This document shows positions 1-29,044 of a stretch of 29,044 nt of DNA, one piece after another. The stretch lies in the IMG/VR virus record IMGVR_UViG_3300023216_001562, positions 1 through 29,044 of that record. One strand, written 5' to 3'. The notes below the pieces were generated by a model, which saw only the letters and a list, made by a program, of their open reading frames with translations, did not search any database and was not told the origin of the DNA. This DNA is from a virus. Within the stretch, counting starts at the first letter, position 1. The number at the start of each line of letters is the position of its first letter. A program made the position numbers and the translations under genes.

Positions 1-2
1 TT

Positions 3-1733
3 GATATTAGCGAAGACGGCTCCGTTAATTTAACGATCAATTATGTGGCAGCGATTGAGGGAAGGATGATGTCTCCCCGCGCAGATCTTTTATATGTAGA
101 AAACCTCGACGATCTCAACGAACTTCTGAGAGCCAGAAGACGACGCGATGCAGCCCGTGATTTAAAGAATGATGTAAGAACAGAAGAATCTAGTAATTTC
201 GTCGAACGCGCTCTTGGTTTCAAGTCCAATAAGCAAGTAGCCGAAGAAATATTCAAAGAGGCTGAAGCCAAAGTTGCCGCGCTCAAAAGAGCCCCGCGTT
301 TAGAAAGTTATAGTCGTCTTTTACGCTCGATTGAGAATCCTCAAAATCGTCGCATTTTATATTTCAGCCTCACCAAAAAACAGAAGGAGGATTATTTGAA
401 GATAAATATTGAGAAATTTGAGGATATAAAAGATCAAACCCGAAAGCTGACCAAGCTTCAAGCACATCGCCGAACGCGTCTAAAAAAAATCCTGGAACAG
501 GGTGGCTTTGATTTATCTGCGGCAAACGAAAACGAATCACACAACACTTTATCTCGCTTGAATCGTCTTATTATATCGGCTGGTGAAAACCAAAAAAAGA
601 TAAAAGAACTCATCGCCGAAGCCATCAAAGAAGCCAAGAAAAATGAAAAAAGCTTAAAGCCTCGCAACCGCCTTAACTTTTTCTTTTTGGGAGATCTTAT
701 TAACTCTGCAATTGATATTATACAGACCGAAGACAGCGGCGAAAAGTTTGATGCTCATAATCAGTTTCGTTTTATGTTGGGCACCATAGATATGGTTAAT
801 CCCACAGATCCAACCGGAGCCTTGGAAGCAGTTCCATTGAGCGATATTCCGATCTCTCTTAATACTTTTAATATTTGGTTTCAAAAAAATATAATTTCAA
901 AAGAACTTAATAAAATGCCATTTCAAACATTTATACGACGAATATGTTCTGAGCTGGTTGTGGGAGCCCTAAACCCCTCAAGCTATGGTTCCCTCGGCAA
1001 AGCCACCCACACGCAAATGAGTATGGGTAATTTTTCCTTGGGCAAAAAAGTGGGAAAAGTTCTAGTAGGGAGAAAACGAATCAAAGACGCCAGTCTCGCC
1101 ATTCGAAATTCCACACAGTCAAAGGGTTCAAAAGATCTTCAACAATATATGTTTTTATATATTGGGGGGGCTGTTGGAAATTCTCTGAAAGGTGATGCGA
1201 CGAAAGATAAAACACAAGGTATTTTCCATTTATATAGTGGGAGCGATAAAGGAATTATGAAAAAGCTTTCGTTTACACGAACGGATCTTCCATTTGCGCG
1301 TGAATCCCGAATAGCTAATGCAAAAGACTCTTCCATGGGAAATTTTTTGTTTAGTGATGTTTATAAATGTTCTATTACTATGATCGGTAATCCAGTATTT
1401 AAGCCGGGTATGCTAATCTTTGTTGACCCCGCATCCATGGGTCTTGGCAACGCGGCTAAAACAAACTCGAAGTCTTTTAGAATTGGTATTGGTGGTTATT
1501 ATTTAGTCACGAAGGTTGAGAGTGCGATTGAGGATGGGAGATTCGAAACAACTTTGACTGCGGAATCCACAGCCCCCATTCCTTCGTTGGAAAAAATCAA
1601 AAGAACACAAAGAGTCCCCGGCAATTCAACATCACCTCCAATTATCTTCAATGGAGTTGCGGAGGAGGAATATATGGAACCCGATCCCGCCGCAGGTCGA
1701 GTCCCCACTTCCGGTGCTTCAAGGTTTCGGTAA
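3..1733 (+). CDS. Baseplate/tail-hub-like structural protein (5'-partial)
   Basis: The reading frame is open back to the first bases of the window, reading DISEDGSVNLTINY before any plausible start, so the true N-terminus lies upstream; the GTG at 45 is probably internal. The segment coded around 1360-1580 has the pattern of the last beta domain of gpD/T4 gp27-type tail hubs: GNPVFKPGMLIFVDP, then GGYYLVTKVESAIEDGRFET, then an alternating-strand end. The middle is helical and charged (many Lys/Arg/Glu), and the C-terminus is a Pro/Gly-rich tail. It is followed after 20 bases by another large structural-type gene, which fits a tail/baseplate operon. The hub assignment rests on pattern recognition only; a baseplate wedge or other tail protein is possible. 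Confidence 0.55.
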   Translation, partial: DISEDGSVNLTINYVAAIEGRMMSPRADLLYVENLDDLNELLRARRRRDAARDLKNDVRTEESSNFVERALGFKSNKQVAEEIFKEAEAKVAALKRAPRLESYSRLLRSIENPQNRRILYFSLTKKQKEDYLKINIEKFEDIKDQTRKLTKLQAHRRTRLKKILEQGGFDLSAANENESHNTLSRLNRLIISAGENQKKIKELIAEAIKEAKKNEKSLKPRNRLNFFFLGDLINSAIDIIQTEDSGEKFDAHNQFRFMLGTIDMVNPTDPTGALEAVPLSDIPISLNTFNIWFQKNIISKELNKMPFQTFIRRICSELVVGALNPSSYGSLGKATHTQMSMGNFSLGKKVGKVLVGRKRIKDASLAIRNSTQSKGSKDLQQYMFLYIGGAVGNSLKGDATKDKTQGIFHLYSGSDKGIMKKLSFTRTDLPFARESRIANAKDSSMGNFLFSDVYKCSITMIGNPVFKPGMLIFVDPASMGLGNAAKTNSKSFRIGIGGYYLVTKVESAIEDGRFETTLTAESTAPIPSLEKIKRTQRVPGNSTSPPIIFNGVAEEEYMEPDPAAGRVPTSGASRFR

Positions 1734-1753
1734 AGAGGAGTAAGGCAATAACG

Positions 1754-4700
1754 ATGGCTAAAAAGAAGAACAAAGAAATACCTCTAGTGGATGCTTATTT
1801 GACTTCCGAGGTTTTATCTAACCTAAAACCAAAACCCGGCGAAGAAATTAAACCCGTAGCCACAAATTCAATGCCTTCTGAAGAACTCTTTATTGAGCGC
1901 AAAGAATATAAAGAACTCGCGTATCCCTATAGCAACGATGAAGTGCCTACGCCCATTGATATTTGGTATAACCGTGGGCTTTATGGAAAAATAGATACAG
2001 ATTATAATCCAGTCTTTGTAGACGAAAAATATCTAAAGAGACTCCCGAGCGAAACCGGAGACACCTTTGCATTAAATTTTGTTGTGGATGCCTTTACGGA
2101 TCTACAAAATTACATGCGTATCGCCGCAAACGAAGGAAAAATATTTACTGAAGATACAAAGTTCCTAGCCATGGAACCCAAAAGAGGATGGACTTCAGTT
2201 CAAAATCGCTATTATGAACACATAACAGTTATGTATGAAGGCTTCGCCGCAACCTTTCTAGACCAAGGAAAAAATAAAAGGGAGCTTACCGATTTTAAGG
2301 ATTTTATGAAACTGTTTCAGACCTACCTTAAGACCGTGCAGCCCGATTTTCCATTCACCAGAACAGGATATATCACTTCTAAATATTGCCCCATTACAAC
2401 TACCGGAATTGTTATTGAATTGGAGCTAGCAAGTCATGGCGACGATCAAGTAAAATATGATGATTATATTGGGGATGTAAATTTCGTTTTCTTTACCCGC
2501 ACTGCTCGTCTATTTGGTTTTTGGGTAGATAAAAATGCACCCTGGCGATTAATCGCGGATTTGAAATCAGAGGTGATGCAAAAATATATGAGTCGTTATC
2601 CAGAAGCACCAGTTGAACCACCATTGAGCGGCTCACAACCACAGCTACCACTTCCTTGTGCTCCCGAGTGGTTTGGTGATTTGAAAAATCAAAAGGTGGA
2701 ATTCAAAAAGCCCGGTAGAGAAGATGGGATTGGATACATCGCGGAGTTATTAGATTGTAACGATCCACTTCGCTCTAGGTTTAAGATTCAAGAAGTTGTA
2801 GATGAGATTGAAATTGAATTGATACAATCGACGGATGTCATTGTACCCAAGATCCAATATGCTGATGGGCACAATTCCTCGGTCGATTCTAAGAGAACAG
2901 CAGCTCAAATTATAAATATTGCTGCGCCTCATATGTCAGGTGTTGGCACAGCGGGTCGGGGACAGCCAGAGGCTTCCGCATATGGTCGCTCTTATCTTAG
3001 TCGATATAGGTGGCTTACTGCCCCCCTTCCTGAAGTGCGTAATGGTCAAACATTGCGGGAAACGGTTGAGAAATATTATGTAGAAAGTTCTACTTATTTT
3101 ACCCGTCAATCCGGCTTGGGCGCGTTTAAGCCACAGCCTATTTTATTGGATGCGAGCGATAGCAAAATTAATTATCTCAACGAGAATATTACAAAATATA
3201 ACTGGAAAGTTTTAGAGGATTCTGATTTTCCGAATCAACAAACTCAATTTTTTCTTACCCCCGACACCAGCGGTGGTCCACTTAGTTCAACAGATGGAAT
3301 TACTACGCCTACACCTCAAATTTATTTTATTCCAGTTCGGGAAGGCTCTCATACAATTCAATTGACGCTTACCGACAACAATGGTGATTTACGAGATGAA
3401 GAAGCCATTGTCACCCTTAACCTCTGTACGCTAGATTGGCAAAAAACTGCCGACGATTTTATATTGACTCCTGGCATTGATGCAGCGGAAGCTTTTGGTC
3501 CCGATTGGATCTATAGTAAACTAAAAGATGAGATTGCTCAAGTGTGGGCTGAGTGGAATCAAAAATCCAACGAAGAGTGGTTTAAATGGCTATCTTCTGT
3601 GCGAAACGAAAAACTCGAAAATATTATGGGCGGCACCCCCGCCGAAAGACAATGGCTTCCTTACTCGCTCGCCGCAAGCACGGCTCCCACAGGTCCAATC
3701 TTTCCCTTTCCATATAAGCGGCAAAGCGCGGCGGCTATCGAAAGTTTCAGAGCCGGAAACTGGTCGTCCCCAGAAATAGAACCCAGCATCGGTGGCCCAA
3801 ACGACCCTTTGTGCCAAGGCGCTTTACTCGGCGACGATCAACTCCCACAGACTGGAGAATTAGAATTTTTACGAACTCGTTTAGGGTGGGATATTGTAGG
3901 GAAGTATAAATTATTGACGGCATGGATACAATATCTCATGTTTGAACCTAGTGGGGCTTTCGTAGAGACAGTCCCACGACTCCTGTATCCAGTCTTGGCC
4001 ACCCATAATACTTGGAAGCGATTGTTAATCCGCGCTGAAATCGGGCCGGATATATACTTAACTTCCACCGGCTTCAACGCCGTCGGCCTTGGGACAGCAA
4101 ACTGTCTCCATCAATTTGTTTATAACCAGTGGCAAGCAAGAAATTTATCAGCACCAGCCGCGTTTGGTCAGTCGGCAAATCATCGATACGATTTTCATCC
4201 ACCACCACTTTATGGGAATTGTGCAACAAAAATTGAGCGATACAATTTGCTGTCACCTACAGGTGCCTCGGGAGGATTCCCCATAAAAGACTATATTTTC
4301 CGTGGCCCCAGCGCCAGCGGTGCTGCCCGTCAAGGATATCAGTCCTATAAGGTTCCTACAGCAGTAAACTTAACGAGCCTACTTCCCCGTGAAAAAGGCT
4401 TGAACGATAATCAAATGGGAAATATGTTTGGCGGCGCATTGGCAGATTTATTTGAAATTATCCTTGTGGTAAGTCGTCAACTCTTAGGTGGTGCGCCTGT
4501 GCGGGAACTCACCGGAAACGTAAACCCACCAAATTTTCCCGGTGTGCCCCCCATCAGCCCAGAGCCCCTCCTAGAACATTTCACTTTTACCGAGTGGTTT
4601 ACGGGATTCGCCCGCGAGCCCTTTAGCGGAATGGGTGTTGTCCCTTTTGCACCATTTTGGCAAAGACTCCCATCCGGCCCCGGCATCGGGAGTGTCGATG

Positions 4701-5941
4701 AGAATTATCGTAGTGATTTTGTTATAAAGAAAATAGATTTTACAGGAGCCCTGACTCGAATTTTAAACGGTCGTCAGTGGAACGAATCACACATCCCAGG
4801 CACACTCGCCACGCCTTATGAACTTTGGCGTACTAGGGTCTATCACATTCCGGCATCGTATGCTCGTCCTTTGTTTGTGGATGATCCACGATTTCGAGAT
4901 GCCATTATCCCTAGCCAGATAATGCCTGGTGCCCCATCTCCTACGGTCGTCACTTCAGAATTAGATGAGGTTGTTCGCTATTTGACATCGCTAGATCCTA
5001 GTGACAACAAACCAGGAGTGCCCACTTATGATAACATGTTAACTTTTGTAATAGCGGTTGCTTCAGGAGAGAATTGCGGCAAGATTCTTCTCCCCGATGC
5101 TATTCCAAGCGCAGATCCTCCACCCATAACAATTAGCTTAGACACATTCGAAACACTTCCTTTTGATTATGGTGGGAGTTTCCCAGACGAGCCCCCCCGC
5201 GAAAAAGATTGGGTATTATCTTTTGGAGATGTCGAGGAATATTCTAATAAGCGAGAACAATATACTCAAGCCATAATCGACCACCCACGTCTGCTAAGGG
5301 AATGGGAGTTACGAAAACTCGCATATGATAATTGGGTTATTGCTTACGCTGATTGGCTCACCCTTCCGCGCTTAAGTTTTGATAATTTGTATTTGCATAA
5401 TCCACCCGTTCTTCGATCTCCTGGTGAATATGTCCGATCTTTTGAAACCGACATTGATTTGTTACAAACTTATACATTGAATTTTTATAACTCTTATGTG
5501 GCGAAGCACCCCTTCATTGTCACTAGCCAATTTAATAAATGTGGAGACGGAACATTACAGAAGATAGAGACTCGCGAATTGTTGAGTGGCGTAGAACTTA
5601 TGCGAACATATGACGATTTGTTTTGGCTTAAGTTTTATTTTGCTATACGCATTTCTGAATCAGATCGAATCTTATCCTTTAGTGAAGAGGATGCGATGAT
5701 AAAACAGATAGAAAATCTCTATTCCAATTCATTGGCATCAAGTGATTCCAATAAATTTACGAAAGCACTACAGAGGATTGCATTTGAGACTAACGGGGTC
5801 TTCGAGGACAAATCAGGATTGACGGTTCAAAACAAAGATGATAAAATAATAAATAAATTCAAAAATATAACTGAACAAAAAACCTTGACCTTGCGTGATG
5901 TCTATGATATTGTTCTACCTGATGGATCTTTCCAACCATAA
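1754..5941 (+). CDS. Large virion structural protein (1395 aa) with PKD-like domain
   Basis: I do not recognise the family as a whole. Residues about 460-557 look like a PKD/Ig-type beta domain (LLDASDSKINYL, then Y-x-W, then REGSHTIQLTLTDNNGD), a fold common in secreted and virion surface proteins. The rest is rich in Pro, Trp and Tyr with no transmembrane segment or signal peptide. The C-terminal 100 residues turn helical and charged. A purine-rich GAGGAG at 1735-1740 and TAAGG at 1741-1745 precede the ATG. Size, composition and position directly after a hub-like gene point to a baseplate or tail-fibre-attachment protein; that role is inferred. Its last 20 bases overlap the next gene, where a promoter for the replication block is embedded. 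Confidence 0.6.
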   Translation: MAKKKNKEIPLVDAYLTSEVLSNLKPKPGEEIKPVATNSMPSEELFIERKEYKELAYPYSNDEVPTPIDIWYNRGLYGKIDTDYNPVFVDEKYLKRLPSETGDTFALNFVVDAFTDLQNYMRIAANEGKIFTEDTKFLAMEPKRGWTSVQNRYYEHITVMYEGFAATFLDQGKNKRELTDFKDFMKLFQTYLKTVQPDFPFTRTGYITSKYCPITTTGIVIELELASHGDDQVKYDDYIGDVNFVFFTRTARLFGFWVDKNAPWRLIADLKSEVMQKYMSRYPEAPVEPPLSGSQPQLPLPCAPEWFGDLKNQKVEFKKPGREDGIGYIAELLDCNDPLRSRFKIQEVVDEIEIELIQSTDVIVPKIQYADGHNSSVDSKRTAAQIINIAAPHMSGVGTAGRGQPEASAYGRSYLSRYRWLTAPLPEVRNGQTLRETVEKYYVESSTYFTRQSGLGAFKPQPILLDASDSKINYLNENITKYNWKVLEDSDFPNQQTQFFLTPDTSGGPLSSTDGITTPTPQIYFIPVREGSHTIQLTLTDNNGDLRDEEAIVTLNLCTLDWQKTADDFILTPGIDAAEAFGPDWIYSKLKDEIAQVWAEWNQKSNEEWFKWLSSVRNEKLENIMGGTPAERQWLPYSLAASTAPTGPIFPFPYKRQSAAAIESFRAGNWSSPEIEPSIGGPNDPLCQGALLGDDQLPQTGELEFLRTRLGWDIVGKYKLLTAWIQYLMFEPSGAFVETVPRLLYPVLATHNTWKRLLIRAEIGPDIYLTSTGFNAVGLGTANCLHQFVYNQWQARNLSAPAAFGQSANHRYDFHPPPLYGNCATKIERYNLLSPTGASGGFPIKDYIFRGPSASGAARQGYQSYKVPTAVNLTSLLPREKGLNDNQMGNMFGGALADLFEIILVVSRQLLGGAPVRELTGNVNPPNFPGVPPISPEPLLEHFTFTEWFTGFAREPFSGMGVVPFAPFWQRLPSGPGIGSVDENYRSDFVIKKIDFTGALTRILNGRQWNESHIPGTLATPYELWRTRVYHIPASYARPLFVDDPRFRDAIIPSQIMPGAPSPTVVTSELDEVVRYLTSLDPSDNKPGVPTYDNMLTFVIAVASGENCGKILLPDAIPSADPPPITISLDTFETLPFDYGGSFPDEPPREKDWVLSFGDVEEYSNKREQYTQAIIDHPRLLREWELRKLAYDNWVIAYADWLTLPRLSFDNLYLHNPPVLRSPGEYVRSFETDIDLLQTYTLNFYNSYVAKHPFIVTSQFNKCGDGTLQKIETRELLSGVELMRTYDDLFWLKFYFAIRISESDRILSFSEEDAMIKQIENLYSNSLASSDSNKFTKALQRIAFETNGVFEDKSGLTVQNKDDKIINKFKNITEQKTLTLRDVYDIVLPDGSFQP
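5885..5913 (+). promoter_or_regulatory. Candidate sigma70-type promoter for the polA-like gene (leaderless layout)
   Basis: TTGACC (5885-5890), a 17-base spacer, then TATTGT (5908-5913), and the ATG at 5922 after 8 bases. Transcription would begin at or within one or two bases of the start codon. There is no Shine-Dalgarno sequence before this ATG. The site lies inside the 3' end of the preceding structural gene, at the boundary between the virion block and the replication block. Confidence 0.45.
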
Positions 5942-7154
5942 ATCAGATACCTCTTTGTTCGAAATCGTAGATCAAAAACAACACTGTAAGAGCATTTATT
6001 GCGATAATCACATTGTAGAAGATCCAGATTACGGGTGCCTCTCCAAGACTTGGGCATATCACTCAACCCTAAAGGGTTATGATATCAAGTATGCGTCCTT
6101 GTATGCCAAGACGAGAACCCTTGACGAGTGTTGCCCCGATGAATTAAAGGGAGAGTGGATGACCATTAAGAAAAAATACTCGGCTTATATTAAGTCTTTC
6201 CAGACTGGCTTTTGTGAACTGGATGAGGAGTGTTTTTATAATTTAGTTCCACACAGTTTTGTAATTGAATATTTTAATCTCAAGAGTCAAATAACAGATC
6301 ATGTCTTGTCTACCATCCCAGAACCAGAAGACTATAGTTTTTTAGTTGAGTTGTCGGAATTATTAACTGATATCCGAGATCATAAATTATTAATTGAGCC
6401 CAAGGAAATTGCTAACAAACTTCACGAAACTAAAACTCGAAGTTTCTTTTCCAAGCTACATGCGGTAAGACCATTTATCGACTATAATATGTTTGGGACT
6501 ATTACTGGTCGCTTGACCACACACAAAAATTCTTTTCCTCTGCTTACAATGAGCAAAGATTACCGGCGAGTGGTTAGGCCAACGAATACTTGGTTTATCG
6601 AATTGGATTTCAATGCGGCGGAGTTGCGTTGCCTTCTCTCCCTTAACGATCAAGAACAACCACAACAGGACATACATGATTGGCATGGATCAATTTTTAA
6701 TAGGTTATCGGATCACAAGTTGAGCCGTGATGATATTAAACGCAAAATCTTTGGATGGCTCTATGGTCCTTTGGGGGCATCACTTGGTATTCCCCAAGTA
6801 GAAAAACACTATGACAAAAGAAAAGTATTAAATAAATATTGGGACGGAAGTGTCGTCACTAATCCGTTTGGTCGAAAGATTATAGCTGATGAGTTTCATG
6901 CTCTCAATGCAATTATACAAAGCACCACTTCCGATACATTTTTGCGTAGAGCAATAGCAGTAAATAAATTATTAGAAAATAAAAAGTCCTTTACAATGGG
7001 GCTCATTCACGATAGTATGGTAATAGACTTTCATCGGGAAGAGAAAGATCTTATCGATGAAATAATTAAAGAATTCGGCGATACGGATTTGGGAAAATTC
7101 AAAGTGAACACCAGCCTTGGAACACACTTTGGAAACTTAAAGAGGTTTAGATGA
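5922..7154 (+). CDS. Family A DNA polymerase, polymerase domain only (PolA-like)
   Basis: Template-directed DNA synthesis enzyme of the Pol I family, 410 aa from ATG 5922. All polymerase motifs line up with Klenow spacing: TGRLTT near residue 195-200; motif A with D229 and E234 (Klenow D705/E710); O-helix R269, K273, F277, Y281 (R754/K758/F762/Y766); motif C H363-D364-S365. Motif C has Ser where Klenow has E883. The first ~180 residues do not show 3'-5' or 5'-3' exonuclease motifs. In-frame GTG 5895 and ATGs 5898 and 5904 are alternative starts, but none has an RBS; 5922 was chosen because a promoter ends 8 bases before it. It overlaps the next gene by ATGA. DnaE is also encoded in this window, so repair, gap filling or recombination synthesis is a more likely role than bulk replication. 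Confidence 0.85.
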   Translation: MDLSNHKSDTSLFEIVDQKQHCKSIYCDNHIVEDPDYGCLSKTWAYHSTLKGYDIKYASLYAKTRTLDECCPDELKGEWMTIKKKYSAYIKSFQTGFCELDEECFYNLVPHSFVIEYFNLKSQITDHVLSTIPEPEDYSFLVELSELLTDIRDHKLLIEPKEIANKLHETKTRSFFSKLHAVRPFIDYNMFGTITGRLTTHKNSFPLLTMSKDYRRVVRPTNTWFIELDFNAAELRCLLSLNDQEQPQQDIHDWHGSIFNRLSDHKLSRDDIKRKIFGWLYGPLGASLGIPQVEKHYDKRKVLNKYWDGSVVTNPFGRKIIADEFHALNAIIQSTTSDTFLRRAIAVNKLLENKKSFTMGLIHDSMVIDFHREEKDLIDEIIKEFGDTDLGKFKVNTSLGTHFGNLKRFR

Positions 7155-7459
7155 CAATTAAAAAATATAACAAACTTGTAAGAGACAAGATCCCACAGAT
7201 TATTAGTGAACAGGGAAAGAGGTGCAAGGTCTATGTAGCGGTCAATGACGACTACCAACAAAGACTTAGGGATAAACTTACAGAAGAAGTTCAAGAATTT
7301 CTTGAGGAACCATGCGTGGAAGAGCTGGCTGACATTCAGGAAGTTCTTTTATCAATTGCTGAAATAAACAAATGGGATCTCGAAGGAGCGCGAGTTACCA
7401 AGAACCTCACACGCGGAGGCTTTTGGAATCGTTATGTTCTCCAAGAGGTTTCAGGATGA
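7151..7459 (+). CDS. MazG-like nucleotide pyrophosphohydrolase
   Basis: A 102-aa all-alpha NTP pyrophosphohydrolase. The N-terminal YNKLVRDKIPQII is the signature of the short MazG/phosphoribosyl-ATP pyrophosphohydrolase-like group. The metal-binding pattern EExxE...ExxD is present as E45-E46-x-x-E49 and E58-x-x-D61. The C-terminal GGFWNRYVL also matches this group. Such enzymes hydrolyse NTPs or dNTPs to monophosphate and pyrophosphate; in phages they are thought to adjust nucleotide or alarmone pools, but the substrate is not predictable here. AGAGG lies about 5 bases before the ATG, which overlaps the polymerase stop codon. Confidence 0.8.
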   Translation: MTIKKYNKLVRDKIPQIISEQGKRCKVYVAVNDDYQQRLRDKLTEEVQEFLEEPCVEELADIQEVLLSIAEINKWDLEGARVTKNLTRGGFWNRYVLQEVSG

Positions 7460-7632
7460 GAAAGAAATATAAATTAGTTTATATAGAAGATGGTGAAGAG
7501 GTTACATTAGTGAGCACAGATCCAGAAGCGATAATGATTGTCCTCAACGAGAAGGTTTCCAAGTATATTGGTCGTTATCGCAATAGCCCCACATTTGAAT
7601 TGGTTTCGTATGGCGAGACTAAAGAGAAATAA
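7456..7632 (+). CDS. Small conserved-type hypothetical protein (58 aa)
   Basis: Starts at the ATG that overlaps the MazG stop (ATGA), with AAGAGG about 7 bases upstream; the longer in-frame reading from 7372 runs through the MazG gene and is not needed. The product begins MRKKYKLVYIEDGEE and looks like a small beta-alpha-beta domain with a charged C-terminus. No cysteine cluster, membrane segment or known motif. Tight coupling on both sides places it in the nucleotide/replication operon. Function unknown. Confidence 0.65.
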   Translation: MRKKYKLVYIEDGEEVTLVSTDPEAIMIVLNEKVSKYIGRYRNSPTFELVSYGETKEK

Positions 7633-8505
7633 ATGGATACAGTAATCGGACTAGGAAAAGCAGGTTGCGCCATTGTAGATAACTTTGCTCAATATTCTCA
7701 ATATAAGGCATATAAAATAGACGTTGGTTTAACGCCTAGTGCGAATACGTTTGGTTTGAAAGAGGCTCAAAACATTGAAGATTATGAAGAGAATTGTCCT
7801 GATGCGTCTAAATTTTTTGAAGGAGTGAGTGGAGATATTCTATTTGTCGTTGGTGGCGGTGGGAAAGTCTCGCTTGCATCACTATCGCTCTTAGAATCTC
7901 TTCGGCACTGTAACATCAATGTGCTATACATAAAGCCAGAAGAAGATTTTTTAGGAGCCCAGGGAAAATTAATTAATAATTTGGTTTTTAATGTCTTGCA
8001 AGAGTATGCTCGGTCTGGTGTTTTTGAGCGACTTTATCTTGTGGACAATGTTTTAGTAGAGAAGGCAATCCCTCCTACGTCGTTGAAGAATCATTATATT
8101 AATCTCAATGAAGCCATTGTGTCTTCGCTGCACATGATTAATGTATTCAATCATATTACCCCCGTGACTGACACATTTTCTTCTTTACCTATTGGAACCC
8201 GCATTTCTACTATTGGATTTGTAGATCCAAAAAAAAATGTAGATAAGATGTTTTTTTCTCTTGACAACGTGAGTGATCGGGTATACTATTATGCTTATAA
8301 CAAGATGAAACTGGAAACAGAAAACAATTTGTTCGGAGAGATAAAAAACTCTCTTAAGAGAAAAATGGAAGCCGACGTTCGGGTTTCATACGGAATCTTT
8401 GAAACTGATTATGATGAAGATTACATTTATTGTGTCGCTCATACTTCAGCCATTCAAGGGCAAACAAAAATTGGGGGGTCGGAAGATTTGCCGACCTCAC
8501 CTTAA
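7633..8505 (+). CDS. Divergent tubulin/FtsZ-superfamily protein
   Basis: 290 aa. The order of elements follows FtsZ: an N-terminal VIGLGKAGCAIVDNF (Rossmann beta1 and glycine-rich T1-like loop, residues 4-17), a glycine loop VVGGGGKVSLASL at 72-84 in the place of the GGGTGTG tubulin signature, then a helix ending in YLVDN (135-139; compare FtsZ 'IPND'), then an H7-like helix near 157-170. The C-terminal half ends in an alternating strand/helix domain. The T7 loop that carries FtsZ's catalytic aspartates is not conserved (VTDTFSSL), and the signature loop has Lys-Val-Ser instead of Thr-Gly-Thr, so GTP hydrolysis may be altered or lost. Phage tubulins such as PhuZ position phage DNA, but whether this one polymerises is unknown. 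It sits directly before the ssDNA-binding protein gene. Confidence 0.55.
   Translation: MDTVIGLGKAGCAIVDNFAQYSQYKAYKIDVGLTPSANTFGLKEAQNIEDYEENCPDASKFFEGVSGDILFVVGGGGKVSLASLSLLESLRHCNINVLYIKPEEDFLGAQGKLINNLVFNVLQEYARSGVFERLYLVDNVLVEKAIPPTSLKNHYINLNEAIVSSLHMINVFNHITPVTDTFSSLPIGTRISTIGFVDPKKNVDKMFFSLDNVSDRVYYYAYNKMKLETENNLFGEIKNSLKRKMEADVRVSYGIFETDYDEDYIYCVAHTSAIQGQTKIGGSEDLPTSP
8477..8496 (+). promoter_or_regulatory. Hairpin just upstream of the ssDNA-binding protein RBS
   Basis: GGTCGG (8477-8482) pairs with CCGACC (8491-8496) across an 8-base loop. It covers the last codons of the tubulin-like gene and ends about 7 bases before a perfect AAGGAG (8504-8509), which is followed by the unstructured A/T-only leader ATAAAATAAA and ATG 8520. 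In T4, gene 32 is repressed by its own product through a structured element followed by an A/U-rich unstructured leader; the arrangement here is similar, but the role is inferred. Confidence 0.4.
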
Positions 8506-8519
8506 GGAGATAAAATAAA

Positions 8520-9251
8520 ATGGCATTAGATTTAGCAAAGATGCGAGCGAAACTACAGGATTCTGAATCGGGTGGGAAGAAAAGTGATAATGCTTTTTGG
8601 CGACCAACCGAGGGGGATCAGGAGATTCGACTTGTACCAACTGAGGATGGAGATCCGTTCAAGGTTTTCCACTTTCATTATAATTTAGGTGACGACGTTC
8701 GCGGCGGCGTATTGTGTCCCAAACGGCAGTTTGGTGATGCTTGTCCGGTTTGTGAATTCGCTTCACAACTATGGAAAGAGGGAACTGATGAGAGCAAGAA
8801 AATGGCAAAGAGCCTTTTTGTTCGTCAACGATTTTTCACACCTGTAATTGTGCGGGGTGAAGAAGAAGCGGGTGTTCGCATCTGGGGTTATGGCAAGACA
8901 ATTTACGAAGCGTTGCTTGGTTATGTCTTGAATCCTGATTACGGTGACATCACCGAGGTACAGTCGGGAGTTGATTTTACTTTGACTTATACGCTTCCCA
9001 AAACAAAGGGTGCGTTTCCTGTAACTAATCTTGTGCCAAAGCGCAAGTCATCGGCACTTGCCCCTAAAGGTGAAATCAAAGCTCTTTTGGATTCAATTCC
9101 TGATGTGGATGCTTTGTTTACTAAAAAAAGCACCAGTGAGGTTCAGGCTATTTTGGAATCGTATCTTGATCCTTCGGGCGCGACGATGGAAGCTGTTAGC
9201 GCCACCGAACCTTCCGGTGTGGATGATGCCATTCGGGAATTATCAGCGTAG
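8520..9251 (+). CDS. gp32-type single-stranded DNA-binding protein
   Basis: 243 aa, slightly shorter than T4 gp32 (301 aa). The zinc site of the gp32 family is present with close spacing: H53, C66, C75, C78 (T4 H64, C77, C87, C90), in the segment around GGVLCPKRQFGDACPVCEF. The N-terminal LAKMRAKLQ resembles the gp32 cooperativity region. The OB-fold core follows, and the C-terminus carries several acidic residues, where gp32 proteins bind partner proteins. It coats ssDNA during replication and recombination and should cooperate with UvsX and the helicase downstream. Strong AAGGAG RBS with 10-base spacing, consistent with high expression. A strong terminator hairpin follows. Confidence 0.9.
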   Translation: MALDLAKMRAKLQDSESGGKKSDNAFWRPTEGDQEIRLVPTEDGDPFKVFHFHYNLGDDVRGGVLCPKRQFGDACPVCEFASQLWKEGTDESKKMAKSLFVRQRFFTPVIVRGEEEAGVRIWGYGKTIYEALLGYVLNPDYGDITEVQSGVDFTLTYTLPKTKGAFPVTNLVPKRKSSALAPKGEIKALLDSIPDVDALFTKKSTSEVQAILESYLDPSGATMEAVSATEPSGVDDAIRELSA

Positions 9252-9273
9252 TTAAAAAAACCTAAGTGGTTTT

Positions 9274-9335
9274 GAAAGCCCCGTGACTTTTTTGTTTATT
9301 GGTTTGTTCATCGGTGTCACGGGGCTTTCTTTTTT
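9274..9335 (+). terminator. Strong hairpin terminator after the ssDNA-binding protein gene
   Basis: A perfect 14-bp stem: GAAAGCCCCGTGAC (9274-9287) pairs with GTCACGGGGCTTTC (9316-9329), followed by six T (9330-9335). The loop is unusually long (28 bases) and T-rich. A small extra hairpin, AAAACC/GGTTTT with a 5-base loop, lies just before it at 9257-9273. No promoter fits between it and the uvsX start at 9348, so it probably terminates only part of the transcripts and stabilises the ssb mRNA end. Confidence 0.85.
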
Positions 9336-9347
9336 GTAGGATAGGGT

Positions 9348-10475
9348 ATGAATATGAGCAACGGAAATTTATCATCAAAAGATATTTTAAAACTAATAAA
9401 TAAAAAAGCGGGAAGAACAATCGCCTTTACTGGGGATCAAGAAAATCCCGCTGACGTAAGGGATTGGATCTCCACAGGCTCACGATGGCTCGACTCCATT
9501 ACATGCCGTGGCCAACTCGCAGGTATTCCAGTTGGTCGCTGCACCGAGATTGCTGGCTTAGAAAGTTCCGGTAAGTCTTATATGGCTGGACAAATCGCGA
9601 GGGAAGCGCAGAAGAAAGATATTAAAGTTCTTTACTTTGATTCTGAATCTACAATGAGTAAAGAGTTCTTAGAGAAACTTGGTTGTACTGTAGATGGCGA
9701 GGATGGTGTTATCATCATTCAGCCTGATGATATTGAACAGGTATTGGAATCAATGGAAACTGTTATGTCTAGTGACCCCGACACTCGTTTCTTGTTTATT
9801 ATTGACTCACTCGCGATGACACCATGTCGTGCGGATCTGGAAAAAGACTTCAATCCCCAATCTTCTATGGCACAAATGCCTCGCGTTCTATCTTTGGGTA
9901 TGAAGAAGTTGGTGGTGTCCTTGTCAAGAACACAATCAACCTTGTTGGTGTTGAACCAACTTAAAACAAATATCAACGTCACTAACCCAATGATGATGCT
10001 TTCACAACCTTGGTTTACTCCTGGTGGGAAGGCGATGATTTATGCCTACTCATTGAGAATATGGCTCACGGGTCTAAAAGGAAAGAAGACTTTTGTAGAA
10101 GATGAAGCCGGGTTCAGAATCGGGAGCGAAGTGAAAGCCAAGCTAGAGAAATCTAAGTTTGGAACACAGGGTCGTATTTGTAATTTTAAAATTCTATGGG
10201 GAGGAGAGGTGGCTGGTATCCTCAATGATGAATCCTTATTGACTGCGATCAAATCTTCGGACAAGCTAAAGAATAGTGGAGCGTGGTTTACGCTTGATGG
10301 ATACGATAAGAAGTTCCAAAGTGCAACCTTCCCTAAGCTAATGCAGACCGACGAAAAGTTTGCCAAAATTGTTTATAAGATTATGGATGAAGAAGTTATT
10401 CGTAAATTTGAAACCAAGACTGGCAACTCAGAAGACTTTTATGGCGATGATGAAGTGAAAGTAAGTGCCGAATAA
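9348..10475 (+). CDS. uvsX: UvsX/RecA-type recombinase
   Basis: 375 aa, the usual size of T4 UvsX (391). The N-terminal part has TGSRWLDSITCRGQLAGIPVGR, typical of the RecA/UvsX entry to the core, followed by Walker A GLESSGKS at 70-77 and the catalytic-type Glu in YFDSEST. Walker B is in FLFIIDSLAM, and TLLVLNQLKTN matches the RecA Gln-containing switch segment; TPGGKAMIYAYSLRIWL matches UvsX L2/core. It forms ATP-dependent filaments on ssDNA and drives strand exchange for repair and recombination-dependent replication. AGGA lies 6 bases before ATG 9348; a second ATG at 9354 is possible. The last 11 bases overlap the next gene. Confidence 0.9.
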   Translation: MNMSNGNLSSKDILKLINKKAGRTIAFTGDQENPADVRDWISTGSRWLDSITCRGQLAGIPVGRCTEIAGLESSGKSYMAGQIAREAQKKDIKVLYFDSESTMSKEFLEKLGCTVDGEDGVIIIQPDDIEQVLESMETVMSSDPDTRFLFIIDSLAMTPCRADLEKDFNPQSSMAQMPRVLSLGMKKLVVSLSRTQSTLLVLNQLKTNINVTNPMMMLSQPWFTPGGKAMIYAYSLRIWLTGLKGKKTFVEDEAGFRIGSEVKAKLEKSKFGTQGRICNFKILWGGEVAGILNDESLLTAIKSSDKLKNSGAWFTLDGYDKKFQSATFPKLMQTDEKFAKIVYKIMDEEVIRKFETKTGNSEDFYGDDEVKVSAE

Positions 10476-11448
10476 AATCTTAATCATAGACGCAATGAAC
10501 GCTTTCATTCGCAATTATGTCACAAACCCAAGCATCAGTGCGAGTGGTTCTCCCATAGGTGGAACGAAAGGTTTCTTGATGTCTTTACAGAAGACAGCAC
10601 GAGATATAAATCCAGATAAAATAATTGTTGTTTGGGATGGTGGAGGTGGTAGTGTAAAGCGCAGAACCTTGGCGAAGCAATACAAAGAAGGACGCAAGCC
10701 ACTCAATTTAAACCGAGCCTATAGCGGCATGGACGCTCTAGAAGAAACACAAAATCGTTATGATCAAATGAAACGCACCATTGAGTATCTTAACAAGATG
10801 CCCGTTGTACAGTTGATGGTAGAAGATATTGAGGCGGACGATGTTATAGGATACATTTGTCATATGCCGTCGCTCAAAGAAGACATAAAGATTATTGTGT
10901 CGATGGATAAAGATTTCTATCAACTGTGCGACGACAAGACGGTGATCTATAAGCCCATCAAGGACATCTTCTTGAATAAGAATCGAATCCTTGATGAATT
11001 TGATATTCATCCTAATAATTTCGCCCTGGCCCGAGCCATTGATGGAGATAAATCCGATAACCTCCCAGGCATTAAAGGCGCTGGCATGAAAACGATTGCC
11101 AAAAAATTAAGTTTCTTGCGGGAAGAAAAATCTTATACTACCGACGAGGTGTTTAGATATTGCCGAAGTGATGAGACTGGGCTCAAGTTATATAAAGATA
11201 TTTTAAAGGAGAAGAAAAAGGTCGAACTAAATTATAAATTAATGCAACTTTATTCTCCCTCGATTTCTGTTAAAAATTCTATACACATAAAAGATACAGT
11301 GGAGCAGTTTGCTCCTACCCTTAATAGAACCGAAGTATTAAAAATGATGGTGACTGACGGCATACATGAATACAACTGGGACTCATTATTTCAGAAATTT
11401 AGATCGTTTCTTGCCGTCCATCGAGACTATTTACTCCGTGGTACTTAA
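10465..11448 (+). CDS. FEN/RNase H-type 5'-3' exonuclease
   Basis: 327 aa, close to T4 RNase H (305) and to the Pol I 5' nuclease domain. Metal ligands are visible in order: D9 in ILIIDAMN, D58 in VVWDG, E123/D125/D126 in EDIEADDVIGY, D148/D150 in SMDKDF, and D193/D195/D198 in the helix-hairpin-helix segment GDKSDNLPGIKGAGMKT. It should remove RNA primers and 5' flaps on the lagging strand, supplying the activity the short family A polymerase lacks. The GTG at 10465 is chosen because the next ATG would delete the essential N-terminal strand with D9; no clear RBS, so it is likely coupled to uvsX translation. Confidence 0.88.
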   Translation: MPNKILIIDAMNAFIRNYVTNPSISASGSPIGGTKGFLMSLQKTARDINPDKIIVVWDGGGGSVKRRTLAKQYKEGRKPLNLNRAYSGMDALEETQNRYDQMKRTIEYLNKMPVVQLMVEDIEADDVIGYICHMPSLKEDIKIIVSMDKDFYQLCDDKTVIYKPIKDIFLNKNRILDEFDIHPNNFALARAIDGDKSDNLPGIKGAGMKTIAKKLSFLREEKSYTTDEVFRYCRSDETGLKLYKDILKEKKKVELNYKLMQLYSPSISVKNSIHIKDTVEQFAPTLNRTEVLKMMVTDGIHEYNWDSLFQKFRSFLAVHRDYLLRGT

Positions 11449-11454
11449 TAAGAC

Positions 11455-11481
11455 TTGACACCTTTGAACCACTCTTATACG
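11455..11481 (+). promoter_or_regulatory. Candidate promoter upstream of the helicase gene
   Basis: A perfect TTGACA (11455-11460) lies in the 64-base gap before the helicase gene. The best -10 match is TATACG (11476-11481) with a short 15-base spacer; TACGCT with 17 bases is weaker. The leader would be about 25 bases and contains AGGA at 11496-11499. The spacing is not ideal, so the call is tentative. Confidence 0.4.
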
Positions 11482-11512
11482 CTTACAGAATATTCAGGAA
11501 TCGAGACTTACA

Positions 11513-12889
11513 ATGACCTTAAAAACCGACACCCCCTCATTTTCAAAATATGGCAAATCCTTTCAGGAAAAACTAGCCTTTCTTATATTAGATGATCGCG
11601 TCTTTGCTGATCGGATGGTAGAAGTGTTGGATGTTGAGTTTTTAGAATTCAAACATCTGCAAGTTTTTGTTCAAAAAATATTCAATTACAAAACAAAATA
11701 CGGGACACAGCCATCGACTGAAATAATGAAGACGATTGTTAGATCTCAAATCGAAGACGAAAATGAAATACTTCAGAAACAAATAAGAGAATATTTTGCT
11801 CACGTCTTATCTGATATTACAATATTACAGTCAGCCGAATTTGTAAAAGACACCGCTTTGGAATTCTGCCGTAAGCAGAAGTTACGAGAGGCGATGATAA
11901 AATCATCTACACTCCTCCAAAAATGTTCTTTTGATGAGATTTCTGTACTCATAAATGATGCGTTGAAGGCTGGTGCCAATACAGATTTTGGTTATGATTA
12001 TATCAAAGATTTTGAAAAAAGATTTGAACTTAGTACCCGCGAAACAATCACCACGGGATGGGAAAAAGTAGATCAGCTCACCGGGGGTGGTGGTGGTCGA
12101 AAAGAATTAGGTGTTGTAATCGCCCCCACTGGCGTAGGGAAGTCAATGGTGCTAGTTCATCTTGGCGCAACTGCCTTGAAAGCCGGAATGACCGTTGTTC
12201 ATTACACGCTTGAGTTAGGTGATACTGTCATTGCTAGTCGTTACGATTCTTGTATCACAGGAATTCGTTTGAATGAAGTCAAGGATCGTAAAGCGGACAT
12301 AAAGAAAACCTTAGATGGTCTAGATGGAAACCTGATCATAAAAGAATATCCTACAAAAACAGCTACCACTAATACCATTCGGGCTCATCTGGAAAAGCTC
12401 AAACAACAAGGCATGAATCCTGATATGATTATTGTTGATTACGCGGATCTGTTACGCACATTGTCTGTGCGTAAAGAAAAGAGAGAAGAATTAGAATCGA
12501 TCTATGAAGACCTCCGCGCAATTATGCAAGAAAATAATTGTGTTGGATGGACAGCTTCTCAAACTAACCGAACAGGGCTCAATCAAGAAATTATCACCAT
12601 GCAAGCAATCTCCGAGGCATTCAATAAATGCTTTATCGCGGACTTTATCTTCTCTGTTTCAAGAACATCAGAAGATAAACAAACAAATGGTGGAAGAATT
12701 TATATTGCCAAGAATAGAAACGGCCCGGACGGCGTGGTGTTCTCTATCTTTATGGACCCGGCAAACGTTGATATTAAGGTGTTAGGGAAATATGAAAACG
12801 ATGCGGCATCATCACCAGCACTCTCAAACGAAGAACAGGTTAAATTTATGTTAGACAAATACAAAAAACTAATAAAGGGGATGAATTAG
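11513..12889 (+). CDS. Replicative DNA helicase (DnaB/T4 gp41-like)
   Basis: 458 aa, the size of T4 gp41 (475). An N-terminal helical domain (about 1-155) precedes a RecA-like ATPase core: Walker A APTGVGKS at 204-211, then HYTLELGDTVIASRYD (the DnaB H1a/H2 region with the catalytic Glu), Walker B MIIVDYADLL with D309 near 305-313, and a GWTASQTNR segment (motif H3 Gln). The C-terminus has YIAKNRNGPDG, matching the DnaB H4/arginine-finger region. It would unwind the fork as a hexamer. No primase gene is seen nearby, so a partner primase must be elsewhere. RBS is only weak (AGGA, 13 bases). Confidence 0.88.
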   Translation: MTLKTDTPSFSKYGKSFQEKLAFLILDDRVFADRMVEVLDVEFLEFKHLQVFVQKIFNYKTKYGTQPSTEIMKTIVRSQIEDENEILQKQIREYFAHVLSDITILQSAEFVKDTALEFCRKQKLREAMIKSSTLLQKCSFDEISVLINDALKAGANTDFGYDYIKDFEKRFELSTRETITTGWEKVDQLTGGGGGRKELGVVIAPTGVGKSMVLVHLGATALKAGMTVVHYTLELGDTVIASRYDSCITGIRLNEVKDRKADIKKTLDGLDGNLIIKEYPTKTATTNTIRAHLEKLKQQGMNPDMIIVDYADLLRTLSVRKEKREELESIYEDLRAIMQENNCVGWTASQTNRTGLNQEIITMQAISEAFNKCFIADFIFSVSRTSEDKQTNGGRIYIAKNRNGPDGVVFSIFMDPANVDIKVLGKYENDAASSPALSNEEQVKFMLDKYKKLIKGMN

Positions 12890-12891
12890 AA

Positions 12892-14754
12892 ATGGACATT
12901 TCAAGCAAGATCTTATCAGACATAACTGTCTTTATGAAGTACGCGAAACATATTGAGGAAAAAAATCGTAGAGAAAACTGGAATGAGCTTGTTGGAAGAA
13001 ATAAAGAAATGCATCAGAAAAAATATAAGATGCTTAATGGAGAGATAGATGCGGCATATAAATATGTGGAAGACAGGAAGGTTCTTCCCTCTATGCGTTC
13101 AATGCAGTTCGCGGGGAAGTCAATTGAAATTAGCCCTAACCGTATTTATAACTGTGGGTATTTGCCTGTCGATGATTGGCGAGCTTTTAGTGAAATTCTT
13201 TTTTTGCTTTTAGGTGGAACTGGTGTTGGCTTTTCAGTACAAAAACATCATGTAGAAAAGTTACCTGAGATTCGCAAGCCCCGAGCAGATCGTAAGCGCC
13301 GTTTTTTAGTTGGTGATTCTATTGAGGGATGGGCTGATGCTGTTAAGGTATTGATGCGCTCTTATTTTGAGGGAACTTCCACAATAGATTTTGATTTTAG
13401 TGATATTAGATCGAAGGGGGCAAGGCTTGTAACCTCTGGTGGAAAAGCTCCTGGTCCCGAACCACTAAAGACTTGTATTCGTCAAATCAAGGCTATCCTA
13501 AACGAAAAAACCGACGGTGATCAACTGGAGCCAATCGAGGTTCACGATATTGTTTGTCATATTGCAGACGCAGTTTTGGCAGGGGGTATAAGACGCGCTG
13601 CTCTTATTAGTTTGTTTTCGGCGGACGATAAAGAAATGATTTCTTGTAAGTCTGGTAGTTGGTGGGAAACAAATCCCCAACGGGCTAGAGCGAACAACAG
13701 TGCCTCTCTCGTAAGGCATCGCATACGCAAGAAATTTTTTAAAGAACTCTGGCAACGCATACAACTTTCTAATTCAGGAGAACCAGGAATTTATTTTACC
13801 AATGATAAGGATTGGGGAACTAACCCGTGTTGCGAAATTGCCTTACGACCCTTTCAGTTCTGTAATCTTTGTGAAGTAAATGTTTCAGATGTAACAAGTC
13901 AAGAAGATTTAAATGAGCGAGTGCGAGCAGCATCTTTCTTGGGAACACTCCAGGCTGGATATACACAGTTTCATTATTTGAGATCTGTTTGGCAACGCAC
14001 CACCGAGCGAGAAGCATTAGTTGGAGTGAGCATGACTGGTGTAGGCTCTGGTAAAGTACAGCAATTTGATCTTGAAGAAGCTGCACAAATCGCAGTAGAG
14101 GAAAACAAAAAGGTTGCCGATTTGATTGGTATTCGCTCCGCAGCAAGAGTGACTACCATTAAGCCAGCAGGCACGTCTTCTATTGTTCTTGGTTGTTCTA
14201 GTGGAATACACGCATGGCATAGTGATTATTATATTCGTCGATTGCGTGTAGGAAAGAACGAAGATATTTATCACTACTTGTCAGCAAACCATCCAGAGTT
14301 AGTAGAGGATGAGTATTTCAGACCACACGATACGGCTGTTATTTCAGTTCCTCAAAGAGCCCCCGAAGGTGCAATCTTGCGTGATGAAACTGCCCTCGAA
14401 CTTTTGCAACGAGTGAAAGGATTTTCCGAGAAATGGATTCGTCCGGGTCACAATTCTGGAAACAATACCCACAACATTAGTGCGACAGTTTCTATCAAAG
14501 AACATGAATGGGACGAAGTAGGCGAATGGATGTGGAAGAATCGTGAATTTTATAATGGACTTTCTGTTCTTCCGTTTAGCGGCGGAAATTATGTCCAGGC
14601 ACCATTTGAAGATTGTGATGAGGCGATATACAATAGTATGCTCGGCTCACTAAAGGAGATTGACTTAACAAAGATTATAGAAGTGGACGACAATACTAAT
14701 TTGTCGGGGGAAGTGGCATGTGCTGGCGGCGCATGTGAAGTTAAATTCATCTAA
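12892..14754 (+). CDS. Adenosylcobalamin-dependent ribonucleoside-triphosphate reductase (class II, monomeric type)
   Basis: Reduces ribonucleotides to deoxyribonucleotides using coenzyme B12. At 620 aa it is shorter than Lactobacillus leichmannii RTPR (739) but keeps all active-site residues at equivalent spacing: C88 in YNCGYLP (RTPR C119), thiyl C313 in NPCCEI (C408), E315 (E410) and C324 (C419, exactly 11 further). The C-terminal thiol pair C610-x4-C615 in ACAGGACEVKFI matches C731/C736. NPCCEI has Cys in place of the usual Gly after the thiyl Cys. TTIKPAGTSS matches the P-loop-like conserved RNR segment. It follows the helicase by two bases with GGGG upstream, so dNTP supply is made together with the fork proteins. 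It needs host or environmental B12 but no oxygen-dependent subunit. Confidence 0.93.
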   Translation: MDISSKILSDITVFMKYAKHIEEKNRRENWNELVGRNKEMHQKKYKMLNGEIDAAYKYVEDRKVLPSMRSMQFAGKSIEISPNRIYNCGYLPVDDWRAFSEILFLLLGGTGVGFSVQKHHVEKLPEIRKPRADRKRRFLVGDSIEGWADAVKVLMRSYFEGTSTIDFDFSDIRSKGARLVTSGGKAPGPEPLKTCIRQIKAILNEKTDGDQLEPIEVHDIVCHIADAVLAGGIRRAALISLFSADDKEMISCKSGSWWETNPQRARANNSASLVRHRIRKKFFKELWQRIQLSNSGEPGIYFTNDKDWGTNPCCEIALRPFQFCNLCEVNVSDVTSQEDLNERVRAASFLGTLQAGYTQFHYLRSVWQRTTEREALVGVSMTGVGSGKVQQFDLEEAAQIAVEENKKVADLIGIRSAARVTTIKPAGTSSIVLGCSSGIHAWHSDYYIRRLRVGKNEDIYHYLSANHPELVEDEYFRPHDTAVISVPQRAPEGAILRDETALELLQRVKGFSEKWIRPGHNSGNNTHNISATVSIKEHEWDEVGEWMWKNREFYNGLSVLPFSGGNYVQAPFEDCDEAIYNSMLGSLKEIDLTKIIEVDDNTNLSGEVACAGGACEVKFI

Positions 14755-14771
14755 ACAAAAAAGGAAATAAA

Positions 14772-15032
14772 ATGGCAACAATAACGATTACAGAAGAAAA
14801 GAAAAAACGTGTAACGGATCTCATTAGGTCTTATCGCGCCCTCGACGGAGCAATCCAACCCTTTCAAGATCAGCGTAAGGAACTACGCACCGAATATATT
14901 GAAAACCAGTGGCTCACTAATAATGAGATTTCATTAGTCAAAAAAGCTTTTAACGCTGTGAAGACAAAGGTAGATTTAGACGACTTGGGAACTTTTATGG
15001 AAATCGTAAAGAAGGAAATGCCAGGTGTGTAG
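14772..15032 (+). CDS. Small helical protein of unknown function (86 aa)
   Basis: Begins MATITITEEKKKRVTDLI and is predicted to be nearly all helical with alternating Lys/Arg and acidic residues. The centre (residues about 20-65) has the look of a short coiled-coil followed by a small helical hairpin, loosely like GapR/DUF2312-type DNA-binding proteins, but I cannot confirm this. RBS AAGGAAA is 5-8 bases before the ATG. Its last codons contain the AAGGAA that serves the next gene, and its stop overlaps that gene by 8 bases. Confidence 0.6.
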   Translation: MATITITEEKKKRVTDLIRSYRALDGAIQPFQDQRKELRTEYIENQWLTNNEISLVKKAFNAVKTKVDLDDLGTFMEIVKKEMPGV

Positions 15033-15390
15033 ATTCAAGCCGTTTAATAAACACCTGCTTATCCAAAAAATACCGCAGGCGAAAAAACCAGATTTGAGCC
15101 CTGTTCTGATTCCTGACGGCGCGAGCGTTGGCGAGACGGAAAGATATGGTTTAGTTAAGTTTATTTGCGCGGCTAAAGATTGCGATTTGTTCTTAAGAGA
15201 TCTTAATCCCGATCAACCCACTTGGGCAACGCAAAGAGGAACGATGGATGATGTATTTACCACCTCTGCAAAGAATGGTGGAAATGCCTCGCTGGTGGTA
15301 AATATGTCTATGATCGAAGAAATAAAAATTGGGGATAGCACATTTAACATAATTCACCAAAATTATGTTGTTGGTGTGATTGACGAATAA
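15025..15390 (+). CDS. GroES/gp31-like co-chaperonin
   Basis: 121 aa. The N-terminal FKPFNKHLLIQKI fits the first GroES strand ('IRPLHDRVIVKR'), with an IPDGA segment where the mobile loop would end. The C-terminal half, SMIEEIKIGDSTFNIIHQNYVVGVID, fits the final GroES strands and the terminal 'ESDILAIVE'. The middle is longer than in GroES, like phage versions (T4 gp31 is 111 aa). It would cap the host GroEL, possibly to fold the major capsid protein as gp31 does. Start is GTG at 15025, with AAGGAA 8 bases upstream; the next in-frame ATG is far too late. The family call is by pattern, not alignment. Confidence 0.55.
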   Translation: MCRFKPFNKHLLIQKIPQAKKPDLSPVLIPDGASVGETERYGLVKFICAAKDCDLFLRDLNPDQPTWATQRGTMDDVFTTSAKNGGNASLVVNMSMIEEIKIGDSTFNIIHQNYVVGVIDE

Positions 15391-15399
15391 GGAAAAAGT

Positions 15400-16146
15400 A
15401 TGAAAAAAATATCTTTAACAGATTTAAAAAAAATGATTCTAGAGGCTACCGACGCATTTTCGGATCACGGTTCTTTAATGATAGATAAGCCAACAAAACA
15501 GAAACTTAACGAAACTGCTTTATCACGGGTAAAGGATAAGATTGAAAATAAAAATATTCCATTTACCATGCTTACGGCGTTTCGGCGGGTGGATAAAGAA
15601 CTTCCACCCGCCGAGCAAGATGCACAAAGAGCAGAAAACAACAAAAATCAAGAACAACTAAAAGTCCGTCTTAAGGCGTCTGGATTTCCTTGGGTGGACA
15701 TGCGCCGAAGCGGATATAAGGAAGGCGGCCCCGAAGGGGATGTTATGGAAGAATATTCTGTTTTAGTCTATGAGGAACCCAGGGGTGATGTACCCCCAAG
15801 CGGAAAAAGCCTTTTTGACACAGCGCGAACGCTTGCCGCAGATTATGAACAAGATTCATTTCTTTATGGAGGTCCAGATCTAGACAATCCAGAAGAATAT
15901 TCTATTCGCCTTTATACTGATAGTGGCGAACCTATCAAAGACGTTTGGGCTGGTGGCGACAAAGGATATACAGAACTGGGTGTTGTTGAAGATGCTGAAG
16001 CAGAATATTGGTCGATGATCGATAACAAGAAAACTCAATTTAAAGAAATGCACGACAAGTGGAGTGCTTTCAAGCCTAAGTCTAAATTAGAAGCTATGAA
16101 AAAGCAACACTATCTTAAATTAGCTGAAAGTAAGATTCGAGGTTAA
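15400..16146 (+). CDS. Unknown protein with capsid-targeting-like N-terminus (248 aa)
   Basis: The first 16 residues, MKKISLTDLKKMILEA, form a short amphipathic helix ending in I-L-E before Ala, close in form to the T4 capsid-targeting sequence (MKTYQEFIAEA) that is cut after [I/L]-x-E by the prohead protease. A second L-N-E is at 36-38. Residues about 53-125 (TAFRRVDKELPPAEQD, then NNKNQEQLKVRLKASGF, then EYSVLVYEEP) resemble the DUF3293 type of small alpha/beta domain. The C-terminus is charged and helical. RBS AAGGAA precedes ATG by 8 bases. Function unknown; virion-internal location is inferred from the tag only. Confidence 0.6.
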   Translation: MKKISLTDLKKMILEATDAFSDHGSLMIDKPTKQKLNETALSRVKDKIENKNIPFTMLTAFRRVDKELPPAEQDAQRAENNKNQEQLKVRLKASGFPWVDMRRSGYKEGGPEGDVMEEYSVLVYEEPRGDVPPSGKSLFDTARTLAADYEQDSFLYGGPDLDNPEEYSIRLYTDSGEPIKDVWAGGDKGYTELGVVEDAEAEYWSMIDNKKTQFKEMHDKWSAFKPKSKLEAMKKQHYLKLAESKIRG

Positions 16147-16147
16147 T

Positions 16148-16717
16148 GTGGAAAATAAAGATATTCTTACAAAAGCAATTGAAAAACAATCACGTCTTTT
16201 GATGGACATTGAGGTCATTGATGCCTGTGATATTATAATGGAAGATGATGGTTTTAGTGCTGTTCCTGATGATATTGTAGGAAAACGTAGATTGGACATT
16301 GGAATGAAAAATCGTCCTCGTCGCTGGTATGGTTTATTATCCAAATTCAACCAAGAGGAAAAACAAAAAATAGGCTCTCAAGAAGTTCAACCATGGGGCA
16401 AGTATGAAATTCTATTAAATGATTCGACTTGCAAAGTTAAGAAAATTACTGTAACCCCCAAAGGTAGGTTGTGTTACCAGTCCCATGAGAAAAGAGCAGA
16501 AGTGTGGGTAGTTATCTCAGGTCATGGCAAGCTAACTTGCGATGGAAAGACTGACGATATCGCGCCTGCTGCCATAGTGATGATCCCATATGGTATGAAG
16601 CATCGTATTGAAAACACGAACGAAGCAGAAGATTTAGTTTTCATTGAAACCCAAATTGGAACATACTTTGGCGAAGACGATATTACGAGATACGAGGATG
16701 ATTATGGTCGAGAGTAG
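16148..16717 (+). CDS. Cupin protein, mannose-6-phosphate isomerase type II-like
   Basis: 189 aa. From residue 82 on, PWGKYEILL followed by KVKKITVTPKGRLCYQSH and VWVVISGHGKLTCDG is the pattern of the C-terminal isomerase cupin of bifunctional ManC/AlgA enzymes. Metal ligands are visible as Q111-x-H113, E118 and H152. The N-terminal 80 residues are not part of that family and look helical and charged. It may isomerise or bind a phosphosugar; a nucleotidyltransferase-like gene lies 1.2 kb downstream. Start is GTG 16148 with GAGG 6 bases upstream; ATG 16146 is in another frame. Confidence 0.8.
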   Translation: MENKDILTKAIEKQSRLLMDIEVIDACDIIMEDDGFSAVPDDIVGKRRLDIGMKNRPRRWYGLLSKFNQEEKQKIGSQEVQPWGKYEILLNDSTCKVKKITVTPKGRLCYQSHEKRAEVWVVISGHGKLTCDGKTDDIAPAAIVMIPYGMKHRIENTNEAEDLVFIETQIGTYFGEDDITRYEDDYGRE

Positions 16718-17027
16718 TAAAGAACAAGAAATGATGGAAATGTTTGAGAATAGTTTCATACAGATAACTACAGATTATTTAGATGCAAGTGCAAAGTTGG
16801 CTGAAGCCACTGCGTTGTGCGGAGATGATCCAATAAAGCAAGAAATGATTTCTTTTATTCACGATGATTTTGTAAAAATGTGTGCTCGCTCAGAAGGTAT
16901 TCGTATAATGACTGAGGGTGCTTATAGTGAAAACCGAGAATTTATTATGGTGGAAATGAAAGAAGTAACTAAGCTAAACATGATACTGACACAGCAAATA
17001 AGAGATAAGCTCAGTTCCTTGAAATAG
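16704..17027 (+). CDS. Helical hypothetical protein (107 aa)
   Basis: Starts at ATG 16704 (MVESSKEQEMMEMF), where GAGG at 16694-16697 gives a 6-base spacing; ATG 16698 would leave none, and the longer frame from 16644 only overlaps the cupin gene. The start is inside the last 14 bases of the cupin gene. The product is rich in Met, Glu and Lys and predicted to be all helical, with two Cys (in TALCGDD and KMCARS). No known motif. Perhaps a small partner or structural protein; function unknown. Confidence 0.6.
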   Translation: MVESSKEQEMMEMFENSFIQITTDYLDASAKLAEATALCGDDPIKQEMISFIHDDFVKMCARSEGIRIMTEGAYSENREFIMVEMKEVTKLNMILTQQIRDKLSSLK

Positions 17028-17031
17028 TTTT

Positions 17032-17934
17032 ATGCACTCCACAATAAGAGACATAAACTTCAATTATGAAAAAATTATTATTGGCTCTAATATTGATGCC
17101 CTTCTCTATTCTTTTTTAAACAATGTTCCTTTTGTTTATGTAAGCATCGATCCTCCTCACCGCTTTGATCATTTTAGTCCCGAGCAAGATTTATCATTCT
17201 TTGGGTTAGAAAACAAATCACACATTCTGGTGAGCCCAACTTCAACTAAAGTTGTTGGGAGCAACAAAGATATATTGTGGGAAAAACTATATTTTTATCT
17301 AACTCTAGCTGGGCTAAATCCCGTGGCGGACAAAGCTTCATCAATCAAGATAGGAGATAAAGAACTTAAAGTCTTCACTCACAAAGCTCGCATGGCAAAA
17401 ATAAACTTTGAGGAGTTAATTATCTTTACCGATGAAGGAGTTTCTGGTTTGCCAACACCCACACAACTTCCACAAAAGAAATATAAAGTTTATGATTGGT
17501 TTGATGTGCGAAGCGGAATGAAACACAAACACGATTATATACAAGATAACACAGAATTCGTTAGTGAAATACTTTTCTATCCCACCGATAGAGTTGACGG
17601 CAACCAAGTTTTTAAAGACGCTGTATCTATTTCTTATCTTACAGAAAAACAACTCAACTCTTTTGATTATTCCGATATCAATGCTCGATTCAAGACCCTC
17701 AAGATGATGAAGGGTGCTGGAATTCGCGGGGCAAGGAATGGCCGTGACATGCTAAACAAAAGTCGTTATAAATATTATGCGGTAAGGATAGAAAATTCCA
17801 TTCGAGAGATCCATTCCCTTGGTAAAACACTTTACGACTCAACAGATACATTAAAGTTTAATGTTGATTCGTTTGATGATATAATAAATAAAAATCCATT
17901 AGTAGAATCTTATGCCGCAAGAATATTCCAGTGA
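17032..17934 (+). CDS. Unknown protein with Rossmann-like N-terminus (300 aa)
   Basis: The N-terminal strand-loop-helix YEKIIIGSNIDALLYSFLNN followed by a strand (VPFVYVS) resembles the beta-alpha-beta of FAD/NAD-binding oxidoreductases and mutases, but the GxGxxG is reduced to G-S-N. The C-terminal half is alpha/beta with MMKGAGIRGARNGRDML and a basic segment. No transmembrane segment. The start ATG at 17032 follows the previous stop by 4 bases without a clear RBS. Its 3' end overlaps the nucleotidyltransferase-like gene by 23 bases, which suggests the two are translated together. I cannot name a family. Confidence 0.6.
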   Translation: MHSTIRDINFNYEKIIIGSNIDALLYSFLNNVPFVYVSIDPPHRFDHFSPEQDLSFFGLENKSHILVSPTSTKVVGSNKDILWEKLYFYLTLAGLNPVADKASSIKIGDKELKVFTHKARMAKINFEELIIFTDEGVSGLPTPTQLPQKKYKVYDWFDVRSGMKHKHDYIQDNTEFVSEILFYPTDRVDGNQVFKDAVSISYLTEKQLNSFDYSDINARFKTLKMMKGAGIRGARNGRDMLNKSRYKYYAVRIENSIREIHSLGKTLYDSTDTLKFNVDSFDDIINKNPLVESYAARIFQ

Positions 17935-18853
17935 AGAAAACATCGTTAACGTTAATTCGTTTCATCTTGCTGGTATTGTTCCTGTGTCCGGGCAGCGGTT
18001 GGATTATAATTTACCTTGGCACGATTGCCTTCAGCCCATAGCACAAAACTTTTTAGCAGTCGAACGAGCCGTGTTGGAGTGTGCCACCGCAGGATGCGAA
18101 ACAATTTGGATTGTCTGCGACTCTAAAATGCAACCATTAATAAAGCACAGACTAGGAGAGATGGTTGAAGATCCTGCTTGGATTGGGCGAAAGTTTGATA
18201 CCTTCCCCAGTGAAAGTAAAAAAGCAATTCCTATTTATTATGTCGAGATACACCCCAAAGATCAGAGGAAAAAAGAATCATTGGTGTGGAGTATTATCTA
18301 CGGCGCAAAAGTGGCTCACAAAACTTGCTATCAATTATCTAAATGGGTAACACCAGATAAATATTATGTAGCGTTTTCTTATGGAGTGTTCCCATCACAA
18401 CACATACGCAAATGGAGAGAAACAATATCCAGACCAGGAAACTTTTTACTAACCACACCAGAAGGTAATTCAGTGATCGATAATGAATACATCGGTTTTG
18501 CATTTGATGCAAGTGAGGTGACAAGATTTTCACAATTGTTTTGGAAAAAAGCCACAGGAGAATTTGATCCAAACTCTCCACTGAGAGATGGAAAATATCC
18601 CATCAACAAACTACCGTTCTCCGAAAGACACTCAGGAAGATATTTTGATCTCAAAGATATTTTTGAAGCCATTGATACTCAAAAGCCAACTACTTGGATT
18701 GAGATGGAATGGTATTATGACATAAGTACATGGGAAGGTTATTGCAAGTATATTGGCTCAGAACATCAAAAGTTAATGAATCGCCCCAAGTCAGATATGT
18801 TAAGATATAGAACTTGGAAGAAAATTGGTATAGATGATGAAGAAAACACTTGA
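17912..18853 (+). CDS. Nucleotidyltransferase-like (GT-A fold) protein
   Basis: 313 aa. HLAGIVPVSGQRLDYNL, then PIAQNFLAVERAVLECATAG and ETIWIVC follow the order of sugar-nucleotide transferases (AGGxGTRL, then K-P...P-I-x-x-K-P-L-I, then a-G-x-x-x-I-v-v-v). The usual catalytic Asp region after the second half ('vlvLxGD') is replaced by YYVAFSYGVF, and the glycine-rich loop is degenerate, so activity may be changed. The C-terminus has several Trp/Tyr-rich segments (WIEMEWYYDISTWEGY). It overlaps the preceding gene by 23 bases and lies after a cupin of the ManC type, so a sugar-nucleotide role is suggested but unproven. Confidence 0.5.
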   Translation: MPQEYSSEENIVNVNSFHLAGIVPVSGQRLDYNLPWHDCLQPIAQNFLAVERAVLECATAGCETIWIVCDSKMQPLIKHRLGEMVEDPAWIGRKFDTFPSESKKAIPIYYVEIHPKDQRKKESLVWSIIYGAKVAHKTCYQLSKWVTPDKYYVAFSYGVFPSQHIRKWRETISRPGNFLLTTPEGNSVIDNEYIGFAFDASEVTRFSQLFWKKATGEFDPNSPLRDGKYPINKLPFSERHSGRYFDLKDIFEAIDTQKPTTWIEMEWYYDISTWEGYCKYIGSEHQKLMNRPKSDMLRYRTWKKIGIDDEENT

Positions 18854-18878
18854 CAACCACTTAGAATTCAGATAACAT
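18850..18878 (+). promoter_or_regulatory. Consensus promoter for dnaE, leaderless layout
   Basis: TTGACA (18850-18855, perfect), 17-base spacer, TAACAT (18873-18878, 4 of 6), then 7 bases to ATG 18886. The expected start of transcription coincides with the A of the start codon. No Shine-Dalgarno sequence precedes the ATG (GATAACATACACAGT). The -35 box overlaps the stop region of the preceding gene. Confidence 0.65.
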
Positions 18879-18885
18879 ACACAGT

Positions 18886-21800
18886 ATGAAATCAGAGATT
18901 CCCTTTGTAGGTCTTCACGCTCACTCCACAGCCGGTTCGCCTTTCGACGCCATCGGCTATCCACAGCAACATATGGACTTTGCCTATGAAAATGGTATGG
19001 ATGCGCTAGCTCTCACTGACCACGGCAATTGTAATGGACTAGCCTATCAAGTTCTTCACGCCAAGTCAATGGAAAAAGAGGGCAAGAATTTTAAGCCCAT
19101 TTACGGGTGCGAGTCTTATTTCATCCCTTCCATTAAAGAATGGAAAGTTCTTAATGAAGAAACAAAAGCGGATAAGAAAAGAAAAAAAGAAAAAGCCAAT
19201 ATCGGATTCGCTGTAGAAAATGAAGTATCTTCTAAAAAAGTTAAAAATGCTATCAATCTACGTTCCCACTTGGTTCTTCTCGCCCAAAACCAAACGGGAT
19301 TAAATAATATATTCAAGTTAGTTTCCCAATCTTATAAGCCAGGAAACTTTTATCGCTATCCGCGTATTGATTTAGAAATGCTCCGTGACTTCGGCGAAGG
19401 CGTGATCGCATCTAGCGCGTGTTTGGGTGGCATTTATGCTACAGATTATTGGAAAAATAAAGACGAAGGTGATGAAAAGGTATTGGAGGCTATGCGTCTT
19501 ACAACCGAGAATATGTTGGGAGTTTTGGGGGATAGATGGCATGGTGAACTACAATGGTGGAATAGCCCACACCAGCATAACCTCAATCAATTCGTAATTC
19601 AGATTTCTAAAGAATATAACTTGCCCCTAATCTCTACTTGCGACAGTCACTTTTATAACCCAGAAGTGTGGAAAGATCGTGAACTCTATAAGAGACTCCA
19701 CCCAGGCTTGGCAGCGTTCCATGGCGATATGCCAGAATCATTAGAGCAGGTTCCTCACGAACTGTATCCTAAAAACGGAGATCAAATGTGGGAATCCTAT
19801 AAAAAGTATTCTTCACAGTCGGGTGAAAAATATGATGATGATCTGATTATGGAATCTATTGAGCGCACTTATGATATAGCTCACAACAGAATTGAAAAGT
19901 TTTATCCAGACAATACAGTCAGACTCCCTTCTTTTGTTATCCCTGATGGAATGGATGAGGATACTGCCCTAAGTGTGGCGGCTTCCAATGGACTCCAGTC
20001 GCAAACCAAACACAGTCAAGAATATCTTGATCGCCTCAAGCACGAACTAGAGGTCATCAAAGATCGTGGCTTTAGCAGATATTTTTTAACAATGAAAGCG
20101 ATTGCCGACAAAGCTACATCAACACAGTTAACGGGACCATCGCGAGGTTCAGCCGGTGGATCATTAGTTGCGTATGCTTTAGGCATAACGCAAGTAGATC
20201 CCATTAAGTATGGGCTACTTTTTTCTAGGTTCTTGAGAGCAGACGCAACAGATTATCCAGACATTGATTATGATGTGTCAGATCCGTTTGTGTTGAAGGA
20301 AATGTTAGTCAAGGAATGGGGTGAAGATAATGTAGTTCCGATCTCTAACTGGAACACGCTACAACTACGGTCACTTATAAAAGACATTTCCAAACTTTAT
20401 AAAGTTCCCTTTCAGGAAGTCAATAAGGTTACAAGCAAAATGGTTGGCGAGTCAATAGGACCAGCCAAAAGAGATCATGGTATAAAAACTGGTGTCTACG
20501 CTCCAACTTTTGATGAAGTGATGAAGTATAGCACGACGCTGCAACAATTCCTTAGAGATTATCCAGAAGTAGAAACTCATGTTCGTACTTTGGTTGGACA
20601 GGTTAGATCGTGCTCCCGTCATGCGGGAGGTCTTGTGGTCGGAGAGAACCTAAATCAATATATGCCATTGATCTATAGCGGTGGAGTAAGACAAACACCG
20701 TGGACCGAGGGACAAAACGTCAGGCATCTTGAGCCCATGGGTTTTATCAAGTTTGACATCCTTGGCTTGAGCACTCTTAGGATGATTGAGGATGCTATTG
20801 GAAAAGTCCTAGAGAGGCACAAAGGAGTTTCGAGTCCTAATTTCAGCGACATAAAAAACTTCTATGACGAAAACCTTCATCCTGATAAACTAGATTTTGA
20901 CAATCAGGATATTTATAAAAACATCTTCCATAAAGGTAAGTGGGCAGGAGTCTTTCAATTCACAGAACCAGGAGCGCAGGGCTTTTGTAAAAAAGCCAAG
21001 CCAACAAGTCTGGTTGATATCGCAGCAATCACCTCCATCTTTAGACCAGGACCATTAGGCGCAAAGGTCGATAGAGATTATGTAGAAGCAAAAGAAAATC
21101 CACAATACATAAAATATCTTCACCCAATCATACAAGAAGTGACAGAAGAAACTTATGGGTTTTTGATTTTCCAAGAGCAGATTGCTTTGCTTGCCCACCG
21201 ATTGGGAAAAGACATTTCCTTGGACGAGGGTAATCTTTTACGCAAACTATTGACAAAGAAAGGAACAGGAAAGGGTGCAGAGGAAAAGACTAAAATTCAT
21301 ACTAAGTTTGTGGCAGGGTGTTTAGAAAAGGAAATTAGTAAAAAACAAGCAGAAGATCTCTGGAACACTTTTGAGTATTTTAGTGGTTACGGCTTTAATA
21401 AGTCCCATGCTGTGGGTTATAGTATATTATCTTACCAGTGTGCTTGGCTTTTAAATTATTATCCATCGGAATGGTGTGCGGCGTTTTTGAATAAAGAGCC
21501 AGAGTCCAAAAAAGAGCGAGCCATCAATGTAGTAAAGAATTTGGGATACGATATCCAAGAAGTCGAAATAAACACTTCAGGAAGATCGTGGGATATTTCC
21601 ACAGATGGTCAACTGGTCCAGCCCCTTACCTCCATCAAAGGCCTTGGCGAGAAGGCTATGGATCAAATTTTACAGAACCGACCCTTTAAGAACGTAGAGG
21701 ATTTTCTATTCAATGAGAATGTAAGTTATTCTAAATTAAATAAAAAAGCTTTGGATGTGCTGGTGAGGTCCGGTGCTTGCGACTCTATTGCAGATGCTCG

Positions 21801-22278
21801 TTTTAAACACTGTAAGCATTTATGGCTTTCAACTGTGAGTGATCGACCGAAGAACAAAAAGAGACTTGAGGATAATATAGCCAAGTATTGTGGTGAGGCA
21901 GATTTTACAGAAGAAGAACGAATTGAGAATATTGTTTCTCTTACGGGGATCTTTCCATTTGAGTTGGTCATGGATAAAAAAGTCCGTGAACGTATCGAGC
22001 ACAACTGCGTTCCTCCCATCGCACAATTTGATAAAGACCTGGGGCTGTGTTGGCTTATTCCAAGAAGCGTAACCGTCAGGCAAACAAAGAATGGTCGCGA
22101 CTTTTGGATTATAAATGTGATTGACGATACGTGCCAAAGCACCGACATTAAGTGCTGGAATGTAAGAACTGAAGATAAGGTTCATCTGAACCGACCATAT
22201 ATAGCAAAACTAGATTATGATGAGCAGTGGGGTTTTTCGACTCGTTCTATTAAACATAATTTTATATTAGTGGGGTAA
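18886..22278 (+). CDS. dnaE: DNA polymerase III alpha subunit (DnaE)
   Basis: 1130 aa, near the bacterial length (E. coli 1160). N-terminal PHP domain with all nine metal ligands apparently kept: H11, H13, D21, H46, E76, H128, C (in SSACLGG), and D/H in TCDSHF. A Lys/Glu-rich insert lies at about 83-124. The palm has PSRGSAGGSLVAYALGITQ, PDIDYD (catalytic Asp pair) and KFDILGL (third Asp). The fingers/thumb part has GFLIFQEQIALLAHRLG and GFNKSHAVGYSILSYQ. The C-terminus has a helix-hairpin-helix (SIKGLGEKA) and an OB-like region. It is probably the replicative polymerase of this phage. No dnaQ-type proofreading gene is seen in the window. Own promoter directly upstream; start at ATG 18886. 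Confidence 0.95.
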   Translation: MKSEIPFVGLHAHSTAGSPFDAIGYPQQHMDFAYENGMDALALTDHGNCNGLAYQVLHAKSMEKEGKNFKPIYGCESYFIPSIKEWKVLNEETKADKKRKKEKANIGFAVENEVSSKKVKNAINLRSHLVLLAQNQTGLNNIFKLVSQSYKPGNFYRYPRIDLEMLRDFGEGVIASSACLGGIYATDYWKNKDEGDEKVLEAMRLTTENMLGVLGDRWHGELQWWNSPHQHNLNQFVIQISKEYNLPLISTCDSHFYNPEVWKDRELYKRLHPGLAAFHGDMPESLEQVPHELYPKNGDQMWESYKKYSSQSGEKYDDDLIMESIERTYDIAHNRIEKFYPDNTVRLPSFVIPDGMDEDTALSVAASNGLQSQTKHSQEYLDRLKHELEVIKDRGFSRYFLTMKAIADKATSTQLTGPSRGSAGGSLVAYALGITQVDPIKYGLLFSRFLRADATDYPDIDYDVSDPFVLKEMLVKEWGEDNVVPISNWNTLQLRSLIKDISKLYKVPFQEVNKVTSKMVGESIGPAKRDHGIKTGVYAPTFDEVMKYSTTLQQFLRDYPEVETHVRTLVGQVRSCSRHAGGLVVGENLNQYMPLIYSGGVRQTPWTEGQNVRHLEPMGFIKFDILGLSTLRMIEDAIGKVLERHKGVSSPNFSDIKNFYDENLHPDKLDFDNQDIYKNIFHKGKWAGVFQFTEPGAQGFCKKAKPTSLVDIAAITSIFRPGPLGAKVDRDYVEAKENPQYIKYLHPIIQEVTEETYGFLIFQEQIALLAHRLGKDISLDEGNLLRKLLTKKGTGKGAEEKTKIHTKFVAGCLEKEISKKQAEDLWNTFEYFSGYGFNKSHAVGYSILSYQCAWLLNYYPSEWCAAFLNKEPESKKERAINVVKNLGYDIQEVEINTSGRSWDISTDGQLVQPLTSIKGLGEKAMDQILQNRPFKNVEDFLFNENVSYSKLNKKALDVLVRSGACDSIADARFKHCKHLWLSTVSDRPKNKKRLEDNIAKYCGEADFTEEERIENIVSLTGIFPFELVMDKKVRERIEHNCVPPIAQFDKDLGLCWLIPRSVTVRQTKNGRDFWIINVIDDTCQSTDIKCWNVRTEDKVHLNRPYIAKLDYDEQWGFSTRSIKHNFILVG

Positions 22279-22282
22279 AAAA

Positions 22283-22513
22283 ATGAGTACACAAGATGAA
22301 AATACATTAGAAGTATATAAGCTAATTATTGGAGCCGACGAAGCCGAAGCGGAAGCCTCAGAAAGTATTTCAGAATATTTGCTTGAGCGCGGAGTATTTC
22401 ACGCGAATAAGTTGGGCCGCCAGCACAAAAAGGTTAAAGAATTCGACATAGTAAAAGATCCACTTTCAGGAGGGTGGATTTTAATTTTCATGTGCGAGAG
22501 GTGTTATTTTTAA
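22283..22513 (+). CDS. Small hypothetical protein (76 aa)
   Basis: Starts four bases after the dnaE stop, with GGGG 8 bases upstream. Begins MSTQDENTLEVYKLIIGADE; the first half is acidic and helical (AEAEASESISEYL), the second half has short strands ending in MCERCYF with a C-x-x-C. No recognised family. The stop TAA overlaps the next ATG (TAATG). Its place directly behind dnaE suggests co-expression with it. Confidence 0.55.
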   Translation: MSTQDENTLEVYKLIIGADEAEAEASESISEYLLERGVFHANKLGRQHKKVKEFDIVKDPLSGGWILIFMCERCYF

Positions 22514-22851
22514 TGAAGAGTGAATACGAGGTATTGATTGACGATTTGAATATTCCAGAAGACAATACAATCAAAATGAGTCATGTTTTGAAAAGAACAA
22601 TCCGGCGCACCATCAATAAGCGATTGATCAGTAATTTGGCGGAGACTCTCAAAGAAGAGGGTGTTGAAATTGATGTTCCCCCTGAGTGGGTAGAGGTTTT
22701 ACAGGATGACTCGACCCTACTTGGTGACTATGAGAAAATAGGATGGAAAATTATGTGGTATAACAGACATTCACTAGGACCAGGACGCGGAGAAATCGTT
22801 CGCTCTTGGTTGAGATTTAGAAGCGAGGCAAACGCCTCAAAGGAAAGATAA
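22513..22851 (+). CDS. Hypothetical protein (112 aa)
   Basis: Starts at the ATG that shares a base with the previous stop (TAATG), most likely by translational coupling; an in-frame ATG 39 bases earlier lies inside the preceding gene. MKSEYEVLIDDLNIP is followed by a basic helical stretch (KRTIRRTINKRLISNL) and a PPEWVEVLQDD segment, then WKIMWYNRHSLGPGRG. The mix of basic helix and Trp-rich beta suggests a nucleic-acid-associated protein, but I do not recognise it. AAGGAAAG near its end serves the dUTPase gene. Confidence 0.55.
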   Translation: MKSEYEVLIDDLNIPEDNTIKMSHVLKRTIRRTINKRLISNLAETLKEEGVEIDVPPEWVEVLQDDSTLLGDYEKIGWKIMWYNRHSLGPGRGEIVRSWLRFRSEANASKER

Positions 22852-23352
22852 ATGATTATTGAATATACAAGGTTGAGAAAGGACGTTCACCCACCAGAAA
22901 GAGCAAACCCAAGTGATGCGGGTTTGGATTTATATTTTAATCCTGAGCCCCAAGGATTGTTATCAAGTCCGAACCAGGACAGTGTGACGATTGAGCCAGG
23001 TAAATGTGCAGTCTTGCCCACGGGCTATAGGTTCGGCGTACCTCATGGCTATATGCTTGAAATTAAAAACCGTTCAGGAATTGCAGCAAAGCGTTCGTTG
23101 ATCGTGGGAGCATGTGTTGTTGATTCGGGATACGATGGTGAAGTGTTTGTAAACCTACACAATATTGGAACCGAGACACAAGTCATTGAGCCACAAACCA
23201 AGATTGCTCAAGCAGTAATGACCCCTGTGATTCATTTCCGTGCGCTCGAAACTGCAAGTGGAGATCTTTACGATTGGTATCCGATTACCATTTCTGATCG
23301 TGGTGATGGTGCATTGGGCTCTACGGATAAGAAAGAAGAAAAAAGTGTCTAG
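22852..23352 (+). CDS. dut: dUTP pyrophosphatase (trimeric dUTPase)
   Basis: Hydrolyses dUTP to dUMP, lowering uracil incorporation and feeding dTMP synthesis. All five dUTPase motifs occur in order: PSDAGLDL (20-27), NRSG (73-76), VDSGYDGEVFV (near 90-100), KIAQ (117-120) and RGDGALGST (150-158), the last a variant of RGxGGFGST. 166 aa, standard for the family, with a short insert around 34-43 (LLSSPNQDS). RBS AAGGAAAG is 7 bases upstream. It supports the RNR and polymerases encoded upstream. Confidence 0.93.
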   Translation: MIIEYTRLRKDVHPPERANPSDAGLDLYFNPEPQGLLSSPNQDSVTIEPGKCAVLPTGYRFGVPHGYMLEIKNRSGIAAKRSLIVGACVVDSGYDGEVFVNLHNIGTETQVIEPQTKIAQAVMTPVIHFRALETASGDLYDWYPITISDRGDGALGSTDKKEEKSV

Positions 23353-23617
23353 TCTAAAGAAGAAACTAAAACGGAAACAAGAGAAAGAAGCCAAGAAAGA
23401 TCTCCAAGAAAAGGTCGGGCTCTTTAATAAGTTGGGCGAAGAATGTTTAGTTTGTCAAAAGGACTTTGATAAAAAGAATAAAGAAATGGTAACGAGTTGG
23501 AGTGTGGTTGTTAAAGAGGATACAGTTCGACTTTACTGCCCCGAATGTTGGGACCGTGCAAATAATTTAATAAAGGAAATAAAAGATGGATATAAGAACA
23601 CAGAAAACGATGTTTAG
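23345..23617 (+). CDS. Zinc-ribbon-type small protein (90 aa)
   Basis: The most likely start is GTG 23345, overlapping the dUTPase stop; longer readings from 23240 run through the dUTPase gene. The first 25 residues are a Lys-rich helix (SLKKKLKRKQEKEAKKDLQE). Two Cys pairs follow, C-x-x-C in EECLVCQK and C-x-x-C in LYCPECWD, spaced like a treble-clef/zinc-ribbon, with KNKEMVTSWSVVV between. Likely zinc binding and nucleic-acid or protein contact; specific function unknown. The last 32 bases overlap the methyltransferase gene, whose RBS AAGGAAA lies inside this frame. Confidence 0.6.
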   Translation: MSSLKKKLKRKQEKEAKKDLQEKVGLFNKLGEECLVCQKDFDKKNKEMVTSWSVVVKEDTVRLYCPECWDRANNLIKEIKDGYKNTENDV

Positions 23618-24077
23618 TTCACAAAGTAGCGAGTGGGGAACACCACTAGATTTCTTTACTAAACTAAATAAAAAATTTAAGTTTACACTAGACCCTTGCT
23701 GCACTGCGACGACTGCCAAGTGTGAGAAGTATTATACCACGGAAGATGACGGTTTATCTAAGAGTTGGGAAGATGAAATTGTTTTTGTAAATCCTCCTTA
23801 TGGTGAAATAAGTAAGTGGGTTCAAAAATCTTATGAAGAATCTACCTATAACAATGCTACAGTTGTGCTGCTGATTCCATCGCGCACAGACACTCGGTAT
23901 TGGCACGATTATGTTATGAAGGCTAATGCTATTTTCTTTATCAAAGGAAGGCTAAAATTTGAGAATGGAAACAATAAACAAAATTCCGCCCCATTCCCTT
24001 CTGCGCTGGTCGTGTTCGATATGGGAAAATTCCGCTGGATCACAGCCCCTACCATCAAAACAATGGAAAGACAATGA
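23586..24077 (+). CDS. Phage-type DNA N6-adenine methyltransferase (Dam family)
   Basis: 163 aa, matching the small phage Dam family (Dam_methyltran). Landmarks: SEWGTPLDFFTKLNKKFKFTLDPCC near 15-39, the catalytic NPPYG at 69-73, then KWVQKSY, LLIPSRTDTRYWHDYV, and GRLKFENG. It should transfer a methyl group from S-adenosylmethionine to adenine in DNA; the target sequence cannot be read from this. No cognate restriction enzyme is seen, so protection from host restriction or marking of phage DNA is likely. RBS AAGGAAA with 9-base spacing supports ATG 23586; overlaps next gene by ATGA. Confidence 0.88.
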   Translation: MDIRTQKTMFSSQSSEWGTPLDFFTKLNKKFKFTLDPCCTATTAKCEKYYTTEDDGLSKSWEDEIVFVNPPYGEISKWVQKSYEESTYNNATVVLLIPSRTDTRYWHDYVMKANAIFFIKGRLKFENGNNKQNSAPFPSALVVFDMGKFRWITAPTIKTMERQ

Positions 24078-24394
24078 TCGAGAAGACCAAAAAGATAATC
24101 TTTACAATTCCAGCAAACGATAAAGCTAAGTTTAAGGTTCAACTTCAGTATGATAGCCTTACCCAAGCCAAATTTTTGCGTGGAATGATAGAAGGTTATA
24201 TTAATAGAGATGAAGACTTCATGAACTTTATAGCAAAAATGAAAGGAGATACCAAAGCTCAAAGTAAAGCACAATTAAAGAAGGTAGAAAAAAATTTAGT
24301 AGAGATGAAGCAAACTAAAGGTGCCTTCGCCCTAGAAGATGACGAAGTAGAAAACATTTTTGATATGTTGGAACAGGAGCACCCGGACTTATGA
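24074..24394 (+). CDS. Ribbon-helix-helix-like protein (106 aa)
   Basis: Begins with a strand KKIIFTIPANDKAKF followed by two helices (SLTQAKFLRGMIEGYI), the order of a ribbon-helix-helix DNA-binding domain, then a Lys-rich linker (about 55-80) and a conserved-looking acidic C-terminus (DDEVENIFDMLEQEHPDL). It may be a small transcription regulator. No contact residues are certain. It starts in the ATGA overlap with the methyltransferase gene and ends in an ATGATG overlap with the sigma-like gene, so the two putative DNA-binding proteins are made together. Confidence 0.5.
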   Translation: MIEKTKKIIFTIPANDKAKFKVQLQYDSLTQAKFLRGMIEGYINRDEDFMNFIAKMKGDTKAQSKAQLKKVEKNLVEMKQTKGAFALEDDEVENIFDMLEQEHPDL

Positions 24395-24630
24395 TGTGCT
24401 TTACTAAATGCCAAAAGGAAAAAAAGTGTTGCGAAGTTCAAGAATGTCGATTGTGGATGGACTACCCACAGGATCTTAACTGCGTAGAAATAACGGTTCA
24501 GAAAGAGGATCACTTGACCCTAAAGAAAATTGGAGAGAGGCTAAAGCTGACGCCATCCCGCATCAAACAGATTGAAAATAAAGCGTTGGTAAAAGTGTCA
24601 AAAACATTTGAAAGGCTAAAGATACTATAA
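24391..24630 (+). CDS. Stand-alone sigma-70 region 4-like protein with Cys-rich N-terminus (79 aa)
   Basis: The C-terminal 38 residues, LTLKKIGERLKLTPSRIKQ followed by IENKALVKV (42-68), match sigma-70 region 4.2 ('TLEEVGERFGVTRERIRQIEAKAL'), the helix-turn-helix that reads the -35 element. Regions 1 to 3 are absent. The N-terminus carries C3, C7, C13, C14, C19 and C31, probably a small metal-binding module. It may redirect host RNA polymerase, act as a co-activator or as a repressor; a primary sigma role is unlikely without region 2. The start is ATG 24391 or ATG 24394. Confidence 0.75.
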   Translation: MMCFTKCQKEKKCCEVQECRLWMDYPQDLNCVEITVQKEDHLTLKKIGERLKLTPSRIKQIENKALVKVSKTFERLKIL

Positions 24631-24664
24631 TATGGTTTTTTGTCTCATTGGACACTATTTATTG

Positions 24665-24689
24665 TATAAACCGATTAAGTTTTAAGGAG
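24665..24689 (+). promoter_or_regulatory. Intergenic region before the acidic protein gene: TATAAA box and strong RBS
   Basis: The 70-base gap contains TATAAA (24665-24670) and a strong AAGGAG (24684-24689) 11 bases before ATG 24701. No good -35 box was found at 16-18 bases, so the TATAAA could be a late promoter of the T4 type (consensus TATAAATA) that relies on a phage factor, or be chance. Confidence 0.3.
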
Positions 24690-24700
24690 ACAATCGCACA

Positions 24701-25423
24701 ATGGCAAAAAATAAGAAATCAAAATCTCTACTGAATGAGGCAACTATCCGCAGGATGATGAAGCTTGCTGACATTCCAGAGTTGAGTGACGGCTTTGTTA
24801 ATGAAGTATGGGGCAGTGACGAACACGAATACAAACGTGAAGACGAAGCTGGTGTTGAAACTAAAGCTGGCGATGTCGGCGGACACTATAAAGATTATGA
24901 AGATGATACTGGTGAGAAAGAAGGTGATGACTCCTCGACCCATCCCGGCCGCAAAGACTATATGAAAGAGGAAGATGCTGAAGACGAACTTGAAGCAACC
25001 GAAGACGAACTCGGTGCAGAAGATGAAGTAGCCGACGAAGAAGGCGCAGAACTTGATGCGGAAGCATCAGGAGGAGGCGATGCCGAAATTACTCCTGAAG
25101 CTGCACAAGCAATTGTCGATCTCGCAGCACAACTAGAAGCAAGCGGCGTACTCGAAGGTGGTGAAGAAGAGGTGGAAGCCGAAGTGGAAATGAGTGATGT
25201 TGATGGCGAAGAAGAAGCTGAAGTCGAGGACGAAGAAGAGTTCGAAGGACTGGAAGAAGCACTCGCAAAACTTGGCATTGAGGTCATTGATGATAAGAAA
25301 CTCAACGAAGCAGTCCGCAAACGAGTCATCGAACGACTTCGTAAAGAAAAACGAGCCCAAATGCAAGAGGCGAAAGTCAATAAAATTGCCGACCGCATTT
25401 TTGCCAGATTGCAAAAGAAATAG
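24701..25423 (+). CDS. Very acidic protein, candidate prohead core/scaffold (240 aa)
   Basis: N-terminal KSLLNEATIRRMMKLADIPEL has the L-N-E/A pattern cleaved by T4-type prohead proteases, then a helix. Residues about 80-185 are extremely rich in Glu, Asp, Ala and Gly (for example AEDELEATEDELGAEDEVAD), broken only by EITPEAAQAIVDLAAQLEAS. The C-terminus (about 200-240) turns basic and helical (VRKRVIERLRKEKRAQMQEA). Acidic core with a helical basic end is typical of head scaffold and internal core proteins, but composition alone cannot prove it. Strong AAGGAG RBS. Followed by a 128-base gap with a hairpin and a promoter. Confidence 0.6.
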   Translation: MAKNKKSKSLLNEATIRRMMKLADIPELSDGFVNEVWGSDEHEYKREDEAGVETKAGDVGGHYKDYEDDTGEKEGDDSSTHPGRKDYMKEEDAEDELEATEDELGAEDEVADEEGAELDAEASGGGDAEITPEAAQAIVDLAAQLEASGVLEGGEEEVEAEVEMSDVDGEEEAEVEDEEEFEGLEEALAKLGIEVIDDKKLNEAVRKRVIERLRKEKRAQMQEAKVNKIADRIFARLQKK

Positions 25424-25448
25424 AGTTCGCAATCTAAACCTGGCTTAT

Positions 25449-25479
25449 GCCTGAAAAAATAGCCATATTTTCCGCAGGC
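25449..25479 (+). terminator. Hairpin after the acidic protein gene, possible weak terminator
   Basis: GCCTG (25449-25453) pairs with CAGGC (25475-25479), and inside it AAAATA (25456-25461) pairs with TATTTT (25466-25471) across a 4-base loop. Only three T follow, so termination would be weak. It stands in the gap between two transcription units, just upstream of a promoter, which supports a boundary role. Confidence 0.4.
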
Positions 25480-25514
25480 TTTCACATTGGGATATTTTTA
25501 TCTCTCACAATAAT

Positions 25515-25543
25515 TTTACTTTTACTGAGTGATTGTGTATAAT
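25515..25543 (+). promoter_or_regulatory. Promoter for the membrane protein/ClpP/lysis operon (leaderless layout)
   Basis: TTTACT (25515-25520), 17-base spacer, TATAAT (25538-25543, perfect consensus), then 8 bases to ATG 25552. The start of transcription would fall within a couple of bases of the ATG. No Shine-Dalgarno sequence is present upstream of the ATG. This is the same arrangement as before the polA-like and dnaE genes. Confidence 0.6.
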
Positions 25544-25551
25544 AATAACTA

Positions 25552-25965
25552 ATGGAAGACGCAAACTTTGTCTTGTTAGTTATTGGTTTTTTTATTGGTT
25601 ACGTTATCAAATCATTTTTGACTTTCCGTTCTGGTTGGTCCGCAACCGCACACCTTGTTCAAAAGGTTGGCGATCAATGCCTCAAACTTATGGGCACCAT
25701 CGTCTATAAAGTTTCTTTTATGGATCAGCTATATCAGCGATCAATTGCCTTGACATTAGATTCAGAACTTGCTAAACTTAAACGTAATGAGTTAGACAAC
25801 GAGTTTGATGATTGGAAAAAAGAAACAATACAACTTTTTAAGGAACACTATCCAGAAGACTACAAGTGGCAACTTGAAGTTTTTGATTGGAAAAGTGCCA
25901 TGAGAGTTTTGACTGATATTTATCAAGAAGACAGATACAAGGAAGCGGATAATGACGACCAATGA
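25552..25965 (+). CDS. Membrane-anchored protein of unknown function (137 aa)
   Basis: One N-terminal transmembrane helix (residues about 5-24, FVLLVIGFFIGYVIKSFL), no signal-peptidase site, then an amphipathic region (WSATAHLVQKVGDQCLKLMG) and a soluble domain with coiled-coil character and a Trp-rich end (YKWQLEVFDWKSAMRVLTDI). The soluble part probably lies in the cytoplasm. It is the first gene of a unit that goes on to a ClpP-like protease and an endolysin. A holin role is not supported: single anchor and a large folded tail. The start follows a promoter without RBS. Overlaps the next gene by 14 bases. Confidence 0.65.
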   Translation: MEDANFVLLVIGFFIGYVIKSFLTFRSGWSATAHLVQKVGDQCLKLMGTIVYKVSFMDQLYQRSIALTLDSELAKLKRNELDNEFDDWKKETIQLFKEHYPEDYKWQLEVFDWKSAMRVLTDIYQEDRYKEADNDDQ

Positions 25966-26593
25966 AGAAGCCACTGATGAAGATGGTGAAAACGATAACA
26001 ACGACGAACCACAAGTATTAATGTTTCCCGATTTGGGTGGAGAATCTTATTTAAGATCGTTTGCCATCTATGGAGAGATTAACGAAGAACAAGGGAGGGA
26101 GGCAATACAAGCCCTTCAAATTCTGCATGATAAAATCTGTGCCGAGCAATCCAAAAGTGAAAATCCCGATGAACCTTGTGATCCTATTGAGCTTCTTGTT
26201 TCAACAGAAGGTGGCCACGTTCAGGACATGTTCGCTATCTATGATTGTATGCGATTGGTCAGAAGAGATTGCGACATAGAAACATTTGGTGTGGGAAAGA
26301 TTATGTCTGCTGGTATTTTACTTTTAGCCGGTGGGACTCCTGGCAAACGCAAAGTGGGCAAGCATTGTCGTCTGATGATGCACTCGGTACAAGGTGGTCA
26401 CTTTGGTTCTATCAAGGAACTAGAAACAGATATTCGCGAGGTACGATGGTATCAGCAACAACTAACAAGCGCACTCCTTGAGGAAACAAATCTAAGCCTC
26501 AAGGAACTTAAAGCAATATTCAGAAAAAAGACAGATACATATTTTAGTGCCGAGCAAGCTGTAAAGTGGGGTATAGCTGATGAAGTGGTATGA
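25952..26593 (+). CDS. ClpP-like serine protease
   Basis: 213 aa, close to ClpP. Catalytic triad by position: S119 in GKIMSAGILLLAGG, H144 in CRLMMHSVQGG (25 residues later, as in E. coli S97/H122), and D195 in KKTDTYFSAEQAVKWGI (E. coli D171). IELLVSTEGGHVQDMFAIYD matches the strand and helix that form the ClpP oxyanion/Gly-rich region (INSPGG). The first 20 residues are acidic and disordered. ClpP-family enzymes serve as head maturation proteases in many tailed phages; targets with [I/L]-x-E tags are encoded nearby, but T4-type cleavage is made by an unrelated protease family, so the link is open. RBS AAGGAAG. Confidence 0.82.
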   Translation: MTTNEEATDEDGENDNNDEPQVLMFPDLGGESYLRSFAIYGEINEEQGREAIQALQILHDKICAEQSKSENPDEPCDPIELLVSTEGGHVQDMFAIYDCMRLVRRDCDIETFGVGKIMSAGILLLAGGTPGKRKVGKHCRLMMHSVQGGHFGSIKELETDIREVRWYQQQLTSALLEETNLSLKELKAIFRKKTDTYFSAEQAVKWGIADEVV

Positions 26594-27350
26594 GCCAGTT
26601 TGTTCTCTCTTTAAGTATGGAGTAGTTGATTTAGATTCAGTCTACCGACGCAAGGCGACAGAGATAGAATTCCACGAGACGCCTAAAGTTAAAAAACTAA
26701 CCGGCATTATTGCAAATGGTCAGTTGTGGCATATTGAATGGGATAAAGTAAAGAATTTCCGCGTAGAAGATGGAATGGCACTCCCGAGCAATTGCTATAG
26801 AACAGCACCAGAAAAGCGCAAGCCAACAATGTTTGTGGCTCATTGGGATGTGTGTCTATCCTCTGCGTCCTGCTTCAAGATCTTGTCGAAACGAAAACTA
26901 TCAGTTCATTTTTTGATTGATAATGATGGAACCATTTATCAAATAATGGATACCAACGATATTGCATTTCACGCAGGAAGTCGTAAGGTTAATAATACCA
27001 GCATTGGTGTTGAGATCTCTAATGCTTATTATCTTAAATATCGTGAATCTTATATCAAGCGAGGCTTTGGGATGCGCCCATTAGTAAAGGATGCGAAGGT
27101 TCATGGAAAGACGCTTGAACCACACTTAGGATTCTATCCAATTCAGATTGAAGCCTTCAAAGCTTTGGCAAAAACACTCAATAAAATTTATGATATTCCT
27201 CTTGTTGCCCCGATGGAGAATAATCAATTAGTAGAAACTATTTATAGTGACGCAAAGAACGCAAAGTTTAAAGGTGTGGTGAGTCACTATCATATTACCA
27301 AACGAAAGATTGATTGCGCGGGACTAAAATTGGATGAGGTAGTTGACTAA
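26580..27350 (+). CDS. N-acetylmuramoyl-L-alanine amidase endolysin (Amidase_2 type)
   Basis: Cuts the lactyl-Ala bond of peptidoglycan at the end of infection. 256 aa. The core from about 80 to 250 contains H88 in FVAHWDVCLSS, then VHFLIDNDGTIYQIMD, AFHAGSRKVNNTSIGVEIS, and VVSHYHITKRKIDCAG, where H236 (or H238) and C246 complete the zinc site in the T7 lysozyme style. No signal peptide or transmembrane segment, so it needs a holin or other release route, which is not seen here. The first 70 residues are an extra N-terminal part, with no recognised cell-wall-binding repeat. Its start overlaps the protease gene by 14 bases. Confidence 0.87.
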   Translation: MKWYEPVCSLFKYGVVDLDSVYRRKATEIEFHETPKVKKLTGIIANGQLWHIEWDKVKNFRVEDGMALPSNCYRTAPEKRKPTMFVAHWDVCLSSASCFKILSKRKLSVHFLIDNDGTIYQIMDTNDIAFHAGSRKVNNTSIGVEISNAYYLKYRESYIKRGFGMRPLVKDAKVHGKTLEPHLGFYPIQIEAFKALAKTLNKIYDIPLVAPMENNQLVETIYSDAKNAKFKGVVSHYHITKRKIDCAGLKLDEVVD

Positions 27351-27354
27351 CAAA

Positions 27355-28803
27355 ATGCTAAGAAATATAATAGAGGAAGAAACGAGACTTGTGGAGCAAC
27401 AAGACGAGTTGTTTGTGTGTGTAACGTCAGGCGATTGTTATCGTAAGATAAAGAAATACTTTAAAGATCGAGAGGAACAGGACATTCTTGCAAAAGATTT
27501 TGATAAAGCAGTCACCGTCAAAATAAAAGCAGGCAACATTGGCGAAGAAGCTTTTACCGCAGCTTGGAATCAATTAGTTGATGCTGGTGATATGTGGCAT
27601 ACCGGCACAGGAAATAAAAAAGCGTATTCTTATACGCCCGTTGAATTAGAAAATGCGTTGAAAATAATTTCAAAAGATTATGCGTATGATGTGAGTGGAA
27701 ATAACATTATTACTCGCCATGAAAGCGATGAAGAACGAAGCAACGCTTTAGACGACTTGACTAAAAAATTAGCAAATCTTGGTTATGTTCATTCTCCTAG
27801 AGGTGGGACGCATGGACGTTTGGAATTGACTTCTGATGGTCGAAGCGGTGTGTTTATTTATTTCAAATGGGCTAAGGGTGCTGAAAAGGGCGGTGCAAAA
27901 GCAGCCGCAGCCGGGATGGGAAAAGAAACAGAATTGGCAGATAAAATAATTGGTGCTCTTGGCGGAGATCCAGCCGAGTTGTCGCAGTTTATTAAAACTG
28001 CCGGTGCCGGTCATGGTTCGGATTTGCAAATTAATCTACCAGGAGAAGAACCTTTAAATGTGGAAGTTAAAACTTCTATCGGCGCAGATTTCGGACAGTT
28101 TAAGTTTGGCTTTGACCTGAAGAAAAAGAAATGGGTTCCCATTAAAACTAAAGAATGGTATAAAGGTAAAGATGAAAAGACCGGAGAATTAATTCCAGCA
28201 AAAGATAAACAAGAGTTGTTTATGAATATTTGGAAAAACCAAGTGTTGCCTAAGTTGCCCAAAGATCCGTTCAAAGGTATAGATATTCCTAATAGCCCCC
28301 TGAATGTTAAAGATGGAATGGTAAGGGGAATAAAAACTTCAACAACTACGTCAGCGATGAAAGGTAAGCTAGCAAAAGATTGGTTTGGAGGAAAAGAATC
28401 CGTTTATGCAGATTATAAGATTGATGACCTTGCGAAATATTATGCTGACAAAGGCGATGGATATATTCAGATTAGTCGAGATGGATTATACGGATTAACC
28501 GATGCTCGTAAAAAAGCTTTGGGTCTTAATTATACTTTTTTGGAAGCTATGAAAAAAGGAACAGTCCAGGCAAAAGTCCGAGTTCGTATTAAGGCTCACG
28601 GCGGCGCAAATGAAGTTCATAGTTTTACGGCAGCACTCAAGGTTGGCGGCAAGATTGCGAAATCAAACATTGATCTTGATACTCCCGAAGGAATAGAAAA
28701 ATTAGTTACGATTCTACAAACTCAAAAAGAACACTTGACAATAACCCACGGTTCCTATAATATGCTCATTGAGATGGTAGAAAATCTCATGAGCGAAGAA
28801 TGA
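27355..28803 (+). CDS. PD-(D/E)XK-like nuclease with N-terminal tag (482 aa)
   Basis: The central segment has the pattern of a PD-(D/E)XK endonuclease: KETELADKIIGALGG, then GAGHGSDLQINLPGEEPL with D223, then NVEVKTS with E237-x-K239. The flanks are alpha/beta without known motif; the N-terminus MLRNIIEEETRLVEQQ resembles the short tag of other proteins here. Ala/Gly-rich AKAAAAGMG precedes the nuclease part. Substrate unknown; host DNA degradation, repair or exclusion of other phages are all possible. ATG 27355 is used; TTG 27343 has GAGG 4 bases upstream and would add four residues. Ends in an ATGA overlap with the last gene. Confidence 0.55.
   Translation: MLRNIIEEETRLVEQQDELFVCVTSGDCYRKIKKYFKDREEQDILAKDFDKAVTVKIKAGNIGEEAFTAAWNQLVDAGDMWHTGTGNKKAYSYTPVELENALKIISKDYAYDVSGNNIITRHESDEERSNALDDLTKKLANLGYVHSPRGGTHGRLELTSDGRSGVFIYFKWAKGAEKGGAKAAAAGMGKETELADKIIGALGGDPAELSQFIKTAGAGHGSDLQINLPGEEPLNVEVKTSIGADFGQFKFGFDLKKKKWVPIKTKEWYKGKDEKTGELIPAKDKQELFMNIWKNQVLPKLPKDPFKGIDIPNSPLNVKDGMVRGIKTSTTTSAMKGKLAKDWFGGKESVYADYKIDDLAKYYADKGDGYIQISRDGLYGLTDARKKALGLNYTFLEAMKKGTVQAKVRVRIKAHGGANEVHSFTAALKVGGKIAKSNIDLDTPEGIEKLVTILQTQKEHLTITHGSYNMLIEMVENLMSEE
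28735..28761 (+). promoter_or_regulatory. Possible promoter inside the 3' end of the nuclease gene
   Basis: TTGACA (28735-28740) with TATAAT (28756-28761) at 15 bases, or TAATAT (28758-28763) at 17. Both hexamers are perfect in the first reading but the spacer is short. It would transcribe the gene starting at 28800. It is inside coding sequence, so chance is not excluded. Confidence 0.3.
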
Positions 28804-29044
28804 AGCAAGAAGTCTACGACAGATTTAAAGATTACAAAAAGAATCATTGTTGGCAATACGAGATCCGGCAACAAAACTTAATAAAAGATCTAAAGAGAGT
28901 CTGCCTCACCACAGAACAACACAAAGTTTTACGCATTAATGATTTTGAATTTTCTTATGTGGATAAAACAGATAAAGATCAATGCGGCGAGATTAAACAA
29001 TTTATTGAACGACACGAGTGGCTTGGCAAGTTACCGGCTAGACC
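28800..29044 (+). CDS. Unknown protein, 3'-truncated by the window (possible acyltransferase/Mom-like)
   Basis: Starts at the ATG overlapping the nuclease stop (ATGA) and stays open to the end of the window (81 codons). Begins MKQEVYDRFKDYKKNHCW, with a basic first half and then GEIKQFIERHEWLGKLPARP. That last segment recalls the start of the GNAT-like fold in Mom-type DNA-modification proteins and related acyltransferases, but the diagnostic part would lie beyond the window. A weak purine-rich stretch (GAGCGAAGA) precedes it. The family suggestion is low confidence; the gene itself is likely real. Confidence 0.5.
   Translation, partial: MKQEVYDRFKDYKKNHCWQYEIRQQNLIKDLKRVCLTTEQHKVLRINDFEFSYVDKTDKDQCGEIKQFIERHEWLGKLPAR

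Follow-up and report, generated by a model that had tools for sequence, protein, structure and literature searches.

A tubulin-fold protein apparently stripped of its catalytic and polymer-forming parts in the replication operon of an uncultured tailed-phage clade, with a covarying hairpin ahead of the adjoining SSB gene

The protein described here, TUB, is the 290-aa product of an open reading frame at positions 7633–8505 (+ strand) of the window, that is, of the whole 29,044-nucleotide stretch of viral DNA analysed (IMG/VR record IMGVR_UViG_3300023216_001562). It is recognized as a tubulin-fold protein from its reading frame, family alignment, AlphaFold2 model and structure matches. The TUB family would keep the fold and the guanine-binding residues of the tubulin/FtsZ superfamily, minus the parts for filament formation and GTP hydrolysis, and in hundreds of viral contigs its place among the replication genes is fixed. 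The reading that we favour, with reservations, is that TUB is a tubulin-fold protein that binds GTP or GDP, cannot polymerise, and works with the replication machinery. It may also be, and this we put forward somewhat more hesitantly, that the phage replication machine has recruited a tubulin-fold protein as a subunit or regulator that does not polymerise, in a large clade without cultured members in the collections searched.

TUB is a real gene under strong purifying selection, its pairwise dN/dS against close relatives being 0.08–0.10. In the viral contigs searched, a single-sequence query retrieved 30 related loci, and a query with an alignment retrieved at least 596 contigs with TUB relatives. 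No relative was found by tblastn among GenBank phages, and of 53 pattern matches in GTDB genome contigs none was confirmed. Single-sequence searches of Pfam, PHROGs, NCBIfam, and the PDB with the window protein returned nothing useful; it does not reach the gathering score of PF00091, a family matched weakly by six of the 59 diverse TUB members (best E 0.0055) whose alignment is the basis of all conservation counts given below. No earlier description of the family was found in the open-licence papers to which the literature search was confined. The translation carries both motifs quoted in the original prediction, VVGGGGKVS at residues 72–80 and IGGSEDLPTSP at residues 280–290.

The AlphaFold2 model of TUB, built from a 17-sequence alignment, has a pLDDT of 90.4 and a pTM of 0.89, with low confidence in the last 13 residues only; the protein was modelled without partners, so an unusual mode of filament formation would not be visible to it. 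Among PDB structures compared by Foldseek, FtsZ ranked first (E 2e-13), and TubZ was matched with an E value of 1e-12. The VIA Z scores were 24.2 for CetZ, 22.9 for TubZ, 22.2 for FtsZ, and 21–22 for tubulins. Since these alignments span residues 1–278 or 1–290, both domains are matched. The top viral structure match is A0A6J5RW92 in BFVD (E 4e-13, TM 0.77, 18% identity), a 452-aa protein of an uncultured Caudovirales phage named 'FtsZ Cell division GTPase'; Noxifer PhuZ is also among the viral structural matches. A fold of the tubulin/FtsZ superfamily, with a GTPase domain, a long H7, and a C-terminal activation domain, is thus well supported, to the degree that a confident model allows. The original prediction of a degenerate tubulin/FtsZ-like protein with its elements in FtsZ order agrees with these comparisons, in which another Rossmann family devoid of the tubulin C-terminal domain did not turn up. 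The profile comparison with FtsZ and PhuZ that it had proposed gave weak scores: in hhalign the TUB profile matched FtsZ with E 0.44, PhuZ (phiKZ gp39) with E 0.084, and an intact phage tubulin, called Z below, with E 0.029. These scores alone were rejected as proof of homology between TUB and tubulins.

Within the predicted GTPase domain the T1 glycine loop and the guanine-contacting residues of the pocket appear to be kept. The T1 glycine loop, IGLGKAGC, occupies residues 5–12 (7645–7668, +) and has the family form IGLGxAGC. N139 (8047–8049, +) aligns with N165 of E. coli FtsZ, and at the start of H7 (residues 155–159; 8095–8109, +) Y155 corresponds to FtsZ F182 and N159 to FtsZ N186; we take these three FtsZ residues to be contacts of the guanine. 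Asparagine is found in 58 of the 59 members at N139 and likewise at N159, whereas the average identity per alignment column is 49%; an aromatic residue, Tyr or Phe, stands at position 155 in 51 members. Both asparagines also align with conserved asparagines of the intact phage tubulins Z. The pocket assignments rest on alignments that are weak, given the profile–profile scores, and agree with one another; on these consistent alignments the guanine-contacting Asn positions of FtsZ would be kept in TUB as N139 and N159, and from the conserved residues the protein may be expected to bind GTP or GDP.

With FtsZ, TUB appears to share the two-domain fold, the T1 glycine loop, and the guanine-contacting Asn positions. 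It differs from FtsZ in its length of about 280 aa, its place in a replication operon, and the lack of the GGGTG[ST]G signature, the T7 Asp pair and, in the model, H8, H9, and the H2–H3/T3 region. The T4 loop region covers residues 72–84, VVGGGGKVSLASL (7846–7884, +), and in the alignment it is two residues shorter than that of FtsZ. The GGGTG[ST]G signature occurs in none of the 59 members, the T4 motif of the family being roughly [GSCA]G[SAG]Gx[IV]SGAS. The replacement of GGGTGTG by VVGGGGKVS, on which the original prediction was partly based, holds for the window protein as regards the lost signature, but the GGGG run is confined to the clade of the window's TUB and a few others. The expected place of T7 and H8 is at residues 174–190 (8152–8202, +), where the model shows no helix between H7 (154–173) and S7 (191–198). 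The T7 aspartates had been reported missing, and this applies to nearly the whole family: a D..D pair is present in this region in three members and absent from 56, the window protein included. The FDSKDL of the intact phage tubulin aligns here with TFSSLP. The C-terminal activation domain (residues 191–271; 8203–8445, +) is predicted to be reduced, as judged from the model and its comparison with that of the intact phage tubulin; no helix lies between S7 and S8, and H9 is missing. Residues 43–67, the H2–H3/T3 region, form a four-residue helix only. The model of Z has helices at all three places that lack them in TUB. Subunits of phiKZ TubZ, tubulin, and FtsZ contact one another through the T7 loop, S9, and the base of H8, with T3 also involved (PMC3678025). 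Because H8, H9, and the H2–H3/T3 region, which provide subunit contacts, are missing in the model, canonical polymerisation by TUB is unlikely. The slow-hydrolysing filament suggested in the original prediction becomes less likely for the same reason.

The placement of the gene in a replication operon and next to the SSB gene, as originally described, is correct and conserved across about 100 loci. In the window all genes of the operon lie on the + strand. Upstream are a short PolA-like DNA polymerase of 419 aa (5895–7154), a 102-aa open reading frame (7151–7459) found in part of the family and MazG-like by eye, and, directly before TUB and in close relatives only, a small open reading frame of at most 86 aa (7372–7632) whose stop abuts the TUB ATG. 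Downstream follow a gp32-type single-strand DNA-binding protein, SSB (8520–9251), a RecA/UvsX-type recombinase (9348–10475), a 5'-3' exonuclease of the FEN/RNase H type (10465–11448), and a DnaB-type replicative helicase (11513–12889). The order PolA-[MazG-like]-TUB-SSB-RecA-FEN-DnaB, with the MazG-like frame optional, is found in nearly all of the loci; in some the gap between TUB and SSB amounts to a few hundred bases. TUB is absent from all 80 SSB operons outside the clade that are nearest to Microcystis phage Mel-JY01, and four GenBank phages with related operons have no TUB at that place. It thus marks one clade, and since related phages run the operon without it, it is not required for the SSB-RecA-FEN-DnaB machinery in general. 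A fuller tubulin at the same place in Mel-JY01 was considered and rejected, as the 428-aa gene before SSB matches an S-adenosylmethionine lyase family. Several other genes of the window may be mentioned. The same phage encodes a DnaE-type polymerase (18886–22278, +) besides the PolA-like one. A relative of its 248-aa open reading frame (15400–16146, +) sits directly upstream of TUB in locus L102. Two open reading frames, 17032–17934 (300 aa) and 17912–18853 (313 aa), both on the + strand, had no family match, in Pfam for the former and in PHROGs for the latter.

The 3' end of the TUB frame overlaps a hairpin that leads the SSB gene (8473–8504, +), recognized by covariation and a covariance model. 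Its stem is formed by 8475–8482 and 8491–8498 around the loop 8483–8490, with a bulged A at 8499 and outer pairs between 8473–8474 and 8500–8501. Between close relatives whose proteins are 78–93% identical, roughly the last ten TUB codons do not differ in DNA sequence, wobble positions included, and this DNA folds into the 8-bp stem with its 8-nt loop; hairpins with differing stem sequences precede SSB across the TUB family. Compensatory changes were found in nine of the ten pairs among 56 distinct copies, and the covariation score was 0.93, against 0.28 for shuffles and 0.11–0.21 for slid controls. Since eight stem pairs and a 5' AG or GG were required of each copy, the 100% pairing follows in part from that selection. 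It did not extend to the 3' partners of the outer pairs, to the loop sequence, or to the bulged A; both the loop and the bulged A are conserved. By covariance model the hairpin lies upstream of SSB in 63 of 75 TUB loci, and seven of eight large contigs have one confident copy. The hairpin is single-copy and always stands before SSB; 42 related operons that lack TUB yielded none, and Rfam contains no match to it.

The IGGSEDLPTSP tail, which the original prediction had set apart as a protein feature of unknown use, is present in the window protein; as a protein feature it was rejected, since the DNA is invariant even at wobble positions and fits the covarying hairpin, and no such C-terminal tail is conserved across the 59-member alignment. 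A TTGACA-17-TATAAT-like promoter scoring at least 10 of 12 occurs in 47 of 68 distinct leaders, compared with 2% of shuffles in which base composition alone was kept. This sigma-70-like promoter typically ends 6–7 bases before the hairpin, which would therefore start the SSB transcript. In the window no such promoter was found at that distance, and the hairpin is situated inside the TUB reading frame. As no T run follows the stem, the structure is unlikely to be a transcription terminator. In T4, repression of the gene 32 message by its own product acts through a structured leader, and the 5' portion of this leader overlaps the segG open reading frame upstream (PMC535899). The hairpin of the TUB clade resembles this translational operator in being a predicted RNA structure just upstream of the start of a gp32-type SSB and overlapping an upstream frame; the T4 operator is a pseudoknot followed by UUAAA repeats, whereas in the TUB clade a stem of 8 bp carries a conserved 8-nt loop and a bulged A. 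The hairpin is probably an SSB leader or translational operator.

TUB can be seen as a divergent, stripped-down relative of tubulin and FtsZ that one large clade of uncultured tailed phages may have incorporated permanently into its replication module. It would bind GTP or GDP but hydrolyse GTP barely or not at all and, judging from the elements missing, would build no ordinary head-to-tail protofilaments, working either as a monomer or within some non-canonical complex. Its role might be that of a nucleotide-gated adaptor or scaffold contacting SSB, the polymerase, RecA, or the helicase during phage DNA replication. Such a role is suggested by the fixed gene order, which alone is no proof. 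The hairpin to which the last codons of the gene belong would lead the SSB message, and SSB synthesis is probably under its control, in the manner of the T4 gp32 operator.

The main rival reading, which takes up the disturbance of host FtsZ suggested in the original prediction and is possible yet on balance unlikely, is that TUB antagonizes host division by docking on host FtsZ, where it would serve as a non-productive subunit or a cap and block assembly of the Z-ring during infection. An FtsZ-like fold deprived of its polymer-forming parts would suit that function, docking on FtsZ being allowed by the fold, and several phages encode small division inhibitors. Known inhibitors of this kind, however, are accessory and poorly conserved, whereas TUB evolves slowly and is syntenic in the replication operon of about 100 loci, a placement that antagonism leaves unexplained; moreover, the H2–H3/T3 region and H8, both subunit contacts, are reduced in TUB. 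It is less probable again that TUB polymerises in an unusual manner, like PhuZ or TubZ, into a filament that places or organises replicating phage DNA. The tubulin fold and the location among replication genes would fit such a filament, as would the precedent of the phage tubulins known so far, PhuZ and c-st TubZ, which form filaments that move or centre DNA. With TubZ, the partition tubulin of plasmids and phage c-st, TUB shares the fold (VIA Z about 23) and its occurrence on a mobile element, but not the catalytic and polymer parts, and the conserved neighbours of TUB are replication genes. With PhuZ of phiKZ, the tubulin that centres DNA in jumbo phages, it shares a tubulin fold encoded by a phage; it adjoins SSB, its profile match to PhuZ (see above) is not significant, and it is without the signature, T7, and a conserved C-terminal tail. 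Against such a filament, the signature loop, the T7 Asp pair and, in the model, H8 and H9 are lost, and the tail that could mimic that of PhuZ is not conserved in the TUB family and is explained by RNA.

An intact tubulin encoded by some of these phages raises a further alternative. The 151-kb contig of a close relative (L001) encodes Z, a 402-aa protein with GVGGAGG, LAGGGGGTGSS, and QTFDSKDL, whose model has a pLDDT of 75, with low confidence in the N-terminal 73 residues, and matches TubZ with a Z score of 31.7. In 15 close loci its gene belongs to the head-assembly cluster, with genes for terminase, portal, and head-maturation protease around it. In close relatives of the window's phage the Z family, with its GGGGGTGS signature and FDSKDL in T7, was observed between portal and head-maturation protease at 937–2145 (-) of L112, as well as in L113 and L118–L150; no match to Z was found in GenBank phages. 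That TUB pairs with Z in an alpha/beta-like fashion, or caps its filaments, is improbable. Z is present in three of the 21 TUB-bearing contigs examined, the closest relative and two others, and the two proteins have the same top viral structure match. However, TUB was seen in just one of 21 Z-bearing contigs, most contigs in both sets being fragments; Z was not found in four TUB-bearing contigs of 145–184 kb, nor TUB in a 284-kb Z-bearing contig, although these too may be incomplete. As contigs show one without the other, the pair is not obligate, and a need of TUB for Z as its partner was rejected on this partial co-occurrence. Most improbable is that TUB belongs to a different Rossmann family, as an NAD(P)-binding enzyme whose sole real similarity to tubulins is the GxGxxG of the T1 loop. 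Weak Pfam matches to TrkA_N (seven of 59 members, best E 0.01) and to a saccharopine dehydrogenase domain (five of 59) point that way, but the matches to PF00091 and to TrkA_N are about equally weak, and the structural matches are full-length, include the C-terminal domain and, among the matches listed, all belong to the tubulin superfamily.

A polymerisation-dead protein at work with the replication machinery, the reading that we prefer, raises the testable question of what role a tubulin unable to polymerise could play. Being invisible to Pfam, PHROGs, and NCBIfam, TUB would carry the label hypothetical in any annotation. The covarying hairpin offers a second, independent handle on the control of SSB in these phages. 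If TUB was recruited into the replication machine as proposed, it would be a tubulin at work in DNA replication instead of as a cytoskeletal filament.

Follow-up and report, generated by a model that had tools for sequence, protein, structure and literature searches.

A promoter set against the start codon predicts a leaderless message for a phage replicative DNA polymerase gene

The window analysed here is the whole of a 29,044-nucleotide stretch of viral DNA (IMG/VR record IMGVR_UViG_3300023216_001562, positions 1 to 29,044). Its forward strand carries dnaE (18886 to 22278), a gene of 1130 codons for the alpha subunit of DNA polymerase III, which is predicted to be expressed from a leaderless message. 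The product matches the Pfam families PF02811, PF07733, PF17657 and PF14579 (PHP, DNA_pol3_alpha, finger and HHH_6, respectively) and PHROG 405, and is a DnaE-type Pol III alpha. Directly before dnaE, on the same strand, lies a conserved gene for a protein of 313 amino acids (17912 to 18853) that has no Pfam or PHROG match. The window also contains a gene with a Pol A-like DNA polymerase domain (5895 to 7154, about 400 amino acids, matching Pfam DNA_pol_A), so that two types of DNA polymerase seem to be encoded by one phage. Other genes include one for a protein of 1395 amino acids without any Pfam match (1754 to 5941) and one for a mannose-6-phosphate isomerase C-terminal (cupin) protein (16148 to 16717). 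The dnaE clade is made up of uncultivated viruses that infect bacteria and are probably marine. No close isolate phages were found; all DnaE matches lay below 60%, and at 26-31% among the matches listed.

A promoter of the sigma70 type occupies the junction between the two genes on the forward strand. Its -35 element, TTGACA (18850 to 18855), overlaps the TGA stop codon of the upstream gene (18851 to 18853) and is followed by a 17-nt spacer (18856 to 18872), the -10 element TAACAT (18873 to 18878) and a 7-nt discriminator, ACACAGT (18879 to 18885), which leads straight into the ATG at 18886 to 18888. These positions agree with the original prediction, which had placed TTGACA-17-TAACAT 7 nt before ATG 18886. 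The fit to the sigma70 consensus (TTGACA, 16-18 nt, TATAAT-like) is six of six bases at -35 and four of six at -10, with a spacer of 17. The gap of 7 nt lies within the 5-9 nt between -10 element and start codon that define a TA-led gene. The window holds a single copy of the exact pattern, against 0.08 copies expected from shuffled sequences. By Markov simulation, TTGAC-N18-TANNAT would fall 5-9 nt before a start with a probability of about 6e-5 per gene, or about 0.002 for 28 genes.

The ATG at 18886 is the only plausible start of dnaE. In the window sequence, no in-frame ATG, GTG or TTG lies 5′ of it before a stop codon is reached, and the product shows the PHP-domain motif FVGLHAHS from residue 7 onwards. 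A mis-annotated start is thereby ruled out, since there is no upstream in-frame start and the PHP motif follows six residues after the ATG. Weak mRNA structure at the start was also considered and set aside: in 10 of 11 sequences the average internal stretch is more structured than the first 40 nt, but within single genes the 5′ structure is unexceptional, and in one relative (L008) it is strong.

Pairing to the anti-Shine-Dalgarno sequence is lacking at dnaE: the 20 nt that precede ATG 18886 score 0.0 kcal/mol, where the median for the window is -6.05. The claim that no Shine-Dalgarno (SD) site precedes the gene is thus borne out. The further claim that this absence is specific to dnaE is not, because a small set of genes, several of them for replication or recombination, shares the layout, including the gene that starts at 25552; about a quarter of the genes in the window and two related genomes have no strong SD pairing. 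Among DnaE relatives, median pairing is -1.9 kcal/mol in the leaderless-type group and -6.5 kcal/mol in leadered relatives (Mann-Whitney p 1e-7, for sequences that are not independent). Pairing of -4 kcal/mol or stronger is seen in 53 of 54 leadered relatives but in 3 of 14 leaderless-type sequences. G-rich stretches in 3 of these 14 could pair with the anti-SD sequence if a longer leader existed.

Conservation was assessed in relatives taken from IMG/VR by the DnaE protein alone, with the promoter disregarded. This unselected set comprises 11 distinct sequences, the window included, with at least 71% DnaE identity and with both the start and the upstream DNA present. The arrangement TTGAC[AT]-17-TANNAT-6/7-ATG is kept in all 11, so that the loss of hexamers in close relatives, which would have spoken against the original prediction, was not seen. 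A comparison of 43 diverged pairs from this set, at 70-78% protein identity, found the nine core promoter bases 100% identical. In the same pairs, mean identity is 34% in the spacer, 40% in the 30 nt 5′ of the -35 element and 36% at fourfold-degenerate codon sites, where random sequences would give about 27%. Since the core bases and the distance are kept while neutral DNA is near-randomised, both the promoter and its distance from the ATG are under purifying selection.

A separate pattern scan of the collection, which allowed gaps of 3-12 nt and required an ATG, returned 21 stretches; among those read back, the gap at dnaE was only 6 or 7. Both searches pooled give 18 distinct dnaE promoters, of which the 11 of the protein-based set were not selected by promoter. 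TTGAC is invariant in the 18, with A or T as the sixth base, as is TANNAT; the spacer is 17 nt throughout and the discriminator 6 or 7 nt. All leaderless-type relatives examined start with ATG, as does the window gene, although the protein-based set did not require it. Spacer position 13, five bases before the -10 element, is T in 18 of 18 promoters and is followed by C in 13 of 18. Conservation of the site may therefore go beyond that of a plain sigma70 promoter.

Relatives with other junctions indicate how the arrangement arose. Searches with tblastn found the upstream gene before dnaE in most loci of both the leaderless and the leadered type, and this conserved position suggests that it has a role linked to replication. 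Of 10 leadered junctions checked, 9 have the stop codon of the upstream gene 8-14 nt inside dnaE, and the remaining one has it 11 nt before dnaE. Where leaderless loci show an open frame upstream, it mostly ends 27-54 nt before dnaE, which leaves room for a promoter, though some of the frames, being short, may not be genes. A tree of 68 DnaE proteins gathers 13 leaderless sequences in a single clade (support 100) and places one more, L082, apart from them inside the leadered group. As the branches concerned are strongly supported, two changes, that is two origins of the leaderless state, are required. Relatives with the same gene order use ordinary SD sites, which suggests a genuine evolutionary switch, of a kind that is known but uncommon. 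The likely history, judged from these sequences, is that the overlap and the SD site were lost and an AUG-fused promoter was gained.

These observations are best explained by a dnaE promoter fused to the start codon, giving a leaderless message without an SD site that arose from a leadered arrangement; we assign this reading a probability of roughly 0.8. From the promoter geometry, the dnaE message is probably leaderless. RNA polymerase, presumably with the main sigma factor of the host, would start on the A of AUG 18886 or no more than 1-2 nt away, and ribosomes would begin on the 5′-terminal AUG, by analogy with studied leaderless mRNAs and possibly through 70S-type initiation. The ancestral message would have been leadered; usually the dnaE start would have overlapped the 3′ end of the upstream gene, within which the SD site would have lain. 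Through the switch, dnaE would gain a transcription unit of its own and its translation would no longer be tied to the upstream gene, from which a regulatory benefit might follow.

At sigma70 promoters, a 6-nt discriminator puts +1 on the A of the ATG, and a 7-nt discriminator puts it one base earlier or, given the preference for purines, on the A. The dnaE start is accordingly predicted at T18885 or, more likely, A18886; a message beginning at G18884 or T18885 is also conceivable and would still be nearly leaderless. A pyrimidine directly before the ATG, expected if +1 is the A, fits a pyrimidine-purine start there. Among SD-led genes in two related genomes, 68 of 178 have one, compared with 15 of 18 dnaE promoters (Fisher p 0.0003) and 8 of 11 sequences of the unselected set (Fisher p 0.03), p values that are optimistic because the sequences are related. 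Other non-SD genes in Proteobacteria are likewise reported to carry a pyrimidine directly before the start (PMC3160421), and leaderless initiation is known to prefer AUG (PMC3616915).

Other accounts of the junction can be weighed against this evidence. The promoter could be real while most DnaE is made from a read-through message by non-SD translation (S1-dependent or by 70S scanning), the leaderless message serving as a minor booster. The upstream gene shares the strand of dnaE and has its end within the -35 element, no terminator-like site was found between it and the dnaE promoter, and the genes of the window are closely packed on one strand, all of which would suit read-through. A plain booster promoter, however, would not need the 6-7 nt gap that is held across the clade, and the leaderless clade has lost the SD site and most of its members show a 27-54 nt gap where most leadered relatives checked have overlap and SD. 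We regard read-through as the chief source of DnaE as unlikely. Less probable still is that transcription starts elsewhere, at a phage-specific or shifted promoter, and that the conserved motif is an operator or another DNA site. The invariant T five bases before the -10 element, with C next in most promoters, hints that the site may hold more than the hexamers, but TTGACA and TANNAT at exactly 17 nt form the classic sigma70 layout, which moreover recurs before unrelated genes.

Chance, or shared ancestry without function, has the least to recommend it. The DNA is AT-rich, and the scanned region holds 46 promoter-like matches against 41 in shuffles, so that a single consensus match means little. 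A chance match was nevertheless rejected on the conservation of the nine core bases against near-randomised neutral sites; the narrow distribution of gaps and the separate gain in L082 also argue against it.

Leaderless transcripts have been described in phages, namely lambda cI (PMC9031893) and phiYS40 (PMC3594737), and in bacteria (PMC3160421, PMC3616915, PMC12340547). The lambda cI message resembles the predicted dnaE message in belonging to a phage gene, starting at the AUG and having no SD site. It encodes a repressor, whereas dnaE is a replicative DNA polymerase gene of an uncultivated large-phage clade in which the evolutionary switch is visible. The Thermus phage phiYS40 likewise expresses genes from leaderless messages, as is predicted here, but most of its middle and late transcripts are of this kind (PMC3594737), whereas in the present phages only a small gene set stands beside SD-led genes; unlike in phiYS40, the dnaE layout includes a full -35 element. 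In TA-led bacterial genes, TANNNT lies about 10-12 nt before the start and +1 coincides with the start codon (PMC3160421), and the -10-adjacent open reading frames of Deinococcus have the -10 element placed to the same effect (PMC12340547), as predicted for dnaE. Those are cellular genes, while here a complete TTGACA-17-TANNAT precedes a phage gene. Searches of an open-access library turned up no account of a leaderless replicative polymerase gene in a phage. The dnaE case is a well-conserved addition to the leaderless phage messages already known. An essential phage gene, formerly translated from an SD site and usually overlapping its neighbour, has at least twice changed to predicted leaderless initiation, and with the promoter-to-AUG distance held by selection it offers a clear comparative case. 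Leaderless initiation can thereby be put to the test on a replicative polymerase, and methods that predict start sites in phage metagenomes should take account of -10 elements besides SD sites.

The layout is also found before other genes. A second leaderless-type promoter, TTTACT-17-TATAAT with an 8-nt gap (25515 to 25551, forward strand), precedes the ATG at 25552 of a gene for a 137-residue protein of unassigned function. It is unchanged in 3 close relatives, and the diverged ortholog in the related genome G003 has TTGAAT-17-TATACT, 7 nt and ATG. The Pol A-like gene is a weaker third candidate, with TTGACC-17-TATTGT and 8 nt (5885 to 5921, forward strand) before an ATG at 5922. Two relatives (G004 and L133) have TTGACC-17-TANNAT there with gaps of 6 and 7, and two others (L131 and L132) are SD-led; these SD-led relatives and an uncertain start codon make the case weaker. 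In the large related contigs G001 and G003, and in further close relatives, the layout stands before an SbcCD-like nuclease gene with a gap of 8, while diverged relatives mostly have SD sites. In the more distant G007, genes for a DnaG-like primase (whose matches fall below the Pfam cut-offs) and a possible pyrimidine-dimer glycosylase share it. Elsewhere in these genomes, strong promoters are followed by leaders of about 20-45 nt, in several cases with a recognisable SD site, so the phages use both modes. One could imagine a small leaderless regulon of replication and recombination genes (dnaE, the SbcCD-like nuclease, possibly the Pol A-like protein and, in a distant relative, the DnaG-like primase) whose translation would be controlled apart from that of SD-led genes, for example by being favoured when infection changes initiation factors or ribosomes; this idea is tentative and rather doubtful. 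A leaderless-type promoter also precedes a gene for an IscU/NifU-like iron-sulphur scaffold protein on the reverse strand of G003 (contig C1, near 24979). The best cellular match of this protein is to Candidatus Thioglobus (77%), followed by a mixed list, and is only suggestive of a host resembling Candidatus Thioglobus.

Follow-up and report, generated by a model that had tools for sequence, protein, structure and literature searches.

The window analysed here, i.e. the whole 29,044-base virus record, has a GC content of 40% and carries all its sizeable genes on the + strand, where all the window features described below also lie. The genes include those for a family-A polymerase, gp32-like and RecA-like proteins, a 5'-3' exonuclease, a DnaB-like protein, ribonucleotide reductase, DnaE, a ClpP-like protein and an amidase. 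No near match was found when the window was compared by megablast with 50,697 phage records, and the identity of DnaE to that of cultured phages does not exceed about 31%, the best among the matches listed. GTDB gave a single match, a distant relative located on a MAG contig, and many relatives of the window phage are present in IMG/VR. The contigs used for comparison are G2 (151.5 kb) and G1 (68 kb), whose DnaE is 95% identical to that of the window, G4 (156.6 kb, the contig of L015) and G5 (40.6 kb, the contig of L017), both at 76%, and a large outer group from IMG/VR at 62-65%. Genes were called on the contigs by using tables trained on G2 and G4.

The hexamer TTTACT, a candidate -35 box, is found at 25515-25520; a 17-nt spacer separates it from TATAAT (25538-25543), a candidate -10 box, and 8 nt (AATAACTA) separate the latter from the ATG at 25552. 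The gene starting at this codon (25552-25965, 137 codons) encodes a 137-aa product with an N-terminal hydrophobic stretch and no match in Pfam or PHROG. The original prediction had described a promoter placed directly on a start codon devoid of a ribosome binding site; letters and coordinates were found to be exact, and no Shine-Dalgarno (SD)-like sequence was found before the ATG. The TTTACT box shows only a 4/6 match. The region 25496-25559 is invariant in four close relatives, which is marginally unusual (p ~0.04). Homologues of the gene are preceded by TTGAAT-17-TATACT-7-ATG in L015 and by TTGATT-17-TATACT-7-ATG in L017 and L128, also with no SD. RNA polymerase starts transcription 7-9 nt past the -10 box, so that the transcript would begin at the AUG itself; from this spacing, a start at about 25550-25552 is predicted. 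In the outer relatives L039, L080 and L067, a promoter precedes the homologue of gene 25552 and is directly followed, before the start codon, by a GC hairpin and a T-run resembling a terminator.

The 128-nt gap upstream of ATG 25552 holds a small ORF of 31 codons (25447-25542), missed in the original prediction, which probably encodes a small membrane protein (MPEKIAIFSAGFHIGIFLSLTIILLLLSDCV) and overlaps both boxes. Its stop codon falls inside the -10 box, the last codons reading GTA TAA T. The small ORF is 97% conserved in close relatives, where three of the four variable sites are silent; it is 47% identical in G4, and a homologous frame is present in G5 and L128. A gene of this size lies below the usual annotation cut-offs; it precedes the 25552 family in several relatives and overlaps iscU in G4.

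The clearest promoter-on-ATG case is dnaE, the gene for the replicative DNA polymerase, which is stronger than the 25552 site. In the window, TTGACA-17-TAACAT and the 7 nt behind it (18850-18885) directly precede ATG 18886, with no SD. All clade members in which the start is covered, 11 distinct sequences, show the arrangement TTGAC[AT]-17-TAnnAT-6/7-ATG, and no SD is found in any of them. Their mean pairwise identity is 0.95 for the -35 box, 0.38 for the spacer and 0.77 for the -10 box. Conserved hexamers 16-18 nt apart, with a drifting spacer, were taken as the mark of a sigma70-type promoter, and are found both in dnaE and in the homologues of gene 25552. The N-terminus of DnaE aligns from residue 1-2, so that a later start codon is no option. 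The promoter-on-ATG layout is absent from the listed dnaE relatives at 65% identity or less, where the gene mostly has a GGAG-type SD or starts at the end of the preceding ORF. In the dnaE tree, the sequences with the promoter on the ATG form one group with 100/100 support, corresponding to one change.

Similar layouts were found at other genes, described here by d, the distance in nt from the -10 box to the start codon. For the SbcCD-like nuclease, d is 8 in four close relatives, L204 and G4, and 6 in L134; TTGACA promoters are also retained in many of the distant orthologues, where, however, the genes have leaders and an SD. For iscU, d is 7 in G4, 7 in G1 and 6 in G5, and one distant relative has an SD. 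GroEL shows the leaderless layout in G5 and a leader in G4, and a DnaG-like primase shows the leaderless layout (d 6) at seven loci of another branch. The original prediction had counted two companions of the 25552 site, and the window scan recovered two sites that are likely to be these: dnaE stands, whereas the family-A polymerase site is weak. Here TTGACC-17-TATTGT-8 (5885-5921) precedes ATG 5922 within the end of the preceding ORF; d is 8 in the window and G2 and 6 in G5, and the site is uncertain because the start codon is not conserved and the G1 gene is SD-led. Other candidates were discarded. The Hsp20 gene of G4 (140598) has an in-frame ATG downstream with GGAGG before it, the gene called at 142003 in G2 probably starts at d 19 with an SD, and the sites at 111995 in G2 and 8520 in the window (d 3) belong to SD genes and are not promoters. 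GroEL, IscU (NifU_N) and the Hsp20-like small heat-shock protein are host-like genes carried by the G4 and G5 phage contigs. Genes for tmRNA were also found (Rfam RF00023, ARAGORN) in three relatives, at L096:9655-9995 (-), L120:13215-13461 (-) and L104:10945-11293 (+); the encoded tags are ANNNNHFQSLALAA, ANDNVALSLAA and ANDNVSFDYALAA. The tmRNA gene of G4 is preceded by TTGACA-17-TAGAAT.

In order to evaluate the spacing genome-wide, upstream regions of called genes were scanned with a sigma70 matrix (score of at least 10), and each region was compared with 200 dinucleotide shuffles; a d of 6-9 nt was taken as leaderless (TA-led). The enrichment expected from the original prediction was recovered: a -10 box lies 6-8 nt before the start of 3 genes in G2 and 4 in G4, against 0.05 expected in shuffles (p 0.005, the lowest value that this test can give). 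The same scan of the distant relative G9 gave 0 genes at 6-8 nt, and no clear signal was visible in the distances when a loose threshold for promoters (7.5) was applied. All together, 66 distinct promoter-gene pairs were collected from 584 kb of the clade. They include 21 at 6-8 nt, none of which has an SD (0/21), none at 9-10 nt and 6 at 11-14 nt; 11 pairs fall at 20-29 nt, all with an SD (11/11), and the wider range of 20-39 nt holds 22 pairs, of which 18 have an SD. The distribution is two-peaked, and SD-led leaders reappear only from about 19 nt, though the six pairs at 11-14 nt mean that the trough is not empty. Pooled homologous genes are not independent, the 21 pairs corresponding to about six gene families. 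The outer relatives (1.9 Mb) gave 174 pairs, of which 15 have a d of 6-8 nt; in another 64 d is 20-29 nt, and 53 of these have an SD. For T4, 50 kb were scanned and gave 0 pairs at 6-8 nt, with only 4 pairs in all. An SD is found in 53% of all genes; lack of an SD alone is weak evidence, since about half of all genes are without one by the test used.

Taken alone, the window site could be a coincidence accompanied by coupled translation, because the end of the small ORF happens to spell a -10 box. TATAAT at 25538 would then be merely GTA TAA T, and 25552 an operon-internal gene without a promoter, reached by termination-reinitiation from a stop codon 9 nt before its ATG; the conservation of the small ORF as a protein, the position of its stop within the box and the lack of an SD at 25552 all fit such an account. 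However, in relatives at 51% and 39% identity, 32 nt separate the end of the small ORF from the homologue of gene 25552. Since this is the case in L015 and L017, and likewise in L128, coding constraint cannot set the box beside the ATG, yet in all three the promoter still lies 7 nt from it. The coincidence also leaves dnaE, the SbcCD-like gene and iscU unexplained. It was rejected as a full explanation of the 25538 box on the grounds of the promoters kept in L015, L017 and L128, and we regard it as rather unlikely.

The promoters might instead be real, with leaders of about 1-8 nt or further promoters upstream, and the genes translated by an SD-independent 30S route relying on S1 and an AT-rich, unstructured start. 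A d of 8 could place the transcription start 1-2 nt before the ATG, AT-rich flanks are common, and with all genes on one strand, transcripts of upstream genes are likely to read through. The distances speak against this, since they cluster at 6-8 nt, the range of 9-10 nt is empty, and SD-led leaders do not return below about 19 nt; the probability of such an explanation appears small. It is smaller still for the idea that the promoter-like boxes close to start codons are chance products of AT-rich sequence. Hexamer matches are indeed common in AT-rich DNA, and the loose threshold shows no distance signal, but the shuffle test, the fixed boxes with variable spacer and the several orthologous sets make chance very improbable in general, and for dnaE the sequence comparison strongly disfavours it.

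In this lineage, SD-less starts with the promoter on the ATG are both enriched and conserved, which is best explained by leaderless mRNA at the heads of several transcription units. For these starts as a class we infer leaderless transcripts with good support from the sequence comparison, and TTTACT-17-TATAAT is probably a working sigma70-type promoter giving a leaderless mRNA, one of several such starts in the lineage. The host RNA polymerase would use 25515-25543 as a sigma70-type promoter and start at ATG 25552 or within about 2 nt of it. The resulting mRNA would cover the 137-aa gene, and probably also the downstream ClpP-like and amidase genes, and 70S ribosomes would bind its 5'-terminal AUG. 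The same type of start would probably serve dnaE, iscU and the SbcCD-like nuclease, as well as groEL in some cases and perhaps polA. Since the 3' end of the small ORF lies within the promoter region, translational coupling on read-through transcripts may be an additional route to the product of gene 25552.

The wider rule advanced in the original prediction, that operon heads are leaderless and internal genes SD-led, does not hold: leadered heads occur in the same genomes, and an SD is found in 48-50% of heads as against 53% of all genes. In the window, a leadered promoter, TTGACA-17-TACGCT (11455-11512), lies 29 nt before the DnaB-type helicase gene at 11513. A different arrangement is found at 24654-24689, before gene 24701, where the motif ACTATTTAT (24654-24662) is followed by an AAGGAG SD (24684-24689). 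This motif is enriched before gene heads, often at a distance of 27-55 nt, and is usually accompanied by an SD. Among the 7-mers found upstream of heads, CTATTTA ranks first, with a strong strand bias in G2 of 29 vs 3 in favour of the coding strand, and 21 ACTATTTA sites are present in G2. The ACTATTTAT motif is probably a second, late-type class of phage promoter, also present in G9. Leaderless-type starts coexist with leadered sigma70-type and ACTATTTAT promoters, and there is no rule for all operon heads.

To our knowledge, leaderless phage mRNAs are mostly single cases, e.g. lambda cI. The suggestion that such starts are unusual for a tailed phage needs softening, because lambda cI, transcribed from PRM, has exactly the same layout: TAGATT-taacgt-ATG, i.e. 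6 nt from the -10 box to the ATG, and no SD. It is a standard leaderless mRNA, and leaderless mRNAs are mostly bound by 70S ribosomes at the 5'-terminal AUG (PMC9031893). Like the clade genes, cI has its -10 box directly before the ATG and lacks an SD, but it is only one gene, with a regulatory role, in a temperate phage, whereas the clade shows several genes, mostly of replication/repair or chaperone/metabolic function, in uncultured phages. In bacteria, TA-led or -10-adjacent leaderless genes have TANNNT some 10-12 bp upstream of the start codon and no SD (PMC3160421; for Deinococcus-Thermus, PMC12340547). These belong to cellular genomes, and a -10 box by itself often suffices in Deinococcus-Thermus, whereas the phage clade nearly always has a strong -35 box at 17 nt. 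Leaders of Lactococcus cremoris fall into two classes separated by a gap, one below 5 nt and the other at about 40 nt (PMC10986495); that two-peaked distribution was measured in a host cell, whereas the one of the clade is deduced from phage DNA and has a less empty trough. The giant phage AR9 is no precedent, since its mapped leaders range between 26 and 491 nt (PMC5312081). In the part of the literature covered, we found no study that describes a systematic use of leaderless starts in phages of this kind.

Leaderless phage mRNA itself is known; what is new is the occurrence of leaderless-type starts over several genes of one lineage, together with the single switch at dnaE. The findings are a warning for gene finders that rely on SD sequences, and show that missed small genes can be overlapped by a promoter. 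It is conceivable, though doubtful, that leaderless mRNA serves the lineage as an expression class of its own for replication genes driven by the host polymerase, 70S initiation allowing them to escape SD-led competition or a change in host translation. The leadered and promoter-on-ATG forms of dnaE are both extant in relatives, and the variants of dnaE, GroEL and the DnaG-like primase provide matched pairs with which leaderless initiation could be probed during infection.
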